A program made the position numbers and the translations under genes. 64,000 nt of DNA from Catellatospora methionotrophica (GTDB lineage: Bacteria > Actinomycetota > Actinomycetes > Mycobacteriales > Micromonosporaceae), in NCBI RefSeq assembly GCF_011297335.1, contig NZ_JAAOTJ010000001.1, positions 868,001 to 932,000 of the forward strand. The letters are read 5' to 3'. Of the stretch, positions 1 to 64,000 are shown one piece after another. How positions within the stretch are numbered: position 1 is the first letter of the stretch; every line of letters starts with the position of its first letter. The notes beneath the pieces were generated by a model. That model ran no database searches and was not told where the DNA came from. It was given only the letters and a program-made list of their open reading frames with translations.

Positions 1-165
1 CTGCAACACGACCCGTGACGTGGTCCCGACCTGCCCGTGCACTCCACTCAGCGGCTCGTGCAGCACCATCCCCCGCAGCCACTTCGGCAGCTGGGCCGGG
101 TCGGCGAGCAGCTGGGCCACCCGCTCCCTCGGTTGGGCGATCTCGATCGAGACGGTGTACTTCAT
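1..165 (-). CDS. SRPBCC (START-like) family protein, N-terminal part only
   Basis: The first 55 codons of a gene run off the left edge. They read MKYTVSIEIAQPRERVAQLL and continue with LPKWLRGMVLHEPL. The opening beta strand, then PRERVAQLLADP and a W (LPKWLRGM), is the usual beginning of polyketide-cyclase/START-like SRPBCC proteins, which bind small hydrophobic ligands in a helix-grip cavity. ATG is the only reasonable start. The rest of the protein is outside the window, so neither ligand nor role can be given. The roughly 290 bases between this start and the next gene hold only the two divergent leaders and no site I can identify. Confidence 0.7.
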   Translation of the reverse strand, partial: MKYTVSIEIAQPRERVAQLLADPAQLPKWLRGMVLHEPLSGVHGQVGTTSRVVLQ

Positions 166-456
166 GGCGGCGCGCTCCAGGTTCACGGGTCGACGGCGAA
201 CGCTAGCATCCTCGCCGCACATCGGGTCGGTGCCTGACCTGGGCCGGACCACCTAGCCCGCAGCCGTGACGCCGTCGGCGTCCCATCGGGTGTAGGCGAC
301 ACACCGTGGGATCCGGCTGCCATGATCCGCGACCATGACCATCTGCTCGCCGAGCACGGACGCTGAGCGCCGTACCATGATCGCTGACCGTGGCGTACCA
401 GGCGGACCCACGGCCGAACTCGCGAAGCTGCGGGCAAACACACCGGAGGCAGCACG

Positions 457-1182
457 ATGACCCCGAGACGCGGCGGTGTCCAGCCCGACATCACGTGCTT
501 CGTGCAGGTCGCCGCGAACCCGAGCATCGGCGTCGAGCTGTCGACCGGCCGGGCGTGGATCGGCGTCGACCAGCAGGTCGGCCACGGTTCGGCCGATGCG
601 CTGTTCGCCCTGACCGACCAGGCGTACGCCGCGGCGCTCGACGACGGCGGGACACTCTGGCAGTTCCAGGGCGAGTGCTGGCGGGGCGAGCACAACGACC
701 TGCGCCTGTTCCACCCGAGCGGCGGGGCGTGGCTGCCGGAGCGGTGGTTCCCCTGCCGCAAGCACCCGATCCCGGCCCGGTTCGCGGGCGAGCTCTGGTG
801 GCACCTCGCCGCGCTGGGGCAGCCGGAAGACGGTGAGCAGGGCGAGCTCTCGCGGAGCCTCGCCGCCGGGACGGCGCTGATCACGACCGGACCTGACGGT
901 CTGAGCGGCATGACATTTCGCCTCGTCGGCGACGACGCATATCCGCGTCCCGCCGCGCTGATCGCCGGACTGACCGCAGGCAGCGATCGCGAGCACGCGC
1001 GGACGATCCTCGGCGACACCGCGGGGGCGACCTCGGACGAGTTCGCCGTCGAGGGGGTCCTGCTGCGGCTCGGCTACGCTGACGCGGGCCTCGTCGAGAT
1101 CGTGCTGGAGCGCCCCGACTCCTCACCGCCCGATGGATCGACCGGAGCGGCCACTGCCGCGCACCGTGCGCCGGAGGTCTGA
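457..1182 (+). CDS. Hypothetical protein, 241 aa
   Basis: I do not recognise this protein. It has balanced composition, no signal peptide and no membrane segment. Its middle is rich in Trp and Phe (LWQFQGECWRGEH, ERWFPCRK, ELWWHLAAL), and its C-terminal 20 residues are low complexity. A GGAGG ribosome site lies 7 bases before the ATG, which supports this strand. The opposite strand is also open over most of the same DNA, but that translation is Arg/Ser/Pro-rich and has no domain features, so I treat it as a shadow. The gene stands alone, with a divergent neighbour on the left and fdxA about 100 bases downstream. Confidence 0.6.
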   Translation: MTPRRGGVQPDITCFVQVAANPSIGVELSTGRAWIGVDQQVGHGSADALFALTDQAYAAALDDGGTLWQFQGECWRGEHNDLRLFHPSGGAWLPERWFPCRKHPIPARFAGELWWHLAALGQPEDGEQGELSRSLAAGTALITTGPDGLSGMTFRLVGDDAYPRPAALIAGLTAGSDREHARTILGDTAGATSDEFAVEGVLLRLGYADAGLVEIVLERPDSSPPDGSTGAATAAHRAPEV

Positions 1183-1285
1183 CGGCTGCGGGCCACCCTT
1201 GCGGCTCTTCGCGGGTTGTTCCGGCGGCGCGTGCACCGGGCCGGGCTTGCGCTCAAGTGCGGTTCAGCTCCTAGCCTTTCGGAGC

Positions 1286-1621
1286 ATGACCTACGTGATC
1301 GCGATGCCGTGTGTGGATGTGATGGACAAGGCATGCGTCGACGAGTGCCCGATCGACTGCATATACGAGGGTGACCGGATGCTGTACATCCATCCTGACG
1401 AGTGCATCGACTGCGGCGCCTGCGAACCCGCATGCCCCGTCGAAGCCATCTTCTTCGAAGATGACCTACCTTCCGAGTTCAGCGGGTACATCGCTGTCAA
1501 CGCCGGGTTCTTCACCTCGATCGGTTCACCCGGAGGGGCGCCGCGGGGAGGCCCCGTCGCGGGCGACCACCCGCTCGTGGCGGCCCTGCCGCTGCAGGCC
1601 GACGACGGTGCCCTGGCGTGA
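1286..1621 (+). CDS. fdxA: 7Fe ferredoxin (FdxA type)
   Basis: This small soluble electron carrier binds one [3Fe-4S] and one [4Fe-4S] cluster and passes electrons to redox enzymes such as P450s. The protein (111 aa) opens MTYVIAMPCVDVMDKACVDE and continues with CPIDCIYEG, then LYIHPDECIDCGACEPACPVEAI, the complete cysteine pattern of actinobacterial FdxA. Length is normal for the family; the last 35 residues are a less conserved Gly/Pro/Ala tail. A longer reading frame exists upstream, but homology begins at this ATG. A GGAG lies only one base before the ATG, so translation may be leaderless or weakly initiated. It converges on soxR with two bases between the stops. No P450 lies nearby, so I infer a general redox role rather than a pathway-specific one. 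Confidence 0.9.
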   Translation: MTYVIAMPCVDVMDKACVDECPIDCIYEGDRMLYIHPDECIDCGACEPACPVEAIFFEDDLPSEFSGYIAVNAGFFTSIGSPGGAPRGGPVAGDHPLVAALPLQADDGALA

Positions 1622-1623
1622 GG

Positions 1624-2106
1624 TCACGGTCCATCCTTGCTGTCACTCGGGTCGTGGAGACGGACCGGTCCCTGGCCGCGAGTCCGTAGGCGGTCGTCGG
1701 GGTTGAGTAGATCGCACAGTTTCATGGACAGGCAGCCACACCCGATGCAGGCGGTGAGCTGGCGCTCAAGGTTGACGATGTAACGCCGCCGTTCCGCGAG
1801 CTGGCGCTTCCACCCACGCGAAACCCGCACCCAGTCCCGGTGGCTCGGCGGTCCGTCGGCCGGCAGCGTGGTGAAGATCTCCGCGACGTCGGCGAGCGGA
1901 ATGCCCAGCCGCCGGGCTGCGAGAACGAGCGAGATGCGCCGCAGCATGTGCCGCCGGTACAGCCGCTGATTACCGTGGTTGCGCTCGGCCGTGATGAGCC
2001 CTCGTGCCTCGTAGAACCGCAGCGCGGACGGGACCACCCCGGTGCGGGCGACGACCTCCCGGACGGTGAGCAGGTCGTTGGGGTGTGAGAACGGTTCCGA
2101 CGACAC
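1624..2106 (-). CDS. soxR: Redox-sensing transcriptional regulator SoxR (MerR family)
   Basis: SoxR is a MerR-family dimer whose [2Fe-2S] cluster is oxidised by redox-cycling compounds; oxidation twists target promoters into an active form. The N-terminal winged helix reads LTVREVVARTGVVPSALRFY, and a dimerisation helix follows. The cluster ligands C-IG-C-G-C-LSMKL-C match the family pattern. With the GTG start chosen here they fall at 120, 123, 125 and 131, one residue from the E. coli positions (119/122/124/130). The frame stays open seven codons upstream to a TTG, but that TTG lies inside the SoxR box, so I prefer the GTG. In actinomycetes SoxR usually responds to the host's own redox-active metabolites. 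The neighbouring cluster makes this plausible here, but nothing directly links them. Confidence 0.9.
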   Translation of the reverse strand: MSSEPFSHPNDLLTVREVVARTGVVPSALRFYEARGLITAERNHGNQRLYRRHMLRRISLVLAARRLGIPLADVAEIFTTLPADGPPSHRDWVRVSRGWKRQLAERRRYIVNLERQLTACIGCGCLSMKLCDLLNPDDRLRTRGQGPVRLHDPSDSKDGP

Positions 2107-2112
2107 CGCCGC

Positions 2113-2143
2113 AGCGTAGAACCTCAACCTGAGTTGAGATCAA
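2113..2143 (-). promoter_or_regulatory. soxR promoter with SoxR box
   Basis: A perfect palindrome, CTCAAC-CTGA-GTTGAG (2123-2138), has the 6-4-6 geometry of the known SoxR box. It sits between a -35-like TTGATC (2138-2143) and a -10-like TACGCT (2113-2118), separated by 19 bases. That overlong spacer is the hallmark of MerR-family promoters. The predicted transcription start falls on the GTG of soxR, so the message is probably leaderless and the gene autoregulated. The motifs are visible; activity is inferred. Confidence 0.7.
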
Positions 2144-2258
2144 ATCGGATCATCCGCCATCACGTACGCGCAGCAGCATAGGTCGGTGCGTTGCTGCTGC
2201 CCGGCTGGCTTGTCTGGCAGGCTCTGGCCCCGCACCCCGCGGACTGATCCCGTTTCCA

Positions 2259-2294
2259 TGTCACGCGGCCGGTGCCCAGCTGAGCCGCGTGACA
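2259..2294 (-). terminator. Hairpin downstream of the AfsR-type regulator gene
   Basis: A perfect 11-base stem (TGTCACGCGGC with GCCGCGTGACA) encloses a 14-base loop about 50 bases past the regulator stop. There is no U tract, which is usual for actinomycete terminators. Confidence 0.5.
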
Positions 2295-2340
2295 CCTGCT
2301 CCCGCACCGCGCGGGCCGGGCCGTCGTGCAGCGGGACGGG

Positions 2341-5145
2341 TCAGCGCGGTGGCAGCCCGGCGAGCCGCTGCCGCACCCGGTCCGCGGCCGGGCGGTCGCC
2401 GAGGTCGTCGTAGATCCGCACCGCCCGTTGCCAGGCCTGGCGGGCGGCGGGCAGATCCGCCAGCGCCTCCCGCGCCTCGCCGAGGTGGATGAGGGTCAGC
2501 GCCTCGTGGAAGCGGTTGCCCGACTCACCGAAGCGGACGACGGACTGCTCGTAGCAGTCGGCCGCCCGGTCCGGCTCACCGAGCCGGTGGTAGGCGAAGC
2601 CCAGGCTGTCCAGGGTCGCCGCCTGCCCCACCCGGTCGTTCATCTGCTCCTGCTGCGCCAGCGCCTGCCCGCAGTCCGCGATGGCCTGCGGGTAGTCGGC
2701 GGTGAGGGCGTGCAGGTAGCCCTTGGTGTTCAGGGCCCGCGCCTGCGCGTACCGGCTGCCGGTCTGCCGGGACACCCGCAGCGCCTCGGTCGCGTGCTTG
2801 AGCGCCTCGTCGAGGCGGCCGCACTCGGTGCACAGCTCGGTGTAGTGGCGCAGCGAGAGGGCGAGGCTGTCCAGGTCGCCGAGCTGCTCGTACAGGTCCA
2901 GGGCGCGCTGCAGGTGGTCCTCGGCGGCCTGCTGGTCACCCAGGCGCAGGAGGGCTCGTGCCAGCATCCGGCAGGCCAGCGCCTGTGCGTCGAGGTCGCC
3001 GATGCGTTCGGCCGCGGCCAGCGCCGCCTGCTGGGCGGCCCGCTGGTCCTGGAACAGGCCGCGCGGTGCGAGATAGGCGGCCAGGGACCAGGCGAGTCGG
3101 CAGGCGTACTGCTCGGAGCCGGTGTCGGCGGCCTGGCGCAGCACCCGCAGCAGCACGGGGTGCTCGGCCTGGAACCAGGCCATGGCCGCGGCCCGGTCCG
3201 GCGGCGGCACGTGCGGGTTGCCGGGCAGGGCGGGCACGGGCTCGACCGGGGTCCACGTGGGCTGGAGCAGCATCGCGGCAGGATGGGCGCTGTGCAGGTA
3301 GTGGTCGTACATCCGGTGCGCGGCGGCGTGGCGCTCGTCGGCGTGGTCGGCTGACTGGGCCAGCTCGGCGGCGTACGAGCGGAGCAGGTCGTGCAGCGCG
3401 TACCGGTCGGGCAGGTGTTCGGTGAGCAGGTGCAGGTGGGTCAGCTCCTGCAGCAGCGGGATCGTCTGGGCGGGGGGCCTGCCGAGCATCGCCGCGGCGG
3501 CCGCGCCGGTGAGGTCGGGTCCCGGATGCAGCCCGAGCAGGCGCAGCAGGTGGGCCGCCGGCGGGGTCAGGGCACGGTACGACCAGGAGAAGACCCGCCG
3601 GATGTCGCCTGCGGCGAGCACACCCAGCCTGGCCGTCGACGGGCGAAGCTGCGCCGCGACGGCTTCGAGCGGGAAGCTGGGTCTGGCCGCGACCCGCGCC
3701 GCGACGATGGACAGCCCGAGCGGCAACCGGCCGGTCAGCTCGATCATCTCGGCGGTGGCGGGCAGTTCCGCGGCGACGCGCTGGGCGCCGAGCCGGCTGC
3801 GGAGCAGCTCCAACGATTCGGTGGCGGTGAGCACGTCGAGGGTCAGCGGGTGGGCCCCCTCGGCCGCGGCCAGGCCGGTGAGCTGGTCGCGGCTGGTCAC
3901 CAGGACGGAGCAGTGGCCCGCGCCCGGCAGCAGCGGGCGGACCTGGTCGGCGTCGCGGGCGTTGTCCAGCACGATCAGGATGCGGCGGGCTGCGAGCAGG
4001 CTGCGGTACAGGCCCGCTCGGGCGTCGACGCCGGCGGGGATGCGGCTGACCGGCACGCCGAGCGCCTCGAGGAAGGTGACGAGCGCGTCCGCTGGGGACA
4101 ACGCGGCGGCGTCGTCGTATCCGTGCAGGTTGAGGTACAGCTGCCCGTCGGGGAACCGGTCGGCGGCCTGATGGGCCCAGTGCAGCGCGAGGGTGGTCTT
4201 GCCGACGCCCGCCATGCCGCTGATCGTGGCGATGGCGATGCCCGCGGGTCCCGGCGGCGGATCGGTGAGGATCGCGTCGAGCTGGGCCAGTTCGGTGCCG
4301 CGGCCGACGAAGCCGGGCCGGGCGAGGGGCAGCTGCCGGGGGTGTGCCGCAGGGTCGGCTGCCGGCGGGGCGGCGGGTCGCGCGCCGGGCTCGCCGGGGT
4401 CGAGCCGGTGGTGCAGGATGTCGTCGTGCAGGCGGACCAGGTCCGGGCCGGGGTCCATCCCGGTCTGCTCGACGAGCGCCTGCCTGGCCTGCCGGAACGC
4501 GGCCAACGCGCCGGCGACGTCGCCGGCGCGGTACAGGTTGGTCATCAGGTGCGCCCAGGCCCGCTGCCGCAGCGGGTGCCGGTCGAGCAGCGCGCGCAGG
4601 CGGGGGATCACGGCGGCGGTCTCGCCCAGGGCGATGCCGGCCGCGGCGAAGTCCTCCTCGGCCAGCAGCCGCCGCTCGGCGAGGTCCGCGACGGAGCCGG
4701 TGAGAGCCGGCGGCAGGGGCAGGCCGGCGAGCGGGGCGCCGCGCCACAGGTTGACGGCGGTCGCCAGCTCGGCCCTGGCGGTGGCCGGGTCGCCGCAGGT
4801 CAGCGCCGCGCGGCCGCGGGCTGTGGCGGCGTCGAACCGGTCGAGGTCGCGCGAGCCGGGTGGCAGGCGCAGCAGGTAGCCGCCCGGAACGGTCTGGATC
4901 TGCGCTCCGGTTCCGGAGCCCAGGGCCTGGCGCAGGCCGCGTACGTAGGTCCGGATGTTGGACGTGCCCGACGGCGGCAGCCGCTCGCCCCAGAGCAGCC
5001 GCGCCAGTTCGTCGGTGGAGACGGCCTCGCCGGGGCGTAGCAGCAGCGCCGCGAGGACCAGCTGCTGCTTGGTGGAGCCGAGTGCAACCGGTCGGCCGTC
5101 GCGGGTGGCCGCCAGCGGTCCGAGCAGCTCGAACTGGACGGACAT
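2341..5145 (-). CDS. AfsR/SARP-type regulator with NB-ARC and TPR domains
   Basis: This large cytoplasmic activator (934 aa) has an OmpR-type winged helix at about 1-95 (FELLGPLAATRDGRPVALGS), a bacterial transcriptional activation domain at about 100-245, an NB-ARC ATPase beginning near 290 with P-loop GMAGVGKTT, and C-terminal TPR-like helices. Proteins of this build activate secondary-metabolite operons from direct repeats near the -35 region. The frame extends 17 codons further, but GAGGTG lies 4 bases before the ATG used here and homology starts there. It lies just past the mbtH end of the NRPS operon, separated from it by a hairpin, and is transcribed in the same direction. A role in controlling the NRPS genes is an inference from position. 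Confidence 0.85.
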   Translation of the reverse strand: MSVQFELLGPLAATRDGRPVALGSTKQQLVLAALLLRPGEAVSTDELARLLWGERLPPSGTSNIRTYVRGLRQALGSGTGAQIQTVPGGYLLRLPPGSRDLDRFDAATARGRAALTCGDPATARAELATAVNLWRGAPLAGLPLPPALTGSVADLAERRLLAEEDFAAAGIALGETAAVIPRLRALLDRHPLRQRAWAHLMTNLYRAGDVAGALAAFRQARQALVEQTGMDPGPDLVRLHDDILHHRLDPGEPGARPAAPPAADPAAHPRQLPLARPGFVGRGTELAQLDAILTDPPPGPAGIAIATISGMAGVGKTTLALHWAHQAADRFPDGQLYLNLHGYDDAAALSPADALVTFLEALGVPVSRIPAGVDARAGLYRSLLAARRILIVLDNARDADQVRPLLPGAGHCSVLVTSRDQLTGLAAAEGAHPLTLDVLTATESLELLRSRLGAQRVAAELPATAEMIELTGRLPLGLSIVAARVAARPSFPLEAVAAQLRPSTARLGVLAAGDIRRVFSWSYRALTPPAAHLLRLLGLHPGPDLTGAAAAAMLGRPPAQTIPLLQELTHLHLLTEHLPDRYALHDLLRSYAAELAQSADHADERHAAAHRMYDHYLHSAHPAAMLLQPTWTPVEPVPALPGNPHVPPPDRAAAMAWFQAEHPVLLRVLRQAADTGSEQYACRLAWSLAAYLAPRGLFQDQRAAQQAALAAAERIGDLDAQALACRMLARALLRLGDQQAAEDHLQRALDLYEQLGDLDSLALSLRHYTELCTECGRLDEALKHATEALRVSRQTGSRYAQARALNTKGYLHALTADYPQAIADCGQALAQQEQMNDRVGQAATLDSLGFAYHRLGEPDRAADCYEQSVVRFGESGNRFHEALTLIHLGEAREALADLPAARQAWQRAVRIYDDLGDRPAADRVRQRLAGLPPR

Positions 5146-5320
5146 GATCACCTCGGCGGGCAGGGTGTCAGCCGGCGCGGCCTGCTGGGCGCGCATCCGG
5201 ACGGTGGCGGGCCGGTCACCCTACCACCTGCCGGGACGTGGCCCGTCCGGGTCGGCGGGCCTGACCGCTCGGTCCCTGCCGGTCTCGCTGACGTTGCCGC
5301 ATGGTGCTGTGTTCCCGCGC

Positions 5321-5345
5321 GCCCGCCGGGCCGAAACCGGCGGGC
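5321..5345 (-). terminator. Hairpin at the end of the NRPS operon
   Basis: A perfect 9-base stem (GCCCGCCGG with CCGGCGGGC) and 7-base loop lie 20-45 bases past the mbtH stop, before the AfsR-type gene. It probably ends, or reduces, transcription of the long operon. Confidence 0.45.
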
Positions 5346-5364
5346 GGCGCGAGGGTGCGGCGGC

Positions 5365-5571
5365 TCAGCCCGCGGCGGCCTCCATGGCCCTGCGCAGGCT
5401 CAACGGCCGCATGTCGGTCCACACGGCGTCGATGTGGGCCAGGCATTCGGCCTTGCGGCCGGTGAATCCGTCGCCGTGCCAGCCGGCCGGCAGCTCCCGG
5501 TCGGCGGGCCAGATCGAGTACTGCTCCTCGTGGTTGAGCACCACGGCGTACTGCTGGTCGTCCTCGTCCAT
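5365..5571 (-). CDS. mbtH: MbtH-like protein, NRPS adenylation chaperone
   Basis: MbtH-like proteins bind adenylation domains and are often needed for their solubility and activity. This 68-aa protein carries the family signature in order: [16 protein letters not shown], then [18 protein letters not shown]. Its length is typical. An AGGAG site lies 7 bases before the ATG. It is the last gene of the NRPS operon, 22 bases after the MFS gene, so it is made together with the synthetases. Its most likely clients are the seven A domains encoded upstream, and possibly the separate serine-type A protein at the right edge of the window. Confidence 0.95.
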
Positions 5572-5593
5572 GATCTTCTCCTGTCGTGGTGGG

Positions 5594-6997
5594 TCAGGCG
5601 TGCGGGGCGGCGTCGGCGGGGTGGGTGCGGGCGGACTCGGGCAGGATCGTCGGGCCGGTCGGGGGCAGCGGCTCGACGGGGGCGGGCCCGTCGGCGGCGG
5701 GCTCGGCGGGGGTGTGCTCGACGCCGCGCAGGGCAGGGCTGGCCGCGCCGAGCGCCGCCACGACGATCATCAGCGCGCCCATCGCGACGAACAGCAGCCC
5801 GATGCCGCGGCCGGTGCCGGTGCCGAAGACCGGGCCGAGCACGTCGGCCGCGCCGCCGGGTTCGGCCAGCAGCGGGCTGAGCCAGCGGTCGATGGCCAGA
5901 CCGCCGACGATGAACGCGATCGGCCCGCTGGCCTGGGCGAGGATGCGCCGCACGGCGAACACCCGGCCCTGGACGGCGGGCGGGACGCTGGCCTGCCAGA
6001 TCGCGCCGCTGGACGCGTTGATGATCGGCAGGGAGAAGAAGAACCCGAACGCGCCGACGGCCACCAGCAGCACCGAGGGGCGTACGCCGTACAGGGCGAG
6101 GAAGACCCCGGCCAGCGCCGTCGCGGCCAGCAGGCCCACGATGCGCCGCCGGGTGCCGCCCCAGGCGGTCATCAGCAGACCGCCGACGATGATGCCGGCG
6201 CCGCCCAGCGCCGTGACCGTGCCCAGGGCCGCCTCGTCACCGAAGGACAGCACCAGCGGTGTCACCGCGACGACGGCGAGGCTGGCCAGGAAGTTCAGCA
6301 TCGCGAACAGGCCCAGCAGCATCAGCAGGCCGGGCCTGCGGCGCAGGAAACGCAGGCCGTACGTGAGGTCCTCGCGCAGCCGTCCGGTGGGCTCGTCCTG
6401 GCCGTCCTCGGGATCCGGCCGGGGTATCGCCAGCAGCAGCAGGGCGATGTTCGCCACGACGAACGTCAGCACGTCGAACAGGATCAGCGTCCAGATGTCC
6501 ATGTAGAGCAGCAGGATGCCGGCGGCCAGGGGTGCGGCGACCTCGGCCACGCCGTAGCCGAACTGCATGAGCCCGTTGGCCCGGCCGAGGTGCCGCTCCT
6601 CGACGAGCAGCGCGAACGAGGCCTCGTAGGCCGCGCCGTGGAACGACGCCGACACTCCCCCGAGGATCAGGGCCGGGTACAGCAGCCACAGCCAGGAGGG
6701 GGACGGGTCGGCCAGGGCGATCGCGGCGACCAGCAGGGAGCTGATCGCGCAGCCGGTGTTGGCCAGCAGCATCAGGGTGCGCCGGTTGACCCGGTCGGCC
6801 ACCACTCCGGCATAGGGGGCGATGAGGATGCCGGGCATCATGTCGAAGAACAGGATGAGGCTGAACATGGTCGCGGAGCCGGTGCGCTGGTAGACCCACA
6901 CGCCGACGGCGAACGCGAACAGCCCCGAGCCGATCATCGACACGGTCTGCCCGCCCCAGAGCGCGGTGAACGCGCGCCAGCCGGTCAACTTGGACAA
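5594..6997 (-). CDS. MFS exporter of the NRPS operon
   Basis: This 467-aa membrane protein of the major facilitator superfamily has about 12 transmembrane segments. It opens with the N-terminal pattern of the EntS/DHA3-like exporters ([20 protein letters not shown]) and has the loop 2-3 motif [14 protein letters not shown] Pro/Ala-rich tail of about 50 residues follows the last helix. The start is TTG, supported by AAGGA 5 bases upstream; no ATG lies at the proper distance. Placed between the last synthetase gene (27 bases away) and mbtH, it is probably the export pump for the peptide and may give the producer self-resistance. The substrate is inferred from context alone. Confidence 0.85.
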
Positions 6998-7024
6998 AGC
7001 AGTTCCTTCCGAAGGGGTGACAGG

Positions 7025-10000
7025 TCAGTTGCCGGCCGGTGGGCAGGCGTCGATCAGGTCGAGCAGGTAGCGGCGGCAGGCGGCGATGAAGGCCTCGATG
7101 GTCGCGGCGTCGTGGCGGTCGCTGCTGTACTCCCATTCCAGGCGCAGCTGGCCGCGGAACACCGCCCCGTTGATCATCAGCAGGCGCATGCGTTCGGACT
7201 CGGTGTCGTGGTAGTGCCCGGAGGTCCCGGCCAGCGGCTTGAGCACCTGGAAGCCGCCGGGGGCCGCGCCGAAGAAGTTGAACAGCACGTCGGGCACGGG
7301 CTGGTCGGCCAGTCGCGCCGCGACGGCCCGCTCGCCGCGGTAGTAGCGCAGCGAGCCGTAGCCGAGCCCGCCGCGGGGCACCGCGGCGAGCTGGCAGCCG
7401 ATCGCCCTGACCTGGTCGGGCAGGGACGGTTCGCGGCGCACGTCGAGCCACATCGGGTAGCGGTAGGTCAGCCAGCCGACGGTGCGGGACAGGTCCATGT
7501 CCGCGAAGGGCGAGTCGCGGCCGGGCACGTAGATGTCGACGGGCAGCGTCGTCGCGCCGGTGGCGGCGGTCAGGGCGTGGCCGATCCCGGCGAGCAGCAC
7601 CGCGTCCATCGGCAGCCGGGCCGCCTTGACGACCCGCTCCTGCAGGTCGCGCGTTTCCTCGACGGTCAGGATCAGGAACGCCGCGTCGTTGGCGGCGACC
7701 CGGTTGTCGCCGTCGGGGCGGTCCACGGGGATCGGGACGGCCTCGCGGCGGGCGGGGTCGGTCCACAGCGGCGTCTCGGCGGCGACCTCGGGGCCGGCGG
7801 AGTGCTCGACGAGCCGGTCGATCCACTCCAGCAGCGACGTCGTCTTCGCCGGGAGCCGGTACGGCTCCTGGCGGCTGCGCCGCCGGTAGATCACGTCGAG
7901 GTCGGCGGCCAGGATGTGCCACGACACGACGTCGGCGACCAGGTAGTGCGCGGCCAGCAGCAGGTGCTGGGGCCGGTCGGGTCCGACGTCGAGCAGCACC
8001 GCCCGGAACAGGTCGCCGTGCTCGGCCCGGAAGCCGGTCTCGACGGTGTCGGTCCACTGCTCCAGTGCCCGCTCCTGCGCGGCCTCGTCGAGGGCGGTCA
8101 GGTCCACCTGCTCCACGAGCGGCCGCGGCCGGTACGGGTCGACGTGCAGCCGGCCCCGCTGCCCGTGCTCGCCGGGCAGCAGCCGGATGCGCAGCGCGTC
8201 GTGCTGGCGGACCAGCTCGTCGAGGACCTGGTCGAGCAGCCGCGGGTCGAGGCGTTCGCGGGCGGTGAACCGGAACGCCAGCGCGTGGTAGTCCGGGCGC
8301 GGGTTGACCCCGTCGTAGAACTGGTGGGTGGCTATCGGCAACGGCATCGTGCCGGTGACCTCGCCCTGTTCGGCGACCAGCCGGACCGTGCCGGCCGCGG
8401 CGGCGAGCTGGTGCAGCTGCTGGTGCAGGAACACCTGCTTGGTGGTCAGCTGCACGCCGAGCTGCCCGGCGCGGGCGACCATGCGCACGGCGATCAGCGA
8501 GTCGCCGCCGATGGTGAAGAAGTTGTCGTCCCGGCCGACCTGGTCGCGGTTGAGCAGTTCGGCCCAGATCTCGGCGAGGGTCTGCTCGGTCGGGCCGGCC
8601 GGCGGGCGGTACGCGGTGCCGGTGTCCAGGGCCGCGGTGTCCGGTGCGGGCAGCGCCTTGCGGTCGATCTTGCCGTTGGGGGTGAGCGGGAACGCGGCCA
8701 GCACCGCGAACCGGGCCGGGACCATGTAGCCGGGCAGCAGCCCTGCGAGGTGTTCGCGCAGCGCGGCGACGGTCGGCGACGCCCCGGGGGCGGGCTGGAT
8801 GTACGCGGCGAGCTGTGCCTGCCCGCCGTCGGCGGCGTAGGTGGTGACGACCGCGCGGGCCACCCCGGCGGCGGTGTCCAGTGCTGCTTCGATGTCGCCG
8901 AGTTCGATCCGGTGGCCGCGGACCTTGACCTGGTGGTCGAGCCGGCCCAGGAAGTCCAGGCGGCCGTCGGGCCGCCAGCGGGCCGCGTCACCGGTGCGGT
9001 ACATGCGCGCGCCGGGGGTGTACGGGTCGGGCACGAAGCGGTCCGCGGTCAGCGCCGGGGCGTGCAGGTAGCCGTCGGCGAGGCCGTCGCCGGCCAGGTG
9101 CACCTGCCCGGCGGCGCCCGGCGGCACCGGCTGGTCGTGGGCGTCGAGCAGGTAGATCCGGGTGTTGGCCAGGGGGCCGCCGATCGCGACGTCGGGGCCG
9201 TCCAGGCGCAGCGCGCCCGACCAGATCGTGGTCTCGGTCGGGCCGTACATGTTCCACAGCTGCCCGACCCGCCCGGCCAGGACACCGGCGAGTTCGGCGG
9301 GCAGCGCCTCGCCGCCGCACAGGGCGACCAGGCCGGGTGCGCCGGGCCAGCCGCCGTCGAGCAGCAGCTGCCAGGTCGCCGGGGTTGCCTGCACGACGGT
9401 CGGCGCGATCCGCTCCAGGGCGGCGCGCAGCGTGTCGGCCCCGGAGGCGGTCTCCCGGTCGCAGAGCACGACCTGGCCGCCGGCCAGCAGCGGCGCGTAC
9501 AGCTCCAGCCCGGCGATGTCGAACGACAGCGACGTCACGGCCAGCAGCACCGTGCCGGCGTCCAGGCCGCAGCGGCGGCGCACCGACTCCAGCAGGTTGA
9601 CCAGGGCCCGGTGGCTGACCGTCACGCCCTTCGGGCGGCCGGTCGAGCCCGAGGTGAAGATGGTGTACGCGGCCTGGCGGGCGTCGACGGCGACCGGCAC
9701 CGGGCCGTCGGGCAGGGTGCCGAGCTCGGTGTCGGCGTCGATGAGCAGGACGTGTTCGAGACCGTCGGCGGGCAGCCGCCCGGCGGTGGCCCGGTCGGCG
9801 ATCAGCAGCCGCACCCGGCCGTCGTCGACCATCTGCGCCACCCGCGCCGCGGGGTAGTCGGCGTCGAGCGGCACGTACGCCGCCCCGGTGCGCAGCACCC
9901 CGAGCAGCGCCGCGACGAGCTGCGGGTCGCGGCCCGCGCCGACGCCGACCAGGGTGCCGGGGGCCGCGCCGCGGGCCAGCAGCCAGCGCGCCACCTGGTT

Positions 10001-11602
10001 GGCGCGGCGGTCCAGTTCGGCGTAGGTGAGGGCGGTGCCGTCGACGGACCGGACCGCGACCGCGTCCGGGGTCGCGGTGGCCTGCCGGGCGACCAGCTCG
10101 CCCAGCGGCGCGTGCGGGTAGGCGGCGGCGGTGTCGTTCCAGTCGTGCAGCTGCCGGCGCAGCTCGGCGGCGGACAGCAGCGGCAGCTGCCGGATCGAGG
10201 TGTCCGGTGCGGACATCGCGGCCGCCAGCAGGGTGCGCAGGTGCCCGGTGAGGCGGCGCGCGGTCGCGGCGTCGAACAGGTCGGTGTCGTACTCGACGGA
10301 CACCTCGAACCCGGCCGGGGTGTCCGACACGTACCAGCTCAGGTCGAACTGCGCCGCCCGGCTGTCGGGTTCGACGGCCCGCAGCCGCAGGCCCGGCAGG
10401 TCCACGGCCGTGCGTGGGGTGTTCTGCAGGACCAGCAGCACCGAGAACAGCGGCGGCCGCGACGGGTCGCGCGGTAGTTTCAGCTCGTCGACGAGCTTCT
10501 CGAACGGCAGCTGCGAGTGCTCGTGCGCGACGAGCACCCGCTCGTGCACGCGGCGCAGCAGCGCCGCGAACGCCTGCGGGCCCGCGATGTCGGAGCGCAG
10601 CGCCACGGTGCGGGCCACGAAACCGATGACGTCGGCCAGTTCGGGCCGGTCCCGGCCGGCCAGGACGGTGCCGACGGCGAAGTCGTCCTGCCCGCAGTAG
10701 CGCATCAGCAGCACCTCGACGGCGGCCAGCAGCGTCACGAACGGGGTGACCTGGTGCCGGTGCGAGAACGCGCGAAGCTGCTCGCTGAGTGCCGGCCCGA
10801 GCGCGGTGGTGTCCAGCGCACCTCGGGAGCGGCGGACCGCGGGCCGCGGCCGGTCGGTGGGCAGGTTCAGCGGCGGCGTGCCGGCGAGCTGCTCGCGCCA
10901 GTGCCCGACCAGCGCGTCCAGGCGCTGCCCGCTGACGTGCTCGGCCTGCCAGGCAGCGTAGTCGGCGTACTGGATCGGCGGCGCTGGCCGGGTCTCGCCC
11001 CGGTATCCGGCGACCAGGTCCCGCAGCAGCACCCCGGTGGACCAGCCGTCGCAGACGCTGTGGTGGATGGTGAGCTGCAGGATCGCGTGCCGGGGCGCCA
11101 GCCGCACCAGCAAGGCCCGCCACAGCGGCCCGGTGTCCAGGTCGAACCCGCGCGCGGCCTCGGCCCCGATGACCTCCTGCGCGATCGGTTCGCGCTGGTC
11201 GGCGGGCTCGCCGGTCAGGTCGACCACCGCCAGCGCCACCGGGTAGGGGCGGCCGACGAGCTGGCGGGGGCTGCCCTCGACGTCGAGGAACGTGGTGCGC
11301 AGCGCCTCGTGCCGCACGACCAGGCCGTCCAGGGCGCGTTGCAGCGCGCCGAGGTCGAGGTCGCCGTCGAGGTCGAGGGCGAGCGGCATGTTGTGCGCCG
11401 CGCCGCCGGGGTCGAAGCGGTCCAGGAACCACACCCGGCGCTGCTCGAACGACACGCCGAACAGCGTCGGCTCCTGGCGTGGCAGGCGCGCGATCGGCTG
11501 CTCGGCCGTTTGCGGGGCGGCCTGGCGCAGGTCGCGGACCAGTGCGGCGCGCTGCTGCGGGCTGAGCCCGGCCAGCCGCTGGGCGAGGCTGCTGTCGGTC
11601 AC
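7025..11602 (-). CDS. NRPS4: C-A-PCP-(E-like), glycine-type terminal module
   Basis: This is the last synthetase (1525 aa). Domains: C (HHSVCDGWS near 181), A (TSGSTGRPKG near 650), PCP (GGDSL, Ser near 1033), then an epimerase-type domain at about 1085-1525. The A-domain pocket reads DILQLGMIWK, one residue from the well-known glycine code DILQLGLIWK, so glycine is a strong prediction. The final domain aligns with E domains (DLSRTVGWLTY; GLGYGSLRYY; a trailing FNF), but the HHxxxDG motif reads HYLVADV (H1219, Y1220) and EGHGRE reads YVPGRD (Y1358), so both catalytic residues are lost. No thioesterase follows. The GTG start overlaps the NRPS3 stop by 4 bases. Release of the product is unexplained; the E-like domain may have a role other than epimerisation. 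Confidence 0.9.
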   Translation of the reverse strand: MTDSSLAQRLAGLSPQQRAALVRDLRQAAPQTAEQPIARLPRQEPTLFGVSFEQRRVWFLDRFDPGGAAHNMPLALDLDGDLDLGALQRALDGLVVRHEALRTTFLDVEGSPRQLVGRPYPVALAVVDLTGEPADQREPIAQEVIGAEAARGFDLDTGPLWRALLVRLAPRHAILQLTIHHSVCDGWSTGVLLRDLVAGYRGETRPAPPIQYADYAAWQAEHVSGQRLDALVGHWREQLAGTPPLNLPTDRPRPAVRRSRGALDTTALGPALSEQLRAFSHRHQVTPFVTLLAAVEVLLMRYCGQDDFAVGTVLAGRDRPELADVIGFVARTVALRSDIAGPQAFAALLRRVHERVLVAHEHSQLPFEKLVDELKLPRDPSRPPLFSVLLVLQNTPRTAVDLPGLRLRAVEPDSRAAQFDLSWYVSDTPAGFEVSVEYDTDLFDAATARRLTGHLRTLLAAAMSAPDTSIRQLPLLSAAELRRQLHDWNDTAAAYPHAPLGELVARQATATPDAVAVRSVDGTALTYAELDRRANQVARWLLARGAAPGTLVGVGAGRDPQLVAALLGVLRTGAAYVPLDADYPAARVAQMVDDGRVRLLIADRATAGRLPADGLEHVLLIDADTELGTLPDGPVPVAVDARQAAYTIFTSGSTGRPKGVTVSHRALVNLLESVRRRCGLDAGTVLLAVTSLSFDIAGLELYAPLLAGGQVVLCDRETASGADTLRAALERIAPTVVQATPATWQLLLDGGWPGAPGLVALCGGEALPAELAGVLAGRVGQLWNMYGPTETTIWSGALRLDGPDVAIGGPLANTRIYLLDAHDQPVPPGAAGQVHLAGDGLADGYLHAPALTADRFVPDPYTPGARMYRTGDAARWRPDGRLDFLGRLDHQVKVRGHRIELGDIEAALDTAAGVARAVVTTYAADGGQAQLAAYIQPAPGASPTVAALREHLAGLLPGYMVPARFAVLAAFPLTPNGKIDRKALPAPDTAALDTGTAYRPPAGPTEQTLAEIWAELLNRDQVGRDDNFFTIGGDSLIAVRMVARAGQLGVQLTTKQVFLHQQLHQLAAAAGTVRLVAEQGEVTGTMPLPIATHQFYDGVNPRPDYHALAFRFTARERLDPRLLDQVLDELVRQHDALRIRLLPGEHGQRGRLHVDPYRPRPLVEQVDLTALDEAAQERALEQWTDTVETGFRAEHGDLFRAVLLDVGPDRPQHLLLAAHYLVADVVSWHILAADLDVIYRRRSRQEPYRLPAKTTSLLEWIDRLVEHSAGPEVAAETPLWTDPARREAVPIPVDRPDGDNRVAANDAAFLILTVEETRDLQERVVKAARLPMDAVLLAGIGHALTAATGATTLPVDIYVPGRDSPFADMDLSRTVGWLTYRYPMWLDVRREPSLPDQVRAIGCQLAAVPRGGLGYGSLRYYRGERAVAARLADQPVPDVLFNFFGAAPGGFQVLKPLAGTSGHYHDTESERMRLLMINGAVFRGQLRLEWEYSSDRHDAATIEAFIAACRRYLLDLIDACPPAGN

Positions 11603-14600
11603 TGGTCCTCCTGGGTGGTGCGGGCGGCGTCCGGGTGGTGGGCTTCGGCGGCCTGCAACGCGGCCAGCAGCAGGTCGTCGTCGGCGTCGGCGAGGATCTC
11701 GTGTTCGATCCGCGCGGCCAGCCCGGCGACGGTCGGGGCGGCGAACAGCTCGCGCAGTGGCAACGCGACGCCGAAGTGGCGGCGCAGCCGGTCGACGGCC
11801 TGGACGGCGAGCAGGCTGTGCCCGCCGGTGGCGAAGAAGTCGTCGTGCGCGCCGAGGCCGGGCACGCCGAGCACATCGGCGAGGATCGCGGCGACCTCGG
11901 TCTCGGTGCCGTCGGCGGGCGGGATGCTGCCGACCGGGGCCGAGGCGCTGCCGGCGAGGGCTGCCAGCGCGCCCAGGTCGGTCTTGCCGCTGGCCGTGCG
12001 GGGCAGTGCGGGCAGTGCCAGGACCTGCGCCGGGTTCAGGTACGGCGGCAGCAGCCGGGCCGCGTGCGCCTGCACGGCGGCGGGATCGGCGGTGCCGGGC
12101 GCGACGAACCCGATCAGCCGCTGCCCGACGGCGAGCACCGCGGCGTGCGTGACCGCCGGGTGCTGGAGCAGGACCGCCTCGACCTCGCCGGGCTCGATGC
12201 GGTGGCCGCGCACCTTGACCTGCCGGTCGAGGCGTCCCAGGTGGTGCAGGGTGCCGTCGGGTCCGAGGCGGCCCAGGTCGCCGGTGCGGTAGCGGCGCGC
12301 GCCGGGCACCGGGGAGTACGGGTCGGGCACGAACGCCAGCGCGGTCAGCGACGGCGCGCGGTGGTAGCCGCGGGCCAGCTGCGGTCCGGTCAGGTGCAGT
12401 TCGCCGACGGCTCCGGGCGCGGCGAGCAGCCCGCAGGCGTCGACGACCTGCACGGCCATGTCGTCGATGGCCCGCCCGACGGGGACGGCGGGCTGGTCGT
12501 GGTGGCGGGCGAGCAGGTGGCGGGCCGCGCCGACGGTGGCCTCGGTCGGGCCGTACTGGTTCTCCAGCACGGCCGCGGACTGCGCGATGATCGTGCGGGC
12601 AAGGTCGGCGGGCAGCGTCTCCCCCGCCGACATGATCAGCCGCAGGTCGGGGCAGCCGGTGAGCCCGCCGTCAGCGGTCAGCAGGCGCAGCAGGGTCGGC
12701 GTGGCGTACATGATCGTGATGCGTTCGTCGCGTAGCAGCCGCAGCAGCCGGGCCGGGTCGCCGCGGTCGGCGGTCTCGGCGACCACGACGGTGCCGCCGG
12801 TCAGCAGCGGCCCGAACAGCTCCCCCACGGACAGGTCGAAACCGGCCGCGTGCTGGGCCAGCATCCGGTCGCCCGAGCCGAGCCGGTGCGCCGCGCCGAG
12901 CCAGCCGAGGAACGCGGTGACGCTGCCGTGGGTGACGGCCACTCCCTTGGGCTGCCCGGTCGACCCGGAGGTGAACAGCACGTAGGCGAGGTCGTCGGGG
13001 GTCAGCGCGGTGTCGGGTGCCGGGGTGCGCCGGGCGGGGTGCCGGCCCGCCGGTGCTCGCAGTCCTGTCTGCACGGCGCGGTCGGCGGCGGTCGCCGCCC
13101 AGACGGGGTCGGCACAGTCGTCGGCTGGCCCGGGGTCGGCGGCCGCGGTGAGGTCGACGTTGTCGACGGTCGTGCTGCGAAACGTCAGCACCGGCGCGGT
13201 GACCTCGGCCATCGTGTCGACGGCGTCCGGCTGGGCCAGCACCAGCGCGACGTCGGCCTGCGCGCAGATGGCGGCCTGCCGGCGGGCCGGGGACGCCGGG
13301 TCCAGGGGCACGTACGCGGCCCCGGCCTTCAGGACCGCCCACAGGGCCACCGGCAGGTCGGTGCCGGGGCGCACGCAGACGCCGACCAGGTCGCCGCGGC
13401 GTACGCCGTGCTCGCCCAGCCGCCGGGCGAGGGCGTCGGTGCGCACGTCGAGTTCGCGGTAGGTCAGCCGCCGCCCGGCGGCCCGGACCGCGACCGCCTC
13501 GGGGGTCCGGGCGGCCTGCTCGCGCAGCAGCGCGGGCAGCACCCCGGCGGCGCGGCCGGCGACCGGTCCGGCGCCCGCGGCGAGCTGGCGGCGCTGCTGT
13601 TCGGGGGAGAACAGGGGCAGTTGCGCCACTGCCGTGTCCGGCGCGGCGGCAGCGGCGGTCAGCAGGGTGACCAGCGCGCCGCTGAGCTGCTCGACGGTCG
13701 CGGCGTCGAACAGCGCGGCGTTGTACTCCCAGCGCCCCAGCAGGTGACCGTCCTGCTCGGCCATGGTCAGCGTCAGGTCGTACTTGGCCGCCTCGGGCAC
13801 GTCCACGGCGGCCGCGTCGAGCCCGGCCAGGCGCAGCGGCCGGTGCGGGGTGTTCTGGTAGACGAACATCACCTGGACCAGCGGCGGCCGATCGAGCCGC
13901 CGCCCGGTGGTGACGGCCTCGACGACCTTCTCGAACGGGGCCTCCTGGTGGTCCAGCGCCCCGTAGACGACCTGGCGCAGCTGGTCGACCAGCCCGGTGA
14001 ACGTGGTCGCGGGCGCGAGGCGCGAACGCAGGGCGAGGGTGTTGAAGAAGCAGCCGATCAGCTGCTCGGTCTCCGGGGCGAGCCGCCCGGCGGCGGGCGT
14101 GCCGACGGCCAGATCCGGCTGGCCGCTGTAGCGGTGCAGCAGGGCGGCGTACCCGGCCAGCAGGACCGTGAACAGGGTCGCGTCGCCGTCGCGGGCGAGG
14201 GTGCGCAGCTCTGCGGCGACGCCGTCGGGCACGTCGAAGGAGTGCACGGCCCCGTCGAAGCGCGGCGGCTGCGCGCGCGGCCGGTCGGTGGGCAGTTCCA
14301 GCTGCTCGGGCAGCCCGTCGAGGGCGTCGCGCCAGTAGCCGAGCAGCCGGTCGGTGGCCGGACCGTCCAGCCAGGACCGCTGCCAGGCGGCGTAGTCGGC
14401 GTACTGCACCGGCAGCGGGGCGGCCGGGACGGCGGTACCGTCGCGTTCGGCGGCGTAGCGGTCGGCGAGTTCTCCCATGAGCAGCGCGTGGGACCAGCCG
14501 TCGAACACGATGTGATGCAGGTTGATCACCAGCAGGTGCCGGTGCGGACCGAGCGCCACCAGCCGGAACCGGAACAGCGGGCCGCCGGCCAGGTCGAACG

Positions 14601-17600
14601 GTGTCTGCGCCTCGGCCGACAGCAGCGTGCGGATCGTGCCCGGCTCGTCGGCGGCGGTCGAGGTCGCCAGGTCGACGGGCACGTGGGCGCGGATGCGCAC
14701 CGCCGGGCGGCCGCTACGGGCGGGGTAGCTGCTGCGCAGCACCGCGTGCCGGTCGACGACCGCCGCGAACGCGCGCCGCAGCGCCGCCGCGTCGACGGGT
14801 CCGGTCAGCAGCCAGGCGGCGGGCACGCTGTACGCGCCGCCGTCGGCGCCCAGCTGGTCGAGCAGCCACAGCCGCTCCTGGGTGAACGAGGTGACCGGCT
14901 CGGCCGCCGGATCGGCGGGATTCAGCGCGGGCAGCGGGCGGCCCGCGTGGTCGCGGCGGGCCTGGTCCAGCACGCGGGCGAGGTCGGCGAGGCTACGGGC
15001 GGCCAGCACCGACGCCACCGGCAGCGCCACCTCGAAGGCCCGCCGGATCCGGGCGGTGACCTGGGTCGCGGCCAGCGAATGGCCGCCGAGGGCGAAGAAG
15101 TCGGCGTCGCGGGACGGCACGGGTACGCCCAGGACCTCCCGCCAGGTGTCGGCGAGCCACTGCTCGGTCGCGGTCGCCGCAGCGGCGGCGTCGGCCCCGG
15201 CCGGGGCGGGCGGCAGCTTGCCGGCCAGCGCCACCCGGTCGATCTTGCCGGTGGGCAGCAGCGGCAGGGCGTCCCAGCGTGCCCACCGCGCCGGGCGCAG
15301 GTAGTCCGGCAGCGCGCCAGCCACGTGGGCGCGCACCGCGCGCAGGGCCTGCTCGTCGGCGGCGGCGACGTGCGCCACCAGGTACGGCGGCTGGTCCGGG
15401 GTGCCGCCGTGGGCGAGCACCGCTACCTGCGTCACGGCGGGGTGGGCGGCGACGGCCGCCTCGACCTCGGCGGGCTCGACCCGGTGTCCGCGGATCTGCA
15501 CCTGCTCGTCGGCGCGCCCGGTCAGCACCAGCGCCCCGCCCGGCAGCCGGTACGCCAGGTCGCCGGTGCGGTACAGCCGCCCGCCCGCGTTCTGCGGGTC
15601 GGGGCCGAACCGCTCGGCGGTGCGGGCCGGGTCGCCCAGGTAGCCGACGGCCACGCCGGTCCCGCCGACGTGCAGCTCGCCGATGACCCCGTCGGGCACC
15701 GGGCGGCCGCGGCGGTCCAGCAGGCGCACGCTCATGCCGGGCAGCGGTGTGCCGATCGGCAGCATCTCGGTCGGCGGCAGGTCGTCGCCGGGCCGGTACA
15801 CGGTCGTGGTGATCGTCGTCTCGGTGGTGCCGTACGCGTTGCGCACCTGCACCCGGTCGCCGGTGTGCTCGCGCCACTGCCGCAGCTGCTCGGTCCACAC
15901 CGGCTCGTTGCCGACGACCAGCAGCCGCAGCCGCTCCGGCAGCCGGACGCGGGCCAGCTCCTGCACCCACAGGTGCCAGTACGCGGCGGGCAGGTTCACC
16001 ACGCTGACCCCGGTGGCCGACAGCAGCTCGCAGAACTCCTCGACGGTGCCGGGCAGCCGCTGCGGGGCGCAGACCACGGTGCCGCCGGCCGCCCACGTCG
16101 GGAACAGCTCCTCGGCGGCGACGTCGAAGGCCGGGTTGGTGAACTGCAGCACCCGGTCGGCGGCGTCCAGCCCGTACTCGGCGACCATCGCGGCGGCGTG
16201 CGCGCCCAGCGCCGCGTGGCCGACCACCACCGCCTTCGGCACGCCGGTCGAGCCGGACGTGAAGACGGTGTACGCGTTCGCGGCCGCGCTCGGCGGTGCG
16301 GGTGCGAACACGGCCGGTGTGGCACCCGCACCGTCGAGCGCGGCCGCGACGGCCCCGGAGTCCAGCCGCAGCACCGCGCCGGCCCTGCTGACGAGGTCGG
16401 CGGCGCGGGCCTCCGGAGCGTGCGGGTCCAGCGGCAGGTATGCCGCGCCGCTGCGCAGGACGCCGAGCACGGCCACCGCCAGTTCGGGGCTGCTGGGCAG
16501 CCGCAGCGCCACGATCGCGCCGGGGCCCACGCCGCTTGCCGACAGCCACCGGGCCAGTGCGCCGGACTGCGCCTCCAGCTCGGCATAGGTGAGCGTCGCC
16601 GCTCCGGATAGGACCGCGGTCGCGTCCGGGCTGCGCCGGGCCCGGTCCAGGAACAGGTCGACCACGGTCGGCCCGGCCGGCGCGGGCGTGCCCAGGGCGG
16701 GCCGCGGCGCGTCGGCGAGCCGGTCGGCGGGCTGTGCCGGGTCGGCGACGAGGCGGTGGAGCACCTGCGCGAACAGGTCGAGCAGCCCGGTGGCGACGTG
16801 GTCGGTGACGGTGTCGCGCCGGTGGTCGAGTTCGATGCGCAGGATGTCACCGGGCAGGACCGTGACCGTGAGCGGGTAGTGGGTGTGCTCGTCGGCGCGT
16901 ACCGGGACCATGGTCAGGCCGTCGCCGACGGCGTCGGCGGCCGCGCCGAGCGGGAAGTTCTCGACGACCAGCAGGGTGTCGAACAGCTGGCCGCCGCCGG
17001 TGAGCCCGGCGGCGGCGTTGACGTCGGTCAGCGCCGCGTGCTCGTGCGCGGCGCGGGACGCCTGGCCGCGCAGCACGGTGTGCAACAGCTGCCCGGCCGG
17101 CTGCCCGGCGGGGATCGTGATCCGGACCGGCACGGTGTTGATGAACATGCCGACGGTCGACTCGATGCCGTCGACGCCCGCCGGGCGGCCCGCGACCGTC
17201 GTGCCGAACACGACGTCGTCGGTGTCGGCGTAGCGCGACAGCGACAGCGCCCAGGCGGTCTGCACGATGGTGGCCAGGGTGACCTGATGGTCGCGGGCCA
17301 GCCCGGTCAGCGCGGCCGTGGCGGCTGCGTCGAGGGTGTGGACGTGGCGGCCGTAGCCGTCACCTGACGTGGCGCGGGCGACGGCGGGCACGGTCGGCGT
17401 CACGCCGGCCAGCTCGCCTGCCCAGTACCGCGCGGTGGCCGCCCGGTCCTGGTCGGCCAGCCAGGCCACGTGCTGCCCGAACTGCGGGGCGGGCGGCGGC
17501 GCGTAGGCGGCCCCGTCGCGGTAGCGCCGCATCGCCTCGGCGAACACGGTCGCCAGGCTCCAGCCGTCGAGGACCAGGTGGTGGTGGGTCCACAGGACGT

Positions 17601-17994
17601 GCAGCCGGTCGGGGGCGAGCCGGATCAGGTCGAGGCGGGTCAGGCCGGGTTCGGCCGGGTCGAGCGGGGTGGCCAGCCGCTGTTCCACGATGCGTCGCAG
17701 GCCCGCCGCCGGGTCGGGGTCGGCGGACACGTCATGCAGCGTCGGCTGCCAGTCGATCTGGTCGTGTACGGCGGCCAGGGGCTCGTCGGCCTCGGCCCAG
17801 TGGTAGCTGGTGCGCAGGATCTCGTGCCGGGCGGTCACCCAGCCGAACGCGGCGGCCAGCCGTGCGGCGTCGACCGGGCCGTGCAGCTCGAACTGCAGGT
17901 GGTTGAGGTACGCGGGCTCGTCCGGGGCGGCCACCGCGTGGAACAGGATGCCCGCCTGGACCGGGGTCAGGCCGTACAGGTCGACGACGGTCAC
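11599..17994 (-). CDS. NRPS3: C-A-PCP-C-A-PCP, modules 6 and 7
   Basis: A two-module synthetase (2131 aa). Module 6: C with HHLVLDGWS near 139 and an opening LTPVQAGILFH of a different subtype from the other C domains; A with TSGSTGVPK near 580 and pocket DVENVGAITK; PCP (GGHSL near 971). Module 7: C (HHIVFDGWS near 1161), A (TSGSTGQPKG near 1675) with pocket DLGYMAQVGK, PCP (GGHSL near 2058). Glu at pocket position 239 with Asn at 278 resembles codes for ornithine/lysine-type substrates, so residue 6 is probably basic. I cannot assign module 7. In A6 the usual YGPTE reads YGTTE. The frame is open far upstream, but the GTG overlapping the NRPS2 stop (GTGA) is the true start, where the C domain begins. 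Codes were read by eye against GrsA numbering. Confidence 0.93.
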   Translation of the reverse strand: MTVVDLYGLTPVQAGILFHAVAAPDEPAYLNHLQFELHGPVDAARLAAAFGWVTARHEILRTSYHWAEADEPLAAVHDQIDWQPTLHDVSADPDPAAGLRRIVEQRLATPLDPAEPGLTRLDLIRLAPDRLHVLWTHHHLVLDGWSLATVFAEAMRRYRDGAAYAPPPAPQFGQHVAWLADQDRAATARYWAGELAGVTPTVPAVARATSGDGYGRHVHTLDAAATAALTGLARDHQVTLATIVQTAWALSLSRYADTDDVVFGTTVAGRPAGVDGIESTVGMFINTVPVRITIPAGQPAGQLLHTVLRGQASRAAHEHAALTDVNAAAGLTGGGQLFDTLLVVENFPLGAAADAVGDGLTMVPVRADEHTHYPLTVTVLPGDILRIELDHRRDTVTDHVATGLLDLFAQVLHRLVADPAQPADRLADAPRPALGTPAPAGPTVVDLFLDRARRSPDATAVLSGAATLTYAELEAQSGALARWLSASGVGPGAIVALRLPSSPELAVAVLGVLRSGAAYLPLDPHAPEARAADLVSRAGAVLRLDSGAVAAALDGAGATPAVFAPAPPSAAANAYTVFTSGSTGVPKAVVVGHAALGAHAAAMVAEYGLDAADRVLQFTNPAFDVAAEELFPTWAAGGTVVCAPQRLPGTVEEFCELLSATGVSVVNLPAAYWHLWVQELARVRLPERLRLLVVGNEPVWTEQLRQWREHTGDRVQVRNAYGTTETTITTTVYRPGDDLPPTEMLPIGTPLPGMSVRLLDRRGRPVPDGVIGELHVGGTGVAVGYLGDPARTAERFGPDPQNAGGRLYRTGDLAYRLPGGALVLTGRADEQVQIRGHRVEPAEVEAAVAAHPAVTQVAVLAHGGTPDQPPYLVAHVAAADEQALRAVRAHVAGALPDYLRPARWARWDALPLLPTGKIDRVALAGKLPPAPAGADAAAAATATEQWLADTWREVLGVPVPSRDADFFALGGHSLAATQVTARIRRAFEVALPVASVLAARSLADLARVLDQARRDHAGRPLPALNPADPAAEPVTSFTQERLWLLDQLGADGGAYSVPAAWLLTGPVDAAALRRAFAAVVDRHAVLRSSYPARSGRPAVRIRAHVPVDLATSTAADEPGTIRTLLSAEAQTPFDLAGGPLFRFRLVALGPHRHLLVINLHHIVFDGWSHALLMGELADRYAAERDGTAVPAAPLPVQYADYAAWQRSWLDGPATDRLLGYWRDALDGLPEQLELPTDRPRAQPPRFDGAVHSFDVPDGVAAELRTLARDGDATLFTVLLAGYAALLHRYSGQPDLAVGTPAAGRLAPETEQLIGCFFNTLALRSRLAPATTFTGLVDQLRQVVYGALDHQEAPFEKVVEAVTTGRRLDRPPLVQVMFVYQNTPHRPLRLAGLDAAAVDVPEAAKYDLTLTMAEQDGHLLGRWEYNAALFDAATVEQLSGALVTLLTAAAAAPDTAVAQLPLFSPEQQRRQLAAGAGPVAGRAAGVLPALLREQAARTPEAVAVRAAGRRLTYRELDVRTDALARRLGEHGVRRGDLVGVCVRPGTDLPVALWAVLKAGAAYVPLDPASPARRQAAICAQADVALVLAQPDAVDTMAEVTAPVLTFRSTTVDNVDLTAAADPGPADDCADPVWAATAADRAVQTGLRAPAGRHPARRTPAPDTALTPDDLAYVLFTSGSTGQPKGVAVTHGSVTAFLGWLGAAHRLGSGDRMLAQHAAGFDLSVGELFGPLLTGGTVVVAETADRGDPARLLRLLRDERITIMYATPTLLRLLTADGGLTGCPDLRLIMSAGETLPADLARTIIAQSAAVLENQYGPTEATVGAARHLLARHHDQPAVPVGRAIDDMAVQVVDACGLLAAPGAVGELHLTGPQLARGYHRAPSLTALAFVPDPYSPVPGARRYRTGDLGRLGPDGTLHHLGRLDRQVKVRGHRIEPGEVEAVLLQHPAVTHAAVLAVGQRLIGFVAPGTADPAAVQAHAARLLPPYLNPAQVLALPALPRTASGKTDLGALAALAGSASAPVGSIPPADGTETEVAAILADVLGVPGLGAHDDFFATGGHSLLAVQAVDRLRRHFGVALPLRELFAAPTVAGLAARIEHEILADADDDLLLAALQAAEAHHPDAARTTQEDQ

Positions 17995-20900
17995 GGGCGG
18001 TCGCCTTTCAGTCGGGACAGCGCCCGGTCGAGCTGCTGGCGGCTCAGCCCTCCGGCGCGCTGCGCGGGGATCGTCGCGGTGGTGGCGGCCGGTGCCCGTC
18101 CTGCGGTGGCGGCCAGCTCGGCGATCGTCTGGTGCAGGAACAGGTCCTGGGCGGTCAGCCGCAGCCCGGCCGCCACCGCCCGGTTGATCATCAGCAGGCC
18201 GCGGATCGAGTCGCCGCCCAGGGCGAAGAAGCCGTCCCGCACCCCGAAGTCGGCGCGGCCCAGCACCTCTGCCCAGATGCCGTGCAGGGTCTGCTCGGCG
18301 GCGTCGCGTGGTGCCGTGTGCCGCGCGTCGGGGGCCGCGGCCGCCAGGTCGGTTTCGAGGCGGGCGGCGAGCGCGGTGCGGTCGACCTTGCCGTTCGGGC
18401 TCAGCGGCAGCGCCGCCAGCCGCACCAGCCGCGCCGGGACGAGGTGTTCGGGAAGGCGTTCGGCCAGCTGCGCGCGCAGCTCGCCCGGTTCGGGGGCGCG
18501 GTCGCCGGACACGTAGCCGACGAGGTCGCGTACGCCGCCGCTGTCGCGGGTCAGCACCGCGGCGTGGGCGACTCCGGGGCAGGCGGCCAGGGCCGCCTCG
18601 ACCTCGCCCGGCTCGACCCGGAACCCGCGGATCTTGACCTGCCGGTCGGCCCTGCCCAGCAGCAGCAACGTCCCGTCGGGCAGCTCCCGGGCGAGGTCGC
18701 CGGTGCGGTACAGGCGCGCGCCGGGTACGGCCGCGAACGGGTCCGGCCGGTACGCCCCGGCGGTGGCTCCCGGCGCGCCGAGGTAGCCGCGCGTGACCGA
18801 GACCCCGCCCAGGCACAGCTCGCCGACGGCACCGGCGGGCACCGGCCGCCCGGCCGCGTCCAGCAGGTACGGCCGCATATTGGCCAGCGGGTCGCCGACC
18901 GGGAACCGCTGCCACACCTCGTGCCACGCCTGGCGGCCGTCGGCCACCGGGTCGTACAGCGACGCGGTGACCGTCGCCTCCGTGGGGCCGTACGTGTTGA
19001 CCAGCCGCACCCGGTCCCCGGCCGCGTCCTGCCACTGCCGGTAGCGGGCCACCGCCGGTTCCTCGGCGTTGAGCAGCACCGTGTGCACCGCCGCCGGAAC
19101 GTCACCGTCGCCGGTGGCCAGGCGCTGCGTCCAGGCGTGCCAGAACGTCACCGGCAGGCTCAGCACGCTGGGCTGCCCGGCCGCCAGCAGGTCGTCGAAC
19201 GCCGCGTCGGGCACCCGTAGCGCGGCGGGCCGCAGCAGCACCGAGCCGCCGGCCAGCAGCGCCGGGTAGATCTCCTCGGTGCTGGCGTCGAAGCTGACCG
19301 AGGCGAAGTTCAGCACCCGGTCGGCGGCGGTCAAGGCCAACGGCCCGATGATCGCGTCCAGGTAGGCGGCGAGGTTGGCGTGGCTGACCATGACGCCCTT
19401 GGGCCGCCCGGTCGAACCCGAGGTGAAGATGACATAGGCCAGCGCGTCGCCGTGCAGCGCCACCGCTGGTGGGGTGCCGGGCAGGTCCGCGTCGGCGTCG
19501 CCGTCGACCCGCAGCACGCGTTCGCCGCGGCCGTCGAGCAGTGGCAGCCACCGCTGTTCGGTGAGCACGAGCGCGGGCGCGGCGACCTCCAGCAGCGCCG
19601 CGACGCGGGGCCGCGGGTACGCCGGGTCGACCGGCACGTAGGCACCCCCGGCGCGCATCACGGCCAGGAACGCGACGATCGCCTGCGGGGAGCGTTCCAG
19701 CAGCACCGCGACGCGGTCGTCGGGCCCGATGCCCGCGGCGTGCAGCCGGTGCGCGAGCCGGTTGGCCGCCGCGTCGAGGGCGGCGTGGCTCATCGTCGCC
19801 ACCGACGTCCCGGCCTGCCACACCAGCGCGGGCGCGTCCGGAGACCGGCGGGCCTGCTCGGCGAGGCGCTGCGGCAGGAACACGCCGGCCGGCCCCGGGC
19901 CGACGGGGATCTCGGCGACCGGAACGCCACGGGCGCTGGCCTCGACCAGCGCGTCCGGGTCGGACAGTGCCGTATCGACCAGCGCGGTGAACAGGTCCGC
20001 GAGGCGGCGGGCGGTCTGCGGGTCGAACAGGTCGGCGTCGTAGGACAGGCCGCCGTCGAGGCTGCCGTCGGGCTGCTCGGTGAGCCACAGCGTGACGTCG
20101 AAGTCGGCGCGCTGGTAGGGCTGGCGTACGTACTCGGCGGTCACCGGGCCGAACGCGGCGGGCAGCTGCGGCAGGTTCTGCAGCACGCACATGGCCTGGA
20201 ACAGCGGCGTCCGGCGCGGCGAGCGGCGGATGCCCAGCGTGTCGACGACGCGTTCGAACGGCACGTCGGCGTGGGCGAACGCGCCGGTGACGCCGCCCGA
20301 CAGGCGGCCGATCAGGGTCCGCCAGCTCGGGTCGCCGGACAGGTCGCAGCGCAGTGCCAGGTTGTTGACGAAGAATCCGACCAGGCCGTCGGTCGCGCCG
20401 GGGCCGCGGTTGGCGTGGAACGTGCCGACGGCGAAGTCCCGCTGCCCGGCGTACCGGCCCAGGGTCGCCGCCCAGCAGGCGAGCACGGCGGTGAACAGGG
20501 TGCCGCCGGCCTGCCGAGCGGCGGCCTCGATCGCCGCGCGCCGGGCCGGGTCGAGCCGGACCGGCTGGTGCCCGCCGCTGTGCGTGGCGAGCGCGGGCCG
20601 TGGCCGGTCGGCAGGCAGTTCCAGGTCGGGCACCCCGGCCAGGTAGGTGCGCCAGAAGGCGAGGTCGTCGCCGTCGGCGGCGGCTCGCTGCCAGCGTGCG
20701 TAGTCGGTGTACTGGACCGGCGGCGGCTCGGGCGCCGGTGTGCCGCTGTAGAACGCGGCGAGTTCGCTCAGCAGCACTCCGGTGGACCAGCCGTCGGTGA
20801 TGATGTGGTGCAGGTCGAGCACGAGGTGGTGGTCGTCGGGTGCGGTGCGCAGCAGCCGGGCCCGCCACGGCGGGGCCGCGCCGAGGTCGAACGGTGTCGC

Positions 20901-23900
20901 GGCCTCCGTCGCCAGGGCGTGCGCGAGTTCGCCCGGGGTCGGGGTGTCGGTCACCGGGACGGTCACCGGCGCGGGTGCGCGCACCGACTGGGTCGGCACG
21001 CCGTCGACGAGGGTGAAGGTGGTGCGCAGTACGGCCTGGCGGACCGCGACCAGGGTCAGCGCGCGTTCGAGGGCGGCGTGGTCGAGCGGGCCGCGCAACC
21101 GCAGCACGAACGGTACGTTCTGGGCGGCCGAGCCCGGGTCGAGCTGGTGCAGCACCCAGTGCCGCTCCTGGGCGGGGGCCAGCGGCACCGGGCCGGTCAC
21201 CGGCTGTGGGCGCAGCGGCGGGCGGCGGCGGGCTGGGGCGGCCTGCCCTACCCTGGCGACGAATCCGGCCAGCCGCGGGGCCTCGAACAGGTCCCGCAGC
21301 GGCACCTCGACGCCGAGCCGCTCGCGCAGCCGGGCGATCAGCCGTACGGCGGTGAGGCTGTGCCCGCCGAGGGCGAAGAAGTCGGCGTCGGGGGCGGTGG
21401 CGTCCACGCCGAGCAGTGACGTCCAGATCGCGGCCACGGTGTCCGCGAGCTGCCCGCCGACCGTGCCGACACCGTCGGCAGCGGGCAGGGCGGGGTCGGC
21501 CGGGTGCGGTGGGGCCGGGGCGTGCAGCGGGGCGGGTCCGTCGCCGGGCAGCAGCGCGAGCAGTGCCGCGTAGTCGTCGGCGAACGCGGCGGCCCAGCGA
21601 GGGCTGTAGCGGTCGGTGCGGTACTCGATGAAGCCCCGGACGGCGGTGCCGGTGTCGAACAGCGACATGGTGAGGTCGAACTTGGCGGTGCCGTGGTGGG
21701 CGGGCAGCAGCCGGGCCTGGCAGGGCCCGAACCGCAGCGTGTCGGGCAGTTCGGGTTGCAGCGCGAACATGACCTGGGCCAGCGGCGGCCGGGCCGGGTC
21801 GCGCGGGGCCCGCACCAGGTCGACGATGCGCTCGAAGGGCAGCTCGGCGTGGCCGAGCCCGGCGATGACCGTCTGCGAGACGCGCCGGGCCAGTGCGGCG
21901 AACGTCGGTTCGCCGCTGGTGTCGCAGCGTACGGGCAGGGTGTTGACGAACAGGCCGACCATGTCGGCGGTGGCGCTGTCGGTGCGGTTGGCGACGGGAG
22001 TGCCGACGACGAGGTCGCGGCGGCCGGTGCGCTGTGACAGCAGCACCGCGAACGCGGTCAGCAGCGCGGCGTACACGGTGACGCCGGTGCGGCTGCTGAA
22101 CGCGCGTACGCCGTCGAGCAGATCGGCGGGCAGGGTCAGCCGGTGTAGCGCGCCGTCGCCGGTGGGGGTTTCCTGCAGGTCGCCGGGCAGGTCCAGGTGC
22201 GCCGGGGCGTCGGCGAGCTGCTGGCGCCAGTAGTCGGTCGCGCGCTGCCCGGCAGGGCCGGTGAGCAGGGCCCGCTGCCAGGCGGCGAAGTCGGCGTAGC
22301 CGGGCCGGGCCTCGGGCAGCGCGGGGGCCGGATGCGCGTAGTGGTCGGCGAGTTCGCCGATGAGCTGGGCGGCGCTGCCGCCGTCGGCGATGAGGTGGTG
22401 CAGTACGAGCACGAGCTGCCACTGCCCGTCGCCGAGCGCGATCAGCGTCACCCGGATCGGCGGCGCGGCGCGCAGGTCGAACGGCTCGCGGTACGCGGCG
22501 GCGCTGACCTCGGCCAGTGCGGCGGCCCGGACCTGGGGGTCGAGGGCGCTCAGGTCGACCTCGGTGATCGGCGGGACGGTGCCCGCGGGCAGGATCACCT
22601 GGTAGGGGTCGCCGTCGTCGTGGCCGAACACGGTCCGCAGCGCGGCGTGCCGGTCCACGGTGGCGGCCAGCGCCGCGCGCAGCGCCGCCCGGTCGAGCGG
22701 GCCGGTCAGCCGCAGTGCCAGGGGCACGTGGTACTGCGGGCTGCCGGGAGCGTACTGCTCCAGGAACCACAGCCGCTCCTGCGCGTACGACATGGGCGCG
22801 GGTCCGGTGTGCACGGCCGCGGTCAGCGGCGCGGCGCCGGCCCGTGGTGCGGCCGCGACGGCGCGGGCGAGGTCGCCCAGGCGCGGGGTGGCGAACACCG
22901 CCGCCAGCGACAGGTCGACGCCGAACGCGGCGCGGATGCGCGCGGCCAGCCGGGCGGCGAGCAGGCTGTGCCCGCCGGCGGCGAAGAAGTCGGTGCCGGG
23001 GTGGGCCTCGGCGACGCCGAGCAGGTCGACGAACCAGGCGGCGAGCAGCTGCTCGACCAGGGTCGGCTCGTGGGTCGCGGCGGTGTCGGCGGGTCCGGTG
23101 GTCAGCTGTGCGGCCTGGCCGGCCAGGGCCTTGCGGTCGATCTTGCCGCCGACGCCGAGCGGCAGCTGCGGCACCGCGATCCACTCCCCCGGCACCAGGT
23201 GGGCGGGCAGCAGGCGGCGCAGGTGTGCGGGCAGGGACGCGGGGTCGGCGTCACCGGTGACGAAGCCGACCAGGCGCTTGTCTCCGGCCGGGTCGGTGTG
23301 CGCGACGACGGCGGCCTGGCGCACCCGCGGGTGGGTCGCGGCGGCGTTCTCGATCTCGGCGAGCTCGATCCGGTATCCGCGCACCTTGACCTGGTCGTCG
23401 CGTCGCCCGCCGAAGCTGATGACGCCGTCGCGGTCGCGGCGGCCGAAGTCGCCGGTGCGGTACAGCCGCGATCCGGGCGGCCCGAACGGGTCGGGGACGA
23501 ACCGCTCGGCGGTGCGCGCCGGCTGCCCGGCGTAGCCGAGGGCCAGGCCGTCGCCGCCGGTCAGGATCTCGCCGGGTACGCCGTCCGGCAGCGGCTGCAG
23601 GTAGCGGTCGACGATGTGGACGGTGGTCCCGCGCAGCGGCGTGCCGATCGGGACGTCGTCGGGCACCGGCTGCCCGGCGATAAGGCGGTGGCCGGTGGTG
23701 GCGGTGGTGTTCTCGGTCGGTCCGTAGTAGTTGACGACCGTGTCCACGACCTCCAACGCGCGGCGGGCGTGGTCGGGTGACATGACGTCGCCCCCGGTGA
23801 GGATCTGCCGCAGCGGCGCGAGCGCGGTGGCGTCCTCGTCGACGACGACGTTGAACAGCCCGGTGGTGAGGAACGCGACCTCGACGCCGTGTTCGGCGAT

Positions 23901-25955
23901 GAGCGCGCCGAGTTCGGCGACGCCGGGGCGGCCCGGCACGACGAGCAGGCTCCCGCCGCCGAGCAGCGGCGTCCACATCTCCAGCGTCGCGGCGTCGAAG
24001 ACCGGTGCGGCGGCGTGCAGCCAGCGGCGGTCTGCGTGCTGGGGGTCGCGGGCCAGGCGGACCACGCCGCGGTGGGTGACCAGCACGGCTTTGGGCCGCC
24101 CGGTCGAACCCGACGTGAACATGACGTACGCGGGGGCGTCGCCGCGTTCGTCGCCCGGCGCGGGTACGAAACCGGTCGCGTCGGCCGGGCGCGGCGGCGG
24201 GAACCGCACGACCGGCACGGGCAGCGCCGGGATGTCGCCGGGGGCGGCCAGCACCAGCCGGACGCCGGCGTCGGCGATCATCCCCGCGAGCCGGTCCGGC
24301 GGGTAGCCGGGATCCAGCGGCACGTACGCGGCACCGGCGTGCAGCACCCCCAGGGTGGCCTCGACCAGGTCGACCCCGCGTGGCAGGGCCAGCCCGACGA
24401 AGTCGCCGGGCCGCACGCCGAGCCCGCGCAGCATCGCGGCGGTCTGCCGCATACGCTGCGCTACCTGGCCGTAGGTGAGCCGGGTGCCCTCGGGCGACAG
24501 CAGCGCGACCCGGTCGGGGTCGGCGGCGGCGATCCGGGCGAACAGGGCGTCTATCCGCACCGGCGCGGGCAGGCAGCCATCCGTGACGGTCGCGGGCGGG
24601 GCCGTCAGCGGCAGCGCGGCAACGCTCGCCGCGGGGTCGGCCGCGACCGCCGCCAGCAGCGCCGGGTAGGCCCCGGCGAGCGCGCCGGCGAACGCGGCGG
24701 ACAGCAGGTCGGCGTCGTACTCCAGCTGCCCGGCCAGCGCCGTGCCGGGCCCGTCGTCGCGCAGCTCCAGGTGCAGGTCGAACTTGGCGTGCCCGCCGTA
24801 CACCCGGTCGACGGTCGCGGTGAGGCCCGGCAGCGCCAGCGCGTCACCGCCGCCGGGCAGCATCCCGAACGTGACGTCGAACAGGGCGTTGCGGCCCGGT
24901 TCACGGACGGGAGCCAGTTCCCGGACGACCTGCTCCATCGGCACGGCGGCCCGGTCGAGGGCGGCCAGCACCGTCGCGGCGGCCTGCCCGGCGACCTCGG
25001 TGAACGGCGCGCCACCGGACAGGCGCAGGCGGATCGGCAGCACGCCGACGAACAGGCCGACGGCGTCGGCGAACCGCTCGTCGCGGCGGCCGGCGGGCAG
25101 GCCGACGACCAGGTCGTCCTGCCCGGTGAAACGGTGCAGCAGCACGGCGTACGCGGCCAGCAGCACCGGGGTGAGGGTGGGCCCGAGCCGCCGCAGCGCG
25201 TCGGCGGTCCCGGCGGGCACGACGACGTCGGTCAGGCCGCCGCGGCGTACGGGCGCGGCGGTGCGGGCCCGCGCGGTCGGCAGGTCCAGCGCGGTGCTGC
25301 CACGCAGCTGCTCGCACCAGTACGCGAGATGCTCACGCCCGGCGTCGGTGGCGGCGAACGCGCGTTCACGCTCGACGTGGGTGCGGTAGGCCGGGGCGGG
25401 GTCGCGGCGCGCGCCGGTGCCGTCGAGGCGGGCACAGTAGGCGGCGGCCAGGTCGCGCAGCAGCACGTCCAGGCTCCACGCGTCGGCGACCAGGTGGTGC
25501 ACGACCAGGACCAGCCGGTGCCGGGTGCGGTCGAGCCGCAGCAGCCCGGCGCGCAGCAGCGGCGTGCCGTCCAGCGGCAGCGGGCCGCGCAGCGCCGCCG
25601 CGGCCCAGTCGTCGGCGGCGGCGGCCGGATCGGGCCCGCCGGACAGGTCGACGGTGTCCAGGGCGAACCGGCCCGGCGCGGTGACGCGCTGCAGCGGCTG
25701 GCCGTCGACGGCCAGCACTCCGGTGCGCAGCGCCTCGTGCCGGTCCACCTGCTCGGCCAGCGCCGCGCTCAGCGCCGCCGGATCGAGTGTCCCGTCGAGC
25801 CGCAGGACCCGGCAGATGTGGTACGCCGACAGGCCGGGCACGGCCTGCGCCGCCAGCCACATGCGCTGCTGGGCACTGGACAGCGGGGCCAGGCCGGGGT
25901 CACCGGCGCGGCGCAGGGCGGCCAGCCGCTGCCGGGCGGTCGACGGGTCGCTCAT
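17991..25955 (-). CDS. NRPS2: C-A-PCP-C-PCP-C-A-PCP, modules 3-5, module 4 lacks an A domain
   Basis: A three-module synthetase (2654 aa). Module 3: C (HHLVADAWS near 152, with Ala for the usual Gly after Asp), A (TSGSTGRPKA near 614), pocket DALFLGYTAK (unassigned), PCP (GGHSL near 995). Module 4: C (HHLIADGGS near 1187) runs straight into a PCP (GGHSL near 1531) with only a short Pro/Ala linker, so there is no adenylation domain. Module 5: C (HHIITDGWS near 1717), A (TSGSTGRPKG near 2178), pocket DAESLNTVTK, PCP (GGDSI near 2582). DAES with Val-x-Lys resembles lysine codes such as bacitracin's DAESIGSVCK, so lysine or a close basic analogue is likely. The ATG overlaps the NRPS1 stop by 4 bases. 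Module 4 must be loaded from another protein or skipped. Confidence 0.93.
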   Translation of the reverse strand: MSDPSTARQRLAALRRAGDPGLAPLSSAQQRMWLAAQAVPGLSAYHICRVLRLDGTLDPAALSAALAEQVDRHEALRTGVLAVDGQPLQRVTAPGRFALDTVDLSGGPDPAAAADDWAAAALRGPLPLDGTPLLRAGLLRLDRTRHRLVLVVHHLVADAWSLDVLLRDLAAAYCARLDGTGARRDPAPAYRTHVERERAFAATDAGREHLAYWCEQLRGSTALDLPTARARTAAPVRRGGLTDVVVPAGTADALRRLGPTLTPVLLAAYAVLLHRFTGQDDLVVGLPAGRRDERFADAVGLFVGVLPIRLRLSGGAPFTEVAGQAAATVLAALDRAAVPMEQVVRELAPVREPGRNALFDVTFGMLPGGGDALALPGLTATVDRVYGGHAKFDLHLELRDDGPGTALAGQLEYDADLLSAAFAGALAGAYPALLAAVAADPAASVAALPLTAPPATVTDGCLPAPVRIDALFARIAAADPDRVALLSPEGTRLTYGQVAQRMRQTAAMLRGLGVRPGDFVGLALPRGVDLVEATLGVLHAGAAYVPLDPGYPPDRLAGMIADAGVRLVLAAPGDIPALPVPVVRFPPPRPADATGFVPAPGDERGDAPAYVMFTSGSTGRPKAVLVTHRGVVRLARDPQHADRRWLHAAAPVFDAATLEMWTPLLGGGSLLVVPGRPGVAELGALIAEHGVEVAFLTTGLFNVVVDEDATALAPLRQILTGGDVMSPDHARRALEVVDTVVNYYGPTENTTATTGHRLIAGQPVPDDVPIGTPLRGTTVHIVDRYLQPLPDGVPGEILTGGDGLALGYAGQPARTAERFVPDPFGPPGSRLYRTGDFGRRDRDGVISFGGRRDDQVKVRGYRIELAEIENAAATHPRVRQAAVVAHTDPAGDKRLVGFVTGDADPASLPAHLRRLLPAHLVPGEWIAVPQLPLGVGGKIDRKALAGQAAQLTTGPADTAATHEPTLVEQLLAAWFVDLLGVAEAHPGTDFFAAGGHSLLAARLAARIRAAFGVDLSLAAVFATPRLGDLARAVAAAPRAGAAPLTAAVHTGPAPMSYAQERLWFLEQYAPGSPQYHVPLALRLTGPLDRAALRAALAATVDRHAALRTVFGHDDGDPYQVILPAGTVPPITEVDLSALDPQVRAAALAEVSAAAYREPFDLRAAPPIRVTLIALGDGQWQLVLVLHHLIADGGSAAQLIGELADHYAHPAPALPEARPGYADFAAWQRALLTGPAGQRATDYWRQQLADAPAHLDLPGDLQETPTGDGALHRLTLPADLLDGVRAFSSRTGVTVYAALLTAFAVLLSQRTGRRDLVVGTPVANRTDSATADMVGLFVNTLPVRCDTSGEPTFAALARRVSQTVIAGLGHAELPFERIVDLVRAPRDPARPPLAQVMFALQPELPDTLRFGPCQARLLPAHHGTAKFDLTMSLFDTGTAVRGFIEYRTDRYSPRWAAAFADDYAALLALLPGDGPAPLHAPAPPHPADPALPAADGVGTVGGQLADTVAAIWTSLLGVDATAPDADFFALGGHSLTAVRLIARLRERLGVEVPLRDLFEAPRLAGFVARVGQAAPARRRPPLRPQPVTGPVPLAPAQERHWVLHQLDPGSAAQNVPFVLRLRGPLDHAALERALTLVAVRQAVLRTTFTLVDGVPTQSVRAPAPVTVPVTDTPTPGELAHALATEAATPFDLGAAPPWRARLLRTAPDDHHLVLDLHHIITDGWSTGVLLSELAAFYSGTPAPEPPPVQYTDYARWQRAAADGDDLAFWRTYLAGVPDLELPADRPRPALATHSGGHQPVRLDPARRAAIEAAARQAGGTLFTAVLACWAATLGRYAGQRDFAVGTFHANRGPGATDGLVGFFVNNLALRCDLSGDPSWRTLIGRLSGGVTGAFAHADVPFERVVDTLGIRRSPRRTPLFQAMCVLQNLPQLPAAFGPVTAEYVRQPYQRADFDVTLWLTEQPDGSLDGGLSYDADLFDPQTARRLADLFTALVDTALSDPDALVEASARGVPVAEIPVGPGPAGVFLPQRLAEQARRSPDAPALVWQAGTSVATMSHAALDAAANRLAHRLHAAGIGPDDRVAVLLERSPQAIVAFLAVMRAGGAYVPVDPAYPRPRVAALLEVAAPALVLTEQRWLPLLDGRGERVLRVDGDADADLPGTPPAVALHGDALAYVIFTSGSTGRPKGVMVSHANLAAYLDAIIGPLALTAADRVLNFASVSFDASTEEIYPALLAGGSVLLRPAALRVPDAAFDDLLAAGQPSVLSLPVTFWHAWTQRLATGDGDVPAAVHTVLLNAEEPAVARYRQWQDAAGDRVRLVNTYGPTEATVTASLYDPVADGRQAWHEVWQRFPVGDPLANMRPYLLDAAGRPVPAGAVGELCLGGVSVTRGYLGAPGATAGAYRPDPFAAVPGARLYRTGDLARELPDGTLLLLGRADRQVKIRGFRVEPGEVEAALAACPGVAHAAVLTRDSGGVRDLVGYVSGDRAPEPGELRAQLAERLPEHLVPARLVRLAALPLSPNGKVDRTALAARLETDLAAAAPDARHTAPRDAAEQTLHGIWAEVLGRADFGVRDGFFALGGDSIRGLLMINRAVAAGLRLTAQDLFLHQTIAELAATAGRAPAATTATIPAQRAGGLSRQQLDRALSRLKGDRP

Positions 25956-28900
25956 CGTTCCTCCGCGCTCTCCACGGCCAGCAGGGCTTCCACCTCGGCA
26001 TCGGTGAGCAGGTCCAGGTCCAGGTCGGGCGCGTCCACCGGGTCCGGCGTCGCGCCGGTCGCCGCCACGGTCTCGGCGAGCCAGCCGATGGTCGGTGCGG
26101 CGAAGAAACCGGCGAGCGGGACGCGTACGCCGTGGCTGTGCTCGATCCGGCTGATCAGCCGGGCGGCGAGCAGGGAGTGGCCGCCGACGGCGAAGAAGTC
26201 GCTGTCGAGGTCGAGATCGGCGCGGTCGAGCAGGGCGGCCCAGTGCGCGGCGAGCTGCTGCTGCAGCGCGGTCACCGGGGCCCGCCCGGCGGTCGCGGCA
26301 GGCACGGCGGGCGGCAGCGCGGCCGGGTCGACCTTGCCGTGCGGCCCGATCGGCAGCGCGGCCATCGCCACCACCGTCGCCGGGACCTGGAAGCCGGGCA
26401 GCCGCTCGGCCGCGAAGGCCCGCAGCTCGGCTGGCTCGGCACCGCCGACGGTGTACGCGACCAGCCGCTGCGTGCCGCCGGCGCCCTGCACGACGACGAC
26501 GGCGTCGGTGACGTCGGGGTGTTCGCGCAGCACGGCCGCGATCTCGCCGAGTTCGATCCGGAAGCCGCGCAGCTTCACCTGCTGGTCGGTGCGGCCGAGG
26601 AAGTCCAGCCGCCCGTCGGGGCGCAGCCGGGCCTGGTCGCCGGTGCGGTACATGCGCGAGCCGGGCGGCCCGGACGGGTCCGGCACGAACACGGCCGCCG
26701 TACGGGCCGGGTCGCCGGCGTAGCCACGGGTCACGCCTGGTCCGCCCAGGCACAGCTCACCGGGCAGCCCGGCGGGCTGGGGCTCGTGCCCGGCGAGGAC
26801 CCGCGCGCGGACCCCGGCGTGCGGGGTGCCGATCGTCGGGGTCTGCCCGGCGGTCAGCACGTCCCCGGTCGCGATCACCGTGGTCTCGGTCGGCCCGTAG
26901 TGGTTGACCAGCACGAACGGTGCTCCGGCGGGCGGGGTCCGGGTGAGCTGCTGCCCGCCGGTGTCCAGCACCCGCAGCCTGGTCCCGTCGGGCCACGGCT
27001 CGTCGAGGGCGGCCTCGGCCAGCGGCGTCGGCAGGAAGCACACGTCGATCCGGTGCTCGGCCAGCCACGCGACCAGCGCGGCCGGGTCCGTACGCAGCGC
27101 GTCGGGCACGACGTGCAGGCTCGCCCCGGCGGTCAGGGTCGCCCAGGTCTCCATCACGGACGCGTCGAAGCCGGGGCTTGCGACCTGCGTGCACCGCTCC
27201 CCCGGCCGGGGCCCGGCCAGGTCGCGCCGCCAGGCCAGCAGGCGGTCCAGGTTGGCGCGGGTGACCTCGACGCCCTTGGGCCGGCCGGTGGAACCGGAGG
27301 TGAAGATGAGGTATGCCAGCGCCTGCGGGTGGGTCCGGTCCAGCGCGGCCGGACCACGAGCCGCGCCGGTCTGCGGGCTCGGTGCGTCCGGCCGTCCGGC
27401 GTCGAGGACCAGCACCGGGCATCCGGCGGTGGGCAGGTCGGCGGCCAGGTCGGCCGTGGTCAGCAGCGCCACCGGATGCGCGTCGGCGAGCAGGTGCGCG
27501 ACGCGGGCGGCCGGGTAGTCGGGGTCGATCGGCACGTATCCGGCCCCGGCCCGCAGCGCGGCGAGCTGGCCCAGCACCAGCGACGAGCCGCGGCGGGCGT
27601 ACACCGCGACCCGGCTGTCCAGCCCGGCCCCGTCCGCGATTAGCCGCTCGGCCAGGTCACCGGCCCGCTGCCACAGCTGCCCGTAGGTCACCGTGCCAGT
27701 GGCGTCGACGATCGCCGCCGCGTCCGGGGTCGCGTGCACGTGCCCGGCGATCAGGTCGAGGACGCCGGGTGGGGTGCCGTCCTCGGCGGCGGCGTGCGGG
27801 TCGGCCGGTTCCAGTGGCAGCCGGTCGGCGGGCGTGCCGGGCGCGGCGACCGCGGCGGCCAGCAGGTGCAGGTAGTGGTCGATCATCCGGCGCATGGTCG
27901 GCTCGTCGAACAGGTCCGTGGCGTACTCCCAGACCAGCACCGTCTGCGCGTCGGCGGCGCTGGCCGCGCGTCCGACGCGCTGCGCCGCGCGCGGGATCAC
28001 CACGACGTTCAGGTCGGCCTTGGCCGAGCCGTTGTGCCGCTCGGTGAGGGTGCCGGTCAGGCCGCCGAAGTCCAGGTCGGGCACCGCCGAGTCGTGGAAG
28101 CTGAACATGACCTGGAACAGCGGGTTGCGCGACGGGTCCCGGGGCGGGTCCAGCTCCCGGATCAGCTCGTCGACCGGCAGGTCGGGGCGGGTGTACGCCG
28201 CCGCCGTCGCCTCGGCCGCGCGGGTGACCAGCTCGTCGAAACTCGGCCGGCCGCCGGTGCGGATGCGCAGCACGAGCGTGTTGACGACCATGCCGAGCAG
28301 CTCCTCCAGCTGCGCGGTGTGCCGGTTGGCCGACCCGGTGCCCACGAGCAGGTCGCGCTGCCCGCTGTAGCGGGTCAGCAGCGCCGCGAACCCGGCGAAC
28401 ATCGTCGCGAACAGGCTGTTGCGGTGCTCGCGCGAGTACGCCGACAGGGCCGCGGTCAGCTCGGTGTCGAGCACCACCCGCAGCGCCGCCCCGGCGAACG
28501 ACTGCGTACGCGGCCGGGGCCGGTCGGTGGGCAGGTCCAGCACGTGCGGCGCGCCGTCGAGCAGGGCGGTCCAGTGGTCGAGGTGCTCGCGCAGCACGTC
28601 GCCGCGCATCCAGTCGCGCTGCCACAGGGCGTAGTCGGCGTACTGCAGCGGCGGCTCGGCGAGCCGCGGCTCGCGCCCGGCGGCCAGCTCGGGGTAGATC
28701 GCGACCAGTTCGGACATGAGCAGCGCGAACGACCAGCCGTCGTGCACGAAGTGGTGCTCGACCTGGACCAGGGTGTGGTCGTCGGGGCCGTGGCGCAGCA
28801 GCAGCCACTTGGCCAGCGGCGGGCGGGACAGGTCGAACCGGTGGCGCAGCTGCGCGGCGATGACGCCCTCGGCGTCGGCGTCGGCGACGTCCAGCACCGG

Positions 28901-30904
28901 CACGTCGATCGGCATCGGCGGCACCGGTTCCTGCACCGGCACCCCGTCGACCTCGACGAACCGGGTGCGCAGCACCTCGTGGCGGGCCACGATCCGGGTC
29001 AGCGCCCCGGCCAGCGCCCCGTGGTCGAGCGGGCCGCGCAGGCGTACCGACACCTGCGTGTTGTAGGCCAGGTTGCCCGGCGCGAACCTCTCCAGGAACC
29101 AGACCCGCTCCTGCGGCAGCGACAGCGGCACGGGCCCGTCGCGGTGCGCCGGCACCAGCGGCGGCGCGACCGCCGGGCTGCTCGCCGCACCGCGCGGAGC
29201 GGCGTCGACGAGCGGGGCGAGCGCGCCGACGGTCGGCGCCCGGTAGATCGCGGGCAGCGGCACGTCGACGCCGAACTCGGTGCGCAGCCGCAGCGCGAGC
29301 CTGCCGACGAGCAGCGAGTGCCCGCCGAGGGCGAAGAAGTCGTCGTGCACGCCCGGGGCGGCGATGCCGAGCAGGTCACCGAACATGGCGGCCAGCCGCT
29401 GCTCGGTCGCGGTCCGCGCGGGCGCGGCGACTGCGGCGACCTGGGCGGCGCTGCGGTCGGGCGCGGGCAGCGCGGCCCGGTCGACCTTGCCGTGCGCGGT
29501 CAGCGGCAGCGACGGCAGCAGGACCAGCAGCGCGGGCACCAGGTACGCGGGCAGCCGCTCGGCCAGGTAGGCGCGCAGCTGCTCGGCGGCGGTGTCCGCG
29601 ACGGCGTAGGCGACCAGCCGGGCCGGGCCGTCGCCGTGCGCGTCGACGACGGTGACCGCGTCGCGGACCCCGGGGTGCTCCCGCAGGACGGCGGTCACCT
29701 CGCCGGGCTCGATCCGGAATCCGCGGATCTTCACCTGGTGGTCCAGCCGCCCGACGAAGTCGAACCCGCCGTCGGGCAGCTGCCGCACGGCGTCGCCGCT
29801 GCGGTACGTGCGCGCGCCGGGCGGACCGGCCGGGTCGGGCACGAACCGCTCGGCGGTCTGCCCCGGCCTGCCGAGGTAGCCGCGGGCCAGTCCTGCCCCT
29901 CCGATCAGCAGCTCACCGACCGCGCCCGCGGGCATCGGGCGCAGTGCGGCGTCGCCGACGGCCAGGGTCACGCCGTCGAAGCCGGCCCCGATCGACGGGC
30001 GGGCGGCGTCGGCGGGCACGTCACCGGCGGTGGCCCAGACGGTCACCTCGGTCGGCCCGTATCCGTTGAGCAGCCGCCGCCCCGTACCCCACCGGCGGGC
30101 CAGCGCCGCGGGCAGCGCCTCGCCGCCGCAGCCGATCACGGCCAGGTCGGGCAGGTCGGCCTCGGGCAGCGCGGCGAGCACCGACGGGGCGACGAGCAGG
30201 TGCGTGATCCGCCGGTCCCGCAGGAACGCGACGGTGTCGGGGCCGGGCAGCAGCGCGTCCTCGCTGTCGACCAGGACCAGGGTCGCCCCGGCCGACAGCG
30301 CCATCACCGTCTCGGCCACCGACACGTCGAAGCTGGCGGGGGCGAACTGGGCGACGCGGTCGCCGGGCCGCACACCGTAGCGCCGGACTTTGACCTCGGC
30401 CAGGTGGTCCAGCCCGGCACAGGTCAGGCCGACGGGTTTGGGCCGGCCCGTGGAACCGGAGGTGTAGATGACGTACGCGAGGGCGTCCGGGTGCACCTGG
30501 CGCGGAGAGGCCGTTTCGCCGGTGGCCGACAGGTCGGGGCGGATGATGCCGACCGCGCCGCACCCGGCCAGGTGCTCCGCGCTGCCGGGCCCGGCGACCA
30601 GGTGCCGGACGTTCGCGTCGTCGATCAGGTAGGACAGGCGCGCGGCCGGAAGGCCCGGGTCGAGCGGCAGCCACGCTCCCCCGGCCATCGCGATGCCGAG
30701 CATCCCCACGATCAGCTCCGGGGACCGTTCGGTGGACAACCCGACGACGGTCTCCGGGCCGACGCCCGCGTCCGCGAGCCGCTCCGCGAGCCGCGCTGCG
30801 GCCAGATTCAGCTCACGGTACGTGAGCACTGTGGGTCCACACTCGACTGCCGGAGTGTCCGGCGTGGTCGCGGCGTGCGATGCCAACTGGTCAAGGATGC
30901 CCAT
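25952..30904 (-). CDS. NRPS1: A-PCP-C-A-PCP, initiation module and module 2
   Basis: The first synthetase of the line (1650 aa). It begins directly with an A domain, so chain initiation uses a free amino acid rather than a fatty acyl group. A1 (TSGSTGRPKP at 149-158, pocket DVALGGGVWK) is followed by PCP1 (GGHSL, Ser530), C2 (HHFVHDGWS at 717-725), A2 (TSGSTGRPKG, pocket DAMFDGHVIK) and PCP2 (Ser1577). Neither pocket matches a code I know, so both substrates may be unusual. An acidic C-terminus (DLDLDLLTDAEVEALL) could act as a docking peptide for NRPS2. The ATG is the first start after the promoter region; the SD is weak (GGGTGTGG). It is the lead gene of the six-gene operon ending at mbtH. 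Confidence 0.93.
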   Translation of the reverse strand: MGILDQLASHAATTPDTPAVECGPTVLTYRELNLAAARLAERLADAGVGPETVVGLSTERSPELIVGMLGIAMAGGAWLPLDPGLPAARLSYLIDDANVRHLVAGPGSAEHLAGCGAVGIIRPDLSATGETASPRQVHPDALAYVIYTSGSTGRPKPVGLTCAGLDHLAEVKVRRYGVRPGDRVAQFAPASFDVSVAETVMALSAGATLVLVDSEDALLPGPDTVAFLRDRRITHLLVAPSVLAALPEADLPDLAVIGCGGEALPAALARRWGTGRRLLNGYGPTEVTVWATAGDVPADAARPSIGAGFDGVTLAVGDAALRPMPAGAVGELLIGGAGLARGYLGRPGQTAERFVPDPAGPPGARTYRSGDAVRQLPDGGFDFVGRLDHQVKIRGFRIEPGEVTAVLREHPGVRDAVTVVDAHGDGPARLVAYAVADTAAEQLRAYLAERLPAYLVPALLVLLPSLPLTAHGKVDRAALPAPDRSAAQVAAVAAPARTATEQRLAAMFGDLLGIAAPGVHDDFFALGGHSLLVGRLALRLRTEFGVDVPLPAIYRAPTVGALAPLVDAAPRGAASSPAVAPPLVPAHRDGPVPLSLPQERVWFLERFAPGNLAYNTQVSVRLRGPLDHGALAGALTRIVARHEVLRTRFVEVDGVPVQEPVPPMPIDVPVLDVADADAEGVIAAQLRHRFDLSRPPLAKWLLLRHGPDDHTLVQVEHHFVHDGWSFALLMSELVAIYPELAAGREPRLAEPPLQYADYALWQRDWMRGDVLREHLDHWTALLDGAPHVLDLPTDRPRPRTQSFAGAALRVVLDTELTAALSAYSREHRNSLFATMFAGFAALLTRYSGQRDLLVGTGSANRHTAQLEELLGMVVNTLVLRIRTGGRPSFDELVTRAAEATAAAYTRPDLPVDELIRELDPPRDPSRNPLFQVMFSFHDSAVPDLDFGGLTGTLTERHNGSAKADLNVVVIPRAAQRVGRAASAADAQTVLVWEYATDLFDEPTMRRMIDHYLHLLAAAVAAPGTPADRLPLEPADPHAAAEDGTPPGVLDLIAGHVHATPDAAAIVDATGTVTYGQLWQRAGDLAERLIADGAGLDSRVAVYARRGSSLVLGQLAALRAGAGYVPIDPDYPAARVAHLLADAHPVALLTTADLAADLPTAGCPVLVLDAGRPDAPSPQTGAARGPAALDRTHPQALAYLIFTSGSTGRPKGVEVTRANLDRLLAWRRDLAGPRPGERCTQVASPGFDASVMETWATLTAGASLHVVPDALRTDPAALVAWLAEHRIDVCFLPTPLAEAALDEPWPDGTRLRVLDTGGQQLTRTPPAGAPFVLVNHYGPTETTVIATGDVLTAGQTPTIGTPHAGVRARVLAGHEPQPAGLPGELCLGGPGVTRGYAGDPARTAAVFVPDPSGPPGSRMYRTGDQARLRPDGRLDFLGRTDQQVKLRGFRIELGEIAAVLREHPDVTDAVVVVQGAGGTQRLVAYTVGGAEPAELRAFAAERLPGFQVPATVVAMAALPIGPHGKVDPAALPPAVPAATAGRAPVTALQQQLAAHWAALLDRADLDLDSDFFAVGGHSLLAARLISRIEHSHGVRVPLAGFFAAPTIGWLAETVAATGATPDPVDAPDLDLDLLTDAEVEALLAVESAEER

Positions 30905-30941
30905 GCCACACCCGTTCTGACGGCGATGTCAAACGGTGGGG

Positions 30942-30969
30942 ACCATAGCTGAAGATCGGGTGGCACCAA
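30942..30969 (-). promoter_or_regulatory. Candidate promoter of the NRPS operon
   Basis: A -35-like TTGGTG (30964-30969) and a -10-like TATGGT (30942-30947) are separated by 16 bases, about 38 bases before the NRPS1 ATG. The 376-base gap up to the SARP gene at 31281 contains this element, a TGTAT direct repeat and otherwise no gene. Prediction by motif only. Confidence 0.4.
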
Positions 30970-31223
30970 ACAAGGTCGAACTACGCACAGTGATGCACGA
31001 ATGAGGGCAGGCTCGGCGGTATCTGTGCTATGACCGAATAGCTCCCGACCGGTCGGCACCTCGGCCCCGGCCCGTGGCCCCGACCCGTTCGGGGCATCCC
31101 GAGCTGGCCTTTCGCTCCTTGCCGAGCGGGATGTGCCGCAGGTGTGCGGCCTCGCGGGACGCTCCCCGGTGATCCGCGGACACCGCGGTCATCACAGCCT
31201 GCGATCACTGCCCCCACAGGGAA

Positions 31224-31241
31224 TGTATCTGGGCTGTATGT
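31224..31241 (+). promoter_or_regulatory. Orphan SARP-type direct repeat
   Basis: TGTATCT-GGGC-TGTATGT repeats with an 11-base period, the same pattern found at the promoters of the thioredoxin and signal-peptidase operons. Here no -10-like hexamer follows 8 bases downstream and no plus-strand gene begins nearby. It lies between the 3' end of a SARP gene and the NRPS promoter, and may be a chance match or a distal site. Confidence 0.3.
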
Positions 31242-31280
31242 CGTCGACACGCAGCAGCGCCCGGTCAGCGGCCCCGGCTC

Positions 31281-34200
31281 CTACCGCTCGCCCGCGAGCA
31301 GCGCCGTCTGGTCGGCCTCGGTGTCGTTGCCCAGCTGCCGGAAGATCAGGACGGCGGCGCGGGCGCTGGACCGCGCCTGCTCGGGGTCGCCAGCCAGCCG
31401 GTGCGCCTCGGCGAGGGCGGCGAGGGCCCTGGCCTCGGCGTAGGTGTTCTGCGCGTCGCGGTAGAGCTGCGCCGAGGCGCCCAGGCGGTCCAGTGCCGCG
31501 GGCGCGTCGCCGTCGGCGAGATCGAGCCGGCCGAGGGCGTTGAGCGCCAGCGCCTGCCCGAACACGGAGTGGCTCGCTCTGCTCAGCTCCAGCCCGCGTT
31601 CGAGCACCGGCCGCGCCCTGGGGTGCCCGCTGCCGACGTAGAGCGCGCCGAGGTGCCCGTGCAGGAAGGCCAGCTGCACCGGGTCGCCGGACTCCTCGGC
31701 GATGGCGATCGCCGCCACCAGCGCCTGCTCGGCCTCGTGGGGCTCGTCCTGGTCGCGGCGGATGATGCCGATCAGGCCCAGCGCGACGCTCTGGTCGCGG
31801 GAGCTGCCCAGGTCCCGGGCGATGGTCAGGGCCCGGTTCGCGTAGTTGAGCGCTTCATCGTTGCGTCCCTGCTGCCGGCGCACGATGCCGAGTAGCTGCC
31901 AGACGTGCAGCTCGCCGAGGTGGTAGTCCGCTGCGCGGCAGGCCTGCAGGCTCTCCTCCAGCCGGGTGACGGCCTCGGCGTGCTCGCCGCGCGTGCGGTG
32001 CACCGTCGCGCACAGGTAGAGCGCGTCGGCTTCGCCCCGGGTGTGGCGTACCTGCTGGAAGAGCCGCAGTGCGGCGGCGGCGAGTTCGAGCTTGCGCCCG
32101 ATGTCGGAGCCGGGTTTGGAACTGTGCAGGTCCGCGAGGTCGCGCAGCATGACCGCCTCGCCGAGCCGGTCGCCGGCGGCACGGCAGGCGGACAGCGCGG
32201 TCTCGTGGGCGTGCTGGCCGTCGTCGAAGAGGTCACGCAGCTCGTAGAAGCCGTGGGCCGCCGCGGCGAGTCCCCACGACAGGTCGGCGCGGCCGAGTCC
32301 GGCCGCCTGTGCGACGGCCGCGGCGATGGCCGCGCGTTCGGCCTCGAACCACGCCGACGGGGAGCCCGCGGCGGCTTCGACCCCGTCGCCGCCGGCAGCG
32401 GCCGGGCGGGGCGGCCGGATGTCGGCCAGGGTCGCGGCCGCCAGGGCCGCGCTGGCGGTCTGGGCCAGGGCAAGCCAGCTGTCCAGCGCACGCTCGATCA
32501 CCGCGAGCTGTGCTGCCGGTGGTTCCTGCCGGGCCGGTTCCCGCGCGAAGATCCGCACCAGGCAGTGCAGTCCGTAGCGCAGCTGGCCGGCCTGGTCGAC
32601 GCGGACCTCGTCGAGCAGGCGCCGGTCGACCAGGGCGCGCAGCACCTGGCGGTTCTCAGCCGTCGTCAGGTCGGCGGCCGCCGCCACCGCCCAGGCCGGG
32701 AAGTCGGCGGCGTCGAGCAGGGCCAGCCGGCACAGCGTGCGTTGCTCCACGGTGGACAGGCCCTGGTATCCGGCGGCGATGGTGGTGCGCACGTCGAGGT
32801 CGCCGATGCTGAGCTCGTCGAGCCGGCTTCGCTCGTCCACGAGCTGCTGGACGAGCCACGACATCGGCGTTCCGGGCGAGGCCGAGACGCGGGCGGCGGC
32901 GATGCGTACGGCGAGCGGAAGGTGGCCGCACAGGGCGGTCAGCGCGCTGGCGGCGGCCGGCTCGGCGGTGACGCGTTCGGTGCCGGCTATCTGCTCCAGC
33001 AGGCTCAGTGCGCAGGCCGGGCTGAAGACATCCAGGTCGACGAAGTGGCTGACATCCAGTGCCGACAGCCGCCGGCGGCTGACCACGACGGCGGCGCTGG
33101 GGCCGGAGCCGGGCAGCAGCGGCCGGACCTGCTGTTCGCCGGCGGCGTTGTCGAGCAGGATCAGTACCCTGTTCCCGGCCAGGCGGCTGCGCAGCAGGGC
33201 CGAGCGTTCGTCGGTGGTCTCCGGCATCTCCGATCCCTGGACGCCCAGCGCCCGCAGGAAGCGTCCGAGGACATCGCCCGGCGCGGTCGGCTGCGCGCTG
33301 TCGCCGTGCAGGTCGGCGTAGAGCTGGCCGTGGGGGTAGGCGTCACGCAGCAGGTGGGCCAGGCGGGTGGTGAGCGTGGTCTTGCCCACGCCGGCCCGGC
33401 CGGAGACCGCGACCAGGTGCATCGCCGTGCCCGGTCCCTGGTCGAGAACCTTCAGGCAGCCGGCGAGTTCCGTGTCGCGTCCGGTGAAGTCGCCGATGGA
33501 GGCCGGTGCCTGCCACGGTGCGTCGCGGGTCCCGTCGGGCTGCTTTCGGCCGGCGGCCGCCGGGGTCGCCGGTGGATCCGAGGCGGGCGGATCGTCGACG
33601 CTGTGCTCGGCGAGGATGTCGCGGTGGGCCTGGCGAAGGTGTGGTCCCGGTTCGATGCCGAAGTCCTCGGCCAGCCTGCGCCGCGCGTCCACGTAGGCGT
33701 TCAGCGCCTCTGCCCGCCGCCCTTGGGCGTTGAGGGCTCGCATCCACAGGGCGGTGATCCGCTCCCGGGCGGGATGCTCCTGCATGAGCTGGCTCAGCGG
33801 GCCGAGGAGCTTGTCGGCCCGCCCGGTGAGCAGGTCCGCCTCCATCCGTGCCTCCAGCGCGGCGAGGTGCAGTTCATGCAGGCGGGACGCGTAGGCGGCG
33901 ATCAGCGGTGAGGTGGCCACCGCGGCGAAGGCCGGGCCGCACCACAGGGTCAGCGCCGCATCGAGCAGGCGGGCGGCCCGGTCGACGTCACCGGCTCGCA
34001 GCGCCTCCTGTCCGTCGGCGGCGAGCTGCTCGAACCGGTACGCGTCCACGGACTCCCTGCCCACGTGGAGGCAGTAGGCGTTGGCCTCGGCGGTGAGCAC
34101 TGCCGTGCCGTCCTGGCCGATGGCTCGCCGCAGCGACAGGACGTAGCCGCGCAGCAGCGACCGCGCCGAGGCCGGCGGAGCACCGGACCACAGCTCGTCG

Positions 34201-34355
34201 GCGACGCGGCCGACCGGGATCGGCTCGCCGGCATGGATCATGAGGATGGCGAGCAGTGTTCGCGCCCTGCCCCCGGCTACCGCCTGCCACTCGTGCGCGC
34301 TGCGGATCTCCAGCGAGCCGAGACACCGAAACCGCAGGGACAACCTCAGCACCAT
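31281..34355 (-). CDS. AfsR/SARP-type regulator with NB-ARC and TPR domains
   Basis: A 1024-aa activator. It has an OmpR-like winged helix (FRCLGSLEIRS, then VADELWSGAPPASARSLLRG) over about the first 95 residues, a BTAD region to about 250 ending VDARRRLAEDFGIEPGP, an NB-ARC ATPase with P-loop SGRAGVGKTT near 330, and a long C-terminal TPR array (ELHVWQLLGIVRRQQGRNDEALNYANRAL and similar units). Start choice is uncertain: ATG at 34355 has GAGGG directly against it, and a TTG four codons later has a better-spaced GAGG. It diverges from the tlpA-like gene and sits upstream of the NRPS operon, so it could serve either system. It lies opposite to the tlpA promoter, which carries a SARP-type repeat. 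Confidence 0.85.
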   Translation of the reverse strand: MVLRLSLRFRCLGSLEIRSAHEWQAVAGGRARTLLAILMIHAGEPIPVGRVADELWSGAPPASARSLLRGYVLSLRRAIGQDGTAVLTAEANAYCLHVGRESVDAYRFEQLAADGQEALRAGDVDRAARLLDAALTLWCGPAFAAVATSPLIAAYASRLHELHLAALEARMEADLLTGRADKLLGPLSQLMQEHPARERITALWMRALNAQGRRAEALNAYVDARRRLAEDFGIEPGPHLRQAHRDILAEHSVDDPPASDPPATPAAAGRKQPDGTRDAPWQAPASIGDFTGRDTELAGCLKVLDQGPGTAMHLVAVSGRAGVGKTTLTTRLAHLLRDAYPHGQLYADLHGDSAQPTAPGDVLGRFLRALGVQGSEMPETTDERSALLRSRLAGNRVLILLDNAAGEQQVRPLLPGSGPSAAVVVSRRRLSALDVSHFVDLDVFSPACALSLLEQIAGTERVTAEPAAASALTALCGHLPLAVRIAAARVSASPGTPMSWLVQQLVDERSRLDELSIGDLDVRTTIAAGYQGLSTVEQRTLCRLALLDAADFPAWAVAAAADLTTAENRQVLRALVDRRLLDEVRVDQAGQLRYGLHCLVRIFAREPARQEPPAAQLAVIERALDSWLALAQTASAALAAATLADIRPPRPAAAGGDGVEAAAGSPSAWFEAERAAIAAAVAQAAGLGRADLSWGLAAAAHGFYELRDLFDDGQHAHETALSACRAAGDRLGEAVMLRDLADLHSSKPGSDIGRKLELAAAALRLFQQVRHTRGEADALYLCATVHRTRGEHAEAVTRLEESLQACRAADYHLGELHVWQLLGIVRRQQGRNDEALNYANRALTIARDLGSSRDQSVALGLIGIIRRDQDEPHEAEQALVAAIAIAEESGDPVQLAFLHGHLGALYVGSGHPRARPVLERGLELSRASHSVFGQALALNALGRLDLADGDAPAALDRLGASAQLYRDAQNTYAEARALAALAEAHRLAGDPEQARSSARAAVLIFRQLGNDTEADQTALLAGER

Positions 34356-34437
34356 CCCTCGATTGATCAACCAACCTGAATCCTACCGGGCGAGGGCGGC
34401 CAATGTGGACTGGACATCGTCACCGCTGAATCAGAAA

Positions 34438-34469
34438 TGTATGGCGCTTGTATCCGTGCTGGCTAGCCT
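34438..34469 (+). promoter_or_regulatory. SARP-type promoter of the thioredoxin/ABC exporter operon
   Basis: Two heptamers, TGTATGG (34438-34444) and TGTATCC (34449-34455), repeat every 11 bases. Eight bases after the second lies a -10-like TAGCCT (34464-34469), and six bases later the ATG. Known SARP sites are heptamer direct repeats with this period, placed 8 bases before the -10. The message would be leaderless. The same layout recurs exactly at the S26 peptidase promoter. Confidence 0.65.
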
Positions 34470-34475
34470 GCGCGG

Positions 34476-35021
34476 ATGGCATACCTATGGATCGCTTTCG
34501 CCATCGTCACCACCATCTGCCTGCTCAATCTGCTCCTGGCCTTCGGCATGATCCGCCGTCTGCGTGAGCACGGCGCGCTGCTGTCCAAGATGCCGACCGG
34601 GCCCACGGCCACGGATCTGATCCTGCCGGCGGGCGCGCAGATCGGCTCGTTCTCAGCCGTCACCACCGCTGGTGAGGCGGTCTCCACCGCCTCGTTCGCC
34701 GACGGGACGCTCGTCGGCTTCTTCTCCCCCGGCTGCGCGCCGTGCCGGGAGCGCCTGCCCGAGTTCGTCGCCTACGCCGCCGAACTCGGTGGCCGGGACC
34801 GGGTCTTCGCCGTCGTCGTCGCCGATGTGGCCGCCGAGGCCACCGCCACCGTCGAGCAGCTGACCGACGTGGCACGGGTCGTGCTGGAGAAGGACGAGGG
34901 GCCGGTCGCCGCCGCCTTCGGCGTGAAGGGCTTCCCCGCGGTCGGTCTCGTCTCCGCCGACGGAACCATGGTGGCCAGCGGCTCCATGCTCTCCGGCCTG
35001 CCCCGGCCCGCCGCCGTATGA
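34476..35021 (+). CDS. Membrane-anchored TlpA/MauD-like thioredoxin-fold protein
   Basis: A 181-aa protein with one N-terminal transmembrane helix (about 4-24) followed by a thioredoxin fold outside the cell. The active site is CAPC (Cys87, Cys90) in GFFSPGCAPCRERLPEF, with the conserved cis-Pro in GVKGFPAVGLV. Such proteins reduce or rearrange disulfides outside the membrane; MauD does so for the disulfide-rich methylamine dehydrogenase subunit. There is no SD: the ATG lies 6 bases from the -10, so translation is probably leaderless. It overlaps the ABC exporter gene (ATGA). Next to a peptide with eight cysteines, the natural inference is that it shapes or proof-reads the peptide's disulfides after export. 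Confidence 0.85.
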   Translation: MAYLWIAFAIVTTICLLNLLLAFGMIRRLREHGALLSKMPTGPTATDLILPAGAQIGSFSAVTTAGEAVSTASFADGTLVGFFSPGCAPCRERLPEFVAYAAELGGRDRVFAVVVADVAAEATATVEQLTDVARVVLEKDEGPVAAAFGVKGFPAVGLVSADGTMVASGSMLSGLPRPAAV

Positions 35022-36877
35022 CGACGGAGTTCACCGCCGCCGCCCCGCCCAGCCGCCGGGAGCTGCTGCGCGCGGGCAGGCTCGCGGCCGTCATCGCGCG
35101 CCGGGGGGCCGCCGCCACCACCGCCTCGTACGCCGTCTGCGCCCTCGCCGGGGCGGCGGTGCCGGTGGCCGCCGCCTGGCTCACCAAGATGCTGCTCGAC
35201 CTGATCACCACCGGCGGGGCGCTCGCCACGGTCACGGCGGTCGGCTGCGGCCTCGCGGTCGCGGGCCTGGCCACCGCGGCGTTTCCGCAGCTGACCCAGT
35301 ATCTGCGCACGCAGCTCGACCAGCGTGTCGCCCTGCTGGCACAGGATGAGCTCTACCGCGCGGTGGAGCGCTTCAGCGGGCTGGCCTACTTCGAGAACCC
35401 CGCCTTCCTGGACCGGCTCCGGCTGGCGCAGCAGGGCGCCGCCGCACCGGCTCAGGTGGTCGACGGTTCGCTCGGCCTGACCCGGGGGGTGCTGACCCTG
35501 CTCGGCTTCCTCGGCTCGCTCGCCGTGATCAGCCCGGTCATGACGCTGGCGGTCCTCGCGACGGCGGTGCCGACACTCCTGCTGGAGCTGCAGCTGTCCC
35601 GGCGGCGGGCGGCGATGATCTGGGACCTGGGCCCGACCGAGCGGCGCGAGTTCTTCTACCGCAACCTGCTCGGCAGCGTCGACGCCGCCAAGGAGATCCG
35701 GTTGTTCGGCACCGGCGGCTTCCTGCGCGGGCGGATGCTGGCCGAACTGCGGGAGGTGTTCGGGGCCAAGCGCCGGATGGACCGCCGCGAGCTGATCACC
35801 CAGGGCGGGCTCGCCGCGCTGAGCGCGATCGTCGCCGGGGCGGGCCTGGTCTGGGCCGCCCGGCAGGCGCGGGCGGGGGCGCTCACGGTCGGTGACGTCG
35901 CCATGTTCCTCGTCGTCGTGCCGGGAGTGCTGGGTGCGATGCAGCAGCTGATCGTGTCGGTGGCGCACACGCACCAGCAGCTCACCGTCTTCCACCACTA
36001 CGCGATGGTCGTCGACGCCGCACCGGACCTGCCGCTGAGTGCCGACCCCCGCGCGCTGCCCGTGCTGCGGCGCGGCATCGAACTGAGCGACGTGTGGTTC
36101 CGCTACAGCGACGAGCACCCGTGGGTGCTGCGCGGGGTGAACCTGTTCATCCCGCACGGCACGACGGTCGGGCTCGTCGGCCTCAACGGCGCCGGCAAGA
36201 GCACCCTGGTGAAGCTGGTCTGCCGGTTCTACGACCCGGACCGTGGCAGCATCACCTGGGACGGCGTGGACCTGCGCGACGTGGAGATCACGGAGTTGCG
36301 TACGCGCATCGGCGCGGTGTTCCAGGACTACATGAGCTATGACCTCACCGCCGCCGACAACATCGGGCTCGGTGACATCGCGAGCATCGACGACCGGCCG
36401 GTGCTGGTCGCCGCGGCGCAGCGGGCGGGCGTGCACGCCGCGGTCACGGCGCTGCCCCGAGGGTACGACACGATGCTGAGCCGGATGTTCTTCGGCGAGT
36501 CCGACCAGGGCGACCCGGAGACCGGAGTCCGCTTCTCCGGCGGGCAGTGGCAACGGCTGGCGCTGGCCCGCGCGTTCCTGCGGGACAAGCGGGACCTGAT
36601 GATCCTCGACGAGCCGAGCGCGGGCCTCGACGCGCAGGCCGAGTTCGAGGTGCACCAGCGGTTGCGCGAGCACCGGGCGGACCGGACGAGCCTGCTCATC
36701 TCCCACCGGCTGGGCTCACTGCGCGACGCCGACAGCATCGTCGTGCTCGCCGACGGGGTCGTCACCGAGCAGGGCGACCACGTGACGCTGATGGCCGCCG
36801 ACGGCGCCTACGCGCAGCTGTTCCAGTTGCAGGCCACCGGCTACCAGCTGTCGGAGCAGGCGGGCCACGGCGACTAG
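35018..36877 (+). CDS. ABC exporter, fused membrane and ATPase domains
   Basis: A 619-aa half-transporter. The membrane domain (about 25-330) has roughly six helices, and an ATP-binding domain follows. Walker A GLNGAGKST lies at about 387-395, the Q-loop is FQDY, the signature is FSGGQWQRLALARAF, Walker B is LMILDEPSAGLD and the H-loop is SHRLG. It has no N-terminal C39 peptidase, so any leader must be cut by another enzyme; the S26 peptidase encoded nearby fits this. It is translationally coupled to the thioredoxin gene. Its stop shares the palindrome CTAG with the stop of the converging SARP gene. The peptide encoded at 40347 is the obvious candidate cargo, but that is inference. Confidence 0.9.
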   Translation: MTTEFTAAAPPSRRELLRAGRLAAVIARRGAAATTASYAVCALAGAAVPVAAAWLTKMLLDLITTGGALATVTAVGCGLAVAGLATAAFPQLTQYLRTQLDQRVALLAQDELYRAVERFSGLAYFENPAFLDRLRLAQQGAAAPAQVVDGSLGLTRGVLTLLGFLGSLAVISPVMTLAVLATAVPTLLLELQLSRRRAAMIWDLGPTERREFFYRNLLGSVDAAKEIRLFGTGGFLRGRMLAELREVFGAKRRMDRRELITQGGLAALSAIVAGAGLVWAARQARAGALTVGDVAMFLVVVPGVLGAMQQLIVSVAHTHQQLTVFHHYAMVVDAAPDLPLSADPRALPVLRRGIELSDVWFRYSDEHPWVLRGVNLFIPHGTTVGLVGLNGAGKSTLVKLVCRFYDPDRGSITWDGVDLRDVEITELRTRIGAVFQDYMSYDLTAADNIGLGDIASIDDRPVLVAAAQRAGVHAAVTALPRGYDTMLSRMFFGESDQGDPETGVRFSGGQWQRLALARAFLRDKRDLMILDEPSAGLDAQAEFEVHQRLREHRADRTSLLISHRLGSLRDADSIVVLADGVVTEQGDHVTLMAADGAYAQLFQLQATGYQLSEQAGHGD

Positions 36878-39675
36878 AGCAGGTACTCGGCGGCGACGCG
36901 GTCCTTCAGGTCGCCCTCGTCGCCCCGGCTGAGCTTGTCCAGCAGCATGGTGGCGAAGCGTTCGCGGTTGCCGTCCCCGTACGACCGTGACAGGTCCCAG
37001 GCCGACCGCAGATCGGCCGCCATCTGGCTGCGCTGCCCCAGCCGCTGGTGCGCCGCGGCGCGCCACACCAGTGCCTGCCAGCTGTGATGGTGGGCCGAGG
37101 TGGCCCGGCACCGGGCGAGCGCGTCGGTCAGCCTGCCCACGGCGCGCAGATCGCTGCCGCGCAGGCAGTCGGTGATGCCCATCGCGGCCAGGGTGATCGC
37201 CTCGCCGGTGAGGTCCCGCTCGGCCTGGCGGACCGCCAGCGCCTGCTCGAACGAACTCTCCGCCTCCGCGTAACGACCCAGGCGGCACAGGACCTCCCCG
37301 GCCTCGTGCAGCGCGTGGCCCGCCGCCAGCCGCAGGCCGTGCCGGTCGTACAGCGCCGCGCCGTCCCGCAGCCGGGCCAGTCCCGACTCAAGGTCACCCG
37401 AGCGGACCAGTGTCCGGCCCAGCGCCGTGAGGCAGTCGGCGACGCCGTGCTCGTCGCCGAAACGGCGCCGCAGCTCGCCCGCCCGCTCCAGATAGGAGAC
37501 GGCCTGGGCGAACGTGCCGCGGGCCCGGCAGACGGCGGCGAGGCACACCATCGCCTCCGCCTCGGCATGCCAGGCGGCATCACGCACGGCGACGGCCCGC
37601 GACAGCTGGGCGAGTTCGTCCAGGTCGTCCCAGCTGTCGTCGGCCGCGAGGTACTGGTGCAGGCAGGAGAGCAACAGCGGCACGAAGCGGGCGACGGCGG
37701 CGCGCTCGTCGGCCACCTGGCGCGCCAGCGTCAGCAGGTTGGCCCGCTCCTGATCCAGCCACGCCGTCGCCGCTGGCGCGTCGGCGAACTCCAGCCGTGG
37801 GACGGTCTCGAAGAACCCGTCGTCGCGGGCCGGCCGGAACGCGGGCTGTACCAGTTCCCAGGCCCGGCGCACCGTGCAGAGATAGAAGCACAGCAGGCGG
37901 TGCAGCGCCTCGGGACGGCCCGCGACGGCGAGGTCCCCGGCGAACAGCCGGACCAGGTCGCCGATCCGGAACCGGCCGGGCCCGGTCTGCTCGACCAGGC
38001 GCTGCTCGATCAGCTGGTCGAAGGCCGTCGCCGCCTGAGCCGATGACAGGTCGCCCAGGGCGGCGACCGCGGTGAGCGTGAACTCGTCGATGCGGACCAG
38101 GCCGAGCAGACCGAGCAGGGTCGCGGCGTCGCCGCCGACCGCACGGAAGCTCAGCTCGACGCTGGAGCGCACGGCCAGATCGCCGCATGCGAGCGTATCG
38201 AGCCGGGTCCGCTCGTCGGACAGCTGCCGGACCAGTTCGCCGATGCTCCACAGCGGCCGGGCGGCCAGACGGGCGCCGGCGATGCGCAGGGCGAGCGGCA
38301 ATCGGTCGCAGAGCACCGTCAGGCGCGCGGTCTCCGTCGGCTCGGCCGCGATCCGCTCGGGTCCGCAGACCGCCGCCAGCAGCTGCGCCGCGGCTTGCTC
38401 GGTGAGGCGGTTCACCTCGATGTGCACGGCGCGGTCGATCGTCGCGAGCATCCGCCGACTGGTGATCATGACGACGGTGCCGCCCCCGCCGACCAGCAGT
38501 GGACGGACCTGCTCCGCGCTGGTCGCGTTGTCCAGCAGCACGAGCATCCGGCGCTGCACCACGAAGGACCGGTAGCGCGCCGACGCCTCCGCCTCGCTCT
38601 GCGGCATCTGATCGGCCGGTACGCCGAGCGTCCGGATGACCCGTCGCAGCACGTCCACCGGAGCTTGCGGCTGCCCGCCGGGGCCGCTCAGGTCCACATA
38701 GATCTGGCCGTCGGGAAACGACGGTGCGATCTGGTGGGCGACATGGACCGCGAGCGCCGACTTGCCGACGCCGCCGGCGCCGTAGAAGGCGATGGTCGCC
38801 ACGTCCGCCAGCGCCCCCGTCGCCATCGCGACCTCCCGGTCCCGGCCCACCAGGCGCGCCACGTCCGAGGGGAGCTCCCGCGGGCGGATCTCCGCCCCGT
38901 CGGCGACCCTCGGCTCCGGCAGCAGCGCCGGGTCGCGGCTGAGCACAGCCTGGTAGAGGGCGGACAGCTCCGAGCCGGGGTCGACGCCGAGATCGCGGAC
39001 GAGCGCGGAGCGGGCCTGCTCATAGGCGTCCAGGGCACCGGCGATGTCGCCGGTACGGTAAAGGCAGACGATGAGCTGCTGCCAGAACTGCTCCCGGAGC
39101 GGGTGCTCGTAGGTGAGCTGCCGTAGTTCCGGGATGAGCTGCGCGTTCTCGCCGAGCTGCTGCCGGGCCGCGACCAGCTCCTCGATGACGGTGAGCCGCT
39201 GCTGGTCCAGCCCGGCCAGGCGCGTCGCGAGCAGGCCGGACCGGCAGGTGTCCTCGCCGGCAGCGCCCCGCCATCGCGCCAGCGCCTCCCGGAAGGCGCC
39301 GACCGCCTGCCGCAGCTCACCACGGCCCATCGCGGCCCGCCCGGCCGCCGCGCGCTGGGTGAAGACGGTGACATCGAGCTCATCGTCGGCCGCCGTCAGC
39401 AGATAGCCGGGCGGGCGACCGGCGAGCCGGCTGTCACCGCTGCCGTCGGTCAGCGTCAGGCGCAGCTGCGAGGCGTAGGTGCGGATGTTCGCGACGGCCG
39501 AGGTGGGCGGATCACGTTCCCACAGGGTCGCGATGAGGCGGTTCACGGAGACGACACGGTTGGCGTCGAGCAGCAGCGAGGCGAGCAGCATCCGCTGTTT
39601 GACGGAGCCCGCGGCGACGGCGACCCCGTCGCGTCTGAGTTCCAGCGGGCCGAGCAGGCAGAACTCCCAACCCAT
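36874..39675 (-). CDS. AfsR/SARP-type regulator with NB-ARC and TPR domains
   Basis: A 933-aa regulator. It has a winged helix (MGWEFCLLGPLELRRDGVAV start, then VNRLIATLWERDPPTSAVANIR), a BTAD region ending YEQARSALVRDLGVDPGSEL, a shorter linker, an NB-ARC domain with P-loop YGAGGVGKSA near 300, and TPR-like helices. GGGAGG lies 5 bases before the ATG. It follows the S26 peptidase gene by 33 bases on the same strand, so the two probably form one operon read from the repeat-containing promoter at 40237-40268. That makes it the best candidate to bind the TGTAT repeats and to activate its own operon together with tlpA-ABC. Confidence 0.87.
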   Translation of the reverse strand: MGWEFCLLGPLELRRDGVAVAAGSVKQRMLLASLLLDANRVVSVNRLIATLWERDPPTSAVANIRTYASQLRLTLTDGSGDSRLAGRPPGYLLTAADDELDVTVFTQRAAAGRAAMGRGELRQAVGAFREALARWRGAAGEDTCRSGLLATRLAGLDQQRLTVIEELVAARQQLGENAQLIPELRQLTYEHPLREQFWQQLIVCLYRTGDIAGALDAYEQARSALVRDLGVDPGSELSALYQAVLSRDPALLPEPRVADGAEIRPRELPSDVARLVGRDREVAMATGALADVATIAFYGAGGVGKSALAVHVAHQIAPSFPDGQIYVDLSGPGGQPQAPVDVLRRVIRTLGVPADQMPQSEAEASARYRSFVVQRRMLVLLDNATSAEQVRPLLVGGGGTVVMITSRRMLATIDRAVHIEVNRLTEQAAAQLLAAVCGPERIAAEPTETARLTVLCDRLPLALRIAGARLAARPLWSIGELVRQLSDERTRLDTLACGDLAVRSSVELSFRAVGGDAATLLGLLGLVRIDEFTLTAVAALGDLSSAQAATAFDQLIEQRLVEQTGPGRFRIGDLVRLFAGDLAVAGRPEALHRLLCFYLCTVRRAWELVQPAFRPARDDGFFETVPRLEFADAPAATAWLDQERANLLTLARQVADERAAVARFVPLLLSCLHQYLAADDSWDDLDELAQLSRAVAVRDAAWHAEAEAMVCLAAVCRARGTFAQAVSYLERAGELRRRFGDEHGVADCLTALGRTLVRSGDLESGLARLRDGAALYDRHGLRLAAGHALHEAGEVLCRLGRYAEAESSFEQALAVRQAERDLTGEAITLAAMGITDCLRGSDLRAVGRLTDALARCRATSAHHHSWQALVWRAAAHQRLGQRSQMAADLRSAWDLSRSYGDGNRERFATMLLDKLSRGDEGDLKDRVAAEYLL

Positions 39676-39708
39676 TCACGCCTCCCGATCCCGTCGCCGA
39701 TGTCGATG

Positions 39709-40230
39709 CTAGGCGTGCGGTGGCACGGCGGGTTCCAGCCGCTTGACCACCAGACCCCACAGCTGCTCGTCGGTGAAGTAGCCGCAGGTTCGGGAGTCGA
39801 AGCTGAGCTCGGCGTTGTCGCCGACCGCGACGAACCGGCCGGGGGGCACCGCCTGCTCGGCGGTGTGGCGCAGCGCTTCCACCGTGTCCCGCGGCACCTC
39901 GTCGCCCGGGACGGCGACCACCCGTTTGATCAGCCATGCGCCGGTCGCGTCGGCCCAGGCGTCATCGGCGACGACGGCGGACTTCGCCACGCCCGGCACG
40001 GTCCAGGTGGCGCTTTCGGCCAGCGACGGGCGCGCCACCATGACCACGTCGCCGCTGCGTACGCCGGCAAGGGCGGTGCGGCGCACGAGCACGCGGTCGC
40101 CCGGGTGCAGCGCCGGAGCCATGCTCTGGCCGTGGACCGTCACCACGGTCAGCCGCCCGCGCATCCGCCGGATCACCAGCACGACGCAGACGGTGGCGAT
40201 CAACAATCCGGCAACGGCGACGGTCCACAT
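39709..40230 (-). CDS. S26-family (type I) signal peptidase
   Basis: A 173-aa serine/lysine protease anchored by one N-terminal helix (about 2-21) with its active site outside the membrane. The nucleophile is Ser36 in VHGQSMAPALHPGD and the general base Lys102 in LIKRVVAVPGDEV. The late motif GDNAELSFDSRTCGYF matches the family box GDN..SxDSR. It is shorter than housekeeping LepB. Upstream in-frame ATGs exist at 40254 and 40269, but both lie inside the TGTAT direct repeat. The ATG at 40230 sits 6 bases after the -10, exactly as in the thioredoxin gene, so I chose it and predict a leaderless message. It is divergent from the Cys/Tyr-rich peptide gene, whose AAAA-C junction is a possible cleavage site. 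Confidence 0.85.
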   Translation of the reverse strand: MWTVAVAGLLIATVCVVLVIRRMRGRLTVVTVHGQSMAPALHPGDRVLVRRTALAGVRSGDVVMVARPSLAESATWTVPGVAKSAVVADDAWADATGAWLIKRVVAVPGDEVPRDTVEALRHTAEQAVPPGRFVAVGDNAELSFDSRTCGYFTDEQLWGLVVKRLEPAVPPHA

Positions 40231-40236
40231 TGGCCA

Positions 40237-40268
40237 AGCATGCCGCCGCGACATACAAAGCGGATACA
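40237..40268 (-). promoter_or_regulatory. SARP-type promoter of the signal peptidase/SARP operon
   Basis: Read on the minus strand: TGTATCC (40268-40262), 4 bases, TGTATGT (40257-40251), 8 bases, a -10-like CATGCT (40242-40237), 6 bases, then ATG at 40230. Every spacing equals that of the thioredoxin promoter. The repeat lies in the gap to the divergent peptide gene, so a bound SARP could act on both sides. Confidence 0.6.
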
Positions 40269-40346
40269 TTCCTGGATGCGTAGCGCGATCGGGCGGTTCG
40301 TGTACACCGCGGCGTTAGCGTCGGCTACCCGAAGAAAGGAGCTTCA

Positions 40347-40559
40347 ATGATCAAGCTGATCGAGCGTATCAGTGACCGCATGACCGCATTCGTCGTGCCG
40401 AAGGCCGACGCGGCAGCGGCGTGCCCGCCGTGTTACGTGACCGGCTGCTACTGCAGCGGGACACGGACGCAGGGTTACCGCTACTGCTACGCCTACGACG
40501 GGTACAACTGCTACAAGGTCTACAACGGCTGCGCGAGCAACTACTACAACTGCAACTGA
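40347..40559 (+). CDS. Small Cys/Tyr-rich peptide precursor (putative)
   Basis: A 70-aa peptide that I do not recognise. Residues 1-25 (starting MIKLIERISDRMTAFVVPKA) form a charged, weakly hydrophobic leader ending in DAAAA, which contains an A-x-A-type cut site just before the first Cys. Residues 26-70 hold 8 Cys (26, 29, 34, 36, 47, 55, 62, 69) and 11 Tyr but no Met, Trp or Phe. The even Cys count allows four disulfides. A strong AAAGGAG lies 5 bases before the ATG, and a hairpin follows the stop. The flanking S26 peptidase, thioredoxin-like protein and ABC exporter suggest export, leader removal and disulfide formation. No RiPP-modifying enzyme (LanM, YcaO, radical SAM) is visible, so crosslinks beyond disulfides are not indicated. 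It could be a structural surface peptide rather than an antibiotic. Confidence 0.8.
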   Translation: MIKLIERISDRMTAFVVPKADAAAACPPCYVTGCYCSGTRTQGYRYCYAYDGYNCYKVYNGCASNYYNCN

Positions 40560-40569
40560 CGTAGGCACG

Positions 40570-40603
40570 GCGTGGTGGCGGCGTGTACTCCGCCCCACCA
40601 CGC
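40570..40603 (+). terminator. Hairpin after the peptide gene
   Basis: GCGTGGTGG pairs with CCACCACGC (9 bases), extended by CGG/CCG after a small bulge, beginning 11 bases past the peptide stop. A likely terminator that keeps the peptide gene a single-gene transcript. Confidence 0.55.
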
Positions 40604-40616
40604 TGCCCGCATACCT

Positions 40617-40631
40617 GTGACCCGGGGTCAC
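40617..40631. promoter_or_regulatory. Palindrome upstream of a SARP gene
   Basis: GTGACCC-G-GGGTCAC is a perfect 7-1-7 palindrome, about 65 bases upstream of the -35 of the next gene. It could be an operator for an unidentified dimeric regulator; no function is shown. Confidence 0.3.
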
Positions 40632-40696
40632 CCGCGGCACGTGCCTGTTCGCCTTACCACCCACCCGCAGTCCGAACTGGACCACAGCCGTTGCGC

Positions 40697-40725
40697 TTGC
40701 CGCAGCGACGGGGTGTGCATAGGGT
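40697..40725 (+). promoter_or_regulatory. Candidate promoter of the SARP gene at 40760
   Basis: TTGCCG (40697-40702) and TAGGGT (40720-40725) are separated by 17 bases. The predicted start lies about 28 bases before the TTG codon, leaving room for its GGGGAGGA ribosome site. Confidence 0.5.
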
Positions 40726-40759
40726 GTGGCGGTCAGTGACGGCGCGGGGAGGACGGACC

Positions 40760-43537
40760 TTGCGGTTTGGCATTCTCGGCCCGGTCGAGGCGTTCACCGG
40801 CGACCACACCGTCACCCTCGGCCAGCCGCGACACCGGGCCCTGCTGGCATACCTGCTCCTGCACCCGCACCGCGTCACCACCATCGACCAGCTCATCGGC
40901 GCCCTGTGGGGCGATGACGCACCCACCTCGGCACGCGACCAGATCCACGTCGCCGTGTCCGCGCTACGCCGATCCCTGCGCGCACTGCCCGCCGACACCG
41001 CCGTCCTCACCACCGCGGGCGGCTACCGGCTCACCCTCGACGGCGCCACCGTCGACGCGCACCTGTTCACCGACACCGTCGCCACCGCCAGGCAGGCCAC
41101 CGCCGCCGGGGCGCACGCCCGCGCCGCCGGGCTGCTGACCGACGCGCTGGCACTGTGGCGCGGCGAGGCGCTGGCCGATGTACGGGCCGCGTTCGCCGCC
41201 ACAGCCCGCCAGCGGCTGAAAGACCACCGCCTCGACGCCGAAGAGCAGCTCGCCGACGCCGAACTCGCCCGAGGCCGCCCCGAGCAGGCGATCAGGCTGC
41301 TCAGCGACCTCGTCGAGCTGCGCCCCTCGCGCGAGCGGCTCGCCGGACGGCTGATGCTGGCGCTGCACGGCTGCGGGCGCACCGCCGAGGCGATGCAGGT
41401 CTACGAGAACCTGCGCCGCCACCTGGCCCAGGAGTACGGCACCGACCCGGGTCCGGCCGTGCGGCAGGTGCATCTGCAACTGCTGCGCGGCACGCTGCGC
41501 GCCTCACCGCCGCCGGCCGGTCCGGACCGCACCGCCCGGGTCGTGCCCCGCCAGCTGCCCGCCGCCCCGGCCGTATTCGCGGGCCGCCGCCGCGAATGGG
41601 CCCAGCTCGACGGGGTCCTCGCCGCCATGCGCCCGCGCACACCCGCCGTCGTCGCCGTCGTCGGCACCGCCGGCGTCGGCAAGACCGCACTAGCCCTGAA
41701 CTGGGCGCACAGCGTCGCCGACCGGTTCCCCGACGGGCAGCTCTACCTGAACCTGCGCGGGTTCGACGGCCGCCGGCCGATGGGCACCGCCGAGGCCGTG
41801 CGGACCCTCATCGACGCCGTCGCCGAAGACGTCCACCAGATCCCCGAGCGTCTCGACGCGCAGATCGGCCTGCTGCGCAGCCTGCTCGCCGAACGCAGCG
41901 TGCTGCTCGTGCTGGACAACGTCCGCGACGCCGAGCAGGCCCGGCCGCTGCTGCCCGGATCGGCCGCCAGCCTGACCGTGGTCACCAGCCGCAACCAGCT
42001 GCCGGGGCTGGTCGCGGCCGAAGGCGCCGAACCGGTGCTGCTCGACCTGCTGTCGGCCGCCGAAGCGCGCGAACTGCTGGGCACGCGCCTAGGCCCGCGT
42101 CGCGTCGCCGAGGCCGGTGCCGCTGTCGACGCCATCGTGCAGGCGTGTGCCCGGCTGCCGCTGGCGTTGACGATCGTGGCCGCCCGCGCGGCGACCTACC
42201 CTGACCTTGCGCTGTCGAGGCTGGCCGACGAGCTGCGCCCGGCCCGCCACGGGCTCGACCCGTTCGCCGGTCCCGACACCGAGGCCGGTATCCGGGCCGC
42301 GTTCCGCTGGTCGTACCAGGCCCTGTCCGCGTCCGGGGCCGCGCTGTTCCGGCTGCTGGGGCTGCATCCGGGCCCGGATGTGGCAGCACCGGCGGCGGCC
42401 AGCCTGGCAGCAGTGCCGCTGCGGGCGGCGCGACTGCTGCTGGTCGAGCTGGTCCACGCCAACCTGCTGGCAGAGCACGCCCCCGGCCGGTGGTCGATGC
42501 ACGACCTGCTGCGCACGTTCGCCGCGGAGCTCGCCGAGGAGTCACTGCCCGAGCAGGAGCAGGCGCAGGCCGTACGGCGGCTGGTCGACCACCTGCTGCA
42601 CACCGCGCACGCCGCCGACACCGTGCTGCAGCCGTTCCGCAAGCCGACCGCCCTTGCCCCGGCGCCCGACGGCGTGACCGTCCACCCCGTCAGCGACATG
42701 GACGAGGCCCTGGCCTGGTTCGACGGGGAACGCGCGGCGCTACTGGCGGCGGTCGACCGGGCCGCCGAGGCGGGCTGGGACGAGCAGGCGTGGCTGCTGG
42801 CCTGGTCGCTGGAGACGTACCTGGACCGGCGCGCCCGCTGGCGGGAGTGGCACGACTCGCAGCTGCCGGCGCTGGCGGCGGCGCAGCGCCACGGCAGTCC
42901 GTCGATGCGGGCCAGCTCCCACCGCGGCCTGGCGACCGCGCTGAGCAAGATGGGCCGCCACGACGAGGCCTACGGCCACCACCAGCAGGGGCTGGCGCTG
43001 TCCACCGCGATCGGCGACGGCCAGGGCGCCGCCCGCTCGCTGCGCAGCATCGCCTTCCTGCTGGAGGAGCAGGGCAGGCACGACGAGGCCCTGACTCACG
43101 CCCGCGAGGCGGTGGCCGTGTCCGACTCGCTGGGCGACGCGATGTCGGCCGCCCGCGCCCGCAACCTCGTCGGCTGGCTGCACGCGCAGCTCGGCGACCA
43201 CCAGCAGGCCTTGGCGCACTGCCAGCGGGCCGCACGTGAGCTGGACGCGATGGGCAACCGCAACGCGCTCGCGCACACCCTGGACAGCCTCGGCTTCATC
43301 CACCGCTGCCGGGGTGAGGCGGAGCTGGCCGTGTCCTACTACCTGCAGGCGGTGCGGCTGTACCGGGAGACGGGCCACCGCTACGGCGAGGCCGAGAGCC
43401 TGATCCGGCTCGGCGAGACCCATCAGGCGGTCGGCGCGACCGAGGCCTGCGCCCAGGCGTGGGAGGCGGCCTCGGCGATCCTGGACGACCTGCCCAACGC
43501 GGTGGCGGCGCAGCTGCGCGATTCCATACCCATCTGA
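40760..43537 (+). CDS. AfsR/SARP-type regulator with NB-ARC and TPR domains
   Basis: A 925-aa regulator: winged helix (FGILGPVEAFTGDHTVTLGQ), BTAD region ending NLRRHLAQEYGTDPGPAV, NB-ARC domain with P-loop VGTAGVGKTALALNWAH near 300, and a TPR array toward the end. It is the closest of the four regulators to the one at 2341 in the NB-ARC section (both read NWAH/HWAH and RFPDGQLYLNL), suggesting related origin. The start is TTG, supported by GGGGAGGA 7 bases upstream; homology begins exactly there, although the frame is open further. It is transcribed alone and converges on the hydrolase gene. No target can be named. Confidence 0.85.
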   Translation: MRFGILGPVEAFTGDHTVTLGQPRHRALLAYLLLHPHRVTTIDQLIGALWGDDAPTSARDQIHVAVSALRRSLRALPADTAVLTTAGGYRLTLDGATVDAHLFTDTVATARQATAAGAHARAAGLLTDALALWRGEALADVRAAFAATARQRLKDHRLDAEEQLADAELARGRPEQAIRLLSDLVELRPSRERLAGRLMLALHGCGRTAEAMQVYENLRRHLAQEYGTDPGPAVRQVHLQLLRGTLRASPPPAGPDRTARVVPRQLPAAPAVFAGRRREWAQLDGVLAAMRPRTPAVVAVVGTAGVGKTALALNWAHSVADRFPDGQLYLNLRGFDGRRPMGTAEAVRTLIDAVAEDVHQIPERLDAQIGLLRSLLAERSVLLVLDNVRDAEQARPLLPGSAASLTVVTSRNQLPGLVAAEGAEPVLLDLLSAAEARELLGTRLGPRRVAEAGAAVDAIVQACARLPLALTIVAARAATYPDLALSRLADELRPARHGLDPFAGPDTEAGIRAAFRWSYQALSASGAALFRLLGLHPGPDVAAPAAASLAAVPLRAARLLLVELVHANLLAEHAPGRWSMHDLLRTFAAELAEESLPEQEQAQAVRRLVDHLLHTAHAADTVLQPFRKPTALAPAPDGVTVHPVSDMDEALAWFDGERAALLAAVDRAAEAGWDEQAWLLAWSLETYLDRRARWREWHDSQLPALAAAQRHGSPSMRASSHRGLATALSKMGRHDEAYGHHQQGLALSTAIGDGQGAARSLRSIAFLLEEQGRHDEALTHAREAVAVSDSLGDAMSAARARNLVGWLHAQLGDHQQALAHCQRAARELDAMGNRNALAHTLDSLGFIHRCRGEAELAVSYYLQAVRLYRETGHRYGEAESLIRLGETHQAVGATEACAQAWEAASAILDDLPNAVAAQLRDSIPI

Positions 43538-43538
43538 G

Positions 43539-43576
43539 CTGCGGGGGCGGGTGCGGGACCGGACCCGCCCCCGCAG
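43539..43576. terminator. Bidirectional terminator hairpin
   Basis: A perfect 14-base stem (CTGCGGGGGCGGGT with ACCCGCCCCCGCAG) and 10-base loop fill the 42-base gap between two converging genes, so it can end transcription from both sides. Confidence 0.8.
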
Positions 43577-43579
43577 GGC

Positions 43580-46522
43580 TCAGAGGGTCGTCGTGCAGGC
43601 GTACGGCGTCCAGGCCGAGTAGCCGTAGGCGTTGTACGAGCGGATCGCGAAGCACATGTACGTCCGCGACGCCAGCCCGCCCCAGATGTAGCCGGTGGCG
43701 TTCGCGCCGACGGTGACGGTCGATACGCCGTTGTAGATCTGGAAGCCGGTCTCGTTGGTCGACCGGTCCTGCCACGTCACCCTGATCTGGGAGGTGTTGA
43801 GCGGTGCCGCGGCCTGCCCCGTCGGCCCCGCGGGCGGAGCCGGTGTCGTCGCGCAGGCGTACGGCGTCCACGCCGAGGCTCCGGCGAGGTTGACCGCACG
43901 CACCGCGAAGCACATGTACGTGCCCGCGGCCAGCCCGCCCCAGGTGTAGCTGGTGACGTTCGCGCCGACGGTGATCGTCGAGACGCCGTTGTAGACCTGG
44001 AACGACGTCTCATTCGTCGAGCGGTCCTGCCACGAGACGCTGATCTGCGACGTGCTCAGCGCGGCGGCGTACGGGCTGGTCGGCACGGCCGGGATCGTCG
44101 GCGTCGTCGCGCACGCGTAGGCCGTCCACGCCGAGTATCCGGCCAGGCTGTAGGACCGGACCCGGAAGCACATGTACGTGCCGTTGGCCAGCCCGCCCCA
44201 GGTGTAGGCGGTGCTGTTGGCCCCGACGACCTGCGACGTGACACCGTTGGAGATCTCGAACCCGATCTCGTTCGTGGACTGGTCCGCCCACCCGACCCTG
44301 ATGCTGGTGCCGCTGGCCACCACGGCGGTCGGGGAGGCGGGCGCGACCGGGATCGTCGGCGTGGTCGCGCAGGCGTATGCCGTCCACGCCGAGTATCCGG
44401 CCAGGTTGTAGGACCGGACCCGGAAGCACATGTACGTGCCGTTGGCCAGCCCGCCCCAGGTGAAGGTGGTCGTGTTCGCTCCGACGACCTGCGAGGTCGT
44501 CCCGTTGGAGACCTCGAATCCCCATTCGTTGGCCGACTGGTCGGCCCAGTTCACCTTGATACTGGTGCCGGTGGGCGCGGCCGCGGTGGGAGAGGTCGGC
44601 ACGGCCGGGATCGTCGGCGTGGTCGCGCAGGCGTTGCCCGCCCACGGCGAGTGCCCGACCAGGTTGCGCGAGCGCACCTGGAAGCACCGGGTCGCGCCGT
44701 TGGCCAGACCCGCCCAGGTGTACGAGATGGACCCGGCGGCCACCGCGACGGTGGACGTGCCGTCGCTGACGTCGAAGGCGGTCTCGTTGCCGGAGTTGTC
44801 AGCCCAGTCGACGCGCACGCTCGTGCCGGTCACGACCGTGGCGGTGACCCCGGACGGGGCCGCGGGCAGTGACGGCGTCGTCGCGCACACCGGTCCGATC
44901 TCCGCCGACGCGCCGTAGGCGTTGAACGCCCGTACCCGGTAGCAGTGGGTGCTGCCCGGCGCCAGGCCGGTCCAGGTGTGGGTGGTGGCGTTCGCCGGTG
45001 CGTTCGCCGTGGTCGCCCCGTCGGTGACGGCGAAGCCGTCCTCGGTGTTGGACCCGTCCACCCAGCCGATCTTGATGCTGGCGCCGTCGGCCGCCGGGGT
45101 CGCGGTCGCGCCGGAGGGCGGGGCGGGCTTGCCCTGGAAGGTGAACTTCCACTGGTCCTTGCCCGGGTAGCGCAACCCGTTGACGATCTTGTTGACGCGC
45201 CAGATGTACGTGCCGACCGGCAGCGGCGGGTAGAACGACGACAGCGGCAGCGCGAGACTGCCCGTGCTGCGCGTCATCGTGTACGACGGCGAGTCCGACG
45301 GCGCGAGTACCACCTCGTAGGTCGCGGCGGCCGCCTGCGTCATCCCCGAGTCCGTCCTGCGGCCGCCGGCCGCCGCCAGGGCCACCGCGTCGCGCCACTG
45401 CAGCTGCTCGGCGTCGGTGTTGTACGCCCCGTCGGTCGCGCCGTTGCAGTGGTCGTTGACGTACCCGGAGCGGGCCAGCCGCACGCCGCCGTTGACGTCG
45501 TACAGCCCGAAGCGCCGCCCGGTGTCACCGAAGTCCTTCAGCGTGAACCACGTCCCGGCCACCACGTTCGGCATGCCCGCGATGTGGTCGAACGCGCTGA
45601 CCAGGTTGAAGCACTGCTCGGCCTCGGTGGTCTCCTCCCCGTGGTTCGGCACGCCGTCGTCGTCGGGCAGCCGCCACCCGAACTCGGTGAGGTAGACCGG
45701 CTCCCCCGCGAACTCGAGCGCGCTGTTCGAGGTGAACTGCCACACCATGTTCCACAGCGGCTGGTGGGTGCCGGTGTCGCCGGTGTAGGTGGTGCTGTCG
45801 ATCGCCTTGACGTACGGGTGCAGGCCGATGCCGTTGATCGTCGCGCGCAGGTTCGCGTAGTCGAAGTGGTCGGTCCACTCCGGGTGCGCGCCGATCTCCG
45901 TGCTGACCTGCTGCAGGTAGCCGATCGGGTCGTTGGGCGTCACGCCGCCGCTGACGACCTTCTTGGCGTCCCCGCCGCACTGGTGAATCTTGTCGGAGGT
46001 CCGGGCGAGCAGTTCGGCGAAGACCACCTCGGACAGGTACGACCCGCCGGGCAGGTTCGGCTCGTTCCACACCTCCCACGCGTCCACCCCGGCGTAGGCG
46101 CCGTCGCAGGCGATCGCGGCGGCGTGCGCGGCGAAGTCCGCGGGCACAGCGGCCGAGGCGAAACTGCTGCTCAGGAGACCGATGACCTTCATGTCGGGGT
46201 CGAGGGCGCCGAGCAGGTTCGCGTACGCCCCGCGGGCGCAGCCGCCGGTGTCGGCCGCGCCGCGCAGGTCCAGGCGCAGCCAGCCGCTGCGCTGCTGCAC
46301 CTCGGTGTCGGCCAGCAGCAGGTTGCCGGAGTCGGTGTACGCGCACCCGGCGTCGAGATTGATCACATCGCCTGCCTGGATGCCCTGGCGGGCGCGCAAA
46401 GTCACCGCCCCTGCGGCCGTCTGGCCGGCCACCTGGACGAAAGCGGCACCGAGCAACGCGATGCAGAGCGCGGCGAGGACCCTGCTCAGGCCGCGCGGCC
46501 TGACCTGACGATATCTGGGCAC
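43580..46522 (-). CDS. Secreted clan GH-A-like glycoside hydrolase with six FN3 domains
   Basis: A 980-aa secreted protein: signal peptide (VLAALCIALLGAAFVQVAG, cut near AGA), a TIM-barrel hydrolase-like region of about 450 residues, and six fibronectin type III domains to the C-terminus. The two catalytic glutamates of clan GH-A are recognisable in VDAWEVWNEPNLPGG (acid/base, near 156) and PVYLTEFGWR (nucleophile, near 279). The exact GH family (GH5/GH39-like) and the polysaccharide it cuts are unclear. I chose the GTG because GGAAGG lies 7 bases upstream and the signal peptide begins right after; an ATG 20 codons earlier has no supporting site. It follows the M23 peptidase gene by 50 bases, suggesting a shared wall or polysaccharide function. 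Confidence 0.8.
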   Translation of the reverse strand: MPRYRQVRPRGLSRVLAALCIALLGAAFVQVAGQTAAGAVTLRARQGIQAGDVINLDAGCAYTDSGNLLLADTEVQQRSGWLRLDLRGAADTGGCARGAYANLLGALDPDMKVIGLLSSSFASAAVPADFAAHAAAIACDGAYAGVDAWEVWNEPNLPGGSYLSEVVFAELLARTSDKIHQCGGDAKKVVSGGVTPNDPIGYLQQVSTEIGAHPEWTDHFDYANLRATINGIGLHPYVKAIDSTTYTGDTGTHQPLWNMVWQFTSNSALEFAGEPVYLTEFGWRLPDDDGVPNHGEETTEAEQCFNLVSAFDHIAGMPNVVAGTWFTLKDFGDTGRRFGLYDVNGGVRLARSGYVNDHCNGATDGAYNTDAEQLQWRDAVALAAAGGRRTDSGMTQAAAATYEVVLAPSDSPSYTMTRSTGSLALPLSSFYPPLPVGTYIWRVNKIVNGLRYPGKDQWKFTFQGKPAPPSGATATPAADGASIKIGWVDGSNTEDGFAVTDGATTANAPANATTHTWTGLAPGSTHCYRVRAFNAYGASAEIGPVCATTPSLPAAPSGVTATVVTGTSVRVDWADNSGNETAFDVSDGTSTVAVAAGSISYTWAGLANGATRCFQVRSRNLVGHSPWAGNACATTPTIPAVPTSPTAAAPTGTSIKVNWADQSANEWGFEVSNGTTSQVVGANTTTFTWGGLANGTYMCFRVRSYNLAGYSAWTAYACATTPTIPVAPASPTAVVASGTSIRVGWADQSTNEIGFEISNGVTSQVVGANSTAYTWGGLANGTYMCFRVRSYSLAGYSAWTAYACATTPTIPAVPTSPYAAALSTSQISVSWQDRSTNETSFQVYNGVSTITVGANVTSYTWGGLAAGTYMCFAVRAVNLAGASAWTPYACATTPAPPAGPTGQAAAPLNTSQIRVTWQDRSTNETGFQIYNGVSTVTVGANATGYIWGGLASRTYMCFAIRSYNAYGYSAWTPYACTTTL
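43583..45125 (-). repeat. Six tandem FN3-coding repeats
   Basis: Six units of about 86-88 codons, each ending in a CATTP-type linker. Units 3 and 4 are nearly identical: their segment coding TYMCFRVRSY recurs exactly 258 bases apart (44163 and 44421), showing recent duplication. Such repeats may vary in copy number between strains. Confidence 0.85.
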
Positions 46523-46572
46523 GAACGGCCTTCCCTGGACTTCGGATGAGTCGACGGCGAGACAGGTGCTGG

Positions 46573-47355
46573 TCACGGGCATCGCGCGACGCTCGGGATG
46601 AAGCCGGTGTATCCGGTGTCGGTGTTCACGTCCGGTACGAACTGATTGGTGCCGATCCGGTTCCAGACGTTGCCGGTGCCCCACTTGCCGGTGACCGACT
46701 GGCCGGCCTTCTGGCAGTAGATCGTCACGTAGGTGCCGTCGTTGCGGGACCCGGCGACCGGATAGGACGTGCCCGGTGCGGAGTACAGGTTCTGCGCGCC
46801 GCTGTTGGCCGTGTCGATGTACCCGGCTCCGGTGCCCGCCCCGTCGCAGGCGTTGCTGCTGGTGTAGTTCCGGCTGCCGTAGTACAGCGCCTCGACGCCG
46901 TCGAACTTCACCCGCACCGAACTGCCGTTGAGGCGCTGCTCGTAGTGCAGGTGCGGCCCGGTGGAGTTACCGGTCGAGCCGACGATCCCGACGGGCGAGC
47001 CGTAGCCCACCTGCGCCCCGACCGCGACGTACCAGTTGTTGAGGTGCGCGTAGTAGGTGGTGTAGCCGCCGCCGTGGTTGATCCGCAGGTACTTGCCGTA
47101 GCCGCTGGCGCCCTGGTCGCCGACGAGGTCCACCATCCCCGGGGCGCTGGCGTACACGAGGTCGTCGACGTCGTCGGCGCGGTTGAAGTCCACGGCGTTG
47201 ACCGGGCTGTGGTCGGTGCGGGTCTGCCCGCCCCAGACCTGACCGCACGGGAACGGCACCTTGAAGACCGGCGCGGCCAGCGCCGGAGCGGAAGGTACGA
47301 CGATCGCGGCGGCGACCAGCACGGTCACCAGGGCACGCGGAAGGAGTCTGCGCAT
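46573..47355 (-). CDS. Secreted M23-family metallopeptidase
   Basis: A 260-aa exported protein that probably cuts peptide bonds in cell-wall peptidoglycan. A signal peptide (MRRLLPRALVTVLVAAAIVV, cleaved after ALA) precedes a LytM/M23 domain with the zinc ligands in HSPVNAVDFN (His and Asp) and GPHLHYE (HxH). The C-terminal 90 residues, with YIDTANSGAQNLYSAPGTSY and VTIYCQKAGQSVTGKW, resemble a bacterial SH3-like wall-binding domain. The start codon is preceded by GGGGTGAG at 7 bases; an upstream in-frame codon would remove the signal peptide from the N-terminus. The FN3 hydrolase gene lies just downstream. Family assignment is firm; the substrate crosslink type is not known. Confidence 0.87.
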   Translation of the reverse strand: MRRLLPRALVTVLVAAAIVVPSAPALAAPVFKVPFPCGQVWGGQTRTDHSPVNAVDFNRADDVDDLVYASAPGMVDLVGDQGASGYGKYLRINHGGGYTTYYAHLNNWYVAVGAQVGYGSPVGIVGSTGNSTGPHLHYEQRLNGSSVRVKFDGVEALYYGSRNYTSSNACDGAGTGAGYIDTANSGAQNLYSAPGTSYPVAGSRNDGTYVTIYCQKAGQSVTGKWGTGNVWNRIGTNQFVPDVNTDTGYTGFIPSVARCP

Positions 47356-47523
47356 GGGTTTCTCACCCCATTCGGGAGTAGGTGGGAAAGGCGGTTCACA
47401 CGCGAGGGCATGAACCGGTGCGCACATCCTGGGGCCGACGTCTTATCCAGCGGCTTGCCGAAACCTGGCGAACCGCTTGCCGGTTCCTGGACACCTCCTC
47501 CGCCAGTCCGCCGTTCCAGCACG

Positions 47524-47712
47524 GTCCATGCCGACGCGATCGCGAGTCCGGAGTTCGTCGAGTCCCCCACCGGGGTGTACCACGTGTTCAGCGGACCGGT
47601 GAGTGGGAACGTCTGGGAGACCTACTGGGGCGGCCCACACACCAAGACCAACTACATCGTTTCGTCGTCGGGTGCACCCGTCACCGCGCTCGACTTCGAG
47701 ATCACACGCTGA
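47524..47712 (+). pseudogene. Possible remnant of a secreted/lectin-like protein
   Basis: A 62-codon stretch ends in GPVSGNVWETYWGGPHTKTN and a few more natural-looking residues before a stop. The upstream part of the same frame is Arg/Val-rich antisense of the M23 gene, and there is no start or ribosome site. It looks like the surviving C-terminus of a repeat or lectin-type protein. Weak evidence; it could be chance. Confidence 0.25.
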
Positions 47713-47720
47713 CTGCGCGC

Positions 47721-47762
47721 GGCGGCGCGCCCTGCCGGTGACCGCAGGCAGGGCGCGCCGCC
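47721..47762. terminator. Strong hairpin after the remnant gene
   Basis: A perfect 16-base stem (GGCGGCGCGCCCTGCC with its complement) and 10-base loop, 9 bases after the stop of the putative gene remnant. It suggests that a real plus-strand gene once ended here. Confidence 0.65.
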
Positions 47763-48132
47763 GTCCGCAGCCGCGGTGCACCCCGTCGCCGCGGCTGCCG
47801 CGCAGTCATCGAGGACTGCGCCTGACTGGGCAAGATGTGGCATGTTGAGTGGTTAATCGACAGCGTCGGGGCATCAGAAGCCGTGGTCCGCCATACCGTT
47901 GAACTCGAGGCTTACTGCCACGACATCGCTCCGACGCTCGCGTTGCCGGCTGGTGGGGACAGCGACCTGGTTCCCCGCGTACACGAGGAACTCGTCCGGT
48001 TCCGATCCTTGAGCAGCGCCTGAACCGGCCCGCACAGTTGCGGCGTCGTACGGCCGGCTTCGCAGTGGGCACACAGCCGCCAGCACTCCCCCAGCGGCTG
48101 CTGTCCGCCGCCGCATCAGCTCGGGGCCGTGC
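47763..48132. other. Gap with no convincing gene
   Basis: Two small overlapping frames compete here: 62 codons on plus (47835-48023) and up to 93 on minus (47874-48155, ending LEFNGMADHGF). Both have moderately GC-rich third positions, neither has a clear ribosome site or a recognised domain. I see no promoter or RNA gene. Confidence 0.4.
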
Positions 48133-48174
48133 ACGGCACGGGCAGGTCGCCCCACGACGACCGGCCCGTGCCGT
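48133..48174 (-). terminator. Hairpin ending the 12-gene operon
   Basis: An 11-base perfect stem (ACGGCACGGGC with GCCCGTGCCGT) and 20-base loop abut the stop of the last gene of the operon. Confidence 0.5.
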
Positions 48175-49721
48175 CAGCTGCGATGCCGGAACGATCGCAG
48201 CACCGGCTCGCCGAAGATGTCGACCACCGGGCCGTTGACGGTGAAGCGGTCCAGGTTCACCAGGTGGTACTGGACGCCGAACCACAGCGGCAGCAGCGGC
48301 AGGTCGGCGCAGACCTGCGCCTCGGCTTCGAGGTAGAGCTTCCGCCTGTCCTGCGCGGGCCCGGTGGCCCGCGCCTCGCTGACCAGGCGGTCGACGTCGG
48401 CGCTGTGGTAGCGGGTGTAGTTGCTGCTGCCGATGGAAGCCGAGTGGAACAGCGGGTACAGAAAGTTGTCCGCGGATGGGTAGTCGATCGCCCACGTCAT
48501 GCGGAACAGCGTGTCGGCGTGCTTGAGCCAGGCCAGGAACTCCGGCCACACCATCGGATGCGGTGTGACGTGCCAGCCCAGGTTCGTGTTGAGCTGGTCG
48601 ATGACGCTGTTGACCCAGGCGTCGTGGCCCAGGCCCGCGTTGTATCTGAACTCCATCGTGACCGGCTCGACGCCCTCGCGCGCGAGCAGATCCCGGGCCG
48701 CGGCCGGGTCGTAGCGGACACCGGTCAGATCGGACCGGTCGTCCCCGGTCAGCGCGGGCGGCAGGATCCGCTGTGCCAGCGGGCGGGTGCCGCTGAAGGC
48801 GGTGTCGATCACCGACTGGCGGTCGATCGCCATCGCGGCCGCGCGCCGCACCGCGGGGTTGTCGAAGGGGGCGACCTCGGTGGGGAAGCCCACGTACTGC
48901 ATGAGCGCGCAGGGCGTACGGCGGAACGATTCGCCCAGCGGCAGTGCCTGCGCGATGCGTGCCGGCGGCACCTTGACCACGTCGAGTTTGCCCTGGTGCC
49001 AGTCGTGGTAGGCCTGCTCGACATCGTCGTAGATGCGGAACTCCAGCCGCTCGACGTGCCCGCCGCCGCCGTCGGGGAAGGCACCGTTGGCACCGTGATA
49101 GCCCGCGAACCGCTCCAGCGTCAGCCCCAGCCCGGGCGCCCAGGGCCGGACGACCCGGTACGGCCCGGTGCTGACGGGCTGTACCCGGAAAGCCTCCGGA
49201 TCACCGTCGGCGAGCTCCTGCGGAACCGCCGCGGTCACCCGGTGCCCGAACACCGACGCCACCTCGTGGAACGGGCGCTGCAGGCGCACTCTGAGCAGGT
49301 GGCGGTCCAGTGCGAGCACTCCGCTGAGCGTGTCGGCCCGGCCTTCCCGCACTGCCTCGAAACCTTCCACGAAGGCCAGATGGTAGGCCAACTTCGAGCC
49401 GGTGGCGGGGCGTACGACCCGGGACAGCGAGTAGACGTAGTCGGCTGCGGTGACCTCGCGGCCGTGGTGGAAGCGCACTCCGGGCCGCAGCCGGAAGTCG
49501 ATCGACGTGCCGTCGGGGGAGACTTGCCAGCTCTCGGCGGCGGCAGGCCGGGCCTCTCCGGTGTCCGGGCTGTAGTCGACCAGCGGGTCGGCGAGGAACC
49601 GCAGAAGCAGCGCGCCGTCGTGCTCGAAGCCGTTGCTCGGGTCGATCGAGGACGGTTCGCCGATGAACACCCGCACCACATCGTGGGGGTGCGGATCGTC
49701 CGTCAGGTGATGGTGGGTCAT
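48174..49721 (-). CDS. Family 5 substrate-binding protein without signal peptide
   Basis: A 515-aa protein with the complete fold of oligopeptide/nickel-type ABC binding proteins (SBP_bac_5). Signs include FIGEPSSIDPSNGFEHDGAL, the central FHHGREVTAADYVYSLSRVV and the late DNPAVRRAAAMAIDRQSVID. Unlike normal members it has no signal peptide or lipobox: it begins MTHHHLTDDPHPHDVV, a His/Asp-rich soluble stretch. No permease or ATPase genes are near. It overlaps the ATP-grasp ligase by 4 bases and ends the operon. Probably cytoplasmic, it may bind the pathway product or an intermediate, or give self-protection by sequestration. These are guesses; only the family and the missing export signal are visible. 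Confidence 0.85.
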   Translation of the reverse strand: MTHHHLTDDPHPHDVVRVFIGEPSSIDPSNGFEHDGALLLRFLADPLVDYSPDTGEARPAAAESWQVSPDGTSIDFRLRPGVRFHHGREVTAADYVYSLSRVVRPATGSKLAYHLAFVEGFEAVREGRADTLSGVLALDRHLLRVRLQRPFHEVASVFGHRVTAAVPQELADGDPEAFRVQPVSTGPYRVVRPWAPGLGLTLERFAGYHGANGAFPDGGGGHVERLEFRIYDDVEQAYHDWHQGKLDVVKVPPARIAQALPLGESFRRTPCALMQYVGFPTEVAPFDNPAVRRAAAMAIDRQSVIDTAFSGTRPLAQRILPPALTGDDRSDLTGVRYDPAAARDLLAREGVEPVTMEFRYNAGLGHDAWVNSVIDQLNTNLGWHVTPHPMVWPEFLAWLKHADTLFRMTWAIDYPSADNFLYPLFHSASIGSSNYTRYHSADVDRLVSEARATGPAQDRRKLYLEAEAQVCADLPLLPLWFGVQYHLVNLDRFTVNGPVVDIFGEPVLRSFRHRS

Positions 49722-51037
49722 GTGGTTGCGCCTTCCGTCTCACGCTCGATGGGGGTGCGAAGGGTGAACCAGGCGGGGTCAGCCAGCCGGTGCGCGAGGG
49801 CCATCAGCTCCGCTGCGCTGTCCGCGTCGGCGGCGACCCTCGCCAGTTGGCATGCCGTCCCGACGGCGGAGTCGACCACCTGGCCGGCGCGGACGATGTG
49901 GTGCACCCCGCGTACCCCGCCGACCTGCTGAAGCTGCTCCGCTGTCGGTGCCTGGACGACCTCATGGCGGCCCTGCGGCGGCTGCGGTGTCGCGTAGAGG
50001 GCGTAACGCCGGCAGGTCACCGCGACGTCGGCGGGCAGGCCAGCGGACAGTCGGGCGAGGTTGAGCGGCAGGTCGTAGCCCGCGGCGAGCATGAGCAGGT
50101 CGGCGACCTTGCCGCCGGGGCGGCCGTTGACCTCGATGATGCGCGGTCCGGCGGCGGTCAGCTTGACTTCGGTGTGGGTGACGCCGAAGGTGATGCCCAG
50201 CGCCACGTGGGCCGCCCGGACCTGGGCGACGACCTCATCCTGCTCGTCGAGGGGCCGCCAGGAGGGCAGCAGGTGCCCGTTCTCCCGGTATGGCGCCGAC
50301 AGCGGCAGTTTGTCGCAGACGGCGAGCACGGTCATCTCTCCCCCGACGACGACGGCCTCGACCGACAGGTAGTCGCCCAGCCCGCCGGCCATCCGGGCCG
50401 GATCGCCGACGAACTCCTCCTCCAGCAGCATCACCGGGTGGTGGTGGGCAACCCGCGGGTCCACGCGCGTCAGCTCCAGCCCGTGCCGCCAGCAGACCGC
50501 CAGGTCCTCGGCGCGCTCGACCCGGAAGGTGGCGAGACTGCCCATCCCGACGGAAGGCTTGAGGACTGCGGGAAACGACGCGTGCCGCTCGGCCTGGCGT
50601 ACGTCGTCGATGGTGTGCAGCTGGCGCTGCTGCGGCACGGGCACCCCCGCCGCGGCCATCCGGGCGCGCTGGACCCGCTTGTCCTGCAGCGCCTCCAGCA
50701 CTTCGGGCGGGTTGCCTGGCAAGCCGGCCTGCCAGGCGGCCCGCTGTGCGATGTGGACGACCCGCTCGCTGAAGGCCGCCACTCCCGCCACGTCGCGCTC
50801 GTGGAGCAGTGAGCCGGCCACCGCCGCCATGTCCGGTGCGGCGAGCACGGCGGTCACCTTGCCTCCCGCCTGGGTGACGCTGGCCATGGCGGCGGCTCGC
50901 TGCGCGCGTGCCTCCTGCGGCTCGACGGCGAGCCAGACCACGTCGACGTGGAATTCTTTCAGCAGCGAAGGAAGGTATGCGGAGGGGTGCGGGCCGCCGG
51001 GGGCGTCGAGCACAATGAGGCGAGGGCGTTCGGTCAC
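49718..51037 (-). CDS. ATP-grasp carboxylate-amine ligase
   Basis: A 439-aa ligase that probably joins a carboxylate, activated as acyl phosphate, to an amine. The N-terminal Rossmann-like part (LIVLDAPGGPHPSAYLPSLL) leads to an ATP-grasp fold with the ATP-binding lysine strand PAVLKPSVGMGSLATF and the metal-binding E-x-N-x-R in IIEVNGRPGGKVADLLMLAAG. About 100 residues at the C-terminus resemble the lid of bacterial dipeptide ligases. GTG start, overlapping the acyltransferase stop (GTGA). Together with the second ATP-grasp gene at the head of the operon it suggests two amide bonds made without an NRPS. Substrates cannot be read from sequence. Confidence 0.85.
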   Translation of the reverse strand: MTERPRLIVLDAPGGPHPSAYLPSLLKEFHVDVVWLAVEPQEARAQRAAAMASVTQAGGKVTAVLAAPDMAAVAGSLLHERDVAGVAAFSERVVHIAQRAAWQAGLPGNPPEVLEALQDKRVQRARMAAAGVPVPQQRQLHTIDDVRQAERHASFPAVLKPSVGMGSLATFRVERAEDLAVCWRHGLELTRVDPRVAHHHPVMLLEEEFVGDPARMAGGLGDYLSVEAVVVGGEMTVLAVCDKLPLSAPYRENGHLLPSWRPLDEQDEVVAQVRAAHVALGITFGVTHTEVKLTAAGPRIIEVNGRPGGKVADLLMLAAGYDLPLNLARLSAGLPADVAVTCRRYALYATPQPPQGRHEVVQAPTAEQLQQVGGVRGVHHIVRAGQVVDSAVGTACQLARVAADADSAAELMALAHRLADPAWFTLRTPIERETEGATT

Positions 51038-52194
51038 GACGCGGCTCCCCTTTCGGTCGGGTGCGGGGCGAGGGGCAGGCCGAGTTCGGCACGCAGCGCG
51101 TCCGCTCGCTCGGCGACGCGGCGCTGGGCCTGCTCGCGAAGCTCGTCGGGCCACCGCACCACGCCATAGGTGGGGACCGGCCGGCAGCCGCGGGCCAGCT
51201 TCGCCGGGTAGCTGCCGGAGCCGAAGGAGAACTCGGCGACCCCATTGTCGATGCCCCACTGGATCGGCTCGTAGAACAGCATGTTGAAGTAGGCGAAGTC
51301 CGCGCCAGTGGCCTCATAGTCGAACCCGACCAGGCGCAGGTGCAGCCGGTCGCCGTCCAGCAGCGCCAGGCTGAGCCCGACGGGAACGCCGTCGCGTTCG
51401 CAGAGGAAGACCCGCACCTGGTCGTCGACGGTACGTCCGAGATGGCCGTAGTCGGCCAGGATCGACTCGACCGAGCCCGGCGCGGAGTACCGGCGGCGGA
51501 CGGCGAGTTGCAGCCGGGCGGTGCGCTCGTCGAGTCCGGCGGTGCCGTGCAGGACCCGCACGCGCAGGCCCGACTCGGCGAACTGGCGCCGCTCCCGGCG
51601 GATGTTGGTCCGCCTGCCCTTGTGCAGCGTGGCGAGGTATCCGTCGAAGTCGGACCAGTCGCGCACGAGCACGGTCTGTGCCGCGGCCAGAAATGGAGGC
51701 CCGGCCTGCAACGCATCGGCGACGTCCTGCGCCGCCTGCAGGTCGTCGAGGTAGAGGAAACCGACCGCGCGGCAGCTCTCCTGCTCCGCGAGGTCGGCGG
51801 TCGCGCGAGCCAGCCGGCCGCGCACCCGCGCGCGCTCCTGCGGCCCGAGGTGGCCGGCGGGCAGCAGAACGCAGTGCGCGCCCGACACCGCCGCGACACC
51901 GTTCGGGAACAGCGCCTCCGGCGACTGCTCCATGCCGACCAGCGTGCTCAGGTCATACAGCCGAAGTACCCGCCGATCCGGGACCAGCCGCAGCGACGAC
52001 AGCCCGATGAGCCGCCCGGTGTCGTCACTGAGGGTCAGGTAGCGCAGGGCGCCCCCGGCCGAGCTCTCGCAGTATCGCAGCCAGCCCGGCGAGTCGTAGA
52101 GGCGTCCGTCTGCGGTGAGCAGTCGGACCTGCTCCGCCGGCAGGTCGTCGGCCCGCGAGTAGACCCGGATTCCCGCAGCGATGGTGGTGCTCAC
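51034..52194 (-). CDS. GNAT/COG3146-like N-acyltransferase
   Basis: A 386-aa protein of the FemAB-like GNAT type, which moves acyl or aminoacyl groups to amines. The family trait is the basic segment TLHKGRRTNIRRERRQF, near 190, followed by AYFNMLFYEPIQWGIDNGVA and FSFGSGSYPAKLARGC. There is no signal peptide. Translation starts at GTG in a GTGA overlap with the PhzF-like gene. In this operon it may cap or extend the amino acid product, perhaps from aminoacyl-tRNA, as FemAB proteins do. Donor and acceptor are unknown. Confidence 0.75.
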   Translation of the reverse strand: MSTTIAAGIRVYSRADDLPAEQVRLLTADGRLYDSPGWLRYCESSAGGALRYLTLSDDTGRLIGLSSLRLVPDRRVLRLYDLSTLVGMEQSPEALFPNGVAAVSGAHCVLLPAGHLGPQERARVRGRLARATADLAEQESCRAVGFLYLDDLQAAQDVADALQAGPPFLAAAQTVLVRDWSDFDGYLATLHKGRRTNIRRERRQFAESGLRVRVLHGTAGLDERTARLQLAVRRRYSAPGSVESILADYGHLGRTVDDQVRVFLCERDGVPVGLSLALLDGDRLHLRLVGFDYEATGADFAYFNMLFYEPIQWGIDNGVAEFSFGSGSYPAKLARGCRPVPTYGVVRWPDELREQAQRRVAERADALRAELGLPLAPHPTERGAAS

Positions 52195-53003
52195 AGCGCC
52201 AGCCTTCCGGTGAGGAGTGATTCGACTGTTCCGCCGAGCAGCACGTCGCCGCTGTCGGTGATACGCAGGTGCAGCTTGCTCTGCCGATGCCGGTCCGGTG
52301 GACCCTGGCACACCGCGATGTCGCCGCGCCGTCCCTCCGCCGCCGCAATCCGGCCTACGCCGAGCACGGCGCCGCCAGTGGCGTTGTCCTCCCGCCCGGA
52401 CAGCGAGGTGGTGAACACCCGGACCCGCTGGCTGCCGTCGTCGGCGGTGGACTCGAGCACCAGACCGTTCGCGCCGGTCCGCGCGCACAGCGTCAGCACC
52501 TGTTCGGGCGCGATGTCGAGGCTCTCCAGTTGCGCGGAGTCGGCGCAGCGCAGATGAATCCGGCTGCGTGCCTGGCGCAGCAGGAGCGGCTGGGTGCCGG
52601 GGGCCGGTTCGGCCCGCACGAAGCCCGGCCATGACGTGGGCACCGGATCGGGACCCCCGCTCAGCTCCCGGGCCCAGGTGAGCGTCCCTTCCCGGTGGAC
52701 CTCCATGGGCTCGCCACCGCCGTGGCGGACCAGCCGCCGCTGCCCGTCGGCGACGCCGAGCGCGCTCAGCGCGGCCAGCGAGGTTTGCAGGCACTGCGCT
52801 AGCTCCTCGACCGGCGAGAAGGTACGCAGCACGATCTCGCCGGACCCGGTGGAGGTCACGTACGCAGTGTCTGGAACCGCCAGCCGTGCGGCGATCACCG
52901 CGTGGTCGAGGCCCGCGGTGGGGCCGAGGATCACGACAGTGTGGTTGCCGCCCAGCAGGCCGTCGGCGAACACCCGCCCCCACCATGCAGTCACGCCGGT
53001 CAA
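52191..53003 (-). CDS. PhzF/DapF-fold protein with altered catalytic residue
   Basis: A 270-aa member of the PhzF-like isomerase/epimerase fold: GGN-HTVVIL near the N-terminus and EDNATGGAVLGVG late in the chain match GGNPxxVV and EDPVTGSA. In PhzF the catalytic glutamate lies in SETxF; here the site reads PDTAY, with Asp in place of Glu, and the CGHAT motif reads CLQTS. Activity may therefore be changed or lost. A TTG overlapping the aminotransferase stop (TTGA), 8 bases after GGGAGG, is the preferred start; a GTG three codons later is possible. It may isomerise an intermediate made by the neighbouring enolpyruvyl transferase or aminotransferase. This is speculation. Confidence 0.7.
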   Translation of the reverse strand: MTGVTAWWGRVFADGLLGGNHTVVILGPTAGLDHAVIAARLAVPDTAYVTSTGSGEIVLRTFSPVEELAQCLQTSLAALSALGVADGQRRLVRHGGGEPMEVHREGTLTWARELSGGPDPVPTSWPGFVRAEPAPGTQPLLLRQARSRIHLRCADSAQLESLDIAPEQVLTLCARTGANGLVLESTADDGSQRVRVFTTSLSGREDNATGGAVLGVGRIAAAEGRRGDIAVCQGPPDRHRQSKLHLRITDSGDVLLGGTVESLLTGRLAL

Positions 53004-54325
53004 CGCGGCGGCCTCCCGTCGGCCGACTGCATCGCCAGCGCCTGGGCGAACACCCCGACCGACTGGTCGATCTCGTCCTCGGCGATGGTCAGCGGCGGCG
53101 TCCACTTGACGACCGCGCCGTCGGTGCCGCCGCGCAGCGCGAACACGCCCATGCTGCGCATCCGCGCCAATACGGCCCTGGTGAAGGCCGCCCGGTCGTC
53201 GGCCGGCGCCTCGGCGATCCGTACGCCGACCATCAGCCCCCGGCCGAGGGTCTCCAGGCGCACGTGCGGCGGGGCCGCTGCGGCCACCCCGGCGACCAAC
53301 CGCTCGCCCAGGGCGGCCGCGCGAGCTGCCAGGTCGTCGGCGGCCAGGCGTTTCAGGACGGCCGCCCCGGCGGCACAGGCCACCGGATTGGCGGAGAAGG
53401 TACTGGTCTGCCGCAGCGGCGGGACTGCGTCCAGCAGCGCCCGCGGTCCGGCGACCAGCGACAGCGGCAGTCCGCCGCCCAGGGCTTTACCGAGCACCAC
53501 CAGGTCGGGCACCACGCCCTCGTGTTCGAACCCGAAACCGGCGCCGGTGCGGCCGAATCCGGTGAAGATCTCGTCGACGATGAGCAGCTGGCCACGCGCC
53601 GAACAGAAGCTTCTCAGCTCCGACAGCAGGCCCGGCGCGGCCGCGTTCATGCCACCGGCGCCCTGCACCGTCTCGACGATGAGCCCGCCGACGTCGGCGG
53701 CGCCGAAGTCCGGGTGCTCCAGGATCTCCTGGCCGAATCGCAGCCCCTGCTGCTGCGCAGCGTCGCGGTGCAGGTAGCCTGGCGCCACCGGGTAGGGCAG
53801 CGATAGGCCCGCCACCGGCACCTCGGTCGCGACTGAGCGGTAGGCGGAGTTGGCGGTGACGGCGAGCGCGCCGGCGGTCTTGCCGTGGTATCCGCCGAGA
53901 AACCCGAGCACTTGACGCCGGCCGGTGGCGCAGCGGGCGGTTTTCAGTGCCGCTTCAACCGCCTCGGACCCGGTGGTGCACCACAGCAGCACCGGGTCGG
54001 GCCAGGGCAGCCGCGCGGCGAGCTGCTCGCTGAGGTCCGCTCTGGCCGGGGAGCTGACCTGCCAGCCGCCGTGGGCGAAGCGGTCAAGCTGGGCGTGCAT
54101 GGCGGCCAGCACCCCTGGGTCGCCGTGGCCGAGGGCGTGCACGCCGGACCCGGCGGTCAGGTCCAGGTACTCCCGCCCGGCCTCGTCCCAGATCCGGCTG
54201 CCCTGCCCCCGGACGGCCGCGATGCCGATCTCGTCGACGACGGTCGCAGCCATGGACGGGCTCTCCAGCCGGGCCAGGACCGCCAGGCTGCCGGCAGCCG
54301 TGCCCGGTCGTGCATTGTCGGTCAT
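53000..54325 (-). CDS. Class III PLP-dependent aminotransferase
   Basis: A 441-aa omega/ornithine-type aminotransferase. Seen: the N-terminal RIWDEAGREYLDLTAGSGV, the phosphate-binding TTGSEAVEAALKTAR, GGYHGKTAGAL, the PLP-binding Asp in LLIVDEIFTGFGRTG, and the Schiff-base lysine in LGKALGGGLPLS. Members move amino groups between terminal amines or amino acids and keto acids or aldehydes; ornithine, lysine, DABA and adenosylmethionine-8-amino-7-oxononanoate enzymes belong here. The ATG in an ATGA overlap with the creatininase-like gene is preferred over a GTG two codons upstream. In this pathway it likely installs or removes an amino group on a carbon chain built by the EPSP-like and SDR enzymes. 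Confidence 0.9.
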   Translation of the reverse strand: MTDNARPGTAAGSLAVLARLESPSMAATVVDEIGIAAVRGQGSRIWDEAGREYLDLTAGSGVHALGHGDPGVLAAMHAQLDRFAHGGWQVSSPARADLSEQLAARLPWPDPVLLWCTTGSEAVEAALKTARCATGRRQVLGFLGGYHGKTAGALAVTANSAYRSVATEVPVAGLSLPYPVAPGYLHRDAAQQQGLRFGQEILEHPDFGAADVGGLIVETVQGAGGMNAAAPGLLSELRSFCSARGQLLIVDEIFTGFGRTGAGFGFEHEGVVPDLVVLGKALGGGLPLSLVAGPRALLDAVPPLRQTSTFSANPVACAAGAAVLKRLAADDLAARAAALGERLVAGVAAAAPPHVRLETLGRGLMVGVRIAEAPADDRAAFTRAVLARMRSMGVFALRGGTDGAVVKWTPPLTIAEDEIDQSVGVFAQALAMQSADGRPPR

Positions 54326-55113
54326 ACCCACGCCCGCTCCTTGGCCAGCGCGTCGACCCGGGTCAGCAGCGCCTCCGCGACGACCTTGCCCTTGTCGGCG
54401 GTCGCCGCGCGCGGATCGCCGAGCACCCCTGACGGGATGTCCTCCAGCCGGAACCGCTCCACCAGGTGGGAGCGCTTACGCACGTGCAGGTCCGCGCGGG
54501 TGATGTCGCCCTGGGGCATCGTTCCGGCCGCGATCAGCTCGCTGCGGACCCGCTCGGGATACCAGTGCAGGAACACCGAGGTCAGCCCCTCGCCGCCGTG
54601 CGACTCGCTGGTCGAGTCGGACACCTCCTTGATGACGTCGCTGACCAGCTGTGCCCACTCGACCACGACGACGTCGGTGCCGTGCCGCTCGTTGAGGATG
54701 CGGGCGGCCACCATCAGCGGTTCATGGTTCTCGTCGTGGCCGTTGAGGATCAGAACCCGGTTGCTGTGCTGCACGGCCGGCCCGGCCATACCGACGACCT
54801 GGCCGATGAGCACCTCGACCGATACGCGCTGGCTGCCTGGCCAGTCCTGGAACGCGTGGAGCACACCCGTGCGCGCCGAACCCAGGATCACCGCCCCGTG
54901 CTGTCGCGCGGCCAGGGAGGCGATGCGTTCGGCGACCAGGGTGTCGGCGGCCAGCGGAAGGTGCGGGCCGTGCTGTTCCGTGCTGCCCGCGACCACGATC
55001 CAGTACGGCACCTGCGGGGCGCTCGCCTCGAATTCGGTCCATGTCAGATCCTCCAGCCAGACTGCGTCGTGCGCGCCGGCCCTGCCCGTTGAAATGAATT
55101 CCGCCGTCGTCAT
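54322..55113 (-). CDS. Creatininase-family metal-dependent amidohydrolase
   Basis: A 263-aa protein of the creatinine amidohydrolase family, which opens cyclic amides or cuts formamides with two metal ions. The metal-binding signatures are clear: GSTEQHGPHLPLAADT (Glu, His, Asp), LNGHDENH and SESHGGEG. Length is typical. It is coupled to the SDR gene by an ATGA overlap. MftE of mycofactocin synthesis, a peptidase, belongs to the same family, so peptide cleavage is an alternative to lactam hydrolysis. No mycofactocin gene is present. I infer that it trims or opens an amide in the operon's product. Confidence 0.88.
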   Translation of the reverse strand: MTTAEFISTGRAGAHDAVWLEDLTWTEFEASAPQVPYWIVVAGSTEQHGPHLPLAADTLVAERIASLAARQHGAVILGSARTGVLHAFQDWPGSQRVSVEVLIGQVVGMAGPAVQHSNRVLILNGHDENHEPLMVAARILNERHGTDVVVVEWAQLVSDVIKEVSDSTSESHGGEGLTSVFLHWYPERVRSELIAAGTMPQGDITRADLHVRKRSHLVERFRLEDIPSGVLGDPRAATADKGKVVAEALLTRVDALAKERAWV

Positions 55114-55829
55114 GCGAGTCGCCCTCCATCTACGATCACTGTTTGTCCGGTCAGATAGGTGTTGCGGTCGGAGACCAGGAAGGTGACGACCTCCGCGACC
55201 TCGTCCTTGTCGGCGAGGCGGCCCAGCGGGATGTCGGCGACGTAGGCCGCGGTCGACGCGCCCGAACCGGCCCAGCCGGGATTGGCGATCTTGCCGGGGG
55301 CGACGGTGTTCACCAGTACGCCGTCGCGGCCGTAGCGCACCGCGAAAAGCCGGGTCAGTGCCGCCAGGCCCGCTTTCGCGGCGGCGTACGCCGCTCCGGC
55401 GGTCGTGCGCCCGGTGTCGGCGGCGGTGGAGCCCACGAGCACGACCCGCCCGCGACCCGCAGCCGCCATGGCCGGCACGATCGTGCGGGTCAGCAGGAAG
55501 CAGCTGGTCAGGTTGACGTCGATGACCTGCCGGAACAGTGCCGCCGAAACCTCGGCCTCGGCGACCGGCTCACCGTCGGGCCCCTTGGGGGACCAGCCCT
55601 GGCACAGCACCAGCACTTCCGGAGCCCCGAGCCGGTCGAGCAGCAGACGCACCCGCTCGCCGGTAGCCGTCTCGTCCGCGAGGTCCGTCTCGTGGAATTC
55701 GACGCCGGGCAGGGCGGGACCCGCCAGGTCGAGCACCACCACCTTGCGGCCGGCGCGCAGCAGCCGGTCGGCGACCGCCGTGCCGAGCTGCCCGGCGCCG
55801 CCGCCAATCAGCGCGTAGCCGGCGCTCAT
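55110..55829 (-). CDS. Short-chain dehydrogenase/reductase
   Basis: A 239-aa classical SDR. The nucleotide site is GGGAGQLGTAVADRLLRAG, with Asp at the end of the second strand (VVVLDLAG) favouring NAD(H). The catalytic Ser and Tyr-x-x-x-Lys are in VLVGSTAADTG and AAYAAAKAG. The late TGQTVIVDGG is the usual C-terminal strand. The Asn-Ala-Gly motif reads LCQGW, a deviation. It is translationally coupled to both neighbours. It probably oxidises or reduces an alcohol or ketone adjacent to the EPSP-like step. Confidence 0.88.
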   Translation of the reverse strand: MSAGYALIGGGAGQLGTAVADRLLRAGRKVVVLDLAGPALPGVEFHETDLADETATGERVRLLLDRLGAPEVLVLCQGWSPKGPDGEPVAEAEVSAALFRQVIDVNLTSCFLLTRTIVPAMAAAGRGRVVLVGSTAADTGRTTAGAAYAAAKAGLAALTRLFAVRYGRDGVLVNTVAPGKIANPGWAGSGASTAAYVADIPLGRLADKDEVAEVVTFLVSDRNTYLTGQTVIVDGGRLA

Positions 55830-57211
55830 CGGGCCACCACCTCGGCGAAGTAGCGCAGGTCGTCCAGGGCGCCCGGATGCGACGTGGCGACCGAACGGGT
55901 CCCGGCCAGCTCGCATTCGCCACCGGACAGCACCGCCAGCACAAACGCCGCGAATAGGATGCGGTGGTCGGCGGGCAGGTCCACACGGGCCGGCACGACC
56001 GGGCCGCCCGGCCGGACCACCAGGCCCTCAGGCGTGGGCTGCGCGTCGACGCCGAAAGCAGTCAGCAGGTCCAGTGTGGTCTTGATCCGGTCGGTGTCCT
56101 TGCCCCGCAGCTCCCCCGCGTCGGTGATCACCGTCTCGCCGTCGGCGACCGAGGCGAGGGCCGCGACCATGGGCAGTTCGTCGATGGCGCTCTGCACCAG
56201 CCGCGGCCCGGCCACCCGGGTGCCGCGCAGGCGCCGGTCACACCGGACCCGCAGGTCCCCCACCGGTTCCGGGTCCGCGGTGCGGTGCGCTGCTCGGGGT
56301 GATTCGGTGACGGCAGCTCCCATCGACTCGAGAATGCGGAAGAAGCCCGTACGCAGCGGGTTCAGGCAGACCTGCGGGATCGTCAGCTCACGGTGCCGGT
56401 GCGCCGAAGCCAGGTGCAGGGCGGCGAGCAGGGCCGCGCCGGAGGGATCACCCGGCACGGTCAGGTCGAACGCGGCTGGCCGGTGCGGCGTCACCATGAG
56501 GACGTCGGGTGTCTCGTCGACCGGCACCCCGGTCCAGCGCAACAGCCGCTCGGTGTGGTCACGTGCCACGGTCCGGCGGTGGATACGAACCGTGCCGGTG
56601 GCGTGGGTCGCGGCGAACAGCAGCGCCGAGACCGGCTGTGCCGAGTCGACGTCGACCGTGACCGGGCCGCCGTGCAGGCGCGTGCCGCGCACCCTGACCG
56701 GCAGGCGGCCGGGCTCGCCGAGCTCGACGAGGTCCGCGCCCAGCTCCAGCAATGGCTGGATGACCTCGCTCATCGGCCTCGACCGCAGCAGCCGGTTGCC
56801 TGTCACCGTACAGTCCGAGCCGCTTCCGGCCAGCACCGCGAGCAGCAGCCGCGACGTCGTGGCGCTGTTGCCGACGTCGAGGGTCCGGTCACGGAGCCGG
56901 ATGTCGCGGACCTGCCTGCCGACGATGCGTACCGAGCCCGGGCCTTCGGCACTCAGCGGCACGCCGAGCGCGCCCAGGGCGGTGAGGTTGCTGCGAACGT
57001 CGTCGCAGTCGGCCAGGTTGCGCAGCGTCGACGTGCCGTTGGCGATCGCCGACAGCAGGGTGGCGCGCTGGCTGATCGCCTTGTCGGGGTGCGCCCGCAG
57101 CATCAGGCCGGCGCCTTCGGCGATCGGCGCCGCTGTCGCGCGGACCCGGATACGATCGGGGTTCTCACGTGCCGGCCCGAAGATCTCCGCGAGCAGGGAG
57201 TCAGCGCCCAT
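55826..57211 (-). CDS. EPSP-synthase-like enolpyruvyl transferase
   Basis: A 461-aa homologue of AroA, which transfers enolpyruvyl from PEP to a hydroxyl. Core motifs persist: HPDKAISQRATLLSAIANGT (family PGDKSISHRA), GNSATTSRLLL, LLRSRPM, PGDPSGAALLAAL, NPLRTGFFRILESMGA, IDELPMVAALA, RGKDTDRIKT and DHRILFAAFVLAV. Catalytic Lys, Arg, Asp and Glu positions appear intact, so the enzyme is likely active. Local differences, such as PDK-AISQR and RGKDTDR, suggest a substrate other than shikimate 3-phosphate. Clustering with an aminotransferase, SDR and ATP-grasp ligases points to secondary metabolism; NikO and PolA in nikkomycin/polyoxin pathways are known examples of recruited enolpyruvyl transferases. 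An upstream GTG at 57220 is an alternative start. Confidence 0.85.
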   Translation of the reverse strand: MGADSLLAEIFGPARENPDRIRVRATAAPIAEGAGLMLRAHPDKAISQRATLLSAIANGTSTLRNLADCDDVRSNLTALGALGVPLSAEGPGSVRIVGRQVRDIRLRDRTLDVGNSATTSRLLLAVLAGSGSDCTVTGNRLLRSRPMSEVIQPLLELGADLVELGEPGRLPVRVRGTRLHGGPVTVDVDSAQPVSALLFAATHATGTVRIHRRTVARDHTERLLRWTGVPVDETPDVLMVTPHRPAAFDLTVPGDPSGAALLAALHLASAHRHRELTIPQVCLNPLRTGFFRILESMGAAVTESPRAAHRTADPEPVGDLRVRCDRRLRGTRVAGPRLVQSAIDELPMVAALASVADGETVITDAGELRGKDTDRIKTTLDLLTAFGVDAQPTPEGLVVRPGGPVVPARVDLPADHRILFAAFVLAVLSGGECELAGTRSVATSHPGALDDLRYFAEVVAR

Positions 57212-58409
57212 GGTCGGCACCGCCGCTCATCAGTTCGATCAGGACGTCGTCGTCCAGAGGCACGCCGACCTCGACTCCGGCGACCGGCGGGCTGGGCACC
57301 GCTTGCGGGGAGTCCGCCGCGTACTTGGCGTAGCGGTGGCGTTTGCGCTGGAGCCCGAGGCTCTCATCGGGAAGGAACCCGGTCTCCTGCACGAGCAGGT
57401 CACCGTTGCGCACTGCCCTGTCGACGAGGTCCTGGCCGGTCGGCGTGCGGGTGATCAGCAAGGACGTCTTGTCCATCTGCTCGCCTTCGCGGCTGGTGCG
57501 GAAGATGTTCGGGTCGCCGTCGGCGACCGACACGTCAGCCAGGCCGCTCCACCAGTCGGGGCACGCCAGGCAGCGGTAGGTCTTGTACTTCTTGAACTCG
57601 GTGACAAGCTCATGGAAGGGAAGTGAGCGGCGCTGGTCCTCGCGGTCCCAGACCGTGAACTCGCCCGGATACTCCCCGTCGCGGTACTTCAACCTGGTGA
57701 CGTCGGTGAGCGGGATCCCGAGGCGGTGCTCGATGAGGTACTCAGTGCCCTCACGGCGGGTGTTGGATGCGCAGCCCAGCTCGATGGTGAAGGCGACCTT
57801 CTGCGCCGCCGCCGGAACCTGTGGCAGGTTGCGCATCCGGTTGAGCGCCTCGATCTGGCAGGCTAGGCCGACGACCCCGATCCGGGTGTACGGCGCGTCG
57901 CGCAGCAACTGCAGGTTCGGGGTAAGGCAGTAGCTGGCCTGGGCACAGGCGACGATCTCCGCCACGGTCGTCGCCAGGCGCGGCACGGGAACCCAGGGCC
58001 GGGTCTCGTCCCTGCCGATGACCAGCGCCGCGTCGATCTGCCCCAGGCGCAGCGCGGACACCAGCAGGGCGGTCGCCGCACCCCCGGCCGAAGCCGCCCC
58101 GGCGACGGCGGTCTGCGCTGCCCTCCCCGAGTACGTGTTGCGGACGATGCCCGTCCACCGTTCCTCCGCCGACCTGGTCCGGCCGTAGATCCGCAGCTCC
58201 GACTCGGGAACCGCGGTGTGCTTGCCCGGACAGATGTCGACGCAAAGCGTGCATGCTCCGCAGGCGCTCGCGCTGTCGGCTGCCAGCTGTGGCAGCGGCT
58301 GATCGGGTGAGATCCGCAGGATGTCTTCCGGGCACACGGCTGCGCAGGCGCCGCAGCTGGCGCACAGGCCCGGGTCCAGCACGGTTTGTTTGAGCACGGC
58401 AAAGCTCAC
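57201..58409 (-). CDS. FrhB-like iron-sulfur flavoprotein (Coenzyme F420 hydrogenase beta-subunit family)
   Basis: A 402-aa soluble redox protein. Two [4Fe-4S] motifs open the chain (CASCGACAAVCPE at 16-28 and CGACTLCVDICPG near 50-62), followed by FrhB/FdhB N- and C-terminal domains with GGAATALLVSALRLG and GVVGLACQIEALNRM. Relatives transfer electrons between ferredoxin, flavin and F420 and include hydrogenase subunits and divinyl reductases. Two further cysteines in YRCLACPDWWSGLADVSV recall the family's third cluster site. GTG start; stop overlaps the transferase gene. It could carry out a reduction of the enolpyruvyl product or a related double bond. Confidence 0.85.
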   Translation of the reverse strand: MSFAVLKQTVLDPGLCASCGACAAVCPEDILRISPDQPLPQLAADSASACGACTLCVDICPGKHTAVPESELRIYGRTRSAEERWTGIVRNTYSGRAAQTAVAGAASAGGAATALLVSALRLGQIDAALVIGRDETRPWVPVPRLATTVAEIVACAQASYCLTPNLQLLRDAPYTRIGVVGLACQIEALNRMRNLPQVPAAAQKVAFTIELGCASNTRREGTEYLIEHRLGIPLTDVTRLKYRDGEYPGEFTVWDREDQRRSLPFHELVTEFKKYKTYRCLACPDWWSGLADVSVADGDPNIFRTSREGEQMDKTSLLITRTPTGQDLVDRAVRNGDLLVQETGFLPDESLGLQRKRHRYAKYAADSPQAVPSPPVAGVEVGVPLDDDVLIELMSGGADHGR

Positions 58410-58451
58410 GGTGTTTCCCCCATGGTGGTCGAACGCTCCCCGAGGAGCGCG

Positions 58452-59048
58452 TCAACGTGTGGCAGTCAGCGTCGACTCGAGTTGGTTGAGGTGGTCGCGG
58501 TCGTGCCCCGCCAGCACCGCGAGCAGCACCCGCAGTGACTCGGCGCCGCGGTAGGACAGCACGCCCCGCCGGTCCATTTCCTCCGCGCTGAGGGAACGGG
58601 CCAGGGCGACCGTGTTGCGCCGGGCGCAGCGCAACCTTTCGAGTGCGTGCTCCCACGGCTCCACGCCGTAGAAGCGCGACCAGGGGTCCGAGTCGTAACC
58701 GAAGATCGTCGGAGTGTCCTCGGTGAGGATGGACCGGATCCGTACGGCGTTGACCGCTTCGTTGTCGGCCAGGTGGTGGATGAGCTGGGAGGCGCTCCAT
58801 TCGCCAGGCGCCGGACTGATCGTGAGCCGGTCGGCGCCGGCCTTCGCGACGGCCTGGGCGACGGCCTCGGGCAGCGCGTCGAGCAGCTCGATGACGTCCT
58901 GCCCGGCGACGAGCAGGTCGTAGGCGCGTCGCTGGCCCGGTGTGCCGGTCCCGGCGGCCACCGCGCCCTCCAGCCAGGTGCGGGCCTCGGGGTCGTTGGG
59001 CTGGTCGAAAAGTCGGTCGAGGGCGGTGGCCCAGTCCATGGAAGTCAT
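58452..59048 (-). CDS. DinB-family metal-binding protein
   Basis: A 198-aa four-helix DinB/YfiT-type protein. Metal ligands are visible as His in SASQLIHHLADNE and in LAGHDRDHLNQL. Family members include mycothiol- and bacillithiol-dependent transferases and hydrolases; no specific reaction can be assigned. The ATG overlaps the MFS gene stop (ATGA), and 42 bases separate it from the next gene. In a producer it could be a thiol-linked detoxifying or pathway enzyme. Confidence 0.8.
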   Translation of the reverse strand: MTSMDWATALDRLFDQPNDPEARTWLEGAVAAGTGTPGQRRAYDLLVAGQDVIELLDALPEAVAQAVAKAGADRLTISPAPGEWSASQLIHHLADNEAVNAVRIRSILTEDTPTIFGYDSDPWSRFYGVEPWEHALERLRCARRNTVALARSLSAEEMDRRGVLSYRGAESLRVLLAVLAGHDRDHLNQLESTLTATR

Positions 59049-60328
59049 GTGGAGGCTGCCATTCTGTAGGTGGATGCGGCTGCGGGCGGCAGGACGGCAC
59101 GCTGACCGAAGAACCGCTCACGCAGCACCGCGGCTGTCGTCAGGAACAGCGCCAGATAGCCGGCCGCGATAGCGGCGAAGACCAGCGCGGTGCTGTCGAC
59201 TCCCCAGCGCGCGGTCAGTGGTCCGGTGAGCGGGATCAGCGCGATGGCGGTGAGCGACGTCATGCATTCCCTCGCGATGGACAGCCGGCCCAGCACCTCA
59301 CTTGCCGAGCGCAACTGCAGCAGGGTGTCGCCGCTCGTCGCGCCCAACGTGCTGGCTGCGCCGATGAGGCAGAACGCCGCACCCGCCAGCGCCAACGACG
59401 GCGCCACGGCGAGCAGGCCCAGCGCTAGCGCCGCGGTGGCGCACGCGACGCCGATCAGGTATGGCCGTGCGGCGGAGATGCGGCGCACGAGCAGGACGGT
59501 CACGAGTGCGCCGATCGCCGCGCCACCGTCCAGCACCGCGATGCCCGCCGAGCCGCCTGCCATGGCCTGATTCACGGGGGCCACCAGCACCGTCGCCAAA
59601 GACGTGATCACGGACGGCATCACCGCGAGCACCAGGTGCACCCGCAGGCCGGGGTTGCTTACCAGGAGCTGGCCGAGTTCACGCCAATTCTGACGCAGCG
59701 TGATGGCTGGCCCGACAGCCGGGGTGCCGTTGGTCACCGCGGCCGGCCTGCGGTTCGGCATGCTCCGCAGGCGCAGGTGCACGGCGGTGCCGGCCAGGAA
59801 GAACAGGCCGATCGCGCAGATCACGCCGCCACCGGGCAGCAAGGCGAACATGACCGAGACGACGCCCAGCCCACCGAGCTGCGCCACCTGCAACAGGCCG
59901 AACCGCACGGCGTTGACCTGCGTCAGCTTGTCGGTGTCCGCAACCTGCCGGACCATGACGAAGCTGGCGGCTCGGTACAGCGGCCGGATGAACGCCGACA
60001 GCAGGAACACCCCGATCAGCGCAGCCGGGGCCTCGGTCCACCAGTACAGCAGGCCGCCGGCGACCACCGCGACGCCGCGCAGGCAGTTCGAGATCAGCGC
60101 GACCGTCAGCACGTCGCGCCGGTCGAGGATGCTGCCCCCGACCAGCTGACCGACGAAGCCGAGCAGGTATTCGACGCCCACCAGCAGCCCGAACGTGCCC
60201 ACCGAGCCGGTCTGCGCGAACAGCGCCAGCCCCGTGGCAAGGGTGAACCCGCCGACGCCGACATTGGTCAGGAAGAACCCGGTCAGGTAGACCCGGACGC
60301 TGTGTTGCTGAGCTTGCGTGCTGCTCAT
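59045..60328 (-). CDS. MFS exporter of the 12-gene operon
   Basis: A 427-aa major facilitator with about 12 membrane helices. It opens VRVYLTGFFLTNVGVGGFTL and carries the loop GGSILDRRDVLTVALISN. It is more similar in style to the DHA3-like efflux proteins than to sugar carriers. It starts two bases after the ATP-grasp stop and is coupled to the DinB gene. Its position as second gene suggests export of the pathway product or self-resistance. Confidence 0.85.
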   Translation of the reverse strand: MSSTQAQQHSVRVYLTGFFLTNVGVGGFTLATGLALFAQTGSVGTFGLLVGVEYLLGFVGQLVGGSILDRRDVLTVALISNCLRGVAVVAGGLLYWWTEAPAALIGVFLLSAFIRPLYRAASFVMVRQVADTDKLTQVNAVRFGLLQVAQLGGLGVVSVMFALLPGGGVICAIGLFFLAGTAVHLRLRSMPNRRPAAVTNGTPAVGPAITLRQNWRELGQLLVSNPGLRVHLVLAVMPSVITSLATVLVAPVNQAMAGGSAGIAVLDGGAAIGALVTVLLVRRISAARPYLIGVACATAALALGLLAVAPSLALAGAAFCLIGAASTLGATSGDTLLQLRSASEVLGRLSIARECMTSLTAIALIPLTGPLTARWGVDSTALVFAAIAAGYLALFLTTAAVLRERFFGQRAVLPPAAASTYRMAAST

Positions 60329-60330
60329 GG

Positions 60331-61566
60331 TTACGGAACGATTCGAACCCGCAGCAGGGCCAGCGCCTCTTCGACTCGTTTGAGCGCCCCGTCGCCGTCG
60401 GCGGCATCCGCGCGCACCGAGGCGAGCCTCGAATAGGAGCTGGTAAGACCGTCCACGGCGGTCCCGTCCGGCACGAGTTGCTTCACCTCGACGACCCCGT
60501 CGACCTGCCGGGCCTCATCGAGCCCGTCGATGCCGTCGAGCCGTCCGGCCGCGTCCGGGACGAGAAAGCCGATAGCGCTGCCGGCGATGTACTGCGGGGC
60601 CTGCGCTCTGGCGGCGACGTCGGGCAAGGCCGCCAAGTCCTCGCCGACGATCTGGCGCAGGTGCAGGTCGCAGATGTCCACCCCGGTGGCCGACTCGGTG
60701 AGCGGCACGATCGAGTCGCCAGCCTGACGCAGATGCGTCTCGACGAGGAACGGGCCGTCGACCCCGAGGATCAGCTCGCTATGGGTGATCCCGTGCTGCA
60801 CCCCGAGAGCCGACAGGCACCGCCGGACGTGCGCGACCAGCGCCTGCGCGGTCTCCGGCGAGATCCGCGCCGGCACCAGGTGACCCGTTTCGACCTTGCT
60901 GATCTCTTCCTTGAACTTCTCGACGATCGCGAAGATGTAGTGGTGGCCGTCGTGGGTGACAGCCTCGACGCTGAACTCAGGCCCCTCCACGTAACGTTCC
61001 GCGATCGGGGGTGACGGCTCCAGCCGCGGCGCCGTCGCACCGCTGGCGAGGTCGAACGCCGCGGCCAACTGTGTCTCGTCGCGAGCCGTCGCGATCCCGG
61101 TGCTGGCTCGTCCCCGCGATGGCTTGAGCAGCAGCGGTGGCCCCACCTCACCGTAGAAGTCCTTCAGCTGCTCCAGGGAGGCGACCTGGCGGAACGGCAC
61201 GTCCTCCAGACCGGAGGCCCGCAGCCGCTCGCGCATGAAGGTCTTGTCATGCACTGCTTGGACGGTCGCCCGCGCGTGGAACCGCAGGCCGAGGTCTTCG
61301 GCGATAGCCGCCGCCTTGTCCTGATCGATCTCCGCGAGCGCCGCGACGGCGTCCAGCGGCCACTGCCGATGGAGGTAGCGGCCCGCAGCCAGCCATTTGT
61401 CCAGATCGGCGTCGTCATTGAGGATGACTACGGCCTCGTTCTCAGGCAGTTGATGAACCCATTCGAGCACCGAAGCCCGACACAGCACGACACTCGACAC
61501 GTTCTGAGCGATGCGCCTGAGTCTCGGCTGCTGCGCCGAGCCTCCCCCGACGAACAACACGCGCAC
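60331..61566 (-). CDS. ATP-grasp ligase, first gene of the 12-gene operon
   Basis: A 411-aa carboxylate-amine ligase of the dipeptide-synthetase type. Seen: ATP-binding LLLKPSRGRASTGIATA, the acidic EGPEFSVEAV near the middle, and the metal-binding strand FLVETHLRQAGDSIVPL, where the family E-x-N-x-R reads E-T-H-L-R. It ends with a roughly 100-residue lid domain. The GTG chosen has GGGGAAG 5 bases upstream; an ATG nine codons earlier (61593) lies inside an operator-like palindrome and lacks a ribosome site, but cannot be excluded. With the second ATP-grasp gene it could assemble a small peptide. Confidence 0.85.
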   Translation of the reverse strand: MRVLFVGGGSAQQPRLRRIAQNVSSVVLCRASVLEWVHQLPENEAVVILNDDADLDKWLAAGRYLHRQWPLDAVAALAEIDQDKAAAIAEDLGLRFHARATVQAVHDKTFMRERLRASGLEDVPFRQVASLEQLKDFYGEVGPPLLLKPSRGRASTGIATARDETQLAAAFDLASGATAPRLEPSPPIAERYVEGPEFSVEAVTHDGHHYIFAIVEKFKEEISKVETGHLVPARISPETAQALVAHVRRCLSALGVQHGITHSELILGVDGPFLVETHLRQAGDSIVPLTESATGVDICDLHLRQIVGEDLAALPDVAARAQAPQYIAGSAIGFLVPDAAGRLDGIDGLDEARQVDGVVEVKQLVPDGTAVDGLTSSYSRLASVRADAADGDGALKRVEEALALLRVRIVP

Positions 61567-61589
61567 AGCACTTCCCCGTTCCCCCGTAT

Positions 61590-61617
61590 TCATACAAGCC
61601 ACTTTATCGTTGTATGA
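61590..61617. promoter_or_regulatory. Operator-like palindrome at the head of the 12-gene operon
   Basis: TCATACAA and its complement TTGTATGA are separated by 12 AT-richer bases. The site covers the expected promoter of the operon, just upstream of the ATP-grasp gene. A dimeric regulator bound here could control the whole operon. The half-site resembles the TGTAT heptamers elsewhere, but the geometry is inverted rather than direct. Confidence 0.5.
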
Positions 61618-62414
61618 GGTCATCGACCGCGGCAAGTGCAAGCCTAGGATGTGAGACGACGCAGCCATCCAGCCGCATACGGCGGATGTGAGCTGTGCGG
61701 ATACGGAACCAGCACCTGCCCGGTCCAACTTGCACACTGCGACAGAGGGCGATCAAGCCCAGGTCAGGTCCAATTGAGGGCGCCTACTGCATCGACTGAG
61801 AATAATCTCACACTGTCTATTGTGTCCGGGGCGCCAACCATTCGAGAGCGGTGCCCGGCTTCCTAGCCGAGCAATCCACGGGGCCCCATGCATGACGCGG
61901 CTCCAGGCCCCGTCACCGGTCGAGACCAGCCTGGCGAAACGAAACCCCTCCGGTGCCACGTCGGCGAGCGCGCCGGGCGGGAGTCCTGCTCGCCGACCGC
62001 CCGTGACCTCAGGTAGGACTCCGCTGCCTGGTCCAGCGGCCAAGCATCCGGTAACCGGTGCCCAGCGCATCCGGGGCTGCGGCCTCGGCCGCCCGCGGCG
62101 CGGGCACCTGCTCCGGCGGCAGCGGCAGGCGCAGGCCGCCGGGATACAGCAGGTCCACCGGCTCTCCCGCCACAAGTAGGCGCCGCGCTGGCGGTGCCGC
62201 CTACGGCATGTTCCCTGCCGCGCCGCGGTCACTGAGGCGATGCGCCCCGAGTCGAGACATGCGAAATGCGAGCTTCCTCGGGCGGTTGGTCAGGTGCCAG
62301 AACCCATGGCGGGGCAACAAGGAACTCCATCGGCCGTAGCAGATGTCGCCGTGCGCCTGGCACAGTATGTCGTCGTGTTCAGCCACCAGAGGTCGCCTCG
62401 CGGCAGGTAGTCGA
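61618..62414. other. Gap of about 800 bases without an intact gene
   Basis: The minus strand holds fragments that look like decayed coding: PVDLLYPGGLRLPLPPEQ and, after an apparent frameshift near 62020, further alanine/arginine-rich sequence. Another stretch (62201-62425) reads HGFWHLTNRPRKLAFRMSRL. Neither has a start with a ribosome site or a recognised domain. The part at 61600-61830 is AT-richer than its surroundings. No RNA gene or mobile element is seen. Confidence 0.4.
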
Positions 62415-63938
<1,524 letters not shown>

Positions 63939-64000
63939 GGTGGGGGCCTCGCAGGCTCGGTGGTCGGCACGGAGATGGTCGATCAGCGCGGCGCTGCGCG

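Follow-up and report, generated by a model that had tools for sequence, protein, structure and literature searches.

Does a small cysteine- and tyrosine-rich open reading frame in Catellatospora methionotrophica belong with the redox, protease and export genes that surround it, and if so, what would they make together? The locus lies in a 64,000-nucleotide stretch of contig NZ_JAAOTJ010000001.1 (the window, i.e., the whole stretch of DNA analyzed). Our main reading, to which we give a probability of roughly 0.8, is that this locus represents one copy of a system dedicated to maturing and exporting small disulfide-bonded peptides. This reading rests on observations of the gene family and its linkage, of conserved catalytic residues and of cysteine parity.

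Gene content of the locus

The features at or bordering the locus are as follows:
31281..34370, minus strand: a second regulator of SARP/AfsR-like type, pointing away from the TlpA-ABC pair and also bordering an NRPS gene; membership uncertain
34476..35021, plus strand: TlpA-like membrane-anchored thioredoxin with CAPC at residues 87-90, the cis-Pro position at 154 and one N-terminal hydrophobic segment
35018..36877, plus strand: ABC exporter whose membrane and ATPase domains are fused and which matched no C39 peptidase domain; its start codon overlaps the TlpA stop
36874..39675, minus strand: SARP/AfsR-like regulator (BTAD, NB-ARC, TPR), lying 33 bases past the end of the S26 gene and in the same orientation; regulator role inferred
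39709..40269, minus strand: S26 signal peptidase with Ser49/Lys115 and a GDN..SxDSR box; an alternative start lies five codons further in
40270..40346, no strand: intergenic gap separating the divergent S26 and peptide genes; AAAGGAG precedes the peptide start
40347..40559, plus strand: precursor peptide gene, 70 aa with 8 Cys and 11 Tyr; leader 1-24, core of ~46 residues holding the 8 Cys
40419..40556, plus strand: mature core predicted for cleavage after A24 (ACPPCYVTGC...YNCN), based on the leader motif; cleavage not shown
40760..43537, plus strand: third SARP/AfsR-like regulator, downstream of the peptide; it probably starts with a TTG at 40760 (the translation used begins at 40763); membership uncertain

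The gene assignments of the initial annotation are thereby borne out: a membrane TlpA-like thioredoxin with CAPC, an ABC exporter without its own leader peptidase (Peptidase_C39 was not among its Pfam matches), an S26 peptidase with an intact Ser/Lys dyad, a SARP gene, and 8 Cys and 11 Tyr in a 70-residue peptide. The S26 protein matched Pfam Peptidase_S26 at 1.1e-20 and carries the dyad and conserved boxes that we took as the criterion for such an enzyme, and the exporter's membrane domain scored 25.5 with Pfam, just below the cut-off of 28. The TlpA-like protein matched no MauD model at E<=1 and no phage record at 1e-8. Rfam and tRNA scans of the window returned no matches.

A fifth component had been overlooked: a MauE-type membrane redox protein, which is absent from the window locus and present at 55 of 80 loci of the peptide family. 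In aligned columns, the catalytic residues were conserved in most homologues: i) the two CxxC cysteines of TlpA (84/87 and 84/87); ii) the Ser and Lys of the S26 dyad (82/88 each), to which Ser49 and Lys115 of the window correspond; iii) the two CxC cysteines of MauE (54/61 and 53/61).

Regulation by a SARP is plausible from gene proximity and from the enrichment of BTAD proteins, which were matched in 19/40, 24/40 and 8/20 stretches versus 2/20 controls; there are no binding or expression data. The shared promoters named in the initial annotation are an inference from geometry only: the TlpA-ABC pair and the peptide gene each start from a divergent intergenic gap.

The precursor peptide

The peptide behaves as a real gene, since its codon differences are synonymous only: six synonymous and no non-synonymous against C. 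vulcania (L004), and five and none against C. coxensis (L005). An AAAGGAG (40335-40341) precedes its ATG. A scan of genome contigs found two identical Catellatospora peptides, whose coordinates show them to be the records G100 and G109, plus one chance match (L006).

No match for the peptide family was found in Pfam or NCBIfam, and the only one in PHROGs was a weak match (0.0046) of a single member. The AlphaFold model of the precursor had a mean pLDDT of 72 and a pTM of 0.43, with a leader helix (residues 5-16) at only ~55 and three core strands at ~72-86. The best Foldseek hit in the PDB had an E of 0.59, and a profile search of PDB sequences returned nothing at E<=1; thus no fold is claimed.

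Linkage of peptide and machinery across genomes

The initial annotation had suggested a search for co-occurrence in other genomes, and the outcome agreed with it: at 64 of 80 peptide loci the stretch retrieved (16 kb in most cases) contained homologues of all three of TlpA, ABC and S26, while none of 20 control stretches held any of them. The nearest machinery gene lay within 1 kb of the peptide in 70 of the 71 loci having any machinery, and TlpA was immediately upstream of ABC in 62/67. Sixteen of the 80 loci lacked one or more of the three genes and nine lacked any adjoining machinery. These nine lone loci sit in four genomes, all encoding ABC elsewhere; action of the machinery in trans is nevertheless not shown, because in one of the genomes (G007) the sole ABC copy (L167) is adjoined by S26 and no TlpA.

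The host genome encodes four such peptides (E<=1e-4, in a class-wide search scoring at most 16 candidates per genome, which may under-count). Its ABC matches fall into four at E 1.7e-152 or better and a next at 6.9e-65, its TlpA matches into four at 2.7e-13 or better and a next at 1.8e-5, and in both families the genes giving these top four matches are those of the four peptide loci. A reverse search took 20 of 36 listed ABC matches regardless of peptides (12 of the 20 from one genome): S26 was found at 18 loci, TlpA at 16 and the peptide at 15, leaving five without a visible peptide. Chance adjacency, with the peptide secreted or retained independently of its neighbors, could draw only on the nine lone loci. 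It is contradicted by the four-to-four agreement in the host genome and rejected by the control stretches and the reverse search, and we give it practically no credence.

Peptide matches were counted only at E<=1e-4, those at E 0.001-0.01 being mostly leader-like stretches in long frames; one weak-match stretch (L070) held no member of any of the families. A phylum-wide ABC search, which scored three candidates per genome and found only G000 and G317 among 396 genomes, was not used for distribution because it under-counts.

Leader and predicted cleavage site

Across the family, hypervariable, cysteine-rich cores follow a conserved leader that ends in A-x-A; there is no double-glycine leader. 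Ala occupied position 24 in 37/37 and position 22 in 35/37 aligned members, which had been picked by a regular expression requiring P and A and not A-x-A. A-x-A was present in 44 of 46 class members found by HMM, versus 17 expected on shuffling. The earlier view of a cysteine-rich core behind a leader holds, with a refinement of its 25/45 split: given the conservation of A22 and A24, a cut after A24 (46-residue core) fits the family better than one after A25.

Leader residues 1-24 are amphipathic in composition, with a helix predicted at low confidence; the hydrophobic moment of residues 1-17 was matched by 179 of 5000 shuffles. Over 93 leaders, the best 12-residue hydropathy had a median of 0.85 (maximum 1.75) and the longest uncharged run a median of 7 (maximum 15). 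By these two measures a Sec-like hydrophobic signal-peptide core is absent from the 93 leaders, which disfavors an ordinary Sec-secreted peptide.

Cysteine parity and disulfide pairing

The small precursor, with its conserved leader and variable cysteine-rich core, fits one criterion for disulfide-bonded leader peptides with a dedicated exporter. The number of cysteines per core ranged from 4 to 12 and was even in every core counted (119/119: 93/93, 17/17 and 9/9), and in 56 of 56 core clusters all members were even, as full disulfide pairing predicts. From this parity and the redox genes we infer, without chemistry, that the cysteines are paired, presumably in four disulfides in the window peptide. 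Together with the MauE family, these counts support the "disulfide-type system" of the initial annotation. The Pfam matches of the seven locus proteins include no lanthipeptide, YcaO or radical-SAM enzyme, again as it had stated.

Could the cysteines instead bind metal or form thioethers, as in a metallothionein-like or lanthipeptide-like peptide? The high cysteine content would allow it, and MauE is chiefly familiar from the maturation of an enzyme, but the unbroken even parity speaks against it, and no further modifying-enzyme family recurred: those found in more than five window and family stretches were TlpA, ABC, S26, MauE and SARP with their shadow frames. For the other loci the absence of modifying enzymes rests on this clustering alone, which covered only frames >=90 aa. 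We consider the metal or thioether possibility very improbable.

Proposed pathway and site of oxidation

Under the dedicated-system reading, the chemistry of each step, the order in which the steps occur and control by the SARP are all inferred. The conserved leader would direct the precursor to the membrane machinery, where the TlpA-like thioredoxin would form the disulfides and be re-oxidized by a MauE-type membrane protein encoded elsewhere in the host genome. The S26 peptidase, judging from the motif and its catalytic residues, would cut the leader after A-x-A, and the peptide would leave through the ABC exporter, for which no C39 leader peptidase domain was found.

Flanking charges bear on where oxidation may occur. 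Among the 81 of 87 TlpA homologues that could be analyzed, the flank after the single hydrophobic segment (RRLREH-like) carried more positive charge than the N-terminal one in 74 and less in none. One canonical TlpA relative in the same genome with a lipoprotein-like start (L192) has an Arg-rich N-terminus instead. In MauE the positive loops were the first and the CxC-bearing one (mean net charge +4.4 and +5.05), the other loops averaging -0.75 to +0.2. These patterns would place the thioredoxin domain and the MauE CxC in the cytosol, suggesting that oxidation may precede export; the reverse order, export first and oxidation outside, is not favored by them, without being established as wrong.

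A fuller version, in which oxidation and leader removal take place on the cytosolic face, the quinone pool receives electrons from MauE and the exporter handles a folded peptide, is one that we hold at less than even odds: the positive-inside rule is merely statistical, the control is one protein, the S26 flanks were ambiguous (C>N in 29 and N>C in 34 of 77), and in a reducing cytosol stable disulfides would need a strong local oxidant. Further still, and unlikely as a whole, would be a conotoxin-like diversification in actinomycetes, where an invariant leader and equally invariant membrane machinery take nearly any core with an even number of cysteines, oxidize and fold it cytosolically via a thioredoxin coupled to MauE, cleave it by an S26 peptidase that faces inward, and release a miniprotein that is already folded.

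Nature of the product

The combination of a constant leader with hypervariable cores points to secretion of a bioactive peptide, such as a toxin, an inhibitor or a signal; no target is indicated, and expression, mass and activity data are lacking. One possibility, which we hold at somewhat less than even odds, is that the peptides act against bacteria, as bacteriocins, with the ABC exporter also providing immunity. Besides the constant leader and hypervariable cores, this would suit the high copy number seen in a single genome (G075, with 20 ABC matches), the accessory distribution (matches in 3 of 11 same-genus genomes listed) and the occurrence on Streptomyces plasmids. An antibacterial peptide usually needs an immunity gene, however, and none was seen among the recurring neighbors (frames >=90 aa in the window and family stretches); the same pattern also fits inhibitors, antifungals or signals.

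Whatever the activity, the gene set is widespread in actinomycetes and hardly studied, and appears to oxidize, trim and export small disulfide-bonded proteins. It turns overlooked small ORFs into a coherent family with a recognizable leader, a cleavage motif, a cysteine rule and compact machinery, and offers i) a way to mine the genomes of antibiotic-producing bacteria for many new disulfide-rich peptides; ii) a possible leader-directed route for making designed disulfide peptides; iii) a testable case for the function of MauE and its thioredoxin partner.

Comparison with known systems

A literature search found no characterization of the family. Pediocin-like class IIa bacteriocins and sublancin-type glycocins are disulfide-bonded secreted peptides made with a leader, a dedicated ABC exporter and a thiol-disulfide helper, three elements shared with the present system. 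Their exporters carry a C39 leader peptidase that cuts at a double-Gly leader, whereas here no C39 was found, a separate S26 peptidase and A-x-A stand in its place, a MauE-type partner is added and the cores are hypervariable. Staphylococcal AgrD, a thiolactone signal made with AgrB, resembles the system in that a type I (S26) signal peptidase takes off an amphipathic leader, but its processing has no exporter or redox pair of this type. In methylamine dehydrogenase maturation, the membrane-anchored thioredoxin MauD and MauE likewise act on a cysteine-rich polypeptide; here the substrate is a short peptide, and the TlpA-like protein matches no MauD model at E<=1.

The closest precedent is decRiPPter (Kloosterman 2020, PMC7794033), which, in the parts of the paper available, describes three families of Streptomyces candidate RiPP clusters with mauE, one also with mauD, flagged with a precursor of at least 8 Cys; citing the role of MauE in methylamine dehydrogenase maturation, its authors propose that mauE/mauD act in precursor modification. 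Its mauE precursors are likely identical with the present family, the precursor lists not having been compared. Those parts neither define a leader nor mention cysteine parity, S26/ABC linkage or Micromonosporaceae members. Set against a criterion of mauE plus >=8 Cys, the present family gives a mixed picture: MauE occurs at 55 of 80 peptide loci, the window locus not among them, and cores hold 4 to 12 Cys. As far as these parts go, the mauE/mauD families are candidates from Streptomyces only, whereas the present family reaches into the Micromonosporaceae.

Anatomy of the locus

Translation and residue counting bore out the Cys- and Tyr-rich 70-residue peptide of the initial annotation, and all of the genes said to surround it were located:

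34476-35021 (+), TlpA-like thioredoxin
35018-36877 (+), ABC exporter, its start overlapping the stop of the thioredoxin gene
36874-39675 (-), SARP/AfsR-like regulator, convergent with the ABC exporter gene
39709-40269 (-), S26 peptidase, divergent from the peptide gene
40347-40559 (+), 70-residue peptide with 8 Cys and 11 Tyr

Identical peptides occur in Catellatospora vulcania and C. coxensis (Micromonosporaceae, same genus), from which the peptide gene differs at 6 and 5 synonymous codons respectively and 0 non-synonymous ones; thus it evolves as a protein. In a genome of another genus (G009) the peptide is 91% identical, and all three partner genes are at its locus (L037). Profile scoring of the stretch found no gene for MauE (a MauE-type membrane redox protein) at the window locus. 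The host genome encodes MauE at its three other peptide loci and once alone (L188, 6052-7014 (+)), the other four families being absent from that 14 kb stretch; this solitary copy might supply the window locus in trans. Elsewhere in the window, an EPSP-synthase-like gene overlaps an FrhB-type F420 dehydrogenase frame with ferredoxin-like domains (55829-58451 (-)), an unusual pair.

The peptide family and its leader

A single-peptide search of 300 Micromonosporaceae genomes gave matches (E<=0.01) in 41 genomes and 18/44 genera. A profile from an alignment of 37 members, run on 394 genomes of the class, matched 43 genomes at E<=0.01 and 23 at E<=1e-4 (counted from the listing); weak matches were mostly leader-like stretches inside long frames, hence only those at E<=1e-4, which fall in three families (f1, f19 and f21), were counted. 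Named plasmid-collection examples came from Streptomyces, Embleya and Nonomuraea, the last hardly a plasmid since the record is 11.85 Mb. Family models gave nothing but chance-like matches to the 37 members: a single one from NCBIfam (0.044) and two from Pfam (0.04 and 0.067), each involving one member.

The leader is conserved (L.DR.L...VPKA.A.AAC-like) whereas the cores differ. Its conservation is partly by construction, because the regular expression that picked members demanded P and A before Cys. Class members were identified with a profile instead of that expression, and A-x-A occurred in 44/46 of them versus 17 expected on shuffling.

Two loci are described for themselves. Four tandem leader peptides with differing cores (L053, 7733-9110 (+)) carry PP in place of the usual PK or PR, and that stretch contains no export machinery. 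A Streptomyces atratus plasmid (L205, peptide at 5161-5415 (+)) has the full set: its annotation names MauE, ABC, S26 and a BTAD regulator and calls TlpA hypothetical, and the peptide frame matches no gene among those listed in the PLSDB table, itself incomplete.

Linkage of peptide and machinery

With profiles for the peptide and for each of the four machinery families, 101 stretches including the window were scored: 40 family stretches (41/55 places listed by the single-peptide search; one own-genome), 40 class stretches, of which two are own-genome (omitted were five places at E<=3.5e-5 as well as weaker ones), and 20 controls from arbitrary places in the same genomes. The peptide was found in 80/81 non-control stretches, and the co-occurrence in other genomes proposed as a check held, TlpA, ABC and S26 standing together at 64/80 peptide loci. 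None of the five families appeared in any of the 20 controls. MauE was present at 55/80 loci (17/39 family, 35/38 class, 3/3 other own-genome and 0/1 window). The peptide lay <1 kb from a machinery gene in 70/71 loci having any. Some loci share one genome or close relatives and so are not all independent, and the profiles were trained on family stretches that were then scored too.

The host genome has four peptides, and its top four ABC matches and top four TlpA matches fall at these four places as well. The ABC set reaches E<=1.7e-152, against 6.9e-65 for the fifth-ranked match, and the TlpA set E<=2.7e-13, against 1.8e-5 for the fifth. In the reverse direction, 36 ABC matches were obtained in ten chosen genomes and 20 were fetched, 12 of them from G075; S26 was found in 18 of these stretches, TlpA in 16, the peptide in 15 and MauE in 5. 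G075 is a 14 Mb Micromonosporaceae genome (10% contamination) in which 20 ABC matches reach E<=1e-90, including one at 5.8e-96 with only 40% identity; 11/12 of its fetched stretches carry the peptide, with differing cores.

On the other side of the count, 16/80 peptide loci lacked at least one of TlpA, ABC and S26, and 9/80 lacked all three. These nine sit in four genomes (G007, G026, G083 and G040), each of which encodes ABC elsewhere, so that action in trans is possible, not proven. In G007 the sole ABC copy (L167) is adjoined by S26, without TlpA or peptide.

Cysteine parity and the redox genes

In the 93 peptides with a score of at least 25 bits, the core Cys number was even in 93/93 (4, 6, 8 or 10), as in every one of 56 core clusters at 30% identity; whole-peptide Cys was even in 91/93, two peptides carrying one extra leader Cys. 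With 17/17 cores from the ABC search, 3 weaker ones and 6 from plasmid records, even cores totalled 119/119, as expected if all cysteines are paired. In the control stretches, by comparison, 294 frames with an even and 205 with an odd Cys number were counted among open frames 50-110 aa long that have at least 4 Cys. TlpA homologues keep the CxxC cysteines in 84 and 84 of 87 and Pro at the cis-Pro position in 86/87; MauE homologues keep the CxC cysteines in 54 and 53 of 61, and the protein from a relative's locus (P0008) is a clear MauE (PF07291, 4.4e-27). The proposed disulfide-type system is therefore supported by parity and by the redox genes that agree with it, without chemistry data.

Proposed export, leader removal and side of oxidation

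By computation the leader is amphipathic, a structure model gave it as a helix at low confidence, and hydropathy revealed no Sec-like hydrophobic core in the leaders; export by the ABC protein is thus the simple reading, inferred from anatomy. In line with the initial annotation, no C39 leader-peptidase domain is found in the window ABC protein and the S26 Ser/Lys pair is intact, so the S26 enzyme most likely cuts the leader at A-x-A, likewise an inference. As to the 25-residue leader of the initial annotation, a cut after A24 fits the alignment better than one after A25; cleavage itself is inferred.

Oxidation may take place on the cytosolic side: charge flanks place the thioredoxin domain there in 74/81 analysed TlpA homologues and reverse it in none, the MauE CxC loop bears inside-type charge, and one relative encoded in the same genome, a canonical protein of the exported type (L192), has the opposite pattern. 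However, L192 is a single control, the charge-flank rule is merely statistical and the S26 data are ambiguous; therefore both inside and outside oxidation are retained.

Regulation and role

BTAD-type regulators were found in 19/40 family, 24/40 class and 8/20 ABC-selected stretches versus 2/20 controls, and the window peptide has three such genes around it; SARP control is plausible from gene proximity alone. At one plasmid locus, the genes listed in an incomplete table include an AraC-type regulator but none of the BTAD type. The SARP encoded at 31281-34370 may belong to an NRPS cluster and not to the peptide. An NRPS gene (25955-30928 (-); condensation, AMP-binding and PP-binding domains) adjoins the locus, with long frames at 7028-25954, an MFS gene at 5597-7024 and another AMP-binding gene at 62418-63998.

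Matches occur in 3 of 11 same-genus genomes listed. Together with the variable cores behind a constant leader, the G075 copies and the plasmid copies, this accessory distribution suggests that the product is secreted and bioactive. Antibacterial action is one possibility among others; clustering of frames of at least 90 aa in the window and family stretches revealed no recurring immunity gene.

Comparison with known systems

In the best-ranked open-access papers (subscription papers not covered), decRiPPter was the single direct precedent. That paper describes three candidate families from Streptomyces in which a mauE homologue accompanies a precursor with at least 8 Cys; one of the three has mauD in addition, and the part consulted contains no follow-up on them (PMC7794033). 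A Campylobacter paper mentioning MauE deals, in the part consulted, with other thioredoxins (PMC10783030). As inferred, the window system acts in the manner of exporters for disulfide-bonded bacteriocins. Unlike double-glycine bacteriocin systems, it shows neither the C39 exporter domain nor the double-glycine leader; because these features fail, we class it as a variant and not as a double-glycine member.
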